Assembly: GCA_015039365.1 (NCBI GenBank)
Contig: WION01000009.1
Coordinates: 186,001 to 250,000 of the forward strand
DNA length: 64,000 nucleotides
Direction of reading: 5' to 3'
Source of the DNA: Amanita rubescens
Lineage: Eukaryota; Basidiomycota; Agaricomycetes; Agaricales; Amanitaceae
The stretch's first letter is position 1, and each line of letters starts with the position of its first letter. The position numbers and the translations under genes were made by a program. This document shows, piece after piece, positions 1 through 64,000 of this stretch. The notes under the pieces are model-generated. The model did not search any database, had not been told where the DNA came from, and saw only the letters and a list, made by a program, of their open reading frames with translations.

Positions 1-939
1 CGCGTCGTAGGGGAGGTCAACAGGGTCATGCGAGGAATCCAAGATCAATGGTCCAAGCTCGTCGAGTCCGAACTTAAGAAGCAAGCAGAGAAACCTGAGG
101 AGGCTACTGGAGGGTTGGTAGAATATTGCATCGCTCTTGCCAATGACCAGGTTAAATCAGCGGACTTTACTGAGGCGTTACTAGGGCGTCTGGAGCAGCT
201 GGTATCTCAAAAGTACAAGGTGCCAATTAATGACCGTCTAAACGACGCTATTGACGGGTACCTCGACGTCGCCAAGAAATGCACGCAAACACTCATCGAT
301 ATCATCTTCAACGATCTAAAACCAGCCACTAAGAATCTCTTCCAAGCAGCATGGTACGATGGCACAATGCGCCAAATCGTCGAGACCGTACGGGACTATA
401 TGGCTGACTTCCAATCATATTTAAACCCAACGCTCTTCGACCTTCTTACTGAAGATCTTTTGGAAGCTCTTTTGGTCAACTATCTTAATGCTCTTGCAAA
501 CTCTCCAAAACTGAAAATACCTGCTGCCGCAGGAACGATTGAGAGGGGATATCGACGAGATATACAACGCGTTCAAGATATTCAAATTGTCGAAAGAGGT
601 CGAGCAATCGTTGGAAGTGCTGGAACTGATTCTCCCACTTTTGGAAGCGTCCAAAGACATCGTCTTCCTATCGTACTGGTCGTTTGCGAAGGTTCATGGG
701 CCTAATATTGCATTCGTCGAAGGTCTCATGAAATCCCGGAGCGATTTTGATCGCACGGCTGTCAGTGAGGTCATGGAAAGTATCAAGCGCAAGGTGAAGG
801 ACGAGGGTATCACAGATCGTAAGCTTTTTCACGTTGAAATCTCTCATCAACATATAATGCTTATTTTCCAGCACCCGAGCCAACAATCATGAAGAAAGTT
901 GCTGTTCAAAACTCATTCTCCAGGTTTTTACGAACGTAG
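1..939 (+). CDS. SEC6: Exocyst subunit Sec6, C-terminal part (5' end outside window)
   Basis: About 300 C-terminal residues of Sec6, a subunit of the exocyst that tethers secretory vesicles at the plasma membrane. The frame is open from base 1. Typical helical Sec6 stretches are read (YLNALANSPKLKIP, RGDIDEIYNAFKIFKLSKE, VFLSYWSFAKVHGPNIAFVE). A 53-nt intron at 819-871 (GTAAGC...CAG) joins GITD to PPEPTIMKK, and the stop is TAG at 937-939. The reading changes frame near 530-533. Either one extra base lies there, or 475-532 is a 58-nt intron. The intron would keep phase but would remove the YLNALANSPKLKIP helix that the family normally keeps, so I favour a one-base error or mutation. Convergent with QNS1. 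Confidence 0.85.
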
Positions 940-1068
940 GATTAATCACATTCGAACTCTTTTGTTACTGGGACTTCTATCATCTCTAACCGACATACAT
1001 GAATTGTATAATTGTAGGATTTATAAACAATCTTGTATAGTACTACAAGCCTATTACATTGTTCGTAC

Positions 1069-4000
1069 TCAGTCAGTTTTTGCTTTGCTGAGCTCGGCGA
1101 TCTCCTGGGATTTATCTGGAAGAACAGCAGCCATTTCGTCGATCTTCCTAAATTGCCACGGGAAGCGTGAAGGATACAGGAATGGTCGCAAATCAAATCC
1201 TTTATCCAAGCGTTAGTCATTAAAAAGCACAAATGCTATCATCTTACTATTGTCATCGGGGCTATATGATTCAGCATGATACGAAGGTGTTAAAGTCGTC
1301 ATCTTGTGTCTGTTCCTTGCATACTCAAAGAAAAACAATTTAACCTTCTCCGCAATCTAGCGAAAGGAGGTTGATTGCAGATTCACCTAAACAAGACCAT
1401 GGGACTACAAACCTGTGTAGGTGAAAGGAAGTGGCCCCATTCGTGTACGAGTTTGGTGAACATGCTATAAGGTCCGCGCTTCTCCACCTTGCGTAGACGA
1501 CCGAATACCGAAAGTTCATCATAAGTCATACCCATGTCAGCCTGAAATGACCTTAATCAAGAGTCGCGAGTTTCGAGTACAAAACTTACCTCATCGGACT
1601 GAACATAAGTTTCTGTGATGGGTTCTAGTTCCGCGGTAGGAACCGCAGTCAGGAAGCTGCAAAATTAGTTTACATACTTCTATCAACAGTGATGAAACGA
1701 ACTCATTCAAGATTGGTAAATCAAATGCATCTCGCGCATAAGCAATGAATCGCTTCAGATCTGTTTTGCTGATACCACCGATGGGGTTTACATCAGCTGG
1801 AGGAAGGTTAGTGTGGTGGTCGGGCGGACTAGTTTAAGCCATCACCTGAGGAGCAATCATACTTTGTCAAATAACCCCGTAAACTGATCGCGGTTAATAT
1901 TGTGTATTCCTCAGCAAACCATCGTCCCAAGGCTTACCTCTCGTCAACGTTTGCACTACCCAGGACCAGTAAACCGCCGTTCCTACCCCTAGCCCATGGA
2001 AGGAGTTGCGCAAACACGTAAGCGAGCACCATCCGCAATCTAGCCTGAGTAAAATTGAAACTGAAACTTCAGATATTCCCTGTAATCAACGCACCTGTAT
2101 GTTTTGCAGAGCGAGGTTCTCCGCCGGAGAACCACCATGGCTGCGAAATCGTGGCCGGGTCCCGGTAACGAACGAAAATAAGTTGTGGACCGCGGCGACA
2201 ACGGTATCCATATTCAAATCAATATGGTAGCTGCTTGCTATCAACGCGATACCGAGAACATGTTAGTTCTTCACCAACCTTCCAACGGCCTCCGCAAGGG
2301 CCTTTGCTCGTAGACGTGTCTCCTCGCTAGAATTCACGGTTCCCATATAACAAGTATGGAAGATTCGACTCGCGAGCTCCCGCGGGTCTGTAGGAACATA
2401 GATCGAATCGTTTGATTCTCCGACGATGCGCCTAGCGTCCGCGATAACCAATGAGTCTTAATACATGTTACCTGGATCAGCTCTAGTATCAGGGGAGCTT
2501 AGTAGAACATACCTCCAGCTTGAGCCTTCTCGGCCACGAGACGACACATTGAATGTATGATTACAGCTGTGGCGCAACTGTCAATCCCACCGCTCAGGGG
2601 CAAGAAGTAGCCTTGGGTTCGTGAACGGCGCAAGTAATCCCACAACCAGCAGGCGGGTCCAAGTCTGGGAATCATCAGTGCCAATTCATGCCAGAGAAGA
2701 GATACACAAACGCTATTTCCTCTTCCGGCCTGTGATACCGTACTTGCAGTGGTTTCGTGCCAACGAGATTTGATGCATTTTCTTCTTTAAGTTCCTCAAA
2801 CCCACCGGTGCTCACCGCAAAAGGAACTTCGATCCTATAATACCTTTCTGCTTCTGCCGCCTGCATACTCCTGCTACTTGCAGCCCGATGGGCTCGTACG
2901 TCCTCGAGGTCGATTGTAGCGGTGACAACCTCGACGTCGTTCAAAGAAAACTGCGATCCTTGCGCAACTATCTTTCCATTCACGGCGATCATGGCACACC
3001 CGTCATAGTACAGACGATCACCGTCACATCCCTGCTGATTAGCATACAAATAGATCCCGCCAAGCTTGTGAAGTTTGCTGTTAGTCATGATCAGGTAGCG
3101 ACATAGGTCATTAGTACCTTTGTTGTGGCATCTTTGATTAAATCTACCCGAGTGTGTAGTTTCCGCAGTTCATGGTGGCTGCCACTGGAGTTCGTAAAGA
3201 TCTCGACGCCATCTAAACCCATGAGGATGTGTGGACTACGCCGAGGTGAGCCGGGAAGCAAGAAGCAGATTTAACGTACCTAGATGGAGTAAAGAGCTCC
3301 TCGCACAACTCGACACCGATACAGGTGTCAATGGTACTAATAACAGCATCTCCGAATGGCACTTTGGTCTACACAAGAAGTGAGTGCTGGTTAGAGGACG
3401 GTGAAGGTTTTCTACTTGGTTAGTAATAGCTTGTATCATTCTTGGAAGGAAATGGTCTTCCCACTGGCGATGCTTTTTCCAAGGCGTAAAATGACGGAGC
3501 TCGCGGTAGTTGCCATCATTGGCCAACCACATCTTGGGTCGAATGAGGAGGATCTTGCGATCATGGACAATGACACGGCAATTGTACCTGACATTCTTGT
3601 GGATGATAGGCCTGGAAGAGATATGAGCAGAACGAGACAGCCAAATAAATTAGCTTGCATTCCAATATCGCATACAATTCCTATGGTGGCGTCGGATGAC
3701 AATATCTTAGCGAGTACCTGCCAAGAATGAAGTACAGTATCGCCTGAAGTTCATGCATCATGAGGCACATTATGGATGATTAAGTTTAATTGATCATGCC
3801 TTCGAGAAAGTGGTCCAAACATCCATATCCACTGGTGAAATGTGTGAGGTACAAGATCGAAGCCCGAGAGAGAGGCGTGATTTACGGTATTTCCAGCTCT
3901 GGCCCAACTCGTAGGGTTGCGCCTCGTCTTTTCGCTATATCTATGCTTTGCAGGATGCGATCAGAATTGCCCTAAAATAATGTTGAGGTTAGCAGGGTTC

Positions 4001-4188
4001 CTGATCATCGGCCGAGTGCTTCTCACTTCGAAGTCAAGCGCCCATTGGTTAAGAGCGCTGCGGCCGATTAGGTACAGGGCTTAGACTAGTAAGTATGTAA
4101 AGGATTAACTAACCAGCTAAGAGGAGTTAGTAGGGGGGTACATCCTCTCAAAAAGTGCTCACGTTGCAACGGTAACGAAATGACCCAT
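1069..4188 (-). CDS. QNS1: Glutamine-dependent NAD(+) synthetase
   Basis: Makes NAD+ from deamido-NAD+, ATP and glutamine. About 19 short exons can be joined without a frame break. The start is the ATG at 4186-4188 (MGHFVTVAT), spliced to LNQWALDFE. The N-terminal nitrilase-type glutaminase domain shows GPELEITGYG (catalytic Glu) and [11 protein letters not shown] (Cys nucleophile). The C-terminal synthetase shows the PP-loop [13 protein letters not shown], then [19 protein letters not shown] and [16 protein letters not shown]. The end is TGA at 1069-1071 after SKAKTD. Two introns, 3744-3799 and 3612-3658, have GC-AG ends; both joins give conserved sequence ([22 protein letters not shown]). 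The length fits the family, about 700 residues. Confidence 0.93.
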
Positions 4189-4373
4189 TGACTTAGTTAA
4201 GCGGAAGCAACAATGCTATCGTTTAAGATCAACAGTGCAGATGTATGACATCATCACGCGATGCATCGTCGAATAATACTATCACGATAACAAGACAACA
4301 GTGACAACAGAGGGTAACATACAACTAGTCTATCAATTCGATGTGGCGTAGGAGGGTGGTGCTTTACCGTACA

Positions 4374-7300
4374 TTATTCGGCTGAACGTTTCAAGATAGG
4401 GATATCAACTCACCAGGCGATCTCGAGGCATTTTGCAAGACAGTGATGAGCGACGATTTCTCTTCCTCGGTAAATATATCTATAAGGCGTGTAAGTCCAT
4501 CTAGAGTGGCCTTCCGATTCTCTTTGGCAAGTTCCACAAAACTTCGAGCAAGATGATCGGCGCGTAACTGGCTCAGTGTCTGGGATAGGTCCATTTGTTC
4601 TAAGATCTCGGCCGTCTCACGATAGCTTGTGTCCGGCTGAATTGACCCAAGCGTATCCAAGAGTCTCGAACGATAGTCATAAGAAGAGTCAGGACTAGCT
4701 TCAGCAAGTACGCTCAATGCCCTGGAATGAGCTACACGAGCTCTAACAGCCCAGTAAAAATGACGGCGTGCGCCGCGCCAGGACATGGGCTTGGCACAGC
4801 CCTTTGCCTCCATTCGTCCTGTTCGGCTGCACAATGAATGATTAGATCAAGCTGGATTGAAGCCGAATGAAGAGAACATACTCATGCAGGTCTGCAAACA
4901 GTATAGCAATCTGCTTGTAAGTCTGTTGCAAGAAGGCCTCGCGCTTTGCGAGCTCTGCTGATGCAGTGAAGCGCTCTTCTTCAGTCTTCGAAGCATCGTT
5001 GCTATCTCGTTTGAGAGCCGCATATGTGGCGTCGAGGCGTTCCATTAATTTTTGTACTTTTTCTCGACGTAATTTCACCTCGACTACGCCTTCCGGTTCA
5101 AGAACACCTGCGCGAGCATCGACATCGGCGTACATCTCCATCTGTTCCGCGTTAATTGACGGGTCGAGAACAACCCAGGCACCGCCGCGCAGTTCGCCGT
5201 TGGGGATTATATACACGAAAACAGGCTGCTTGTAGCAAGAAAGACCGTCGACTATCTTCGAGCCCTGTTTTAAGACTTCATCGTACATGTCTTGTTGACC
5301 TCCAGAGAAACCTCTCCAGTTCGCAAAGATGATCAAAGGGAGGCCTTCTCGGTTGAAATCAAATATGGCTTGGGCAGTCTTATAAGCTGAGTTCGGGTAC
5401 CACACTTGACCAGCTTCCATGATCCGTTGTTCAAAGGAGGAGGCGTTGGCGGGATCGGCGGGAACGACGCGTTCAATTGTCCGAGTTTCAACTGCAATTA
5501 CACCCATTGGGATGCCGCCCAAACGTGCACGACCTACGACTACGGTCTGCGCCCAACCACTTAGGGTCTCTTGAAAAGAACCCTTATCAAAGAAGCCACT
5601 TAACCATTCCGTTGTATTTTCTTCGGCCTTGCCTTCTATGAGCCAGCGAGGGTCATATGGACCTTTGGGGGGGAAATAGGTTATATCTCGATCCCATGTA
5701 TCCGATGTCTCGAGTATTGGTAGAGGTGCATTCTTTACCTCAGGCACATACGATAACCATTCCAAAATTTGCGTGGCGCCTTGAAGATCGCTGCTAGCAG
5801 TAAGATGGGATACGCCGTTCTTGAACATGATCTGCGTCCCCCCCAGCTGAAGGTTGGAAGTGTAGACTTCACGACCCAAAACTTTATTTAAAGCGGGTGC
5901 GCCGGTTAGAATAATAGGCTGTCCCTCCACCTGAACTGCCCGTTCTCCAAGGCGGACAAGGTAGGCTCCAATACCGACAGATCGGGCAGTGACGAGCGTG
6001 ATCGTGAAAATGTCATCATACGCACGAGAAGTTTCGCCTGCAATAAGACCAGATCCTTTCAAGGATTCAACTCCGAGACCTTCTTGCAGACCGATAATGG
6101 CTTCGATCTTGTGGCGGCGTGCACCTTGTTCCTCAACCTCGGTAACCTGCACGATATCCTTGCCTTTCTCTTGTAGTTTGAGATAGTTTTCTGGCGTGAG
6201 ATAGAGATATCCAATCCCCTTTTCAGGATGCTGATTGTCATTCCACGCGACGGAGAACAGGGGAAGAAGTTCCTCGGCCAGACCCATCCGTGCACCGGAG
6301 TTGGCCGAGAGGTAGATGCGAGGGAGTCCTTGGTCTCGCGCATACTGCGTAACAAGGTAGAAAAATTGATCTTCAATAGGACCAAACGAGCCGATCCTGT
6401 AGGTGATATCATTAGCAACCACAACTACCCTCCTTCCCAGGGGATATTCGGGCGTTCGGAGCGTAAATATCCATGCCACCATCCCGAACGTGTTATTGCC
6501 TGGTGCCCGGTCCACTTCTGTGAGTTGGTCGTTCTCGTCCAAAACAAGCTCCCTGGATTCCAGCAAGGTCTTGGGCAGGACAAGTGATGCATTATGCTGT
6601 CGTGCCTTCATCCATACGTTCTGTAAAGCCTTCGAGAAGAGTTCAGGGAAGTCATACACGTAAGTTGTGCCAACTAAATGGGCTTGATATCTCTTGGGTT
6701 GTAGCGAACCTTTCGTGGGGTATGGGTGGTGAACTGGTTGCAGGTGCAGAGGCCCTTTCTCTCCTATAGATTTTAGAATAGTGGTGCCTTTGTCCGTCGT
6801 GATCTCTTGGTATCCATGGTAGTTGACGATGAACCCACTGACATTCTCGATGACGCATCGAATAGGTGTCACGTTCCCTTCGCTGTCTTCGAGGGCAATC
6901 CTAATTTCTGAACCGGTCACATGGAGACGCCATAACCGCTTCCCATGGCGCTCGATAAATCCAGATATAGCCTCGAGAACGTTTTCGTAAGTGACGGGGA
7001 GGTTGTAGACAAAATTCAGGAAAATGTGATTACAGTCCGCGTTGCGATGTTGCGCACTGACTATCTCGAGAGCATCCAAGACGCCGGTAACTAGGCGATC
7101 TGTTTCTGAAATGAGATATTCCGCCATGCTCATAGATCCGCGTATACGGCCTGGTCGCACTAGAGCACGGATGAAGAACCGGTTGTCCAGTTGATTTTCG
7201 CGAGCTACAGCATGATAGATATGAATTTGCTTTGCCTCGACAAAACGGGGTTGGAGATTATAACTTGAAAGTCGGCTCAGTTCAAGCTGGTAGGCCAGTG

Positions 7301-10300
7301 CAGGCTCTACATTGCGAATAGATTGTTCTTCGCCCCAGTTGCCTCCCATGTCACGCAGAGTGAAGTAAACAGGATAATGCTCGGGGCGACAGATCAAAAC
7401 TGAGACTCGTCGAACGCCATGTTTGTTGAGTATATCGCGTTGTGAGTTGATGAATTCATGAATGTCTTTGTTCCATTCATCTTCGGGTTTATCATCTTCT
7501 GGATTAAATATCCGAAGGGCCACATTAACGACATTAGGAGGCTGGTTGTTTGAACCGTATCGTTCTTGATACTCTTGCTCGTTGAACTCGGGAAGCACAG
7601 AAACAACTTTGTTGAATCCGCGCAACAGCACGGCAAGATTAGGGAACGATGCGATAGCGCCTGTTCTTATTGGTTGAGACTGATTGCGATTAATGAGGTA
7701 CGTTAAATCGCTGACGGACGCAGCCCTCCGTGACTGGCTAACATAACTATAAGCGACTTCTATTCGTCAAGAAATATACACTTACTTAGAGGTAAATTGA
7801 GGAGTTGAAGGAGGAGAGCGGGTATTTCCCAAGTTAAAGCGCCAAGTTAGGATACTTGGGACCTCTCCATCGTCTAGTACATCACCCTCGTCATAGTCAA
7901 TGGAAAGTAAGCTATAAGCCCGGTATGCACGTCGCACATAAACCTCGAAGGCAGCTTATTTGGTAGTCAGAAACAGTGATCTTTAAAGCTATCTATGCGA
8001 ATTTACCAAGTGTCACCATGGAATCGGGATGCTTGAAGAATGCGGGAAGGACGTCATACACTGTATAGCGTGAGTCGCTAAGTTCACGGAGTACTTCCGC
8101 AGAAGGCGTCCTGGTGGATTCGTAAAATAAATAAATAAAGAGGCTAGCAAAGAGTGTTTGAATTACCTTGGCCCATTCATGGATTCGCCGTAATAACGAT
8201 TAGAAACCGAATTCCGCAAAATCTTTTCCATTTGCTCTTGACGTTCTTCATACGAGGGCATCTGTCCAAGAATGAGCACTTCGCGCGCTTTGAGGGACAC
8301 TTGTGCTGATGATCTATAGTTTTTTTAGCATTGTTAAGGCGGGGGGAGAAAGGTAGATGTACTTCGCTTCCAATGCTGCCAAGTCTTGAATTGCCTTATA
8401 CAAAGCAGACTCTGCGTTAGAAATATTGAACCCGCTGGACTTCACATGGTCAAGCAATGCGAGAACCAATTTCGCCTTGCTCTGTGCCTTGATGTGGCTA
8501 AGCATGAGACCAGTGACTTTATCAAGATCGTTCTTGTGCTGCTCCCGGAGAGCAAGGATACGAGCTTCGATACTGCCTCCGAACAGTTTTTCGGTTTCAG
8601 CATATCTTTCCAGAAGATCTGCAACAACTGCGATTTCATGAGCTTTTAACCCCCCGTGATATTTCTCGACGACATTGAATAAGGGACTGAGAGAAGTGCG
8701 AAACATGGCACGATCTTGCGGCAGGACATGGTCTTGCACGTAGTGATCTAGTGATTTTTTGATTCGAACGTCCGGGAAGTCATGGTGCGAGCCCTTGGAC
8801 TTGGCTCCATCCAAGGCAGCTCTGATACTCTCCTCAAGCTTGCTTGGCATACGACCTGACAACGACGACAGAATAGCACCGGCCTCTGAAAACGGAAGAC
8901 CCGGATCACGAAGAACGTTAATAAGCTCCTTGAGCGTTGAAGTCATCGTAGCTTGGTTATCGAAACCCTCCAAGATGTCGTGCATTACACCAACACACCT
9001 GTTGAGTATCTGGTGAGGTTTATTGCCAACGACGCCGGGAGTGCCCATGGGAGGTAGAAGCCCTTCAAAAGGTTTGGCATGTTTGACCCGAGCGGGATCA
9101 TCCAGCGTTAAGATGCCAATAATGTCTCCGGGTTCAAGACTAACACCGGCTTGTTTGATGAGCTGAACTATACCATCTTCCGACGCAACCAAAGGCATGT
9201 ACATTTTCATGACCTGTAAAGACGTCAATTATGGGCCACAAAGTCGGCCACGACTGATCCCATACCTCAATCTCTGCATATTGATCGCCTGCCTTGACAT
9301 GGTCCCCGCTGTCGACAAGATATCGAACCAACTTGCCGGGGCTAGGACTCCTTAGCTGGGTGGGATCATTCTCTTGTTCAATGAGGCACGTCTTGGAGTC
9401 GATCATGACACGCAATGCTCCAACCTCTTCCCGCCAATAGACGGAATGACTACGTCCGTCAAGCAATACAAGTAGCCCTCCATCGGCGAGGGGACGTGCA
9501 CCAACCATAGTACGCCCACCATTTAAATAGAGCGTCCAGATAGTGGCTGACGACCTCGCTGCCGTGAACGAATATTTTACATTGTCGTAGATGAATTCAA
9601 TGCCAAACACAGTTTTAAGGACATCACGGTTAGGAACTTGACCTTTGTCCAGGATTCGCAGATACTCTGCTCGACAGCCTTCAGAAGCCAGATAGGCCTT
9701 AGTAACCGCGCCACAAACAACGGCCAAGGTAGCGTCAGGTCGTTCTGCAGTAAGTTTGTTACTGATCAATGAATCTAGCCAACCTGTAGTGAATAAATTG
9801 TTTTTGAACACTTCAAGTTCTAGCAATTTGATCAAGTATTCAACCGTGGTGCGAAAATCGCCACGAATGCTCAACTCTTTCAGAGCAACAATCATATTCT
9901 TCCTGCTCTCGTCACGATCTTCGCCATATGCAAAAATATGACCAAATTGAGAATCTGCAAATTCATGCAAACCGCCAGCTGTAGTGACCGAGAAGTACCC
10001 CCATACGTTGGTGCTTGAACGGAAGTTCAACTCCTGTAAGGAGCCAGATGACGGCTTGAATCCCGCGTCGGGATTTTCCGCTGTGATACGGACTGCGACG
10101 ACATGGCCCTTGGGCCTAGGTTTCCTCTGGAGTTGACTAGAATCAGGACGTGCCATGTCGAAATCCATCTCTGAGGTGGCATTGGGCGCAACGCCATACA
10201 ACTGTCGAATATCCCGAATTCTATGCAAAGGAATACCCATGGCAATTTGCAGTTGTGCCGCAGGCAAATTGACGCCTGTTACCATCTCTGTTGTTGGATG

Positions 10301-11666
10301 TTCAACCTGCAGACGAGGGTTGAGTTCCAGGAAGTAGAAGTCGTCGTCTGCGTTGTTGTAAAGATCTGCACACGCTTGTGAGCAAGCTTCCAGGACAAGA
10401 TCGAAAACTCTTACACTCCACTGTCCCTGCACTAACATAACCGACTAGTTTCGAAAGGCGGACGGCGGCCTTTTCCATTTTCTCAAAAGTATCTTCCTTC
10501 GCAATCGTTACTGGAGCTTCTTCTATGATTTTCTGATGCCGTCGCTGCACAGAGCAGTCGCGACCAAAGAGTGATATGGCGTTCCCGTATTGATCAGCAA
10601 GCAACTGAACTTCGAGATGCCGTGCTTGACCAGCAAGTTTCATTATGAATATTGGAGATCCTTGAAAAGAATCCGCATCACCCATAAATAAAATGAACCA
10701 GGTATAGCTTACCAGGAATCTCCCCAGCAACGGCATAGAACGCATTTTTAAATGCTTCGGGATTTTCGACCTTGCGAATACCCTTTCCACCCCCACCTTC
10801 ACTAGCTTTTATCATTACGGGATAGCCTATTTCCTCTGCTTTCTGCATTCCCTGCTCAAAATCATTCACGCAGGCGTCCGCGTAGGCTTTGTCTGGGACT
10901 GTTACAAATCCTGCCTCCGATAATACAGTTTCCTTAATCCCAGAGCCTGACCAAGGCATAGTAGGCACATCTGCGTGTTGTGCAACTATTGTACTCGAGA
11001 TCTTGTCACCAAGGCTCCTCATTGCGCTCCCCGGTGGTCCAATGAAGACGATCTTGTTCTTACTGGCAGCTAAACTCTCGGGTAAACGAGGGTTTTCCGA
11101 AGCATGTCCCCAACCTGCCCACACTGCGTGGACGCCAACTCGCTCGGCCACATCGACGATCAGGTCAACATTGGCGTAATTATTATTGTTGGTGCCCCCG
11201 GGAACTTCAATGTACTGGTCCGCCATCCGGATATACTCGGCATTGACCTTCAAATCCTCGGGTGTTGCCATTACCGTGAATTCGATGGCGCGCTCCCGTC
11301 CGAACGTCTCGTAACTCCATTGCCGAATTGATCGAATCTCTTTTACGGCCGCGATACCTTGATAAATGCATCAGCCCAAGCTCATATCTAGAGATATATG
11401 CTATCACCATTGTTTGCAATAAGAACCTATTACGAGACAAACGTTTGACTTCTGTACTTTTTACACGTACGAATAACACGTACCTTGGTGATTACCGTAT
11501 GACCTCCGTGTGATTTGACAAAGTCATAGACGCTACTTGGAGGGGCCTTGTCCAAGGAATTTCCACCTATAAAGTGTACACGACGCGTCAGATGCCACAG
11601 AAACAAAGCCTGGGTAGCAGACTGACCGACGAAGTGCTGCACTTTTGAATGATCGTAAGCTGACAT
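4374..11666 (-). CDS. ACC1: Acetyl-CoA carboxylase, multidomain cytosolic enzyme
   Basis: Carboxylates acetyl-CoA to malonyl-CoA, the committed step of fatty acid synthesis. The start is the ATG at 11664-11666 ([17 protein letters not shown]). Order along the protein: biotin carboxylase (glycine loop [23 protein letters not shown]), biotinyl domain with the biotin lysine in VMKMYMP near 9210, the long central region, then the carboxyltransferase in one large exon (4842-7631) with [25 protein letters not shown] and [10 protein letters not shown]. After a strong donor, GTGAGT, the last exon adds only Ala-Glu and TAA at 4374-4376. About 2,200 residues, as in other fungi. An unusually small 19-nt exon lies at 11408-11426 and encodes VLIANNG across its borders. 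All joins checked keep frame. Confidence 0.95.
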
Positions 11667-12287
11667 GAAACCTTTTTGCGTAAAGGAAGACAAGAGGATG
11701 AAAGGAAATGAGAGAAGGATGGGTAAGGGCAAAGAAGGACGATTTAAGAAGCAGCCCTTCTCTTCTATGGTGGGGTCAAACTTCTTATGATCATCCCCAA
11801 AATATTGCGATGAGTGCTTACCTCAGCGTGAACCCTGCAGGGCTTCTCTACGTCACTCTCCTCGACGAATACTCGTCTTTTATTTTGCAAGCACTTATAT
11901 AAAGAGGCTATAACTATTTGATTCCGCCTCTGTCCGTTTTGACTCCTTGAAGTCAAAATCATTGCGATTTCCGATAAGATTTCCCACATATTTACCCTGG
12001 CTTTTGATCTTTTCCGCGGCACTCGAACTCGCTGTACTATGCACACAGCGTTTCACTTCCCAACCTAAGGATCTGACCTGCGCGGGACGACGGTGCTCCC
12101 GTAAACTTATATAGTATCGAAAGGTTTAATTCATTCAAGACGAAGATCAACGATCAACGTCAACGATCAATGGTTCGAGCATGTTGACCGATGGGGGTTT
12201 ATGACATGCGCAAAAGGACTTAATGACTGGATAGTTCAAAGTACAGCATGACGTATATGTCTTGCCTTTCATGCCACTTTCCCGACA
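11667..12287. promoter_or_regulatory. Intergenic region upstream of ACC1
   Basis: Holds the ACC1 promoter and 5' leader and the 3' flank of the dehydrogenase gene. A pyrimidine-rich leader precedes the ACC1 start on the minus strand. I see no convincing coding exon. A short direct repeat of gatcaacg-type sequence occurs near 12144-12170. Confidence 0.35.
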
Positions 12288-13801
12288 TCATGCATCATCA
12301 TCGCAAGGCAGCGAATAACCGCCCTGACGACGAACCTGCGATGATTTCAATAGCATGCTCAAGATGGACAAGCCCGAAGTCACCTCATCAAAAATCTCCA
12401 TTTGTAAAAGGCTTTTGTCGTGTCCCCACAAACTACTCTCTCGCTTGCCATCACGCAAGCATCTCGCCACTTCGTCCGCTTGGAAGTGCCAACCTCCGCC
12501 GGTATATTCATAAGATTTTCTTTCCTCCTGCATCACCTGACCGTGACGCTGGAGGATAAATTCCTTCGGACAAAATATGGGCGATGGTATCTTGATAGCA
12601 CCGCGTTCGAAATTTATTATCACCGCCGTTTCATGAGCATGCGCATTAATGCTACAGCTCAAAACGGCCTGCGCAGAGAAATCTGGCGAAGACCATGTGA
12701 CCGTAAAGGATGTATTACGATCGACATTAGTAAGGGGGGTTTTGAGCATTGCGCCGGCAATATTTGACGGCTTCGCACAGTTGTTACCTGGGTGTTCATA
12801 TAGCGCAATTATAGCCTGGTCATATTCAGTCATATTCATGCCATGCAAAGCTTCGAGTTATAACCTACCCATACGAGCGGATATGGTCCTCTGAACAAAA
12901 GACGTCATTCTTAACCATGGCGGATACAATTCGCTTCACGTACAGGTCAAGGAGTCCACCACCACCTAATTTGGGGTCAAGTATTCGATGAGTTGGAGGA
13001 ATATCTGAGATTCGCGTGATGCTATCATTGATTCCCGCAATGGCTTTGTACACTTACTGTAAATATCAAAATTCTCAGAGAAATCGGCATGCACGGTGAT
13101 TGGCATTCCGAGAGAACCTTCATCTATTATCCGCTTGACTTCTAAGCTGAGTGGCTGGAAACGAGTCCACATAGCCTCCATGAAAAATACGTCATGCGCT
13201 TTTGCAGCAGCCAACAGAGATCGTAACTGAGCTGCGTTGCAAGTTACCGGTTTCTCGCAAAGAACGTGCTTTCCCGCCTTGATTGCATCCATCGCATTTT
13301 GATAATGATAGGTATGCGGCGTGCCTTACGACACAAAACTCGGCCTGGTGTGCAGTGTGTACAGGAGACAGCATACCAATGTAGATAATGTTAATCTGCT
13401 AATATATCTTTTAATCGTCCATGTCAGCATTATTGAAGTAATCCACTCACGTCATCTGCATAAACTTCTTCATATGAACCGTAGGCCTTTACAGAAGGAG
13501 TGTTACCGGCGTAGTTGTTGAGGAAATCCCGGGCTTTTTGAATATTGCGGGAGCCCACCGCGACAACTCTGTGGAGAACATCATGCGTGCCTCGGCTTTG
13601 GTATCTATCAGACATTCAGTGTAGAGCAATATGGTGAATCTGATTACGTTGAAGGATCCAATAACAAATCCTATCCAAGTAGTCAGCGCTTCAGCCCGCA
13701 CATTCAAAAGTTATCGGCTGTGTGACCTTTACAAACGAAGCAGCTATGTTGCCTGTAGAAATTATTCCCCAGCGTAGTTCTGTTGGTTTTCTGTGTTCCA
13801 T
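12288..13801 (-). CDS. Gfo/Idh/MocA oxidoreductase, dihydrodiol / xylose dehydrogenase-like
   Basis: NAD(P)-dependent sugar or diol dehydrogenase of the Gfo/Idh/MocA family. The start ATG at 13799-13801 opens MEHRKPTELRWGIISTGNIAASF, a Rossmann nucleotide fold. Further exons give HDVLHRVVAVGSRN, INIIYIGTPHTYHYQ, the signature AGKHVLCEKPVTCN, FFMEAMWTRFQPL, GGGGLLDLGPYPLVWA and the C-terminal EVRRQGGYSLP, ending TGA at 12288. About eight 50-60 nt introns all keep phase. The true substrate cannot be told from sequence; the closest pattern is the dimeric dihydrodiol / D-xylose dehydrogenase group. Divergent from the next gene with only 116 bp between starts. Confidence 0.85.
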
Positions 13802-13917
13802 TGGTATGATCTTCTAGTAGGCTGCCAGTCCTCTGCCCCTTTTGTACGTTTGACCGAGTCCAAATTGAGCAGCGGAGAGCGTTCACATCGGGATTTCCCG
13901 AACGTCACTTTTCCAAT

Positions 13918-14508
13918 ATGGCATCACTGAACACAATCCAGGCCATACATACAGACTCCTCACTCGCAATTGTTTTGACAACCTTATTTGAACACTCACC
14001 GATCCTCATTTCACGCCTCGAACCGGAACTTGCGACAGCTTTTCGAAATGGGTTAAAAATATCGTCCTATTCCGAACTTGTAGAACTGGCACTTGCTCAC
14101 ATCGAAGCATGGGATGTAGAGTCACAAACCCTATTCATATCAGGTCACCCTCGCATCGGCGAAAGCGATAAGCTCTCTAGCCTGAGTGCGAAGGAGCAAG
14201 GAGCACAGAGTCCCAACCCAACCTCTCCTGAGGTTTTAGGACGCCTCGCCCATCTAAACCTGTGTTACGAAACGATGTACCCCGGTCTAAGATACATTAC
14301 TTTCGTGAATGGTAGGAGCAGGGCAGAAATCCTAGAAGAGATGGAGAATGCCATTGGCTTGGAACATTCATTGTCACCGGCATCGCCAGCTCTAGGGGAT
14401 TTGATCGCTGTGGATGTTACCAGCGAAGCATGGCGGTCAGAGCTGACCCGAGCAATTCACGATGTCGGGAGGATCGCTCAAAGCAGATTAAAAGCATTGG
14501 GTGTATAG
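13918..14508 (+). CDS. OHCU decarboxylase-like protein (UraD family)
   Basis: A single open exon of 196 codons starting MASLNTIQAIHTD. The fold-defining pieces of the 2-oxo-4-hydroxy-4-carboxy-5-ureidoimidazoline decarboxylase family are visible: ISGHPRIGES (conserved His-Pro), SLSAKEQGA (Ser-x-x-Glu-Gln) and the C-terminal YITFVNGRSRAEIL. In the family the enzyme completes urate oxidation to S-allantoin; that role is inferred here. No peroxisomal SKL-type signal is seen at the C-terminus (LKALGV). It is one of the few intron-free genes in the cluster. Confidence 0.82.
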   Translation: MASLNTIQAIHTDSSLAIVLTTLFEHSPILISRLEPELATAFRNGLKISSYSELVELALAHIEAWDVESQTLFISGHPRIGESDKLSSLSAKEQGAQSPNPTSPEVLGRLAHLNLCYETMYPGLRYITFVNGRSRAEILEEMENAIGLEHSLSPASPALGDLIAVDVTSEAWRSELTRAIHDVGRIAQSRLKALGV

Positions 14509-14587
14509 TTAAGTAAGTACACACATGTTACATTTGCCGAATTCCTTATCGAAGTTTACACGTTTACAGCTATATATGTATCTACAG

Positions 14588-15335
14588 TCATTTAACAACT
14601 GGACGAGGATCTGCTCTCTTTACGTCTGACTTCTGGCGCTGCTCTCTTTGCTATTGTAATTGAAATCAAGGTTACAATCAAATTATATTCAGGATCGCAA
14701 TGACGCACCTGATGCACACGTCTTCTGCGCTCTTCCCATTCAGGATTCAATGAAAATAATTCCTGCACAAACTCTTTAGCCATTTTGGCTTCTTTTTCTT
14801 TCCTCTCTTTGAGCTCTTTGTCCTTTGCTCTTATAACGGCGATCCGTTCTTCCTCGCGCTTTCGCTGCTGTTGAGCCCATTCCATTCTGTCCCTCATCCG
14901 ATTGAGTTGCTCCTCATTTTCTCGTAGTTCAGCTTGTCGACCGTGAACAGCTGTGGGCTTTGACAAAGTTGCATCGTATTCCTATATAAACTCAGAAAAG
15001 AACTGAGTTGAAACGCGGAATGTATACGTGCCTTGCGCTTTTGCTTGTCGCCTAAAATATTGAACGCTTCGTTGACCTGTTTACATAACAAATCCAGAGA
15101 TTCACGACCAACACGTTTGAATACCTTCTGGAATCGGGCCAGTGCAATCTCTCTCCGTATTTCTGATGCATTGGGCCCTATTCTGTCTGGATGGGTTTCC
15201 AAAGCCTTTTTCTTATAAGCTTTGCGTACTGAACTAATTTGAACATCAATTGAGATAGAAAAATTAGGGATACGACATACTATCATCGTCAGAAGCGGAT
15301 TGGTTTATTCCAAGGATCCCATATAGCGTGGACAT
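14588..15335 (-). CDS. J-domain (DnaJ-like) co-chaperone with long basic coiled coil
   Basis: N-terminal J domain: MSTLYGILGINQSASDDD spliced to IRKAYKKKALETHPDRIG, with the HPD motif needed to stimulate Hsp70 ATPase, then ARFQKVNEAFNILGDKQKRKEYDA. The rest is a charged coiled-coil helix (ENEEQLNRMRDRMEWAQQQ, RAKDKELKERKEKEAKMAKE) ending in QKSDVKRADPRPVVK and TGA at 14588. One intron, after DKQKRK, uses a GC donor (AAG|GCACGT). No signal peptide or membrane segment, so probably cytosolic or nuclear. The Hsp70 partner is unknown. Confidence 0.82.
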
Positions 15336-15693
15336 CACTGATCAGGTATTGTTGCGCAACCGCGTTTGAACATTTACGTGACTAAAAATAGCGAATCACG
15401 TGAATGAGATCATTATATAATACATTTGCTGAATGTCCTGGTCCTAGTTAACCTGGACCAACTGTTTGACGATCTGTTGGCATGTTAATCCCTAACGTTT
15501 CCTTGGCGCTCTGCAGCTATCCGTGATGTAGAAGTGTGACGTCAAAGTCATTGAGAAAGTGACTGTAACTTCAATGTGATGCTCACTTGCGTGCAACTCC
15601 GTCACGTTCAATATTCAATAATCATCGCCTTGTGGCTTCTGCTCGCCTATACATCACATTCTCTTGTTTGCCCGTACTGCAGGATTGTCCTTA
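15336..15693. promoter_or_regulatory. Divergent promoter region between the J-protein and KIN28 genes
   Basis: 358 bp between two start codons pointing away from each other. It contains AT-rich and CACGTGA-like segments (for example near 15396). No exon is seen. Confidence 0.3.
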
Positions 15694-17156
15694 ATGGATG
15701 CTGTAGAGAAAGCTAATATAGAACGGCAAAAACGATGGTGGGTCCGAAGCTGTTCCAGGTCGTCTCGCCACGTTTGTAATGCTCATATACCAGGACTAAA
15801 GATCAAAAGGTCGGCGAGGGTGCTTATGCTGTGGTCTATAGAGGTCAGCATGTATATAGCCATGTTCATTGCCAAGTCTCACAGATACCATCCCAGGACG
15901 AGAGGCCACTACCGGCAGGAAGGTTGCTATTAAGAAAATCAAAGTCGGGCAGTTCAAGGATGGACTGGACATGTCAGCCATACGTGAAGTTAAATATTTG
16001 CGGGAGCTCAAGCACCAGAATGTGATTGAGGTACGTCCGCCACATACTGCCTCAAGCACTCGACTGAAAGACGTCGTTGCAGCTTCTAGACGTGTTCTCC
16101 TCAAAAACGAACCTCAATCTCGTATTAGAATTCCTTGATTCGGACTTGGAAATGATCATCAAGGACAGGACTCTCGTCTTTCTGCCAGCAGACATTAAAA
16201 GCTGGATGGCCATGACATTTCGTGGCCTCGAATTCTGTCACAGAAACCACGTCCTACACCGTGTATGTTTTTATCTGGGTTCACGACTTGTCCCTCATGC
16301 CATATCCAGGACTTAAAGCCGAACAACTTGCTCATTTCCTCTGATGGCCACCTGAAAATTGCCGACTTTGGTCTGGCAAGAGACTTCACTGACCCAGGGT
16401 ATAAGATGACTTGCCAAGTAATCACTCGGTGTGTTTTTATGGTCATTTTGAACACGTCCACAAGGTTTATAAACTTGCAGATGGTACCGACCACCAGAGC
16501 TTCTTTTCGGCAGCCGGTACTACGGCTCAGCTGTAGACATATGGTCTGTTGGGTGTATCTTTGCAGAACTTATGCTGCGCACACCATATTTACCTGGAGA
16601 GACTGACATGGACCAACTCAAGGTTATATTCCGTGCCTTGGGCACACCGACAGAAGAGGAGTGGCCCGTACGTTCTTGAGCCACAGTCATTAGATGTCAT
16701 CTCAGCTTGAATCACCTAGGGCCATACGAAACTACCAGACTACGTACCCGTTGGCCTGTTCCCGAAGACACCCCTTAGAGACTTGTTCACTGCTGCTAGT
16801 GCTGATGCACTCAACTTACTCAGCAAATGCTTAACGTATGAACCGCGGAGACGTATTTCTGCACGCGAGGTACGTGTATGACGCTTTTAGCCCTAGGATA
16901 TAACTGACTTGGGTAGGCATTAACACATCCATACTTCTTTGCGTTGCCTTATCCTACCCACCCATCCAAATTACCAAAATGTTCCAAGCAATTAGCTGCA
17001 TCACGCCCGTTAGAAGAAGTCGATGGAAATGTCGACAAGGACTCCACTGGCCCCGGCGTCCATGCCAAGAACAATAGGCTAAAACGCAAACTCTCATCCC
17101 CGTTGGATGATTCCAAGGGCCGATCTATAGCTAGACGCTTGGATTTTGCAAAGTAG
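15694..17156 (+). CDS. KIN28: TFIIH-associated cyclin-dependent kinase (Kin28/CDK7)
   Basis: Ser/Thr kinase that phosphorylates the RNA polymerase II C-terminal domain and, in many eukaryotes, activates other CDKs. The start ATG at 15694 opens [20 protein letters not shown]. Spliced exons give the glycine loop [15 protein letters not shown] lysine [11 protein letters not shown], cyclin-facing helix [10 protein letters not shown], catalytic loop [18 protein letters not shown], the T-loop [18 protein letters not shown] and [20 protein letters not shown]. The C-terminal tail carries a basic KRKLSS-type patch and ends in ARRLDFAK. About nine introns, all in phase. Homology to Kin28/CDK7 rather than Cdc28 rests on the N-terminal lead, the T-loop and the LFG following APE/PPE. 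Confidence 0.9.
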
Positions 17157-17408
17157 GTGCTAGCTTAAGGGCCTTCTGGACAAGAGTCTGCTTCTGCAAG
17201 AGGTCGAGATATACGGCCTCTTGCCCTTTTCCATTGGTTTGATATGCTACTACTTCAGCGGTAAATGTACAGGTACTAGTAATGACGAGAACAACGTTAT
17301 TGCAACAATGATGATAGTGAAAACGAGAAAATGAGCACAGCAACAATGTTCATGAAAAGTGAAGAAATGACACGACAGATGGTTAAAATGACATTCCTAA
17401 AAGCAACA

Positions 17409-20136
17409 TCACCGAGGAGTCTCGCATACAGTGCATTTTTCCGTCGCAGAGGCTGGGTTTGATAGCATGCATACAGAGCACATCCAACTGCCACCGCTGG
17501 CAGCGGGTGGTTTGATACCAGCAGCAGACCAATCAAAAGCCTTTGTGGAGGCAGGTGCCACAATGCCCACTGATGAGTTCGCTTCTGGCTTCTGACTGGG
17601 AGTGGACTTGGGCGACCGAGGGGTTTCGCATATAGTGCATTTTTCCGTCGCAGAAGCCGGGTTTGATAGCATGCATGTCGAGCAAGTCCAATTGCTACTG
17701 ATGCCGGCGGGTGGTTTGATGCCAGCAGCGGGAGCAGAAGCCACGCTTGACGACGGGTTGGCTTCTGGCTTCTGACTGAGAGCGAATGTTGGCAAGGAGG
17801 CCTCTGCTTTAGAGGCTACTCCCTCACGCGCCATTTTTTCAGCAGGGGTTAGCGTGAATGTTGCAGCAATGGCGAAAGTGAAGGTGGGCAGGGCAGTGGT
17901 GGGAAGAGCAAGAACAGTTGCTTTTGGGTCCCGGCTAACGGCATTGTTCGCCTGTTTATTGGACAACTCCCCTTCGACACCAGCTGATGGAGTTGCCAGG
18001 GGAGTAGTCGAGGGAAATGAAGGGGTTGCAACTTCGGGCTGGTAGCTGAACCGCAATTTGCTCGGCTCTTTCGGTACTGAAGTTGGCTTGTGTCCAAACA
18101 CAGTTTTGGATGATGCTGTAGTCGTAACTCCGATGGACGGTGGGACCACCTTTGCTGCAAGCCTTTCGTTCGCGTAGCCCATCTCCACGTCCTTGATCTC
18201 TTCAACGACTACATCATTATGCGGAGGCTTTCTCTCTCCACCACGTCCGTTGAGGTATGGCTTCATTTTCTTGGTCACCCTTGCTCTAGCCTCCTCGTCC
18301 TCTTCTGCCTCCTCGACAGTATAAGCTGTGTCAGGGCATATCCCTCTCGGCGGCGATAGGCGAGTTGACGTGCGCACTTCGCTTATATCTTCCATTGTTT
18401 CCACGGACGCGATTGATTCAATTTCGATTGTTGCCGGTTTTTCAAAGTGAGACGGAGGACGAGCTCGCTTGCTACCCTGCATACGCTGTCAAGTATATGG
18501 GAAACAGGAAGAGTCCCTGACAAACCTTGGGTAACGTAGCTTCAATGATGGCTTGGGGAGTAACCTTCTCAGTACCCGTTTCTTCGCCCTTTGCGTCAGT
18601 ATCCGTGTCCATCTTAGCTGATACCGCAGCCACTGGTTTCCCCTTTGCTCTCGCCCGCTTAGGTTTTGGACGCGATGTAGAGGGGGGAACTTTCACAGGG
18701 CTAGCAGTTTGATAAGGATTGCTGACGTCTGGTCTTTTTGGCGGAGTCACTTCCTTGATTAATTCAGCCATGAGATTCGCAACTTTGGTGGGTTTTGGTG
18801 GCGCCTGCTCAGGACTAGGCGACACATCAGACGACGAACCGGACCACGCTTGTCTTAGCGGTGAGGGTACGGCTGGTGTCGTAGGCTTCTGCAACCCAGC
18901 AGTGCGGAGTCGGAATGGCGCGGCTCCGTTTGGCGTACCATTCATTTTCTGCTGAGCACTTGTTCCATTGGTTGTCCTCGGAGAAGTAGTAGATGGCATG
19001 GCGCTAGGCGATGGTTGCGCAATCTTGGAGGAGGGGGAATCAGAAGGTATCTGAATCACAGTCGGACCGTTTGTTGGGGTAGTGGAAGATGAAACTGAGG
19101 ATAAACTAGCTTCTTCGCCAATCCGACGTCGCTTGTTATCGGTCCTAAGGCCTTCACCTGTTGCTGTGTGCTCTTTCAGCACCAATCTCTCGGGCGTAGT
19201 CCGCGAAGGTCCAAATGCAGGGGAGGCATAGCGATTACGAGAACGAGATGGTCTTGCGCTGCCGCCTCCTCGCCACCTGTATACACCATTAGGATTCTTT
19301 GTCAACATTTTCCTAGGGCCCTGAGCAGCCCCATTGCCAACCGGACTACGCCCACGCATGGCATCGGGAGACTCATCTTTACCGGGCGTTGGAGATGCAC
19401 TACTGGAGAAACGGAAAGGCTCTGGTTTCTCAGCTGAAACAAAGTCAAAATGTGCCACAATGCAATCGTTAGTGATGACGAACATGGTGTACTTTTGCGT
19501 ATCAGGGAAATCACGCCTTCTAGTTCCACACTGCTCATGGGTTTTCCCCCACGCTCTTCCAAGAATTTGGTAACTATTTCAAGATTCTTCGCAGGAGAGG
19601 AATCATCTATACCATCAAGGTGCAGCGTGGAACGTTTGGGAGGGGAAGCCAAAGTTGTAGATGGTCGTAAATGTCGATCTTGTGAAGGAGACTCTGGATG
19701 CGCAGTATGACTGTGCGTTGCATCAGGCTATAGTTGGAGTGCGAGTTGTAGACATCACGCTAGCGGGTAACTTTTGAGGGCCATACCTGATAGGTAGAGG
19801 TAGGTAGCACTGCGGCTTTATTGGTATTGCCAGCCTCTGTAGAATTTGAGGATAAAGATGATCGTTGAGAGGATATCTCTGACTCTCGGTCGTCACTGAA
19901 GCCACGAAAACGCAAGGGATTCAAGAAGCTAAACAGATTTGAGAAGCTCCATGACTATGGTCAAATGAGTGGCTGCTCCCACACGATGGGAATGAATGGT
20001 ACTCGCCGACTTCCTGGAGGGGCGCGCATACGGAGATGCTTGGTTTGCGCGGGATGCACGCCTGTCGTGTCGTACGACGCTCATGCTTGTATTCGCGGCG
20101 AGCCCGTTGTGGTGGCGTTTGAAAATAAAAGGCCAA
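17409..20136 (-). CDS. Nucleoporin with two RanBP2-type zinc fingers (Nup1/Nup153-like)
   Basis: Low-complexity Ser/Pro/Thr-rich nuclear basket-type protein. The N-terminal exon beginning MAFYFQTPPQRARREYK joins SWSFSNLFSFLNPLRFRG, a candidate amphipathic membrane-binding helix. A fungal Nup1-type motif NPNGVYRWRGGGSA follows. The C-terminus has two near-identical zinc fingers, each W-x-C-x2-C-x11-C-x2-C (for example NWTCSTCMLSNPASATEKC), separated by a repeated SQKPEAN linker. The two fingers with linkers look like a recent internal duplication. The first exon is the least certain part. It lies back to back with the complex I gene, about 100 bp away. Confidence 0.72.
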
Positions 20137-20238
20137 CTGACAAGACCAGCTGAAGGCGAAACTCCTGCTTTAGGGCAGGCCTGCTTCACATCACGTGGCT
20201 TTCGCTTCACAAGGCGAAGCGTTCCGATACTAACTACG

Positions 20239-20954
20239 ATGCCTCAAAAGGTCACCGAAACGCCGTACCCTCTTATTGATGCAGACCCCCACGCTTCTCG
20301 CGTCGTGAGGTATTTTAGACCATCTGACTATGCATGTTTGGGCAACTGGGACAGCTGCTTTCCCTTCAGCGCTCTATCTTTGGGGTTTGTCATACTGAGT
20401 ACTATTTGACAATAATTAACTTCCGACTGATAGAAATGGCGGACCCTGTTAAGGTCAGAATGACGACTGCTTTGAGACTGGGAGGTTTTCTAGGTTTTGT
20501 GGGTGGATTCCTGCTTGCTTACCAGAGGTCTAGTGGTAAGCAGGACAACATCTCTCTTTGTCCTCAAGTAGCAACCGTTGTCTTTCAGTTCGATTCTGGG
20601 GATGGAGCGAAAACAAGCGCGAAGAGCTGATGGACCTCGAAGAACTTAGCCAACGCGCGAAAGAGGGTAAGCCGCTGTACGGAGAGTCTTTTCAACCCCA
20701 ATGGGTACAAGGGGCGGCATTCAGGAACTCTGCCTATTCTCAGCTCAAGTTCTGTGAGTCTATCGCGTTCGAAAATGTCGTTATGTTACTTACCCACATC
20801 TGCAGCCGCATTTCCAATGTGAGAGACAGGGAAACGCCTTGTATCTGAATCATGACTGATCATGCAAAATAGGTTTAATCTTGTTAACCACCAATACCAT
20901 GGAACGGATCCTGCAAAGTATGGTGTTAAAGCAACGTCAGAAGAATCAACATAG
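20239..20954 (+). CDS. NADH:ubiquinone oxidoreductase 21 kDa (NUXM-type) subunit, with a one-base frame break
   Basis: Accessory membrane subunit of mitochondrial complex I. The start is at 20239 (MPQKVTETPYPLIDADPHAS). Then RYFRPSDYA, VWATGTAAFPSALYLWE, MADPVKVRMTTALRLGGFL with a glycine-rich membrane helix, SVRFWGWSENKREE, and a C-terminal QYHGTDPAKYGVK, ending TAG at 20954. Four introns are in phase. Between DYA and VWAT one extra base (near 20333) breaks the frame. Both sides are clearly conserved coding sequence, so no intron explains it. It is either an assembly error or a real disabling mutation. Confidence 0.83.
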
Positions 20955-21198
20955 CAGTTTATCCATGTAGATGTGTTTATTTCTCCCCTAATCGTATCAA
21001 TGAGTTTCTCGATGAATGATGAATATTGGGTTCGGTAGCGTTGTATGCACTGCCTCCCTGCCAAGGATGCCAATAAATATTTTAATACTTTACCCCTTTT
21101 TCGAGTCAGGAAGGCTCAATCCGGAATTCCCATGATTAACAACGCAATCGCCACCCCTAGCGCCTGCAAGCACCGCTTGTCCTCCATCTTGAACCATC

Positions 21199-21822
21199 AT
21201 GTTATCCCTCCCTCCACCTCATCTATGGGCGATATCCCGGGCCGCAAGTAGGGGACGCTCGGAGGCCCACTGCATAATACCACGCGTCTATCTCACTGAT
21301 TACGGTACCGCGACGAATGCTCAGGATCTCTCCCGTCTTGCTGCTACACATGTTGTCTCTGTTCTCGAGCAGAATGTCGACCTGCCCCTCTTTATAAAGG
21401 AGGAGAATAGATTACACATCCGGATCACGGATACCATGCGAACGGACTTGCTCCAGCATCTAGACAAAACGACGGCTTTCATACAAGCTGCGTTAGAGGA
21501 AAACAAGAAAAACGTTATCGTAGTAGGTCAACCGAGCTAAAAGCGTTGGCTCTGGACTAAGTACAAGAATTGACAGGTTCATTGTATGATGGGTATCAGT
21601 CGCAGCGCGACAGTAGTGTGTGCGTACTTGATTGCCCATAAGCATATGGGAGCGGAAGAGGCGGTTACCTACGTACAATCCAAGCGGCCGGTTGTCTGTC
21701 CCAATCTAGGGTTCAGACAACAACTCGAAAAATACGCATCCAAATGTGAAGCGGATCAAGGACGAGACTCGCAAAGTCTGTTGGCAAAGATTAAAGAGGG
21801 AATTGCGCTTCGGATGACTTAA
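21199..21822 (+). CDS. Dual-specificity protein phosphatase
   Basis: Cysteine phosphatase of the DUSP fold. Exon 1 gives IIPRVYLTDYGTATNAQDL, THVVSVLEQ and the general-acid region RITDTMRTDLLQHL. After an in-phase intron of about 50 nt, exon 2 starts VHCMMGISRSATVVCAYLIA, the HC-x5-R active site. It ends KEGIALRMT. The start is uncertain: the ATG at 21199 gives a basic leader, but a short upstream exon is possible. The substrate is unknown. Confidence 0.82.
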
Positions 21823-21910
21823 AGCTCGTTTCTTCTCATAAATATATACCCGAGTAGTTACATAGACTTGCTATGCATGGCATCTTGGGCGATAGACAGC
21901 TGAATCACGT

Positions 21911-22755
21911 TCATAGATCAGGATTGAGGTCCAAGTCGAGATCAAAGAACTGTGGTTGAGGGACTGGTGCACGAAGATCATGTCTGTAAGGGTGGGCGCC
22001 AGGGCCAGGCCGCTGAGCAGGGGCTTCGACCTTGGGTGACACAGTAGGCGCTGCATTTTGTTAGTAGACAGCAAAGGTGGTATGTAGGACAACGCTCACG
22101 TCGCCCAACCGAGTGGGTTTCTCCAAGGAATCCAAGAGGTGCCTCGGCATTGAGTCGTCCTCGTCGCATCTTCTCTTCATTCGGGAAGGGTGGAAAAAAT
22201 AGTGGTGGCGGCGGTTGACCAGGTAAATTCATGTCAGGCATATTAGGCGGCGCTGACGTGAATGGACTAAGACGCTGGGCATATGCCAACAGTTCCGGGA
22301 ATGGTATCGAGGCTGAAAGAAATGAATAATGTAAGTAAGGAAGTGGATAAACATTTACCTTCTTTTGCCTTTTCGATTGCCTTGATTCTCTCCTCACCTT
22401 CAGCTATCATCTCTTCTAGCTCTCGCTTTCCTGCCTCGAGTTCCATGCATACATCACGCGTCCGAGATTCCAATTGTAGAATTTCCATCTCCAAAGCGTC
22501 GATCTTTCGCTGTCCCATCTGATGTTTATATGCGAGATTTACCGCGTCAGATAATGCTGCGTCACAAGATAAGAATGCAGATAGTGGTGGGGGTGGCGGA
22601 GGTTTAGTCTGTGCGGGTGACAGGGACAAGAAAAGAGTATGAGATAGTGACTGGAGCTCATTCAGTGGCGAGAGGAGAATAGATGACATTGAAGACGCAT
22701 TTTCTGACGAGTCTGAAGGACCTGCAAGAACATTTTGTGAGCTGGCTTGCGACAT
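21911..22755 (-). CDS. MED4: Mediator complex subunit 4
   Basis: Component of the Mediator middle module, which links activators to RNA polymerase II. The start ATG at 22753-22755 opens MSQASSQNVLAGPS. LLSPLNELQSLSHTLF is followed by a proline run, a coiled coil (QMGQRKIDALEMEIL, MELEAGKRELEEMIAEGEE), then SIPFPELLAYAQRLSPFTS and the family block FPNEEKMRRGRLNAEAPL. A last intron joins SVGRP to the tail VPQPQFFDLDLDLNPDL and TGA at 21911. It shares an 83-bp divergent promoter with the chloride channel gene. Confidence 0.85.
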
Positions 22756-22838
22756 GCGACTGTTTGTTTGGTTCAGGCTCGGGATGATAACAAATGGAAT
22801 CCTCTTGCGGCCCGTAGACAGCGCCTTGAGCGCATACC

Positions 22839-25800
22839 ATGACGGCGACGGCCGACCAATATAGGGCTGAAGAATATGAAATAACAGACGACGGAAGACT
22901 CTCCAGAAACGTTCAGCCTCTACGATCCGCAAGGTACCCAGACGGGAGTACCATCGACTGGCTGCAGCAGGATGCCGCAGAACGCGAGAGGAAGCAAGCT
23001 CTCCGCTCGCAGACTGGCGTACGCGGCATGTTATCGCCCGTCTTGGAGGCCACTCGCATGTGGTTGGTCGTCATTCTCACAGGAACAGGCATCGGATTGA
23101 CTGGTGCTTGGCTCGACATACTTGTCAAATGGTGTGCCTTCAGTTCTACTGTTGGTAGTGCGCTGGTTATTGAGCATGCAGGCTTGGTGACATACGCGAG
23201 GGGCGTTGCTCTCACGGATTCTTCTATAACCAAGTAACATGCTGTAGTGGCGTAGATCGTATGTCGCCCCTTCGTCAAAATATATTTCAACTTATGGTGT
23301 ATGAACAGCCGGAGAAATCTGCAGAGAATGGCAGACGTGGAGTCAATATTTTGGGATCAAGTACATTTTTCTAGAGTCCTTGTTGCAAGCATTTGTCTAT
23401 GCCATTCTCGCTGTGCGTGAGGACCAGGAATTTCATGATCAGGAATGACGAACAACTCGCAGGTTTCGTTCGCAGGTTGTGCGGCCTTTTTGGTCAAAAC
23501 TTATGCACCATAGTGAGTTCGAACTATCATACTCCTGCTGCGCTAACGCTTGTTTCAGCGCATTTCACACCGGAAGTGAGTCGAACGTATCTACGTTTGG
23601 TAAACATTCTGATCATTTATTTAGTTCCTGAGATAAAGGCTGTGCGCAATTTCTTTTCCATACAACAGCGCCGCTCATTTTTAATCTTAGATTCTCGGCG
23701 GTTATGTCCTCGATGCATTTCTAACACCATGGACATTGCTTATTAAAGCTGTCGGACTGGCACTTGCTGTAGCATCGGGCCTCTCTCTAGGAAAAGAGGT
23801 ACTGGCATTCTTGATCCTCATCAGTTACGGTGTTTCGCTAATCGTCAGCCAACCTTAGGGCCCTCTTGTCCATATAGCGTGCTGTACAGTAAACTTGATT
23901 GCCCGTTGTTTCAGGCAATTCCGTAATAACGAGGGTAAGCATTGTGGAAAGCGTACGACTGGCTTCTAACCCTTAACAAAGCCCAAAAACGCAAGCTATT
24001 AGCCGCCGCCGCCGCTGCAGGCGTTTCAGTTGCTTTCGGTAGCCCACTAGGCGGCGTGCTGTTCTGTCTAGAAGGTCAGCACCAGTCGTACCTGTGTTTG
24101 CATAGGTATTTAGATGCAATGTCAGAGTTGGACGCCTTCGCGAGTGAGTCAGATGTCCTATGGAGAGGCTTTGTAGCCTCAGCCGTCGCCGCTGTCACGT
24201 TACAGTGGGTCGATCCCTTTAGAACGAAAAAATTAGTGTTATTTCAGGTCAGTACTCAGCGAATGTCAATAATTCTGACTGACGTTTCAGGTTACATACG
24301 TTGATGATGTTTGGAGAGCCTTTGAGCTTGTCCGTTTATCAAGTATCTTTATTGCAAATAATCTGACGTCAACTTAGGTCCCTTGGTTAATGTTGGGTGT
24401 AATTGGGGTGAGTTCAAGTTCATTCGTAATAGTGCAAAAAATCATAAGTTTATAGGGGGTGCTCGGTTCGTTACTTATCAGAATGAACGCCTACATTGCG
24501 TTATATCGCCAAAAAAGCGTTCTGCGAGATTGGCCTATTCTTGAAGTTATAGGCGTTGCTGCAATTACTGCCGCCGCTAGCTATCTTGTGAGCCTTCACT
24601 TCTTGTTTCGAACCTGCTTTTGTAACCAGCTCCAAACAGGTCGTCTTCTCGCGGTAAGTGTTGGCCATTGGTACGCGTAATCTGGATCCAAACAATTCGC
24701 AGCGTGCAAACATCGGAACTGGTGTCCAACTTATTCCAAGAATGTGATCCAGCAACATTTGATTATCATGGACTGTGCAAGTGCGTACAATACCCTCTTT
24801 ATATCTGTTTCTAATACGTGAATTTCAAGCCCCACTGCCACGGGACAGAACGTTTTTCTGCTCATTCTGACTGCATTTATCAAGTTCGTTCTGACCGCCT
24901 GGACGTTTGGTATGATGGTGAGTGACTTGTGTCTTCGAGGCCGTTTTACTTAGTGGTGCAGATACCAGCTGGCATATTCTTGCCTACGATAGCTATCGGC
25001 GCCTGCCTCGGCAGAGCAGTTGGGATATTGACGTGGGTGTATTTAAAATGCGTGAACTTCATTCAATTTGACCTTGGTTTAGTCAAGACCTTTACCGTGC
25101 CTTTCCCAAAGCCTGGGTGTTTTCGAGCTGCCCTCCGGACCCCTCAGTAAAATGTATTTCTCCCGGATTTTACGCCGTCATCGGAGCATCTGCTATGGTT
25201 GCTGGCGTAACACGGATGACAAGTGAGTGTTTATTTTGCCCGTACGTTTCGTATTCATAATTGTCAATAGTTTCATTGGTGGTCATACTCTTCGAGGTAC
25301 GGATTTTGCTACTTTTAACCGATGGGGGGCTCGATGATTTCCCCATTTGCAGCTCACGGGCGCTATTTCTCACGTCCTGCCCATTATGATATCTGTTATG
25401 ACATCGAAATGGGTCGGTGATGCGTTTGGAAAAGACGGTATTTATGCCGTCTGGATTGCGATGCGCCGATATCCTTGGGTCCCTATGGCGGATTATCACG
25501 ACAAAGGGGAGACAGGTGCACTATTGATGACGCCATTCAGTGAACTTGTAGTCATTCAAGATGAAGCATGCACCGTTGCGGGCATCAGTGCGTCTATTAC
25601 CAGTCGCAATTGCCTGACTTATTTATTGTGCAATAGGACAATTACTCCAAGAGCATAGCTATCGTGGATTCCCGGTCGTTCGCGGGCTGAATCTGGTCGG
25701 CTATGTCGCTCGCGCTGGGTTGGAGCAGGCATTGAGTATGTCATATCACGTCATGTTCACTTTCGAGCCTGACTAAACTGATGTTTAGGCGATTTTTCGA

Positions 25801-26142
25801 TCATCGGACCAGACTCGGACTCTGACAAAAAGTGTTCTTTTTCATTGCGAGATTCGCGGTTGCCAGAAAGCGAGCGTATAGACCTTCAGAGCACGATTGA
25901 AAAAGCCGTGTTGCAGCTCAGGAAAGAAGTACCCCAAGAACAGGTCGTTGGCTTATTCCAGAATATGGTACGCACAATCGCGCTTTTTGAGTTCATGTTC
26001 CTAACCGAGGAGTTAGAATGTGCGGCAGGTTCTATTCACGCGAGCAGGAACGTTAGAGGGCGTGGTCACTAAAAGAGACGTTGTAAACTTATTAACACGT
26101 CATTTTCCCCAAAGTGCAGCTTTACCACCTATACCTTGGTGA
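22839..26142 (+). CDS. CLC-family voltage-gated chloride channel / transporter
   Basis: Membrane chloride channel or Cl-/H+ exchanger with C-terminal CBS domains. I could splice about 20 exons without a frame break from [17 protein letters not shown] filter motifs appear in order: [31 protein letters not shown] with the gating Glu, and [19 protein letters not shown]. Two CBS halves follow ([11 protein letters not shown]...RGFPVV and [22 protein letters not shown]), ending LPPIPW and TGA at 26140-26142. The usual GSG before IPE is absent at the exon join, which reads HTG-IPE; this may be a subfamily feature. Probably endomembrane by analogy with yeast Gef1. Confidence 0.9.
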
Positions 26143-26509
26143 AGGCAATGTTACTAGGTTTGTCCATTACTATTTAGACGAGTTGCCTGTAGTGCCAGCA
26201 ACTAGTATCAAGTCTCGCCACTTATACGCATCTATAACATATAGTCGACTAATTTTGCAGATGGGCTGTATATCGATTTTCTGGTGTATGGATAAACATG
26301 AGAAATTCTACAGAGAAACCTCTTTGGTTCCATCATATGCCACAATTCGCCAAGATCTCAAGCTGTAGAGCTATGTGGTGATTGTCGTAACCAGTGTTTG
26401 CATGGAAAGCCATGTTCATGTCCTCCAACGAAAGCTCTAGCACTGTGACAGAGCGCGATTGTGTGACTAGCTACAGGCCAGTTTGCCGAGGATCCCTATT
26501 CTCCGATCA
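26143..26509. other. Intergenic, 3' flank of the chloride channel gene
   Basis: No exon, repeat or RNA gene that I can support. It ends where the duplicated block begins. Confidence 0.3.
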
Positions 26510-27112
26510 CACCGTACACGATTGGTGCAAGCATTTCGTCTTGTAAATACGAAGCCTGACTGATGTGATACACTAGTGTTGCAACCAACATTGTGTATTT
26601 TCAATATACCCTCTTAATCTCTGCCAGTATCCAACAACGCTGCGACATGTGTGCTACCAATGCCATGCCCGCCGTCTATCTCAACTTCAAACTCAGCCAA
26701 AACAGAAGCGGCTCGCAATAGGGGGGTACGAATTCTATAGAAGTCACGACCGAATCGACCGTTCAACTTCGCATTCCCCTAATCACTCCACGAGTCCAAC
26801 AATGTCTGACTGTATGTGCATATTCTTCGGTTTTGCTACTAAGAGTACATTTGCTTTCTCGCAGCTTCGCAGTTGTTTTGGTTGAGATCACGAAGGGATC
26901 TGTCGACAGTCCCAATCCAGATGTTGGTGCGGCTTCCGTTGTTCTTGGCCCTTTCTTCAGTTCACTAGTACTCCAAGACGCGTCCCTCATGGAAACGGAC
27001 TGGCTCGGTAAATCCAAACGAATTCACGTCGTCCGCCACAGTCAGGCATTAAACAAGTGAGTGACGACCAAGAAGTGATGAATCGTTCTGATTTGTTTAA
27101 GTATCATATACG
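26510..27112 (+). pseudogene. Duplicated 5' flank and first exon of a histidine-phosphatase gene
   Basis: Near-copy of 62108-62700, including non-coding upstream sequence, the first exon and part of intron 1 of the gene at 62572-63250. The exon reads METDWLGKSKRIHVVRHSQALNK. The catalytic RHG of the complete copy is RHS here, and everything after the start of intron 1 is missing. The copy ends abruptly near 27105-27112, where RPAP1-like sequence begins on the other strand. It is therefore a non-functional fragment made by segmental duplication or ectopic repair. Confidence 0.8.
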
Positions 27113-27778
27113 CTTAGGCGATTTGACCACAAAACTACCAAGAGAGACAATCGAGTCATCATTCGTGGGAGGTGGTGGCAGCGCAATAGGCGTCTTGCGT
27201 GGAGATGGAAGTGCTGATTGGTACACATGCACGTCCTGTGGTTGTAATTCAGCGAATCGCACTCGACTAGGTGGACGGCTTATGCTTGTTTCAGGGGGAG
27301 CAACTGCCCGCAGTATTAGTATCCCCGGACAGAAAGCCCTGTGGCGAACAAACATCGCGCGTACCTCTTGCATTAGAGGCTGGAATTGACTTTGACTCCG
27401 TTTCTTTCTTGGAAGCTGCCCGTTCCTTCGCCCGCTTCAAGATACTGCCAATTTCAGGGCCAAAATGTTCGTATATTTGCTTTTTCTCTTCTTCTCTTTC
27501 TTCTTCGGTCATAGCTGCCACTCTACGCTGGTTCTCCTTGCGCATTTGTTCCCTCCAATTGTCTGGATTTGCCGGTACCTGGGCAGGTGCAGATACGATA
27601 TTTGGGACATCTCTGAAGCCACCTGTTCCATGATTTCGTTGTTTCGAGCGAAAGCGCTCTTTGAGCGATGCTGGGCAGAGGGAAAACCTAAACTGGTCTG
27701 TGCAGAAGGTTTCGGGGGATTGCTCCAGGTAGACGATTTCCTCTCGACCACGGAGCCAATAAGTGCTTTGTTCGACAT
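27104..27778 (-). pseudogene. RPAP1/Rba50 N-terminal fragment, truncated
   Basis: RNA polymerase II-associated protein 1 helps assemble polymerase II and import it into the nucleus. The fragment begins MSNKALIGSVVERKSS, then LGFPSAQHRSKSAFAR. A 44-nt intron leads to the RPAP1_N block DNWREQMRKENQRRVAAMT and KQIYEHFGPEIGSILKRAKE, and a second intron to SRVRFAELQPQDVHVYQS. It stops at 27104, exactly where the duplicated histidine-phosphatase block starts. The large C-terminal armadillo-like part is absent from the window. An intact copy presumably lies elsewhere. Confidence 0.75.
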
Positions 27779-27975
27779 AGAGACTGTTCTCTAGAGGCTC
27801 AGAATGCGACAGAAGGAATGGACAGAACTTGATAACTTCATCCTGATCTACTTACTTCTCTAGGCTACAAATTCGTTCCATTAAAAACTCGTTGTTACGT
27901 AACGGGTCTAGGTCGAGTTTGCCGATTCAATCCCATACCGCGTGACTGTGATCTCTGATCTCTGTGTGTGCACAA

Positions 27976-28694
<719 letters not shown>

Positions 28695-29037
28695 CACTGT
28701 CATTGGCGGCGGTTAATCTTACCCGCAGGCGTTTGATTTCCCAGGCCAACTCACGGATCGATCTCGAATTGAAATGTATACTACTTATGTTTCTGTTTGC
28801 AATGTACATCATTTTCTCGTGACTGCGGGCTGATATCCACTCACTAGGACTAGCGTGATTTACCGCAATGGTACAATGACACTTCGTCCTTGTCATGCGT
28901 TTCTGCTGCTAACAGCCTAGGCTTAGGCTAGGTCCCAGGAGAAATTTGCTCACAAATGATTCGCTGGAGCTATATAATACATTTTATGCTGCAATATTAC
29001 ATCTCGATCACATACTACTAATGTCGAAATTTCGACA
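28695..29037. repeat. 3' flank of cytidine deaminase copy 1, part of the inverted repeat arm
   Basis: Sequence from 28695 to about 28880 (for example the tract near 28765-28810) is repeated in inverted orientation at about 30420-30549, so the duplication includes downstream non-coding DNA as well as the gene. No separate gene seen. Confidence 0.6.
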
Positions 29038-29773
29038 CTACTCTACTTTGCGGGTAACTACATCACCATTAAACATTGCAAAATTCTGTTCTGTCCACAC
29101 CAGCGCATCTGTCACGACTCCTGTCATTGCTGGTGTCATTTTGTATTCGCCCAAGTCCTCCTTCGAAACCCATGCGTATTTTTGATGCTCTTCCGGATTG
29201 AGTGTAACCTCAATTACAGTTGGTGGAGCCGAAGGGCGCTACTTGCGCCACGAAATTAAGCTGGATAGTCGTCCTTACGATTGCCGTTGGGATAGCACCC
29301 TCTTCGGCGGCAAGTATTTTTTCAATGGAGTACTCGAAAGGCTGAATCTCTCCAACAATATTGCTCACGATCAGGCCCGTCTCCTCCGCAGCTTCCCTAA
29401 CCGCAGCGTCCAGGATCGTTTTATCAGAATCCTCAACGTTGCTTAAGCAATCCATCAGTTCGCATAGAGATAAAGGCGACGCAAGAGCTGACCCTCCAGG
29501 AAGCTCATAGAACCCGGGATATACCTTTTCATGGGCCGCACGCTGCACGACGAGGATCTGCAATGGTTTGGTGGCGGAAACCAAAGGGTGAGTAATGGCG
29601 ACGCCAACGACCAATTTATCAAATGGTGTTCCAATCGATGCTGAATGCCCTAGGAATGTAGAACGAGATATGAGGCGATCTGCAAGCGAGGGGTGTGTAA
29701 TAAGTGGCATTGTGGCTATCGAACAGAGTGAGGATGTTCGCTGCTCGAAACCCTTAAACAAGTTGACATCCAT
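29038..29773 (-). CDS. Nudix hydrolase
   Basis: Pyrophosphohydrolase of unknown nucleoside-diphosphate substrate. It starts MDVNLFKGFEQR or at the internal MPLITHPSLADRL. LQILVVQRAAHEKVYPGFYELPGG is joined by an in-phase intron to DSDKTILDAAVREAAEETGL, the Nudix box (REAAEE). Then TVIEVTLNPEEHQKYAWVSKEDL and EQNFAMFNGDVVTRKVE, with TAG at 29038-29040. Around 29215-29235 the frame changes. A short intron ending in GAG can account for it, so I do not call it broken. It lies between the two arms of the cytidine deaminase inverted repeat. Confidence 0.75.
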
Positions 29774-30549
29774 TCATCATCCATATCAGTACTGCAGGAG
29801 CCGAAAACTCCGAGTCCGAAAACCCGAGCTGTGGCAACAAGGCTAAAGTCTAACTAACGAACTGTCCCGTCCACTTTCAGACTTATTGATGTACTGATCC
29901 ATCGTTCCTGCCTTTTCGTTATAAGTACTGACCCAAGCAGACGTAGCCTTCAAGTCGACGATGACAGAAAAAGGAGAGCCTCTTGTCAAGTCTTGTGGTG
30001 ATACAAAATAATTATATAGGGCCAACAAGCTGGGCCTGAATCCTTTGGATATGTCAATTATAAATCGAGGGTGATGTAGTGGATCCCCGCCTTCACACAA
30101 CCGTGATCAATAAGTCCGAGTACCACGGTTTGGTGTTTTACATGTGTTTCGTAGTATATTCTCCAGGGTCAGGGGACTTCCGTACAACAGTTCCCAATTT
30201 TGGCGGTCCTGGGCAAAGGACACACCAGAGAAGATAGCGCAAAACCGGGCGGTATTCCAAGAGGGTCGAAGGGCCAATGAGGTTATTTACCTTTTCCAAA
30301 CGATCGCCGGGAGATGTACCTGACGAACCATTTGCAACGCATGTAAAATGTCTTGATCAATAGTTTTGTCGTTGACAAACTCTATTCGAAGGACGAAAAC
30401 ATTTCTGAATAGATATCAGCCCGCGCAGTCACGAGAAACGATGTACATTGCAGACAGAAACATAGTATACATTTCAATTCGAGATGGATCCGTGAGTTTG
30501 GCCTGGGAAATCAAACGCCTGCGGCAAGGAGGCTACCTCATCGCCCGTG
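29774..30549 (-). other. Inter-arm spacer with an unrecognised open stretch
   Basis: The minus strand is open at 29843-30100 (HHPRFIIDISKGFRPSLLAL, SPFSVIVDLKATSAWVSTY), and another exon-like stretch lies near 30300-30400 (FVNDKTIDQDILHALQMV). I do not recognise a family. It may be a remnant of a displaced gene. The segment next to 30549 belongs to the inverted-repeat arm. Confidence 0.3.
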
Positions 30550-31242
<693 letters not shown>

Positions 31243-31802
31243 TGTGCAGTAGCACAGGATTTGTCACAACAACGTGACATCCGAAATGGTCCGTCTAAAT
31301 TCCAAGCAGTAGGATGGAGAAGAGCGATAGGTAGAATGGCCGTGTGAGGGCAGCTTATGCTGTTGAAAACGGCAACCCATGTTCTCCGCGAGTCCGTGAC
31401 GACGCCAGCATAATTTTATCAAGGGTTAATGTAACCCGAGTTGCCCGGCGGCTGATCAAAATTGTCGGCTCAAGTTATTCCGAACTCTTAGTCCTGGTGC
31501 AACACCCAGCTAACGTGGGCACGTTTGCAGTGCCCATCGCATGCCCTTCACCCTTGTACTTTGCCGCGTCCTGTACCGATGATCCTATGCCATTAGCCAG
31601 GACTCTTCAAGCACATCCCTCTTCTGCGCCCGCCCGTATACATTTCTGACATTATCATAATCAAGACCTACCGTCCGTCAGTCATGCCGCCCTTTTTCTT
31701 GCGCCTCTCCACTGAGTCATGAGTTATCCAATTGCAATGTGCTGACGTACTAATCCAGGCGTTTAACGTTTAACGCTTCAATAGTAAATTTTGTCGTTTT
31801 AG
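31243..31802. other. Intergenic region between cytidine deaminase copy 2 and the RFC1 remnant
   Basis: An open frame exists at 31344-31649 on the plus strand, but its protein is low-complexity and matches nothing I recognise. Nothing else is supported. Confidence 0.25.
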
Positions 31803-33005
31803 GTGAAAATGCTGGGCCTGCGAATCTTGCTGCTATCAAGAAACATGGCCTCAAGACACTCAATGAGTTTATGAATCTCATATGCACTCAAAAAGGAGGA
31901 AGATGCTATACGCGAAGCTGCGAAGAGATGGAGAAGAGGGAAAGAGAGAGAATAAACAAGCAGGTTCGAGCAGCGCTAGATAAGTCCCTTTTTGAGTGTA
32001 CTGTCAAAACAGCGTAGTAACAAGTTGCATAGTGCAAAGCCCAATCCTATTTCCTCTCAGCTTTGGACATCTCAAGTCGAGAAACTTCAACAGTGGTTGC
32101 ACGATTGGTCATTCCATTATCTCTCTTCTTTTACGTGTTTCCTAATCCGTAGGCGGGCTACAGAGCCTCAAGTGCGGCTTTAAGAAGCCTGGTAAGAACG
32201 GAGCGAATATGTTCCGCACCGTGCCGCCTGGCATTGGAAAAACTATCTTTGCACCCAACCCGAAGGTTTTACGCTTATAGAGCTGAACGCTAGTGATTGG
32301 CGTTATCCACCTAGTGGATAGTCTTTGTTGATTAGTCTGCACAAAGATGGCTTGGGCAAAACTCGAAGCAAAACAAGCTGATGCGACAACTTGCAGAAGT
32401 CCAAGTGCGCATGCAACTCAAAGTGTTGGGACAATCATATATTCCCGAGCTTGATCCATACATCGTGCAACCGCTGATGGAGAGCGGGACGGTGGGCTTT
32501 ATGAACCAAGCTTTGTACTGTGGACTTGCGCATTGATAGTGCTGTTCAAGACGTTATCAAACGAATGGATGAATACTACCTGTCCAAGAAAGACTGGGAC
32601 ATTATCATCGTGGGTGACCGTAGGGATGACATAGTATGCGCCGGCGATCAGAATGGCGTTTACAAGGAAGTGAGTACAATGTGGAATGTTGACGTTATAA
32701 AATACACATGCATTTCATCACATGGACACAATTCAACTGAACATCCAATCGCATTTCACAAGGCTTTGGACCTTGGGGGGGGGCACCGAAGAAGCTCGCT
32801 GGAGGACCTGTGCCTGACTTGGAAGAAGCATACAAGGTTTGTCCCTTTGTAGCATTATTACTCATGTCGTCGCTCGATATCACAGGTTGATGATAATGGG
32901 AAAGACGTGTCTGAGGATGAGAAAAAGGACGTGGACAATATCAGCAGTGATAAGCTTATTCAGGCAGCGAATGCAGGGAACACGAAGGGAAAGGTTAAGA
33001 AATGA
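31803..33005 (+). pseudogene. Replication factor C large subunit (RFC1) remnant with internal deletions
   Basis: Ordered but broken pieces of RFC1: the end of the BRCT domain (NLAAIKKHGLKTLNEF), SSQLWTSQVEKLQQWLHDW, GFKKPGKNGANMFRTV with PPGIGKT of Walker A, then almost directly NSKQNKLMRQLAEVQV. The C-terminal domain follows (QSYIPELDPYIVQPLMESG, RMDEYYLSKKDWD, TEHPIAFHKALDLG, GGPVPDLEEAY). It ends GKVKK and TGA at 33003-33005. Only about 130 bp separate Walker A from the collar region, where a working gene has hundreds of codons of AAA+ core. Frames also shift between pieces. It cannot encode a functional clamp loader. Confidence 0.8.
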
Positions 33006-33532
33006 TCATGTTGGTGGTTTGGTTACGCTACAAACACAAAGTCCTTCAGACATTCGGTAATGAACCATGCCGGTACAGTCTGTTACGCGCTGACCAGGTT
33101 TTATGGCACCTCTTTCTTTAGGTGATGGATCATGTCTGCCAGGGCGACTTGAATGGTAACAGTATTTTCTTGCTGGCTGTCCACAGCAAGGAAATGCTAT
33201 GTATCTTTACATTGCTAATAGCCTTTGCTTCTATGATCAGGGTAGGGGGAGGCCTGTGAGGTGACAGTGGAACATAGGTGGATGCAACTTCTGTGCTACA
33301 TACAGTAGAAATTATTAAGAAACAATATTTAGGCAGAAGTGGATGGGAAAGACAGTACAACAACTTAGGGAAGGCATAGGAGAGAAATGGCCTGGCATAA
33401 ACATGAAAGATATGAGAAGTATTGGCAAGACAGTGGTAGCCAATTCCTTGAGGCCAGTGGTACAGTGCATCCTATGCTCTATAGAAAAATTAAGCATACA
33501 TTTTCATTTTGTAAATTAAATATGAAGTACCA
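33006..33532. other. Intergenic, AT-rich flank of GTPase gene 1
   Basis: Marks the transition to the AT-rich block. I see no gene; short open stretches are low-complexity. Confidence 0.3.
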
Positions 33533-36500
33533 TCAAATGGAGATAATTTGATCATACAGGAATGCCAACAAATCTTCATAATTAGAGGGTATAGACTCAG
33601 AAGTGATCTTCAGCTTCAGCTTCTCCACATATCCTTGCCTCTTGAACTGCTTGAAAGTGTGCATGACTGATTCCTGCAATGGCATCACAACCCAAAATGA
33701 TTGCATAGCCATGATATTGATTGCTTTATAATGTCAGCTAATGACACATGAATAAAACATGATATGTTACCAGCTAAAATTTGGTAGGATGTAGGCTGGT
33801 TTAAATGCTGTCAAATGGGTGTCACAGAAGCAAAGGTAACTTTTACACTTGTGGAAAACTCAGTTGACAAGTTTAATCCTTCTCCAAACAAATGGAAAAA
33901 TCTGGCCTGGTGGGAAGGAAAACTTGGAGTAAGCCTTTCATATTGCATTCAATATTGGACATACAGCCTGACATGCAATTTAATAAGTCTTTTGATGACT
34001 GCACTGCCATTTCTTACCTAGAAAAGGTGTCTAGAAGCAGGCATAGAGCTACATAATAGCTATCTTACTATCTAGAGATGATAATAGTGTCACTGAGAAA
34101 GGATAATTATGTACTAGTGCAATGCCACTCACATCCTGTTGGCCATTGGATGAGGAGACTGCTAGCAAAATAAGGGCAGTGTCACTCACTGGCTGTTGGT
34201 AATGGGATTGAATGTGATGAGACTGTATGGCAGAAAGGGCAGTGTTACTCACACGCTGTTGGCCATGGTATGAGATGCAATGAGACTCCCTAGCAGGAAA
34301 AGTGCAGTGTCACTCACTTGCTGTTGGTCACAAGATCAATATGATGAGAATTCATGGCAGAAAAAAGGGCAGTGTTACTTGCATACTATTGGTCATGAGA
34401 TCACACATGATGAGACTGCCTGACAGGAAAAGGGCAATGACACTCACATACTGTAGGTCATGGGACAATACTATGTGATGACACTGTCTGACAAATACAA
34501 GGGCAATATCACTTAAATACTATTGGTTATTATGAGATGGATAGGGTGTGATAAGACTGCTGCAAATAAAAGGCCATTGTCACTCACATCCTGTTGGTGG
34601 TGAGATGAGATGAGATGAGATTGCCAAGCAAATAACAGGGCAGTGTCACTCACTCGCTGTTGGACATAGTAGGATGAATGTAACAAGACTGCCTAGCAAA
34701 TACTGTGAAAGGGCAATGACACTGACAAACTGTTGGTCACAACATAATATGTGATGAGATGGCCCAGAAAGAAATGCAGTGTCACTCACAAGCTATTGGT
34801 CATGGGATGAAAGATGTAATGAGACTGTCTGGCAGCAACAAGAGCAGTGTTACTCACTTGCTGTTGGAAGATGTAATGTGATGAGACTGCCTGGCAATAA
34901 AAGATATATGTTGCTTACTCGCTGCTGATCATGGAATGAGATGACCTTACAGAAAAAAAAGCAATGTCACTCACATCCTGTTGGTCATGGGATAAGATAA
35001 AATGAGTAGATGAACAAATTAAGTGCAGTCTCACTCACTTGCTGTTGATTATGGAATAAGATGTGGTGAGACCATCTGGCAGATCAATAGAAAGTGTTAC
35101 TCACAACCTATGACCATGCCAGTGGGAGTGAGATGTGATTAACCTGCTTGTCAAAAAATTACAGTATTACTCACAGACTGGCATCATGAAATTGGGGTTC
35201 ACCAATCTAGTACTATTTCAATGTCACTTACCCACTATAAAATTTGGCATTAGACTCAGGTGGAGCATAGTGTAACTCACATTCGGGTTCTTCTGCTGTT
35301 TCACCTGCAACATGACTTAAAACCACTTGGGACAGAAGATATACAGTGCCACATACTTTCTGCTCATGATATCATCCAAGCACTTCATTATTATATGATT
35401 CAACTCACATCCTGTTCAAGTTGCACATTGTTCAAACATGTTCAATGGTCATTAATATGAATGAAGCCTACATTTCTCTGAATCTGTCCTTGACTCAGTC
35501 TTGTGCACATTTATATCAGAGCATATTTGATTTACCCAGTAATGTGGAAACTTGGTGAGAACAATGTCAAACACTGCAATCAAGCACAGGCCTTCCAGAT
35601 TCAAGACATGTCTGAACTGTCAATTTAATGCAATTCCATTTAATATGTGATTCTCACTGAAGTGCAGATTTAACACAAAGATCTAGGTTGTTCATCTGTG
35701 TTAAAATTAACTGATCATGAAGACTGGCATCATTAATTGCATCCAGTGCAGTCTTCTTAGGCAATTCGTGGCAGTTTGTCTCTGGCTTGTGCATATCTGT
35801 GAAACAGCATTATATCTATTTTTGAGTAAGAAATAAGTGCCATTCTCACCTTCCAATGTCACATATGCTTTTGGAGGATATTTTGTGTTCATGACTCTAG
35901 AAACATAAACTTGCTGCAAAGTGTTTTCAGCATTCTGCCTGGCCTTCATCAACTTATCTTTCCAATCCTTTATATCAGATAAATTGGCATGTTCTTGGAT
36001 TACTAGCCCATCAAATTTGGTGAAGATAGCCACCAATGGAACTGTGAAGATATCATTTACTGGTCAGTAAGCAGTAGAGAGCATGGAATTCAAGGCCATC
36101 ATAAACATTTGCATGGTTAATTGGCAGAAGATTTGCCAAACTCAAATCCACACTACTATGACAACAGATACTTTGTCACAAGACTTACCTTTGCCTGTCC
36201 CTTTGCTAAAGAACTGAAGTTCTACAGGTGCAAGAGGTTGGGAACTGTCTACAGGTATGCAGTACCTATGAGAAGCTTAGTCATGTGGCAGTCATGTAGA
36301 GAACCAGTGCAAAATACCAAATGGCATGCAGCTGGTCTTTCAGATCTGTTGCAGCAGACCGTTTCTCAATGAATTTCCAAATAGATTCCATCTCCTTAAC
36401 TGAACCAGGTTTGAAACCAGGAGAGTCATGGAAGATAAAGTCACTTCCAGGATAGGTAATCTGGTGTTCAATATTGTGTATACCTCTCTACAGATTTGTG

Positions 36501-36866
36501 TATCAACTATGGAGTCATCCCTATTTCACCATTTGGCTCACCTCCATTGATGGTGTTAAATGAGAAGATGCTGATTGTCCACCCAGAAGTTGCCGCAGCT
36601 TGTGCCACATGATATTGAGTTTATCACCATTCTGATTGTATATGATGGGTTTTGTTCCCTGTGCTATGCCACAAACTTTCTCAAGAATAGTTGTCTTGCC
36701 CGCATTAGCCCTTCCTATGATAAGGATGCGAAAATGAGGGCATCTGTATTGCTCCTGGAGCACTGCAAAAGCTGCTGTATCAATGTCTTGACATGCAAAA
36801 GTTATTTTTATCAGGTTGTGCAACACATTTTGGTCTATTGGATAGTATACCTGCAATCCCTGCCAT
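33533..36866 (-). CDS. GTPase gene 1 with single-codon exon array
   Basis: P-loop GTPase of a fungal family I cannot name. The start ATG at 36864-36866 (MAGIA) joins VLQEQYRCPHFRILIIGRANAGKTT (G1). Next come HQITYPGSDFIFHDSPGF (G3 DSPG), FSKGTGK, VPLVAIFTKFDG (G4 TKFD), YPPKAYVTLE and DMHKPETNCHELP, then AVFDIVLTKFPHYW ending on a phase-0 donor. Downstream lie 21 three-nucleotide exon candidates plus one of 12 nt. A 60-nt phase-0 exon ends FSTS. One CTG triplet follows, then the C-terminal exon FKQFKRQGYVEKLKLKITSE and DLLAFLYDQIISI, with TGA at 33533-33535. It is paralogous to the gene at 42342-48172 in every part. One donor, after the triplet at 34517-34519, reads TT instead of GT. The function of the protein is unknown. 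Confidence 0.7.
33765..35414 (-). repeat. Tandem intron-like array A (21 triplet exons)
   Basis: On the minus strand, units of about 45-75 nt begin GTGAGTGACACTGC and end in CCAACAG-like acceptors, with exactly three bases between acceptor and next donor. Triplets, sense strand, by lowest plus-strand coordinate: 35409 GAT; 35357 AAA; 35232 TGG; 35175 TCT; 35105 GTT; 35039 CAA; 34975 GAT; 34919 CGA; 34858 CAA; 34790 CTT; 34727 TTT; 34654 CGA; 34588 GAT; 34517 TAT; 34448 TAT; 34383 TAT; 34318 CAA; 34253 CGT; 34190 CCA; 34133 GAT; 33771 CTG. A 12-nt exon candidate is at 35281-35292. No triplet is a stop. Donors: 19 GT, one GC (34383), one TT (34517). Confidence 0.85.
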
Positions 36867-38218
36867 GCCGATGTTCTGCTAGAGGTGTCTAAATGGAGGG
36901 GACAATATGAGCAGCTGTCTGTCCGGCTCGAGAGATGGTGCACAAGACGGGATGGTGTGCAAGGTGGGCGGTGGTAGGTTGCGTCGAGAGATGGTCCGCC
37001 GGGTGTCAAGTTGGTAGTACGTGCGCAAGTTAAAGGTGAGAGTGCACGGCGAGCGATGGTGCTTGGAGATTCGAAGTCACGAATGCGCGAAGCAACCTGA
37101 TTTATAATTCCGCTAGAATTATCTAAGCCTTGGGCGTGATCGATTCCGGCAATTCCCCGACGCGTCTTTCCATCTTTCCTTTCACTCCTCCACCTCGTCG
37201 TCGCCAACCCTTACACAGTCTCATCTTTTCTCACCCACCCCCCTCTCCCTATAGGTCTGGGCAGCAAGCCCGTTGGCATGGGTCCGGCCCGACTTCTGAG
37301 GCCTTTCCGCTTTCGGGCATTTCCAGGCTCCACACGGCTTGCCCGCTTTCGGCCTTCTCCAAATGGAAATGCCACGCGATTGCGCAAGGCGGCTCAAGAT
37401 CTCAGCACTCGCAAGCTCGCTCAGCATCTTACATATCAATACCTTGTGCCCTCCACTCTTGGACCCTAGACCTCGCAGCCATGTCATCCTATATTGCTAT
37501 CTCCGCCTCTACTGTTTACTCCACGGTCGGCGAGGTTTGCTCAGCTCGACTACCCATCCGGCGCCAAGCTTCCATAACTCTAAATATCGGATTATCCAGC
37601 CTCGCATTTGTTCCTATTCTTGGAACGAACTCCATCCCCTCTCGCGGCCCGTCTCAAAAGTCCATTAACTTGTACTGTCTATGTCCTCTCGGCTTAACCA
37701 GTCAGCCAATTACATCTCTCCATCCGCGGTCAATATCCTGCCCAAGTCTGCCTTGGTAGCCAATACCACAAATGGACTCTGCTCAGACTCCGTTCGCTGC
37801 AGAGCTCAAGGATGGGATTGAACTTGGGATCGTACTCGCGGACGACGACAATTCGGTACTTGACCATGGCGGCCGCGTGCGACTGCTGGAATGGGATGCG
37901 TGGGGCGCCGGAGGGTTCAAAGAGGTAGCTGCTTGGTTTGGCTCGTCTCCTGACCAAGAGAAAGAGGACCCAAAAAATGTGCGGGGTTCACGGATGCTAG
38001 GTGGAAGTATGTCATCTGATTGTAAATACCTTCGTTCTGCCCGGTGGCGGAAGGCTCAGTGCATCCTGCTTTCACTCCCACGACGGATGTCTCGAGTAAA
38101 TTTGTATCATTGAAAGGCGGAATCAAGGTTCATTTGCAAGGATGAACAAAACGATATGTTGGTACAAAATGAAACGAAACCATGAGCGAATAATCTATTG
38201 TACAACAGCGTAATAATA
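36867..38218. other. Spacer between GTPase gene 1 and the MFS gene
   Basis: The first 300 bp is the C/T-rich (in gene sense) leader of GTPase gene 1, with short repeats of a CACCATC-type motif. A plus-strand open frame at 37772-38113 (MDSAQTPFAAELKDGIELGI) has no recognisable relatives and no intron support; it may be chance. The longer plus-strand frame at 37130-37759 is compositionally biased and probably non-coding. Confidence 0.3.
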
Positions 38219-40170
38219 CTAAGTCGTTGATTTCCATGTCTGCAATTCCGTCGATCGATTTCCTCCTGGTTTGGTATGACATTTGGGCAACAACGATGAC
38301 GCACACAACGCCATTACTGCAGTACAAATGAAGACAAAGTAGACCATATATCCGCCGAGATACCCTTTGTCTATTGACAATGAAAAGAGAGAGTTGGAAA
38401 TTGCAGGGGCCATAGCGCTCAATACGCCCGCCACCATCTGTTGCGAAAAAGTTCAGTTCACAGTATTTGACTGAAGAAACCAGGGCAACACACTTCACAA
38501 AAACCGAGTACTGCGGCACGGCTTCCATACGATTGGGTAATAAAAACTGAAATTGCAACTATATTCACATTTAATATGATGTGACCTCATCAGCGTCGCT
38601 AAACATGACTTACGCCACGCAAATTCATTCAAAACTGAACAGCAAACTTGAGCGGCAAGCCCAAACCACACCAAACCACTATAGCCATCTCTCCTCGCAA
38701 TCCAGTTCATCAAAGGCCACAACAGGAATTGTGGGATTGATGCTGATAAACCGAGGGCAAAGACATACTTCGAGCCCCATTTGTCATGCACGCGAGGGAA
38801 GACGAACAGCTGGGATATGCCCATGACGGCAGAGCGGATTGATGCAAAGGTGCCAATAGCGCGTAGTGAAAGACCAAGGCCTCCATCTTTTATAGGCGTG
38901 GAGAGGTACAGTACTTCGGTTTCAGAGTAGAACGCCTGTACAAGATAGATCGACGATAGATTGATGGCAGCAATGATGATTCCGGGAACGAAGATGGCGC
39001 GCAACGATAGTGGCCTTCTGGCACTTTCGTTCCCCTCATCCATTTCGGATTGATGTGTTTTTTTCTTAAATAAGCTGGAAAGTGGCAATGGTTTTGCCAG
39101 TGTTTCTCTCAGGTAGATGGTTCCAACTAGCCAAGCAGTAAGTAACAATGTGGCGCAAATGGCGCAGGGAAGGACATAAGGATATTTCTGAAGAAATTCG
39201 CTGGAACCAAATAATTGTGGAAATTGCTCAACAGGTCTTGAGAGAGATCCGCCGATCTTGGACCCAATCTACGGTGGAAACTTTCGAACGTGCGCGCTTT
39301 GCAGAGATGGTAGGACTCACAATTCCCGACAGGTAGTACGACATTTCATAGTAGGCTATTGCCTACTCTCCGGGTCGCCGATCAGGAATTTATCTTGATT
39401 CATAACCAAAGACATACTCGTGCAATATCCCTTGAGTCTGTCATCTCAGCCATCATGCTGCATTAAAAAATCACAACGGTGAATTGCGCGCTTCCATGAG
39501 TTGACACCGTCATCTAACCTTCTCGTCACTCCACGAGTGCCCTCTGAGATTCAATGTCAGATGTTAGGCGTGACTGCAGTTATGAAAGACTTACTAACTG
39601 TACCGATCAAAGCTTGCCTGGACATCAAACGATCAAGAACGTGGTGTTAATACAAGCGTCGCACGAACCAAAAAATAAGAGCCCAGAACGTCGTCGAAAG
39701 CCCAAAGCCGCTGATGAATACCGACAAACCGAGTGTACAGGCAAGGAACACAAATTTTCGGCCCATTTGATCGGACAGCCGAGAGAGATAGAATGTTGTG
39801 GCCGTTTCAGCAGCATATAAGGTGGACATCTGTTGTTTTGTCTCATTCAAAGACTCCAGATATTAAAGGATGATGACAGTGACACCCACCAGCAACCCGA
39901 CATAATATCCCACGTCTTTCTCCTCTTCTGCTACCCCGATACTTCGAATTAACTGAAAGTAATGTTCTGGGACCGCAAATTTCAAGACAGTAAGGAAGTC
40001 CGTACGTCCGGAATGAAGGTGCGTGTGGCGAAAGACGGCAAATATTTCGCAGTTTGCACCGCGAAGAGGATTGAAAGCTGGAACCATGGAAAGGGCTTCT
40101 GATAAACACGCTCACGAGGTTGCTCAGCATATACTAAGAGAGGATCTTCCTCTTCTTGGTCAGTCGTCAT
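38219..40170 (-). CDS. Major facilitator superfamily transporter (drug:H+ antiporter-like)
   Basis: Twelve-helix transporter. The start opens MTTDQEEEDPLLVYAEQP, then FPWFQLSILFAVQ, EEEKDVGYYVGLL, ATTFYLSRLSDQMGRK (MFS signature D-x2-GR-R/K), SMMAEMTDSRDIARA, GIIGSKIGGSLSRPVEQF, LPCAICATLLLTAWLVGTIY, a cytosolic loop, FVFPRVHDKWGSKYVFALGL and a last helix YMVYFVFICTAVMALC. About ten in-phase introns are needed; the middle exons are short and the joins less certain. The general pattern is that of fungal MFS proteins related to plant ZIFL. Substrate unknown. It lies between the two GTPase paralogs. Confidence 0.72.
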
Positions 40171-40689
40171 GGCCAGAGGGGAGAAGAACCAAGATGGAGA
40201 GATGCCTCGTGCCAGACCGCAGGTTCAACGTAAACCGTGTGACGTCGTGTGAATGACTAAGCAGCGCGCTTCTCAATTTGGACGATTTCTCAGACTCCTA
40301 CAGCTATAATCGCCGAGAGCGGCACTGGTGCCGCAAGTCCCGCTACGTTTTTAACAAAAGTTGCTTGCAGACCAAAACTTTATTTTACATAGAGAAGACT
40401 AGAAACAAACGTAATTTCATCATGTACACGTCGTCCAACATGTCTTGTGGCTCCTTTTCCTCGACCGCAACTTGCAGTTTTTCTTTTCCTTTTCCTTTCC
40501 CTTTACGCATTTCAAAATGTTGGTTTACTCAGGCCCGAGACCTGCGTCTTGCGACCTCTCTATCACGCCGTTCACTAGCTCACAAATCATTTTTAACTTC
40601 AACATTACTCGCTTTTTCTCGTCCAACGCCACCATTGTTGTATTCACCGCATTCGGTCAACCCAAAGAGGACGACAGCGAGCAGAACGA
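40171..40689. other. Intergenic, no supported gene
   Basis: An open plus-strand frame covers much of this stretch but is low-complexity (Phe/Ser/Pro-rich, as expected from reading the reverse of a charged sequence). No family recognised. Confidence 0.25.
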
Positions 40690-41890
40690 AGAAGACGAGC
40701 GTCAACCAGTCGAGGTAGTCACATTGGCTTCACTCGCGGCGGGTTCGAGGTTGGCTAGTTTGGCGATTTCTTCGTCGAATAATTTGCGAACGGCTTCTGG
40801 GATTTTGAGCACTGCAGCACGTTCTGTAATTTTTTTGATTAGTTTGTCTTTTCCGTCGCTCTCCATGCCGAGTTCTGTCTTGATCCCTTTGATCGCATTG
40901 TCTCTTTGCGATCTTGCTATCAATATCCCTGCTGAGCGTTGATAAGCTCTTTTTTGAGGACGAGAAGAGCTTTTCGGAGATGATCCTCAACTATGAGGGA
41001 TTCAAGTACATCCTGTAACTCCTGGACTTCACCTGTAGAGACTGCGGCGACGAAATCAGCGACGCGACCTGATTGATGGAAAAGTTGGTAATCTAGTCAC
41101 GGAATAATGGGTTCAACTGGGCGATGTCCTTGAAAACCGACATGATTTCTGACATGAAGGCGCGAATGTACTGGTCATCTTTGTTGTACGGTTGAGTGAT
41201 AGATTCTTGACGCTGACGACGGAGACAGTGTGATTGTATAAGAAGGACGTCTGAATGGGACCTGCATAAGCGCGAGTGAGGTGGTGACCTGAGTAATGAT
41301 TTTTGTTGAACATACCGGTAGAGAATTTCCAACTTTTGACTTTCCGGGGAAGGTGGGGCGGGTGGTGTTGGCAGCTGGGATTTTCCATCTGACGTCTTCG
41401 ACTGTGGCTCAGTCTGGACATTTACCATACTCGACGGTCGACCTGTCTGCATGAGGTCCGTAATCCTGATCCTTCTGTGGGGGTATAAAACTGCCGTCAA
41501 GCCCGCTTCCTGTTTTTCACCTGGTGCACCGTTCGGGTCACGCGAGGACGGGGCGGTGAAGACACTCGACTTGGTGAACCTGATTGATGTCCGTTATAAC
41601 GTCCGCGTCCGTGTTTTCATCCTTGAGAAGGAAAGCGATGAGATACGGTTGGCCGCGTTTCATCATCTCTTTGATGGCAACGACGACCGCTTTATAAAAG
41701 CCCGAAAATAGTGGGCGACGGGCAATTGGAAGTGTGAGGACTTGTGGATAACTTTTGGGACAGAGTTTCTGGCTATGAAACCTGATGGAGGACTAGAGGA
41801 AGATGAAGGTAGCGCAGCGGGAGGTGGGATGGAGGTTCGGTTGGAGTCACCGAAGAAGAGGAAGGGGAATCCTTGTGCTCGTCAGTTTAA
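40690..41890 (-). pseudogene. Mitochondrial LON protease N-terminal remnant
   Basis: Pieces of the LON (Pim1) substrate-binding N-terminal domain: [133 protein letters not shown] and [19 protein letters not shown]. Frames change several times; short segments are missing (for example after KIAKRQ), and the copy ends just before the AAA+ ATPase. No catalytic Ser-Lys domain is present. Non-functional remnant of a gene that must exist elsewhere. Confidence 0.8.
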
Positions 41891-42341
41891 TTGTTTTCAT
41901 GAATAATCGTGTATCTGGAACGTACATGACTGTCCGGGTCAACAACACCATCATGTTGACGCGTTATCTGCTACATCCTTTCGATTGGCGGTTATGATCG
42001 ATCGCATCCCGCAAAGCAAGTGGGTGACGTGACGGTAACGAATCTCACGTGACCTCGATCACTGGCTGGTTGGCTTAGCGGGAATGCCCCACCCGCTATC
42101 GGCCCGGTTTCCAAATTGGGCAAAGGTGGCAGGAGTTCCCGGGGTCCGTACAGTTAGCTCGCACGATCCCTTGCCCTTGCACGCTCATCACTCGGGTTTG
42201 ACACACCATCGTCTCGCTCGCGCCCTCAACTCTCAGGCCAAACTTACTGGCTCTCGCCTCGCAAACATTCATCTCTTGAGCCTGACCCTTGCTTTCAACC
42301 ACTAGGCACTTCGCCACAATCCCTTCCTGCAAATATCGGTG
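41891..42341 (+). promoter_or_regulatory. Upstream region and leader of GTPase gene 2
   Basis: GC- and C/T-rich for about 250 bp before the ATG at 42342, in contrast to the AT-rich gene body. It contains CACGTGA and GTGACG-type short motifs near 42020-42055. No separate gene. Confidence 0.35.
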
Positions 42342-45300
42342 ATGGCAGAGATTGCAAGTGCACCTGCATCCAGTAAGTCAAAATATTGTCTGAACTCCAC
42401 CAGAACTTGACTGGTTCTTCACTGATCCAGATCCGGAGGATATTGCAAAGCTCAGGGAGCTATACAAATGTCCCCATTTTCGTATTCTTGTTATTGGGAG
42501 AGCTAATGCAGGCAAGACAACTATCCTTGAGAAGGTTTGTGGTGTGTCAAAGGGAACAGAACCCATCATTATACTTGACAAGGAGGGTAAGTCAAATTAA
42601 AGCACAAAATGCTTCAAAGTTTCTCATATTTAGTGACTTTTAGGTGATGAGCTGTTGCCTTCTGAGACAAACTTTGCATCATCAATTGATGTGAGCTAAA
42701 GGGTGAAAATGGATGCTTACTTATATGCATTAAATTGTCAGAGAGGAATGCATAATATTGAGCATGAGATTACATACAGTGGAAGCAACTTTATCTTCCA
42801 TGACTCTCAAGGTTTTGAATCTGGTGCAAAGGAGGAGATAGACATTGTTTGGGACTTCATTGAGAAGCGGTCTGCTGCAGCTAAGCTGAAAGATCAGTTA
42901 CATGCAATTTGGTATCGTTCATTTGTTCTTTGCATGAATAACTAATTGAACTGTCATAGGTACTGTATACCCATGGATGGTTCTCGCCCCATCCTGCCTT
43001 CAGAACTTGAGTTCTTTAATAAAGGGACAGGGAAAGGTAAGTCATCTGCTGGCAAGATATCTTTTGGCTTCTTTTACTTACCAATCCACAGTTCCCTTGG
43101 TGGCAATATTCACAAAATTTGATGGTCAAATAACTGGAGAATCTGAAAACGTGATTGATATGGAGAATGATGAAGCTAGGTGGGACAAAGCTAGGGAGAA
43201 TGCTGAAACCACTTTTCAGAGAGGTTACCTTCCTAAAATCTTTGGTACTCAATATCCTCCAAAAGCATTTGTGCGCTTGGAAGGTGAGGATCATGAATAT
43301 TTCTGGCTGTAAGATAAGGATAATACATTCAAAAGATATGGACATTCCAGAGAAGGACTGTCCTGAACTGATTGAGAAGACTACTGATGCAATTGATGAT
43401 GCTGGTCTACAAGAACTATTTGTCTCAACACAAATGAACAATATTAATCTTTGTGTTAAATTTGGACTTAGGTGAGTATTACATTAAAATTACAATTTTG
43501 TTGTTGACATTCTTTAGACATGTCTTACGCAAAAAGGAATTGCCATTAGAAGCTGTTTTTATCATAGTTCTCAGCAAGTTTCCACACTACTGGGTATTTT
43601 ACAAAAATATTTACATATATGTAGAAATGCTGAGCTGAGAGCAGGTTGACAGAGAAGTGTGTTGTTAATTCAAATATGTGGCAATAATGATGGTATTGTT
43701 GGATGCTTAACTAGGATGTGAGTTACTGAATACCCTTCATGAAGTACTACTGTATTAAGCACTATCATAACTAGGATGTATGTTGCACTATTTCTGGTTT
43801 GTGGAAGTCTGCTAATTTGAACTTGTGGCAAAAACCTCATATTAAGCAGCACAAGGCAGTTGATGTGAGTGGTAACATGAGCTTTCTATAGGCTGGCCTG
43901 AAGTCATAAACAACAGTGGGCAAGTGAAATAATTATTGGCTTTGATTAGGACTGATTTCATGACAAATAGTTTGTGAGTGATACTGCATATTTTCTGCCT
44001 GGATGTTCACCATGGGCAATAGGAAGTGAGTGACACTGCTGCACATTTTGTATGAGATAACATCATCTAGTCTCAATAAACAGAGGGTAAGTTACACTGC
44101 TATGATTTTTGAAAGCAGTTCCATAACTTTCTCATCCCATGACCAATAGGCAGTAAGTTTCAGCACTATTTAAGGAATTGCATGTCATGTTATCCCATGC
44201 CCCACAGGAAGTGAGTGACACTGCAAGCTTGGCAAGTCATCTAATGTAGTGCCATGGCCAACAGAGTGTATGTGACATTGTAATGCTATTTCTCTCCAGA
44301 TCTTCACATGGCCAACAGATTGTGAGTGACAATGCATGTTTTGTGTCAACCAGTCTCATTCCATTGCCAACAGGCAGTAAGTGGCACTGCACCCATCCCT
44401 CTCATAACTGTTTATTCCATGACCATGACCAACAGCGAGTGAGTGACACTGCACAGTTTTCTGCTGGGTTATCTCACCACACCTCTCATTACATGATGAA
44501 CAGGATGTCAGTGACAGTGCATGTTCATCACATTCAATTACATGATCAATAGGAAGTGAGTGCATTATAAATATCTGCCAAGCTATCTCAACACATCTAC
44601 TCCAACAGAGAGTGAGCAATTGCACTATTTCTGCCAGTAAACTCTAAGGTGATGTGCCACTGATAGCAAGTGAGTAACAGTGTATTTTTTCTTTACCAGG
44701 CAGTCATCATCAATTCTCATATCTTACCCCATGACAAACAGTTTGTGAGTGACACTTGCAATTTTTCTTTGTCAGTCAGTCTCACCCCATGACCAACAGT
44801 ATGTGAGTGACACTGCATTTTTTCTTTGCCAGGCAGTCTCATCACATACCAAAGGATGTGGGTGACAAAAACTACATTTTTTTCATTTCCAAGCAGTCTC
44901 ATGCATCTTTTCCAATGACCAACAGGAAGTCAGTGACAATACATGTTTTCAATTCCAGGCAGTCTTACCACATATTAAAGGATGTGAGCAACAATATGTG
45001 TTCTCAACCAGGTGGTCTCATAGATCTTTTCCCATGACCAGGGAGTGAGTGATGCTGGTTATTTTCTTTGCCAGGCAGTCTCATCTCATCTCTTCCCATG
45101 GCCAACAGGCAGTGAGTGACACTGGATATTTTCTTTGACATGCAGTCTCATCACATCTCTTCCCATGGCCAACAGGCAGTGAGTGACACTGGATTTTTTC
45201 TTTGACAGGCACCTCATCAAATCTCTTCTGATGGCCAACAGGAAGTGAGTGACACTGGATTTTTTTTTGCTAGGTAGTCTCATCACATCTCTTTCCACAA

Positions 45301-48172
45301 TGAATAGGGAGTGAGTGAATGTATTTTTTATTTGCCAGGCAGTCTCATCACACCTCTTCTCATATTTAACAGGAAGTGAGTGACACTGAACTTTTTCTTT
45401 GCCCATCTTCTCTCATGACCAACAGTATGTGAGTGACACTTCTTTGCTAGGCTCTCTCTTCTTTTCCCCTACCATGATCGACAGGCAGTGAGTGAGATAT
45501 TTTTTGTCAATCACATAGCTTCTCATGACCAACAGCATGTGAGTCACAGTCATGACACCACATTTTTTCTTTGCCAGGTGGTCTCATCATCTCATTCCAT
45601 GATCAACAGGAAGTGAGTGACACTGCATTTGCTCTTTGCCAGGGAGTCTCTTCACATTCCTTCTCATGACAAACAGTATGTGAGTGACACATGAATTCTT
45701 CTTTGCCAAGGTAGTCTCATCTCATCTCATCTCTTGACTGGCAGGGTGTGAGTGATACTGCATTTTTCTTTGCTAGGCAGTCTCATCACATTTCTTCCCG
45801 CAATGAATAGGGAGTGTGTAAATGCATTTTTTCTTTACCTGGTAGTCTCATGAGATCTGCTGTGATCAACAGTTAGTGAGTGACACTGCATTTTTTTCTT
45901 TGCCAGACAGTCCCTTCACATCTTTCCCCATGACTAACAGGCAGTGAGTGACACTGCATTTTTTCTTTGCCAGCAACATTGCTTCTGATGACCAACAGCA
46001 TGTGAGTAACACTGCATTCTGTTTTGCCATTCAGTCTTGTCACCTCATCCCATGACCAACAGGAAGTGAGTGACACAGCACTTTTGCTTTTCCAGCCAGT
46101 TTCATCATGTCTCTTCCCATGACCAACAGTATGTGAGTGACACTACTTTTTTGTTTACTAGGCAGTGTTATGACATCTCTTCCAATGACCAACAGTATGT
46201 TAGTACATAAGTTATAATACTGTATTTTCTTTGCAAATCAGTTTCATCACATTACTTCCCTGACCAACAGATTGTAAGTATCACTAAATCTCTACCTGGG
46301 AGTCTCATAACCTCTTGTTCTATGAAAAACAGGGAGTAAGTGTCACTGCACTTTTCTTGGCCAGGTAGTCTCACCATATCTCTTCCCTGACCAACAGATT
46401 GTGAGTATCACTGACTTTTCTTCCAAGCAGGAGTCTCATCACCTCTCATTACATGACCAACAGGGAGTGAGTGACACTGGATTTTTTTGCCATGCAGTTT
46501 CATCACATCTCTTCCCTGACCAACAGATGGTGAATATCACTGTTTTTTTCCACCAGGCCATCTCATTGCCTCTGATCTATGACCAACAGAAAGTGAGTGA
46601 TGCCACACTTCCATTAACTGGGCAGTCTCATCAACTTTTGTCATCCCACAACCTGCAGGAAGTGAGTGGAACTACACCTTTGTCAGCAAAGCAGCCCATC
46701 ATATCTCTTCTAATGATCAACAGAGGGTCAGTCATGTTTTCTGCCAGAATGTATTATCATACTATTTCATGTCATGTTCAACAGAATGTAAGTGATCCAA
46801 CTGCATTTCTTTCAGCCAGATAGTCTCATCCTTGCCCATCCCACATCAAACAGAAAGTGAGTGGTGTAGCCCTTTGTTTGGCCCAACAGTATCACATTTT
46901 ATGACCAATAGAGAGTTAGTGTCTGAGTTATTGTTGCATGAGCCACTCTTATCTCAGACTATCCCATGACTAACAGCAAGTGAGTGCACTGCATATTCTG
47001 CCAAGTAGTCTCATTGCATGGAAACAGCAAGTGAGTGACAGTGCTATGTTTCCTGGCAAGCAGCTTGACACATCCCATAATATCATTTGTGTTCAACAGT
47101 TTGTAAGTGCCATTATACTGTTTCTAGGTCATGTGGCTTATACATTTTATCCTATTGTCATTAGCTTGTGAGTGACACAATTTTTTCCACCTGGCTATTT
47201 AAACATGTTTGTTTTCCACAAACAACAGAAAGTGAGTGGAATTGCATTTTATTTTTGTGGCACTTTTTACTTGTGAATACAGAGAGTGAGGTAGTTGCAA
47301 TTTCTCCCCGAATACATTTTGATATGAGTTGGACAGGAAGTGAATGGACATTTGTTTTTCTTTGTGCAAAGTTTTTTTTTACAGTTTTACCACTATCACA
47401 GATTGTAAGGTCACATGTTCAGTTTTCCCACAGCTTCTTTCTGACAGCTTTTCCTGATATTACTGCCTTCTCTAGGTGAGCAATGACCATATATGAGTTA
47501 ATGATAACTATGCTAATTTACATTCAGCTGGTATGTTCACTACTGAGCCAAACTTGATCATTTCACACCTGTCATCAGCCTCAACTTGTCTCATTGTTTG
47601 AAGATGATTCAATAAAGTCCTCGCCAACTGTAAGACATTTGTATCTGTGGTGCACAATTAATATACTAATTTTCACCTCAGGTTGTATGCTTACCACTGA
47701 ATCTGACTTAATAATTTCACATTTTCTCATCATCATCAGCTCAAACTTCACTCTTGGTTTGGAGCATCAATAAAGTTTTCCACAACTGTAAGATTTGTCT
47801 CTACCACTGTGATGTTAAAATTGATGCTGTAATCAGCCTACATCATGTCAAATCTTAGTTGGTAATGTATCCCATTTTATTTAATTTTTTTTGGGTGGGG
47901 GCTAATATTTTAAAGCAATCAATATCATTGTCAAGATGTCATTTTGGATAATGAAGCCAAAAAATAAACCAATCCTTGCCAAGCTGTCATTTAAAAACAA
48001 TAAAATGCAGTCCTTTGAGCAATTAATCAGGGATGCTTTTGACCAGTTCAAAAGAGAAGGCTATGTGGAGAAACTGAAGACTAGCATTACTTCAGAGTCA
48101 TTGCCTTCTAGTGATCAAGATTTACTTGCATTTTTATATGATCAGGCATCTGATGGTATGCTCCATCAATAG
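42342..48172 (+). CDS. GTPase gene 2 with single-codon exon array
   Basis: Conventional exons: 42342-42372, 42404-42586, 42644-42690, 42742-42911, 42960-43036, 43092-43283, 43336-43471 and 43518-43593. They total 912 nt, exactly 304 codons, and end in phase 0 after LSKFPHYW. Motifs: G1 VIGRANAGKTT, G3 FHDSQGF, G4 IFTKFDG, then YPPKAFVRLE and DMDIPEKDCPEL. Next come 62 three-nucleotide exon candidates and one of 9 nt (43856-43864). Phase-0 exons follow at 47579-47629 (51 nt) and 47740-47787 (48 nt), a lone TTG at 47859, and a final exon 48011-48172 reading FDQFKREGYVEKLKTSITSE and DLLAFLYDQASD. Fully spliced, about 455 residues. The path between 47405 and 47527 is unclear. Family function unknown. 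Confidence 0.72.
43709..47867 (+). repeat. Tandem intron-like array B (62 triplet exons)
   Basis: Units begin GTGAGTGACACTGCA, carry a T-rich tract and GCCAGGCAGTCTCATC-like middle, and end CATGACCAACAG. Exactly three bases separate each acceptor AG from the next donor. Triplet starts: 43715 GAT; 43775 GAT; 43917 TGG; 43971 TTT; 44023 GAA; 44084 AGG; 44150 GCA; 44208 GAA; 44265 AGT; 44319 ATT; 44374 GCA; 44436 CGA; 44504 GAT; 44553 GAA; 44609 AGA; 44667 CAA; 44742 TTT; 44800 TAT; 44855 GAT; 44926 GAA; 44981 GAT; 45042 GGA; 45109 GCA; 45176 GCA; 45242 GAA; 45308 GGA; 45373 GAA; 45426 TAT; 45485 GCA; 45536 CAT; 45610 GAA; 45677 TAT; 45745 GGT; 45811 GGA; 45873 TTA; 45941 GCA; 45999 CAT; 46063 GAA; 46130 TAT; 46196 TAT; 46271 ATT; 46333 GGA; 46398 ATT; 46464 GGA; 46527 ATG; 46590 AAA; 46659 GAA; 46724 AGG; 46785 AAT; 46854 AAA; 46912 AGA; 46977 CAA; 47028 CAA; 47100 TTT; 47165 CTT; 47229 AAA; 47283 AGA; 47337 GAA; 47402 ATT; 47528 CTG; 47682 GTT; 47859 TTG. 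No stop codon. All donors GT except GC at 43920. Confidence 0.88.
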
Positions 48173-50473
48173 CTTACCCCACACATAGGATCAGCTCAAA
48201 TTTGCCACAGGATGAATTATCCCTCAGTGACCCTCACTGGGTGTGCTTGCTAACATATGCCATGATCTTTTTCTTCTTTTTGTGCCTTCCATTTTTGTAC
48301 CAGTAGCCCACTGAGCCCCTTTCTGTGACATACCTCAATATGTCTCCTGTATCAGTTTTTCATCATGATATACTTCATCAAGACAAAAGCTGTCTGCCAG
48401 TGAATACTTAGTTAACACAAATATGTTAAATAAATATAAATGGCATCATTGGGAGAGGTGACTCAGATATGTCAGACCACCCAGCACTTGATGGCCTTCC
48501 TTTACATTTTCCCCTATGTGCATGTGCTACACATTCATAATATGTATCTCTCCCATGCATGCCCAAACATTTTCAACATAGTTAGTAGGCAAGTGATAAT
48601 TTACTTGTTGGACTACTACACTTCATAGCCAAAAAGTACCATACATATTTGTTGTAAAGGTGAGTTCTGAGGGTAAGGAGCCTTCTCATAGGCTGATTGG
48701 GCATATCTATCCTTCATGCTGGATAGTAAGAAACTTGTCAGGCAACGTAACAGAAGGTACTTGATGTACCACCACTCATCTTATCAAGAACTTTTCCCAG
48801 GTGTAGGGATCATCAAGGGTATACCCCTGCCATTCCCTGACAGTCCTAGCGGGGGCCAGGTGTCATCCCAGAGGCATCTTGCAGCCACCCCCGAGCTGCG
48901 TAACTGACATCAAGGACCCTCTCACTGCACCTGCATACATGGCAAACTGCCCACTACATCCCTGAATGCCATATACTCTGTGGCTCCAACATATGAGTCT
49001 GGCACAAGAACATTCACCAACTTGAAACTGGGAATTTTGCCTACAACATTTGTGTCAATGTGCAGTTTTGGCTATACAGAAGATCATACATACCTTTGAT
49101 GATTTTGCAGAAAATGCAGGATGCAAGTGACCTGAAAGAAGATTCAGTCCCTGATATACATAGGATTGGCAACCAATGGTACGTATTGAGCAGTCTTCTT
49201 ATACCAATGTTCCACATTTGCTGCACCCCTGATCATTGTCTGTGTTGTAAAAGTCTTCCCCAAAGTTTGGGCCAGGACAATGCCACTACTGACTTTGCTT
49301 GAACACCACCTTAGCCCTTATCTGATTACTCCATGGCCTTGCAGCGCAGCATCCAGCCATCAACATGTGTAGGCTCACAGTGAATATGGTTGGGGCGACA
49401 GGTTGCACAGTTTTGGCCTGCCCAAGTTCTCGTAGATCCAACATATTTGCAGAGTCACCTGATATTTACAACAGGGACATCAGGAAGAGCTCCAGGCCAT
49501 GATGCAGATTCCATGTATGTCAGCAAATGCCAAACCGGGCTCTGCATACAGTTATGTACCACTTGTCAGTTGTGGGCCACTGCTTCATGTGGCAGAGTCC
49601 AATGTTACAAACTTGTTAATCTCAACCTAAGTTGCAACAGCAACTCTAGTCACAATTACAAGTCTAAGTCAAACATCAATTGTGATACAAGTTCAATACT
49701 AAGTTAAGACATTAACTTAGTATCTGAGGACAATTATGGTTGACAAGTTAAAGAGTAAGATTGAATTATTAGACTGCAATGAACAGCTAGCAATTAACAG
49801 CTAAGTTGAACTTAGGGTTCAACATGCGGCTTATAAACTTGTAAGTACAATGAGACATACTAATTAATACGAAAGTAAGTATAAGGACAGCATCATATGT
49901 GGAACAAGGGATTGGTATATTAAAGAACAAGCTTGTCTGTATGAATCAAGCATAAAAGGTGAGACAAGTATGGTAGGCATAAAGAAAATGACATGTCCAA
50001 CATATCATGTAATCATAATGCAGGAGTCTGTACCATGTTGTAACATCCAAGGCCAGCCTGCGCTATTGGTCATATAGCAGCATGGGTGTGGGTCAAACAA
50101 CAACAATATTCTCACAAATTACCATGTGCGGGCCGTTGTTTGGGATTTGGGTGTCTCACATAGAGCCGGTGAGTGTATGGGAGTGTATGGGTCTTGCCCA
50201 GGAGCACTTGAGCAGGAGTTGCCGTGCTGTTCCAAGGCCGTACTAGTGTAACAAAGGTCTCAGTTTTATGAGGTGAACAAAGAATGCTCTCTTAACATGT
50301 GGCAATCAAGCCGTATTACTACTATGTCAGAAGTATGACGGTCCATATTGGACAAAATTTGTTGCAGGTTGAAAATAGAGAGTGATCATAACTGTTCATC
50401 ATGAACAGCCATATACTGCATGAATTGCAGTGTACCAGCATGAATTGCAGTGTACTGGCATGAATCATCGTTC
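48173..50473. other. AT-rich gene-poor stretch
   Basis: 2.3 kb without a gene I can support. Open frames at 48716-48907 and 49060-49707 look like decayed transposon or retroelement sequence but carry no diagnostic motif. Around 50400-50465 there are two copies of a GCATGAATTGCAGTGTAC-like 20-bp unit. Confidence 0.3.
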
Positions 50474-51453
50474 ACATGCCAAACCGTGAACGTGAACCGT
50501 CGTGATCATGATCAGCTGACATAAGATTCCCACAACTCAGCTCAACACGAGAATGGGGAATTTGCCATGAGCTCCGAGTTGACTTGACATCTTAACAGTT
50601 ATCCAACTATCCGAATCAGCGGATGGACCAATTCTGAATGAATCTAGCAACTGATGCTACGGACCTGACCCCAAACGTGGGGAGGCCCTGTGTGGACATA
50701 ATACACCTGAACCCCTCTCTATCTCAACCGCACCTGGCCAGCTTTGCCTGGGTGAGACCGAAACTGAAGCAGCAAGTCCCACGGCCGATTACCTACCACC
50801 CAAATTGTCCATTCCTCAGGCCCTTTGATCTCACCTAACGACCTCCATGTAGAAGTAGCACTCAGCCGTGTACGACAAATGACTCTATTCAGTACTACTA
50901 TACCTGTAGAAGTAGCACTAACAAAATAAGTAACTAACACATAAGTAATGTACTCACCTCAGCCGTGTACGACAAACGACTGAGGTGTACTGTCCATACA
51001 AGCAAGCCACTAGCACCGGGAAATTAACTATACAGTTAATTTCCACCAGGAAGCATGACCAAATATGGAAAGTTGGATCAATCCAACTTTCCTGCATATG
51101 CGCCAAAGTGCTGAACGCTCATACAATGAGAGTACGACACACTGCGATTGCTTCCATATCCCATATACTCCAACACTCCAATGACTCACCCCCCTCTTAT
51201 TGAGTCTTGAGAGCGCCAGGACTGTTTGACTCACGATCGCCAATACCTAGTACTAGTCAACAACACGACTGCTTCAGTCCCTCCCCCCCAACCCTGTCCA
51301 GGACACCCAAGTCTCCCTGCACCCTCCCTTCTTCTCCGGGGTCAATGTTGTCGATGATGAGTGCTTGAGCCATCAGGCTAGCAGGCGCAGTTGCATGAGT
51401 GAAGTTATGTCAGCTGATCATGATCACAACGGTTCACGTTCACATTGGGCATG
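50474..51453. mobile_element. Inverted-repeat element (terminal arms of about 50 bp)
   Basis: The arm at 50474-50524 is nearly the reverse complement of 51405-51453; shared core TTATGTCAGCTGATCATGAT then CGGTTCACGTTCAC. The interior of about 880 bp has no transposase and includes a repeated CAGCCGTGTACGACAAA motif (near 50863 and 50959). No target-site duplication was found. Probably a non-autonomous element or a foldback remnant. Confidence 0.5.
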
Positions 51454-51485
51454 CTATCGACGAATCACGCCGTGACACTGATATG

Positions 51486-51573
51486 GTGATTCACATCGGG
51501 ACACGGTAATCCACTCCAGGACACGGTGATTCACGTCAGGACACGGTAACCCACTCCAGGACACAGTGGTTCA
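51486..51573. repeat. Short tandem repeat, 40-bp double unit, two copies
   Basis: Alternating 20-bp units of the form GTGATTCACRTCRGGACACG and GTAAYCCACTCCAGGACACR. The last partial unit GTGGTTCA is the left target-site copy of the hAT-like element, so the transposon inserted at the edge of this repeat. Confidence 0.65.
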
Positions 51574-51923
51574 TAGGGATTGGCTTGGGTGAACCCCTGG
51601 GTATCCAGATGCATACCCACACCCACACCCTGTGACATACCCATACCCTCACTCTGGGTATGGGTTTGGATCAGGGTACATGGCAAGCTGACCCATACCC
51701 ACACCCACTTCCATACCCACACCCACACCCTTATGGGTTGTACCCTTTGATGAAGGTAATGATATGTGTAATACAAGTTAGTTAAAATGAAAAAGAAAAA
51801 AACAACAACTAGTAATTGAAACTAAGGTGAGTCCCACCTTCCCTTTCCATTCAAAATGTGTCTGCTAATGTGTTTCCTCCCCACACCATATCCCATCAAC
51901 ATCCCCCTAGTCTAGTGCCCAGT

Positions 51924-52162
51924 TGTTAGGAGGTTATCCGCACACAACCACTAAGACACTCGATGATGGGGATGAGAACTTGGATTGTGTCTATGGACAA
52001 CAGAAACAATCGTAAGACTAAGGAACTAACCCAACCCTCAACCCTTATATACCTATCCACCTGCGGCTGCACAATCCTCATCCCGCGGATCGCTGACCTA
52101 ATCCCCTTAATACGCGGCTTAATACCCTTTAGATCTTAACACTTGTAAATACGGTCCTTACA
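51924..52162 (-). repeat. 3' LTR of the chromovirus
   Basis: Downstream LTR in element orientation. Its first bases, TGTAAGG on the minus strand, supply the pol stop codon. The purine tract AAAGGGAGATGG abuts it at 52163-52174 and is the likely plus-strand primer (PPT), lying inside the pol reading frame. Confidence 0.9.
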
Positions 52163-55100
52163 CCATCTCCCTTTCAGGATTCTCGTCTCGAGAATCAGCC
52201 TTCCCTTCGTCATTTTCTTCGTCGTCTTCCCAATCAATTTCACTTCGATCCCTCCTCCAATTAGCCCATCTCCGTTGCATGTTTTCCAAATATTCTTTAT
52301 CAAATTTCCCATCCTCCCATCCGAACAATTGCTTCGGCGCGCTAGTAGTCGTATAATTTTGATACGCCCTGAATTGTAAAGTCTCCCCTTCGGGTATCCG
52401 TCGCGGAGCGTTGGGTTTCTTTTTATGAAACTGAGCTACCTTTTTACTAGCGTGTTCTAAATTGTCTACCGGCTCCCACGTCGCCTCCTCATGAGGGTAT
52501 CCTTTCCATTTTACCAAGTACTCCAACCGTCCTTTACCTCCCCTCTGTCGACTATCAACTACCTCTTCCACCTCAAACTCCGTATCTCCCTTCATGTTCT
52601 CTTCTTCCTTACGTCGTTTATCCCATTCCTTCTCTCCCGCTTGTTGTTTCGGAAACTGGGCAGGTACGTAGGGTTTCAACCATATCTCGTTGAATACGTT
52701 GTAAACCTTCCATGCCCCTGGTATCCGAATTCGGTATGCCGATGCTCCCACCTTCTCGATAACCTCGTAAGGTCCTACGAACTTTCCTCCTAACTTTTTT
52801 GTGGTTCGTAGGGTCGGAAGATTCTGCGTACTCAGATATACCTTCTGCCCCTTCTTATACTCTCGTGAAGGTTGCTTTTTCACGTCGTATTGTTTTTTCA
52901 TACTTTCCGCCGCTCGATTCAACCCTTCCTTCGCCTTTTTACACGCCTCCGTCAACCGTTCAATCCATTCGTCCACCGCCACTACTTTCCTTTCAATCGT
53001 CGGCTCTACTCCCTTTCGTGGATGTCGTCCGTTGTTCAAAAAGAAAGGAGAGAATCCAGTTGCGGAATGAACTTGATCGTTATGACAGAATTGAGCCACC
53101 GCTAGCCAATCGCTCCAATCATTTTGTTGATGATTCACGAACATAGTGAGGAATTCCTTTACTTCTTGGTTTACTCTCTCCGTCTGTCCGTCCGTCTGCG
53201 GATGATAAGCCGTGGATGGATTGGCTTTTATTTTTAACGCCTCGTATAATTCCTTCATGAATTTCGATACGAATTGCGGCCCTCGATCACTGATTACCTT
53301 CTCTGGTATCCCGTGTTCCCTGAATACATGGTCTCTGAATAACGTCGCCGTTCCTTGACTGGTCAACGTGGTATTCGTTGGTAGGAAGAACACCTTTTTC
53401 GTAAAGCGATCGACGATTACCAAGACCGCATCATACCCTTTCGATTCGGGTAAAGGACCAATCATATCTATGGATATTATTCGCCACGGTCCTTCGGGAA
53501 TTTCGTTTGGGTTCAAGGGAGCCGCTCTTTTCTGTCTATCTGGTTTGACCGTTTGACAGACTCGACATCCTTTCACATATCTTTCTACATCCTTCCTCAA
53601 TCCCGGCCACCAATAATTTCGTAGTATCAGTTCGATCGTTTTATCGATTCCTGAATGTCCCCACGAATGGTGGATAGCCATCACTTCTTCCCTTAACTTC
53701 TTTATCACCGGCACATACACTCGTTCTCGCCACGTCACCATTCCGTTATTCTGCACCTTCCACCCTTCTTCGTTTTGTTCTATCGCATTCTTTATTTTCT
53801 CTTCCCATTGTCTTTTATTCGCTTTTTTTATTTGTATTTCTATCTCCTGTAACCCTCCGTCTTTATTTATCGTTCGTACGAACATTTCCTCTTTCAATAC
53901 TATCGTTCCTTCATTATCCGTTTCTCCTTTGTCGAAATCAGCCCTCCTAGATAACACATCTGCCTTTGTGTTGGTTTTACCCGGTCGATGTTTCAGCGTG
54001 AAGTTATACTCCTGTAAATCTAACACCCATCGCGCTTGTCGTCGATTTATGTTCTGGGCCTTGCGAAAGTAGGTAAGGTTTTGATGGTCCATCAAGATTT
54101 CGATTGTTTCTTCCGTTCCCTTCAAGTAGTGAGACCATTCGTATAAAGCGTGCATTATTGCCAATAATTCTTTGTCATACACTTCGTAATTTCTCTCCGT
54201 CGGGTTTAACGATTTCGAAATAAATGCAATTGGTCGCCATGTTCCATCCGGTTGTTGCTGGGATAGTACCGCTCCCATTGCGAAATCAGACGCGTCCGTT
54301 TCTACCCGATACTGTCCTTTGTCTGCCGGTATCGCTAGTACCACCTCTTCTCCTATCCTTATCTTCAACCCTTGGAACGCTTCTTCCTGCAATATCGTCC
54401 ACATCCACTCCTCCTTTCCAGTCAGCTTCGTGAGGGCTTTGGCTATTTTCGAGAATCCTCGTACGAATCGTCGGTAAAAGTTGACAAAGCCTAAGAACTG
54501 TTGCACTTCTCTCTTGTTCTTAGGACGAGGCCAATCGAGTATCGCTTTCACCTTTGCTTTATCCATCCGTATTGAGTCATGTGATATAACCAATCCCAGA
54601 AATTCGATCGTGTCTTGGTCGAACCAACACTTGTCCGCTTTTAACGACAACTTGTAACGTTCCAGTTTTTCCAATATTCGTTCAACATGTCGTCGATGTT
54701 TTTCTTTATCATCCGAAAATACAAGTATGTCGTCCATGTAAATTACCACCCATCCTTCCGCTATTTCTTCTCTAAACATATCGTTCATCATGGTCTGGAA
54801 TGTCGCCGGGGAGTTCGTCAATCCAAAAAACATTACTAAGGGTTCGAATAATCCCCTATTCGTTCTGAACGCCGCTTTCCATTCATCTCCTTCTTTTATC
54901 CTTACGTTATTGTACCCCCATCGTATGTCCATCTTAGAGAATATTCGAGCGTGACTGAGACGATCGATCAGTTCCGAAATTAACGGGAGTGGATAGCGGT
55001 TCTTTATCGTCATCTCGTTTAATTTCCGATAATCCTGTACTGGTCTTAATTTCCCATCTTTTTTCTTTATAAAGAAGAAGGGTGATGCCATTGGGGATTT

Positions 55101-56264
55101 GCTCGATCGGATTCGTCCCGTATCTAAGTTCTCTTTCAGGAACTCATCCAACTGTATTTGTTCAGGTCTGCTGAGTGGATATATCTTGCAGTCCAGCGGT
55201 TTAGATCCCGGTATCAATTCAATGGCATGATCCCACGGACCACGACTCGGCAACTCGTCGAACGTCTTCTTTTCAAAGACCTTTCGATGACCCAAATAGT
55301 GAGCAGGGATCATCTCTTCCCACGTTCGGTTTATTTGATTCTCCGCTGCTATTCTAGTGGCCGTCGTTTCGTGCACTCTCATCCACACTCCTTCATTTTC
55401 ATCTCTCATTACTGCCAACAACCGATCTCCTTCTTCCCATTCATGTCCACCGATCGCCTTATCTTCGCCGGTCTCCTCACCTTCAGTATCGTAATCGTCC
55501 TCGGTCACGTAGCAATGGCCTGGGCAATTTACCATCCGGAGTGAGTTTTCTTTCCAATTTACGCTTGGGTTATGGTATCTCAACCAGTCATGTCCCAAGA
55601 ATACGTCGGTTTTTCCAAGCGTTGAAACGCCGAATTCGAACACCTCTTCGTGCGTTCCTATTCGTAATTTCAACTGCACCACTTCTTTTAACGTTCCTCC
55701 TAAGTTGGGTGTGCCGTCAGCGTTGAAGACGGGGATGGGTCGGTCTAGTCGTCGTGTATTGATTTTGTATTTTTTTACAAATTCTTGATTTATACAAGAC
55801 CCTGTGCATCCCGAATCAATAAGGATATCCACCTTATTTCGTTCGTGTGTATCCAACGTAGTCACCGTCCCTTTCATTATCATCTGGTTTTTCCCTTTCC
55901 CTTGGATGTGCTTTGGTTTCGTTTTTAAGTTATTGAGGCACCACAACGCGTCTTTTTCTGTCATTTTATTTATAGCTTTTACCGTTTCTCCGTTCGCCTC
56001 TTCGTTTCTTGTCTGATGCACCCATTGTTTCAAACTTTCCACCGCTATTTTTTCTTCCTGATCCCACATCCTTCTCACCATCCATGGTCCTTGCCACGTT
56101 TTTAATTTCTTATTCGTTGCTCTTACGGGTTCGTTCCTCCATTTATGTTCGTGTCCTCTCAATTCGTATAAAATGTCGTCAATATTTAAATTCAAATCTT
56201 TATATTTTACATTGAGAGGTTCCGTAACATATTTCTCAACCAGTGCCTTGGGAGGCGCTTTCAC
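52158..56264 (-). CDS. Chromovirus Pol: protease, RT, RNase H, integrase, chromodomain
   Basis: 1,368 codons counted from a GTG that overlaps the gag stop; real synthesis is probably by -1 frameshifting from gag. Domains in order: aspartic protease (LIDSGCTGS), reverse transcriptase (VVIYMDDILVFSDD), RNase H (VETDASDFAMGAVLSQQ), and integrase with an HHCC finger (HHSWGHSGIDK...CRVCQTVKP). The integrase DDE residues lie in SIDMIGPLP, SDRGPQF and the Glu of QTDGQTERVNQEV. A C-terminal chromodomain (LEYLVKWKGYPHEEATWEP) likely targets methylated chromatin. No internal stops. The stop TAA lies within the 3' LTR. Confidence 0.95.
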   Translation of the reverse strand: MKAPPKALVEKYVTEPLNVKYKDLNLNIDDILYELRGHEHKWRNEPVRATNKKLKTWQGPWMVRRMWDQEEKIAVESLKQWVHQTRNEEANGETVKAINKMTEKDALWCLNNLKTKPKHIQGKGKNQMIMKGTVTTLDTHERNKVDILIDSGCTGSCINQEFVKKYKINTRRLDRPIPVFNADGTPNLGGTLKEVVQLKLRIGTHEEVFEFGVSTLGKTDVFLGHDWLRYHNPSVNWKENSLRMVNCPGHCYVTEDDYDTEGEETGEDKAIGGHEWEEGDRLLAVMRDENEGVWMRVHETTATRIAAENQINRTWEEMIPAHYLGHRKVFEKKTFDELPSRGPWDHAIELIPGSKPLDCKIYPLSRPEQIQLDEFLKENLDTGRIRSSKSPMASPFFFIKKKDGKLRPVQDYRKLNEMTIKNRYPLPLISELIDRLSHARIFSKMDIRWGYNNVRIKEGDEWKAAFRTNRGLFEPLVMFFGLTNSPATFQTMMNDMFREEIAEGWVVIYMDDILVFSDDKEKHRRHVERILEKLERYKLSLKADKCWFDQDTIEFLGLVISHDSIRMDKAKVKAILDWPRPKNKREVQQFLGFVNFYRRFVRGFSKIAKALTKLTGKEEWMWTILQEEAFQGLKIRIGEEVVLAIPADKGQYRVETDASDFAMGAVLSQQQPDGTWRPIAFISKSLNPTERNYEVYDKELLAIMHALYEWSHYLKGTEETIEILMDHQNLTYFRKAQNINRRQARWVLDLQEYNFTLKHRPGKTNTKADVLSRRADFDKGETDNEGTIVLKEEMFVRTINKDGGLQEIEIQIKKANKRQWEEKIKNAIEQNEEGWKVQNNGMVTWRERVYVPVIKKLREEVMAIHHSWGHSGIDKTIELILRNYWWPGLRKDVERYVKGCRVCQTVKPDRQKRAAPLNPNEIPEGPWRIISIDMIGPLPESKGYDAVLVIVDRFTKKVFFLPTNTTLTSQGTATLFRDHVFREHGIPEKVISDRGPQFVSKFMKELYEALKIKANPSTAYHPQTDGQTERVNQEVKEFLTMFVNHQQNDWSDWLAVAQFCHNDQVHSATGFSPFFLNNGRHPRKGVEPTIERKVVAVDEWIERLTEACKKAKEGLNRAAESMKKQYDVKKQPSREYKKGQKVYLSTQNLPTLRTTKKLGGKFVGPYEVIEKVGASAYRIRIPGAWKVYNVFNEIWLKPYVPAQFPKQQAGEKEWDKRRKEEENMKGDTEFEVEEVVDSRQRGGKGRLEYLVKWKGYPHEEATWEPVDNLEHASKKVAQFHKKKPNAPRRIPEGETLQFRAYQNYTTTSAPKQLFGWEDGKFDKEYLENMQRRWANWRRDRSEIDWEDDEENDEGKADSRDENPEREMV

Positions 56265-57577
56265 TGGTTGTTCTGAAAACCCGTTTCCGTCGTCTGATCG
56301 GATTCATTCGTCTGGAATCCCATCAGCGCCGCTATTTCTACCTTCTCCTGTTCCGTCGCTTTATCGATCCTTTCCTTCCACGTTACTTCTCTCACTTCTT
56401 CTCTCTTCTTCCTTGGTGCCCAGCAGTCCCTTGACAGGTGTCCGATCTTTCCGCAGTTGAAGCATCGTCCCGGGCCTCTTCTCCTATCAATCATCATGGC
56501 ATTCGGATCTGTTCCTGACCCTGACGCCACCGGTTGGGGTCGTGCAATTTGCGTGGGAATTGCCACCGGTGTTTGCACGGCCTGCGGTGTCGTTGGGGGC
56601 GTTTGTGCCTGGTAGGGTGTGTACCTTGGTCGGAATGTCGGTCTTTCTGTCCACGTTATCCCATATAGCTTCTGTCCGTCTCTCCATGCTTTGTCTAATG
56701 CCGTCGCCCTATCATACCACATTTGCAGGTCTCCTGCTGTTGCTCCGTCTCCCAGCGCTCCATTCTCTACTATCTTGATTCCTAACGGTGGGTTCAATCC
56801 TCCTTTGAATTGGGCGATTAAGGCAATTTCATTAAAGTCCGTTAGTTGCGCCCAACTCTTGAAGTCAATGATGTAGTCTTCCACCGGTCGTTTCCCCTGT
56901 TTCAATTCTCGGAGATGTCTAATTGCTTCATCTCTCGTCTCCGTTGTCATGAAGAAGGCCAACGCTTTTGCTTCGAAGTCGTTCCAGTTATCAAACGGTG
57001 GTGCTCGTGTGAATGCTGCTATTCCCGGTTCCGCTGCTCTCGGTTCTACTATTATCGCTCCTAATGGGGACGCTACCGCCACCACTTCCGCTCTCGCTTC
57101 CACCCCTGTCCTCAATTGCGCCCATGTGTATCGCGACGATTGTGGTTTCTCCGTCATCTCTTGTACGAAGTCCATAAATTCTTGTAGTTTCACTCCCGCC
57201 CAATTCTCCGCTCTGTTGGCCGTCCCTCCTTTGATCCTTTGTAGTGCTATAGCTATCATTTGGCTGCTGTTGAGTACTTCCGTCAATGAAAAGTACGCTC
57301 TCATCGATCTCAGCCAATGCGCTATCTTCTCCGGCTTCCCTTCATACGCTTCGGGTGGATCTATCTTCATTTGGGGTCTGGGGGGACGGGGTGGGTCTCT
57401 GAACACCTCTCTAATCTCTCCTATGGCCGCCGCTACTCTCGTGCCTGCTTCTCTCTGTGCCGGCTCTGTCATCGCCGTCCATAAGGCTCGTACTGGTGCA
57501 GATGAGAAAGCTCCTATCAATGCTACCAGTAGTCCTAGGCACGCCGTGATCAACGCTTCCGTCGGTGTGTAAGGCAT
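56261..57577 (-). CDS. Chromovirus Gag
   Basis: A 438-codon frame from ATG (MPYTPTEALITACLGLL) to TGA at 56261. The middle has the retrotransposon gag block with an AHWLRSMRAYF-type segment and FFMTTETRDEAIRHLRELKQ. Near the C-terminus is one CCHC zinc knuckle, RCFNCGKIGHLSRDCW (C-x2-C-x4-H-x4-C). It forms the particle coat and binds element RNA. It ends in a frame that overlaps pol. Confidence 0.93.
   Translation of the reverse strand: MPYTPTEALITACLGLLVALIGAFSSAPVRALWTAMTEPAQREAGTRVAAAIGEIREVFRDPPRPPRPQMKIDPPEAYEGKPEKIAHWLRSMRAYFSLTEVLNSSQMIAIALQRIKGGTANRAENWAGVKLQEFMDFVQEMTEKPQSSRYTWAQLRTGVEARAEVVAVASPLGAIIVEPRAAEPGIAAFTRAPPFDNWNDFEAKALAFFMTTETRDEAIRHLRELKQGKRPVEDYIIDFKSWAQLTDFNEIALIAQFKGGLNPPLGIKIVENGALGDGATAGDLQMWYDRATALDKAWRDGQKLYGITWTERPTFRPRYTPYQAQTPPTTPQAVQTPVAIPTQIARPQPVASGSGTDPNAMMIDRRRGPGRCFNCGKIGHLSRDCWAPRKKREEVREVTWKERIDKATEQEKVEIAALMGFQTNESDQTTETGFQNNQ
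56276..56282 (-). promoter_or_regulatory. Candidate -1 ribosomal frameshift site, gag to pol
   Basis: On the minus strand the gag frame reads ACG GGT TTT CAG, giving the heptamer G-GGT-TTT (X-XXY-YYZ). A -1 slip leads directly into the open pol frame (GFSEQPVKAPPK). The gag stop follows four codons later. Confidence 0.6.
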
Positions 57578-57907
57578 CTCTTCTTATCTTCACAGGGACA
57601 CAGGGAGTTCTGAATACTGTGTGTTTGGTTCTGGCTCGTCTTCTCCTATGGATCGAATAGGTACGCCTAAACTCGAACGTATCGTAGTTTTACCGGGATT
57701 ACAACTCTGAGTTTAGAGTAATCCCAGCCCTGTCTCGTTAACCCTCGAGTCCGGGTTTATCAAGCGGTGGTGGATACGCGCGATGTGCAGCGTGAGGAGG
57801 TAGATGTATCTGGAGTAGGCTACTAGCGCTATCAAGCGCAGCAGTCGTCGAATTTCGTATCTGTCCGTCATGGGCAACGACGAGCAGGCGAGTGTGGTAG
57901 TGTAAAG

Positions 57908-57920
57908 TAGTCTTACGATT
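57908..57920 (-). promoter_or_regulatory. Self-priming primer binding site
   Basis: Minus-strand AATCGTAAGACTA starts one base after the 5' LTR. It is perfectly complementary over 13 nt to LTR bases 58006-58018, predicted to be the 5' end of the RNA. This is the Tf1/sushi self-priming arrangement rather than a tRNA PBS. Confidence 0.75.
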
Positions 57921-57921
57921 A

Positions 57922-58160
57922 TGTTAGGAGGTTATCCGCACACAACCACTAAGACACTCGATGATGGGGATGAGAACTTGGATTGTGTCTATGGACAACA
58001 GAAACAATCGTAAGACTAAGGAACTAACCCAACCCTCAACCCTTATATACCTATCCACCTGCGGCTGCGCAATCCTCATCCCGCGGATCGCTGACCTAAT
58101 CCCCTTAATACACGGCTTAATACCCTTTAGATCTTAACACTTGTAAATACGGTCCTTACA
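57922..58160 (-). repeat. 5' LTR of the chromovirus with promoter
   Basis: Upstream LTR in element orientation. A TATA box (TATATAAGG on the minus strand, 58041-58049) lies about 31 nt before TAGTCTTACGATT (58018 down to 58006), the likely transcription start and the segment complementary to the PBS. Confidence 0.88.
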
Positions 58161-58880
58161 CCAGTCCAGCCTTCAATGGTGCCCATCACTGCCACCTCCT
58201 TTAAGCCATGTGAGACAATTTGAAGCAAACAGGACCAGGAGTCTCCTTCCCCTCCATTCCCTTCCCCCTCTGTCCCTTTCCTTTGCTGGCTGACAGAGAA
58301 GTGACCCCACAGGCCCACCAGCATTGCACCCATGGACCACCAGAAGGAGAACACACTCCTGATCCCCCATCCTCCACCTGAGGTCCCCACTGCCACCCCC
58401 AATTCAACTCTCCAGCCACACCTGTTCTGGAGCAATCCAAACAGTAAAACCCCACCCAGCAGCCCACTGCTCAGGCTGCCCCTAAGACCTCGGGTGTACA
58501 GGCCACACCCAGGTCCAGCCTCTGTAATCGCCACCCTCTGCCACCATCATGACCCATGGAGTGAGCCACTGATGCATATGGCCCAGTGGCCCTTCACAGG
58601 TTCTGCTTCCAAGGCTCCCCCTGCCCCCCTGCAACTATCAGACACCAACACAGGCTGCATTTGTGACCTGGGCCTGGCCTCTGTCCCAACAGAGCTGCCC
58701 ATATCCCACCTTATCCTGACATAGGAGTGGGTACAGGAGTGGGTATGCCTGATGATACCCAAACCCATGTTGAGGGTATGGGTTTGAATGAGGGTCCATG
58801 GAGTCTGTACCCCCACCCATACCCACTGTACACCCACACCCAAGACCCTCAAGGGTTTGGCCAACCCACGCCAATCCCTA

Positions 58881-59360
58881 GTGGTTCACAATGAACGGCC
58901 ATGATCACTCTCAAATTTCTATATACAAGCAGATTTTGTCCCGATACAGTACTAAGTCATACAGAAGCCATTGCCGCATCATCTGAGATTGCACAGCCTT
59001 GCCACGTGTCTGTGCTCTTGAAAGAACAAAACTAAATGGCAGAGTCCTGATTTATTTATTATTAAATAAAATAAAATAAAAATGAAAGAAATTTGGCCTC
59101 GGATCTGCCGCTTCAAGCTTGGCGGCCCACATTTTCAAGTAGCATACATCGGGGATCGCCGGCCATTTTAGTACCGGATGTAGCCGCACTGGGAAGAGCC
59201 GAGTCGGAAGAAGTCATCGATCAAGGTAATCTGATCATTACCAGGCTTCACGTAAAATACCAAGGTAATTAAACCTTGCTCTTCAAATTTCAATAATATC
59301 CCTCTTATTTAAATTACTAGGATAATGAACATCTCACGGATAAGTTTCGACCGGAAGATA
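58881..59360. other. Intergenic, upstream of the fusion gene
   Basis: Includes the right target-site copy of the hAT-like element at 58881-58888 and an AT-rich ATTTATTATTAAATAAAA tract near 59051. No gene seen; presumably carries the promoter of the next gene. Confidence 0.3.
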
Positions 59361-61777
59361 ATGTCTGCTGCCAATCAAGGTAGGCACTGAGCACCTCGGT
59401 CGAAGGGGGCTCACGGACACTCAAGTGTTTCTTTCAAATCAGCAGTTGGAAGTCCTTTGCGTCTGGCTTTGGTCGGACTCGGGCATCGAACCCTGACAAA
59501 AGCATTGCCCGCATTGCAACCGCTCAACTTAACCATCGTTGCTGGCGTAGACCCTCAGTTACCCTCCAAGTTTTATCACGAACAGCTATCTAATACTAAG
59601 TTCTTTAAATCCGTTGCAGACCTGGCGACGATGATTAACAGTAGCCAGTGTCCCGACGTTGCTTTTGTCGCATTGCCACATTCAGAATACCCGACCACTG
59701 TTTCTCAACTGCTTAAACACAGAATAGATGTCATCCAAGAGAAACCACTGGCGATCAGCTCCAGCGAAGGTTCGGCCCGTGTTGCACTAGCGAAGCGGAA
59801 TGGCGTTCGTTTAGGTGTTGCAGCACAGCGACGCTTTTCAAAGCGGTACATTCAACTTCTCGAGTGGCTACCTTTGGTCGGCACCGTCAGGGCGGTGCAT
59901 ATTGTTGAGAAGATTGAGGTCCTGGACCTGGATGATGGCTGGCGCGGATGTAAAGCAAAGGCGGGAGGTGGCGTTGTCATTGATCTCGGCTATCACTCGA
60001 TCGACCAGCTCATCAGCCTCTTTGGCCCTAATTGTGTTGTAAATTACGCCAGTCTTCTGAAGACCCGCAGCGGGACCTACGACGTCGAAGATACCGTCCA
60101 TGCTCAACTTACCTTCCAACGGGGTAGCGATGGCAATATACCAGTCAATCTCGTACTGAGTCGCGCTGCGGATGAGGCCGAGGAGATATTCGAAATTATC
60201 GGAGAATGTGGCGTGCTGAGATTGCATAACGATGTTGTTTCATTGAACGGTACCGGACGGCATGGCAGCGACATTCAAAAAGTGTCCCTCACATGTGTTG
60301 AACCCGGTCACGTCCTGTTACGTACTGCCTTCAGAAGCTTCTTCGCAGGAGGCGACACGGCCAAGTGGGATTGCCAGCGCGATCTAGCTGTGCTACGCGT
60401 AATTGAAGCAATTTATGCCCATACAAAATTCAATACAGATGACCATACCGCCTCGCCATTGACCCTAGACGGCAAGTCGTTGAAAAGATGGTCCTGGCCT
60501 CGTATTACTAGCCAACTGAAGGCAGATGTCGTACAACAACTCGATACCACCCTCAGCATCTACGACAATAGTGGAGTTTTCGCGGATTTCGAAAAGGCTT
60601 TCAAAATTGCGATGGGTACCCCCAGTGCCTTTGCGCTCCTTCACAACTCCGGCACTAACGCTCTGCACGCGCTGTATTACTCTGCGGGGCTGGGAAAAGG
60701 GGATGAAGTTATCGTACCCGTCTACACATTTCATGCGACCGTGTCATGTCTGATGCAACTTGGTTGTATTCCTATCTTCATCGACTCCCTTCCAACTACT
60801 GGAAATATCGACCCGGAAGGCATCCGAGCGGCTTTGACATCACGGACCAAGGCGGTCATTGTTACGCACATGTGGGGACAGCCTTGTGCCATGAAAGAAA
60901 TAGCGGAGCTTTGCAAGGATGCCAATGTACTTTTACTTGAAGGTGTGCTTTACATTTTACCCGAAAGACCACCTGTCTGACATATTTCTCTGGAGATTGT
61001 TCGCATGCGCACGGCGCTACCTTGGATGGAAAGGTTGTTGGAACGTTTGGAGATGGTGCTGCATGGTCGATACAAGGTGACAAAGTCATCAGCGGTGGCG
61101 AAGGGGGTGTCACGTTGACCAGAAATCCGGAATTCTACTACCGTCAGCTCATTTTCGGGCACTATAATAAGCGATGCAAGGCTGAAATTCCATCCACGCA
61201 TCCTCTTGCTGCCTACTCACTCACAGGAGCTGGCTTAAAAAATCGCGCCCATCCCCTCGCCACCGCCGTTGCTCTCAACCAATTACGTCAACTACCGATC
61301 ATTAGGAATTTCAAATCGAAGTATGCAATGATACTGATCGAATCATTATGCTCAGTCGGCTTTTTACACGGTCCCAATATTTTACCCACTGCTCAACCGG
61401 GCTGGTACGCTCTAGTTGTCAACTTCGACTCCTCTGCTGCTCCTGCTGGCCTCACACGTGAGCGGTATGTTGCTGCACTTGCTGCACGTGGCCTAGCGGA
61501 CGTCGATATTCCAAATTCAGTACGTCCGCTCTACGCTGAGCCGCTGTACTGGCGGCCATGGGTGATCTTCCCTCATAACTACGACCCCAAAACATACCAG
61601 CCTCGTTGGACTCCTGCAGACTTTCCGTGCGCAACTGAGTTTCATCGCACGGCGATCAAGTTTCCCGTCTGGGCATATGCAGACGACCTGGATGTTGTGC
61701 AATCATATGCTACAATAATAAAGGACGTAGCAAATGATTTCACGTATGAAAAGCAGTCTACCTTAACTCTCGCTTGA
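59361..61777 (+). CDS. Fused Gfo/Idh/MocA dehydrogenase and DegT-type PLP aminotransferase
   Basis: Exon 1 (59361-59379, MSAANQ) is spliced to AVGSPLRLALVGLGHRTLTK, a Rossmann domain with DVIQEKPLAI (EKP), AAQRRFSKRYI and GGGVVIDLGYHSIDQL. From about residue 370 a DegT/DnrJ/EryC1 aminotransferase follows: LLHNSGTNALHALYYSAGLG, GDEVIVPVYTFHATVSCLM, LLLEDCSHAHGATLDGK across the second intron, then AWSIQGDKVISGGEGGV with the PLP lysine in GDK. A sugar dehydrogenase plus sugar aminotransferase in one chain suggests oxidation of a sugar hydroxyl to a ketone, then transamination to an amino sugar, as RifL/RifK-type or kanosamine-type bacterial pairs do. Only two introns in 2.4 kb, unlike its neighbours, hints at transfer from bacteria. 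The exact sugar is unknown. Confidence 0.85.
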
Positions 61778-62107
61778 TAGATATAGCATTATAGTTACAG
61801 CCGACCAGGCTGAAATGCATAATTTTGTCATCCTTTTTACTAATATGAAATTATTTATTCTGTTGCTATTTCAGCTATCATGAAATTGCCCCCTGCCTGT
61901 GGTGGATTTACAATTCCGCAAGCCACTCAGGAGTCAAGCTTCCACCGAGGTCCTTGAAGCAGGCAGTGCTGGAGCGAAATTCGAGCCCGCCGCTGATGCG
62001 TCACCTATTTTTAGTGAGTCCCTTTGTCGAACACATTCCCGAGCCCCCTTTTTATTTCCTTCGAGTCCCCCTCGCGCGTTCTTCATATCACACGATGGTG
62101 CAAGGAT
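61778..62107. other. Intergenic, 3' flank of the fusion gene
   Basis: No supported feature; ends at the left edge of the block duplicated at 26.5 kb. Confidence 0.3.
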
Positions 62108-62700
62108 GTTCGTTTTGTAAATACGAAGCCTGACTTCGGATGTGATACACTATTGCAACCAACATTGTGTATTTTCAATATACCCTCTTAATCTCTGCCA
62201 GTATCCAACAACGCTGCGACTTGTGTGCTACCAATGCCATGCCCGCCGTCTATCTCAAATTCAAACTCAGCCAAAACAGAAGCGGCTCGCAATAGGGGGT
62301 ACGAATTCTATAAAAGTCACGACCAAATTGACCGTTCAACTTTGTATTCCTCTAATCACTCCACGAGTCCAACAATGTCTGACTGTATGCGCATATTCTT
62401 CGGTTTTGCTATTAAGAGTATATTTGCTTTCTCGCAGCCTCGCAGTTGTTTTTGGTTGAGATCCCGAAGGGATCTGTCGTGAATGGGAACAGTCCCAATC
62501 CAGATGCTGGTGCGACTTCCGTTGTTCTTGGCCCTTTCCTCAGTTCACTAGTACTCCAAGACGCGTCCCTCATGGAAACGGACCGGCACGGTAAATCCAA
62601 ACGAATTCACGTCGTCCGCCACGGTCAGGCATTCAGCAAGTGAGTGACGACCAAGAAGTGATGAATCGTTCTAATTTGTTCAAGTATCCAATACGACTAT
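62108..62700. repeat. Source or sister copy of the segment duplicated at 26510-27112
   Basis: Highly similar over about 600 bp to 26510-27112 in the same orientation, with scattered substitutions and small indels (for example a 6-bp insertion near 62481). It covers the upstream region, first exon and start of intron 1 of the histidine-phosphatase gene. Confidence 0.8.
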
Positions 62701-63250
62701 CCGAGGCGAGACGCTCCACTCACCTCCCAAGGCTTTTTTGAAGCTGCAGCAATGGTGCTACCCTTCAAACCGGACCTCATTATTTCTTCGCCTATGTCTC
62801 GTGCGATCCAAACTGCGCAAATCGCTTTCCGTCACATCTTGCAGGGCCCATTCGCCGTCCCGCTGATGATATGGCCTGATTTGCGGGAAGGATATGATGA
62901 CATATGCAACGTGGGTTTATCACGTTTCGCGCTCTCTGAGATGTTCCCGGATTTGGACTTTTCGCTCTGCATGGAAGAGTGGGATTATGAGCCCCACTCT
63001 GACGGCGCTGCACTCGAGCGGGCTGAGAGGGTCAAAGCAGCACTGTGGAAATGTGATGAGAAGGACATCGTGATTGTCAGTCATCAAAAATTTATTTCGT
63101 ATCTGGTTGAGGGACCCCTGTTCTCCAATTGTGGTAAGTACACCTCCGCTGTGATGCCTTTTTGTTTCCTGATGCCTTTGGTCATTCGAAGAAATCAGGT
63201 CATACATGCTTACGTCGGAGAAGAAAGAGCCAAGTGAGGGATTTAATTAG
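62572..63250 (+). CDS. Histidine phosphatase (phosphoglycerate mutase-like)
   Basis: The start ATG at 62572 opens METDRHGKSKRIHVVRHGQAFSN with the catalytic RHG. An intron of about 45 nt leads to DYPRRDAPLTSQGFFEAA, then PDLIISSPMSRAIQTAQIAF, LREGYDDICNVGLSRF and KDIVIVSHQKFISYLVEG with the second catalytic His. A last intron joins FSNC to EIRSYMLTSEKKEPSEGFN and TAG at 63248-63250. Branch-1 histidine phosphatase of unknown substrate; such fungal proteins are often annotated only as PGM-like. A truncated copy of its 5' end lies at 26.5-27.1 kb. Confidence 0.85.
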
Positions 63251-63629
63251 AGGCACACACGGCCGACGTAGATTCTGCGAATAAAGAAGAATAAGGAATG
63301 ACTAATGATGGGGATATCTTCTTACAGTGGCTGAGTGAAATTCTCATGGATCCTGATTCTCCGAAAACACGAAAACTCCAAGGTTTGAGATCCTTGGAAA
63401 AATTCCTGGCTCGGTGAACCTCCTTTAAATGAAAACTTATCTTGGACTGGTGGTTTATTCCTGGAGGGTCCTGGGTTCAATCCTCCATAGGGATTATTTT
63501 CCCTAGTAAGACAATCGTGGAATTTTTGGACAAATCGTTCCACGACCCGTACGACGTCGATATTCCGTTTCCGCGAACAAAAAAAAAGTCTACAAAGATT
63601 TACCCAAGATGGGGAGGGAAACAACAGGC
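63251..63629. other. Intergenic with a tRNA-like B-box segment
   Basis: Around 63408 TGGCTCGGTGA resembles an A box, and GGTTCAATCC at 63474 matches a B box. The stems around them do not pair well, so I do not call a tRNA; a tRNA-derived SINE remnant is possible. Confidence 0.25.
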
Positions 63630-64000
63630 CTAACCATCAGAGCCTTCTTCCGAGCACGCGTCTCTCTCCTCATCGTCCAATTCCTCCTCGTCTTCTTCCT
63701 CTGTTTCGTCCATAGCTTCCTTGAGCTAAAGTAACATGAGCCATGATAACTAAAGCATGCATCCACAACCCGTACCATTCCAAGTAGTTCGTGGCATTCG
63801 TTTAGATGAGCGAGGACAATGCCCTGACCTTCGGGAATGTTGCCATCGGCACCTACGAAATGACCATCCTTTCTCATGGAAGCAATTTGATACAGAGCAA
63901 GTTGATACTGAGAACAAAAAGGGGTTCATACATGCGTCAACGTGAACAATATCCATCCAATGAATGCGTGTAATGAACAGCGGACAATTAGTTCAACCAG
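63630..64000 (-). CDS. Unrecognised acidic-tailed protein, 3' part (5' end outside window)
   Basis: Minus-strand exons: YQLALYQIASMRKDGHFVGA, DGNIPEGQGIVLAHLNECHE, then after a GTACGG...TTTAG intron LKEAMDETEEEDEEELDDEE and a short tail, ending TAG at 63630-63632. The upstream exon runs toward or beyond the window edge. Helical with an acidic C-terminus. I do not recognise the family. Confidence 0.55.

Follow-up and report, generated by a model that had tools for sequence, protein, structure and literature searches.

Single-codon exon arrays probably encode a variable linker in a GTPase gene family of Amanita rubescens

A gene on the plus strand of the window, the 64,000-nucleotide stretch of Amanita rubescens DNA analysed here (part of contig C776 in the 75.7-Mb genome), carries a long run of exons of exactly three nucleotides between its GTPase domain and its C-terminal exons. 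Such arrays recur in a large gene family, and we are highly confident that they consist of real exons, mostly of a single codon, which are spliced together in their genomic order and yield, after translation, a linker from the GTPase domain to a C-terminal helical domain. Judged from matches between genomic DNA and transcript-like proteins, single-codon splicing is evident at one locus and nearly completely so at a second, and by homology it would extend to the window gene. Splicing would here be pushed to the smallest useful unit, at which single amino acids are gained, lost or changed with the frame intact.

The model of the plus-strand gene comprises 73 exons, 60 of which are 3 nt long (counted by profile chaining and by alignment to homologous transcript-like proteins), in a single open frame of 474 codons with GT/GC-AG at all junctions. 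Eight GTPase exons are followed by exons of 12, 3, 3 and 15 nt, by 55 exons of 3 nt, by three more exons of 3 nt encoding E, I and L, and by three longer exons. The introns measure 46-72 nt with the exception of two of 123 and 207 nt close to the 3' end, and the median intron in the array stretch is 61 nt. Spliced alignment to the protein P0044 placed the GTPase exons at 42342-42372, 42431-42586, 42644-42690, 42742-42911, 42960-43036, 43092-43283, 43336-43471 and 43518-43593. They total 885 nt, not the 912 nt given in the earlier note, and end in phase 0, as stated there, with the residues FPHYW. The domain contains the P-loop GRANAGKTT and a TKFD motif, and its PF01926 score of 20.3 bits lies just under the Pfam cut-off of 21.9.

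The spliced alignments and the gene model then give a 12-nt exon (VDRE, 43645..43656), two 3-nt exons of GAT (D) each at 43715 and 43775 (span 43715..43777, gene model) and a 15-nt exon (HKAVD, 43850..43864), so that two very small exons besides the triplets belong to the run. The 55 consecutive 3-nt exons, with introns of 46-72 nt, occupy 43917..47285; they come from the profile chain, and both ends align to P0047, the middle doing so with gaps. Their residues read W (43917) F E R A E S I A R D E R Q F Y D E D G A A E G E Y A H E Y G G L A H E Y Y I G I G M K E R N K R Q Q F L K R (47283). The single GC donor of the array, already noticed earlier, stands after TGG at 43,917. The final 3-nt exons GAA (E, 47337), ATT (I, 47402) and CTG (L, 47528), span 47337..47530, extend the protein to ..REIL according to the spliced alignment and the model; since the intron between I and L is 123 nt long, a small exon may have been overlooked there. 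The three longer exons, all placed by spliced alignment, are a 51-nt exon, PQLVSLFEDDSIKSSPT, at 47579..47629, a 25-nt exon (PTSCQILV) at 47837..47861 and the C-terminal exon at 47916..48172, which ends in SFEQLIRDAFDQFKREGYVEKLKTSITSESLPSSDQDLLAFLYDQASDGMLHQ and a stop; this last exon, whose final few residues are uncertain, is also based on the model and the alignment to P0047. The linker region is exemplified by the peptide DWFERAESIARDER. The single-codon run accounts for about 70 of the 474 codons, and the GTPase and C-terminal parts are encoded by ordinary exons. The modelled protein is 59% identical to P0047 over 471 columns, with gaps mid-array. A search for a transcript of this gene itself found none, and its splicing is assigned by homology.

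The module of one codon plus an exon of about 50 nt stands twice in tandem after the array (47,528-47,788). The second copy, seen in the sequence and outside the model, consists of GTT at 47682 followed by LKLHSWFGASIKFSTT and spans 47682..47788, its end being approximate. From sequence alone, PQLVSLFEDDSIKSSPT and LKLHSWFGASIKFSTT could be a mutually exclusive or alternative exon pair. The earlier note had counted 62 three-nucleotide exons; the single-codon run stands, with 60 as its number. Among the triplets of that count, the one at 47,859 is really the end of the 25-nt exon and the one at 47,682 is the codon that precedes the possible second copy.

A second array gene, absent from the earlier note, lies on the minus strand of the window. 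Its GTPase exons (35536..36866, bounds set by hand and start approximate) end with FPHYW in phase 0 and are 95% identical to the annotated partial Amanita rubescens protein F5887DRAFT_1258347. The profile chain gives at least 20 units of 3 nt at 34069..35411 (20 called, with two wide gaps), which read D K W S V Q D R Q L F R D Y Y Q R P D I, and spliced alignment places C-terminal exons ending ..YVEKLKLKITSESIPSNYEDLLAFLYDQII at 33542..33901. Its PF01926 (MMR_HSR1) score of 26.3 bits exceeds the cut-off of 21.9. In a Pfam scan confined to the two GTPase parts, PF01926 alone was found, with no NACHT and no ankyrin.

The regular placing of the splice sites differs sharply from chance. The tandem AG-triplet-donor sites described in the earlier note are present: the pattern [CT]AG-NNN-G[TC][AG][AGT]G[ACT] occurs 49 times in 43,601-47,500, whereas 1000 dinucleotide-preserving shuffles of the same interval averaged 1.2 and never exceeded 6. 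In 43,600-47,950 a spacing of three bases between acceptor and donor yields 51 sites, and every other spacing from 0 to 30 yields 0-5. When strict sites within the fetched arrays were counted by exon length, with copies omitted, 525 had 3 nt, 13 had 6, none had 9, four had 12 and six had 15; every other length up to 14 nt gave 0-1 each, and lengths of 16-30 nt gave 0-20 per length. As first observed, none of the triplets in the window gene is a stop (0 of the 60 modelled, the frame remaining open for 474 codons), and across arrays not one of 743 distinct triplets is a stop (nor of 1008 when copies are included), against 49 expected from position-specific base use, while similar sites outside the array chains include 21 stops in 335 (6.3%). 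Profile chaining returned one stop in 801 distinct units (in L010 and its copy L011), a TGA four bases out of register from AAA. The codon CAG is missing from the arrays (0, vs 82 CAA), which fits avoidance of an extra AG, since a second AG would confuse the acceptor. The third base is C in one of 743 triplets; a C ahead of GT would create a CpG, and the CpG ratio of array introns is 0.02.

The arrays form a family across the genome. The genome has 93 exact matches to a 21-base motif in which the triplet is left free and none to its reversed control; exon-level GTPase matches number at least 294, which is not a gene count. We fetched 23 regions, 20 around GTPase loci, one at a dense motif cluster and two for the protein P0122. 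All 23 loci and both window genes contain the TKFD and FPHxW motifs followed by a triplet run, that of L024 stopping after 11 units. Independent genes are fewer than 23, since several loci are near-identical copies, probably alleles. Eleven arrays have 33 to 98 called units, which are minimum numbers because of gaps in several chains; this range indirectly supports the earlier proposal that gain and loss of units change the protein by single residues. Among 39 clusters of a longer motif, a GTPase exon lies on the same strand within 7 kb upstream in 30 and within 15 kb in four, and the remaining five have no upstream GTPase exon among the matches listed. At C3:116,361-126,936 (L024, L002) an array is interrupted by about 10 kb and is continuous on C268 (L025); the break is probably an insertion within the array on one haplotype. 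On the minus strand of L025 (9,237-9,938; also L004-L006) a further unit run (DPQLQYPQPQQF..) stands after the 98-unit run, and the two runs of L025 might together form a single array of more than 130 units, or the further run might belong to a second gene.

Inclusion of the triplets in mature messages was assessed with transcript-like proteins. The JGI contigs behind them are shorter than the genomic span they cover and too short for introns, from which we infer that they are derived from RNA. P0122, a 285-aa ORF on a 1099-nt contig, matches C328 (L031) at 161 of 163 residues from VLSKFPHYW to the protein end, over 3.5 kb of genome. The alignment passes through 40 exons of 3 nt and exons of 6, 9, 12, 15 and 30 nt, in order and gapless, with a score of 767, compared with 545 ± 9 (maximum 568, n = 30) when the array residues were shuffled. 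Of 36 triplets called at L031 independently of the protein, 34 coincide with P0122 exons; one of the other two is a neighbouring triplet and one is the end of a 15-nt exon. The GTPase part of P0122 is 98-99% identical to copies at C23, C67 and C289 and 94-95% identical to the minus-strand gene at C328, and therefore P0122 comes from an allele or strain not exactly represented in the assembly. The P0122 array fits the C67 copy more poorly in one stretch.

The second case is P0024 (478 aa on a 1486-nt contig), whose genome relative at C1 (L009) is 86% and 90% identical in two listed exons. Blind-called triplets at L009 agree with P0024 at 40 of 47 positions (score 212; shuffles 27 ± 7, maximum 68 in 10,000 shuffles), and spliced alignment yields 46 three-nucleotide exons with 69 of 85 residues identical. 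Three gaps of double width remained after the blind calling, and at these places or beside them P0024 has three additional residues; two of the gaps proved to contain units (2,730 and 3,202), and the third (3,431-3,555, with units near 3,472-3,555) was not cleanly resolved, nor were the last units ahead of the C-terminal exon. Thus tens of 3-nt exons, 40 at L031 and 46 at L009, appear in sequence of presumably messenger origin, and the view that the protein middle is spliced residue by residue, together with the transcripts containing the triplets that the earlier note had asked for, gains support from two proteins at two loci of the genome, P0122 at C328 and P0024 at C1, with the window gene joined to them by homology. 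A tandem repeat with chance splice motifs was ruled out by the spacing, the absence of stops and the transcript-like proteins.

Other proteins fit less closely. P0018 scores 236.7 against L012 (shuffles 168 ± 7, maximum 182, n = 30), with 64 of 97 residues identical and messy stretches. P0018, P0019 and P0085 depart from the expected protein upstream of the C-terminal domain, and from their sequences either some molecules may not be cleanly spliced or the assembly may be bad. Free spliced alignment to the window DNA gave 227 for P0044 (shuffles 173 ± 7) and 213 for P0047 (165 ± 9; n = 20 each); though above shuffles, these alignments do not follow the array middle and so carry no unit-level evidence; the alignment of P0047 to the modelled protein takes their place. 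The array part of P0044, used by itself as a query, retrieved just P0044 and P0047, and searches with P0079 and P0085 gave no locus above about 90% identity among the matches listed.

The whole array, or most of it, might instead be removed as one long intron, which would join the GTPase exon to the C-terminal exons and make the triplets by-products of a repeat. An array-less form is predicted in P0083, an annotated A. rubescens model in which FPHYW is joined almost directly to the C-terminal domain, the array being skipped in frame. In addition, among 130 homologues (annotated models and metagenome fragments), 80 are without FPHxW and 32 of the 50 with the motif end within 25 residues past it. 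Against this, in the five transcript-like proteins P0024, P0044, P0047, P0079 and P0122 FPHxW is separated from the C-terminal domain by about 50-80 residues, and two of the five match the triplets at a genomic locus; moreover, there are no stops, and short exons of a length not divisible by three hardly occur. We consider removal as a single intron very improbable overall; as the sole form it is refuted for the gene at C328 and for the C1 gene's relative, although an alternative isoform of this kind could still exist. Many public Amanita models of the family probably lack the linker and the C-terminal domain, and with the counts above many of its members are probably truncated in public annotation.

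The in-order joining of exons that we favour leaves the question of which units each molecule includes. Codon subsets might differ between transcripts and so give many linkers per gene: the reading frame survives the skipping of whole units in any combination, and the precedent in Tuber melanosporum is described, in the passages that cite it, as alternative splicing. However, P0122 skips no unit over its 40 three-nucleotide exons, and P0024 skips none, one unresolved place aside. Unit inclusion thus ranges from all in P0122 to none in the annotated P0083; these are few molecules, with room for other isoforms, and P0018 is too divergent from L012 for unit skipping to be judged. We regard combinatorial splicing as rather unlikely.

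Comparison of 12 arrays revealed where the codons vary. Agreement between arrays is 0.42 in the first 16 units vs 0.21 after shuffling and 0.207 vs 0.142 in the last 10 units, and it equals the shuffled value in the middle (0.271 vs 0.273), indicating that the array middle is without conservation. The introns behave differently along the array. Six arrays were compared in this respect. In five of them, adjacent introns at the array ends are about as unlike as chance (roughly 0.5-0.6) and many mid-array introns are 0.7-0.9 alike, up to identical in L029; similar introns of this kind are missing from the sixth, L009. Codons do not follow this similarity. Among 15 arrays with 706 units, copies left out, 130 pairs with a core-intron identity of at least 0.9 share the codon in 14.6%, against a composition baseline of 8.9%; sharing of about 86% would be expected at 0.95 identity had the codons changed like the introns. 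Where 38-40 of 40 flanking bases are equal, the codon is shared in 20 of 96 pairs (baseline 8.3%). The array of L029 (C439:982,500-988,490) is the youngest-looking; its codons for Tyr, Glu, Ser, Asp and Ile are flanked by introns of up to 100% identity.

This decoupling bears on two further explanations. Introner-like spreading introns could have been inserted between the codons of a once ordinary exon, as the similarity of mid-array introns and the low codon sharing between similar pairs (14.6% and 20 of 96, as above) would suggest. Yet blocks duplicated with their codons exist in L029 (D-I-S / D-I-Y-S), and insertion precisely at every codon boundary needs a separate explanation. Moreover, unlike introner-type mobile introns, which are near-identical and sit in many unrelated genes, a 22-base intron piece lacking the triplet has all 11 of its 11 exact genome matches inside known array clusters, so this one subfamily, by exact matches, is not seen in other genes. 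We consider spreading introns a doubtful origin of the arrays. Alternatively, targeted hypermutation might change codons unusually fast and spare the introns, which would also decouple the two. Near-identical copy pairs taken as alleles (L013/L015, L019/L020, L025/L026 and L016/L017) differ in 2 of 516 triplet bases and 37 of 10,873 intron bases, an equal rate, indicating that the triplets are not simply hypermutable; a tenfold rate predicts 17.6 triplet differences (P = 4e-6). The pairs L010/L011, L013/L014 and L021/L022, with zero differences, and L014/L015, which repeats L013/L015, were left out of this count. Hypermutation is therefore highly unlikely, and our preferred reading is that selection varies the codons while conversion or renewal keeps the introns alike.

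An AlphaFold2 model of P0024 built from 27 sequences is confident for the GTPase part and for the helical part at the C-terminus. Most of the array (from W327) falls within residues 317-359, where pLDDT values are below 50, and a confident helix follows at 361-382; the variable part is therefore predicted to be, probably, a flexible linker. A Foldseek search of the model against the PDB gave as top matches a bacterial dynamin-like protein and the immunity-related GTPases GM4951, Irga6 and Irgb10, with E values of 1e-5 to 1e-3 and 10-13% identity. As the TM-scores are just 0.2-0.4, these matches are a lead on the architecture, at best a GTPase plus helices, and make no family claim. By sequence, solved structures yielded nothing beyond weak matches to small GTPases (best E 0.0018).

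Both array genes of the window lie in CpG-depleted stretches, 33,000-36,900 and 42,300-50,000. The CpG ratio is 0.025 in the plus-strand array, 0.059 in the minus-strand array and 0.17 and 0.09 in the two GTPase parts, compared with 0.96-1.01 in 1-33,000 and 37,000-42,300 and 0.88 in 48,800-64,000. The ratio drops abruptly at the promoter sides and around the minus-strand gene; behind the plus-strand gene it is still 0.16-0.18 for about 2 kb, to about 50,000, and then rises. This pattern suggests that cytosine methylation aimed at a repeated GTPase gene family may lie behind the CpG loss.

Based on these results, we propose how an array would be expressed and evolve. The pre-mRNA would lose dozens of introns of about 60 nt, each taken by the spliceosome as a unit (intron definition), for which exon size would hardly matter. 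Two adjacent introns are presumably not excised simultaneously, because an exon of 3 nt is unable to hold the factors for both sides at once. Over evolutionary time, as the comparison of loci suggests, mid-array units would be duplicated and lost, adding or removing single residues in frame, and selection would maintain variety among the middle codons and conserve those at the array start. The outcome would be a large GTPase family with common framework ends and a hypervariable, probably flexible linker. More speculatively, and in our estimate improbable as a whole, the arrays might act as a built-in diversity generator, in which conserved end codons enclose a hypervariable Gly/Gln-rich loop and units are duplicated, shuffled or skipped codon by codon with the introns kept alike, giving a GTPase recognition repertoire somewhat like antibody CDR loops, possibly with codon choice at the RNA level. 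A spliceosome able to join dozens of one-codon exons in a row tests models of exon recognition, and the arrays offer a frame-proof route for changing protein length by single residues.

The micro-exon genes of schistosomes have exons mostly of 6-36 nt and encode secreted proteins, with short symmetric exons over most of the coding sequence. They resemble the present genes in their many very short exons with lengths that are multiples of three, which permit in-frame skipping, whereas here almost all tiny exons have 3 nt, lie in a GTPase gene and cover only about 70 of 474 codons. The MMR_HSR1 or fungal 'G domain-containing' GTPases (PF01926) are the family of the N-terminal domain, a membership that is silent on the array. 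The P450 genes of Phanerochaete chrysosporium, likewise a basidiomycete with small introns (45-55 bp) and small exons, have microexons of 2-10 aa and a shortest exon of 6 bp (PMC1184071); in the part of that source consulted they are scattered over the genes and tandem single-codon arrays are not mentioned. Within the open-licence part of the PMC literature, we found no report of single-codon arrays in GTPases, Amanita or other basidiomycetes. The closest precedent is in Tuber melanosporum, whose nank (NACHT-ANK) genes are described in citing passages as having codon-sized 3-bp microexons and alternative splicing (Iotti et al. 2012, cited in PMC4986451, PMC3689799 and PMC10197012), so that the earlier statement that no fungal case was known is too strong. 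As far as those passages tell, both systems occur in a fungus, in an expanded P-loop NTPase family and with tens of codon-sized exons in the variable part. The Tuber genes encode an NLR-type receptor with NACHT and ankyrin domains in an ascomycete, whereas the present ones encode a GTPase in a basidiomycete, and the alternative splicing described there contrasts with full inclusion in the clearest transcript here. What is new relative to Tuber is therefore the other phylum and protein family, the up to about 100 units per run, the full inclusion in that transcript and the decoupling of codons from intron similarity. By analogy, the two cases suggest convergence on codon-sized exons in expanded P-loop families, GTPases in Amanita and NACHT proteins in Tuber.
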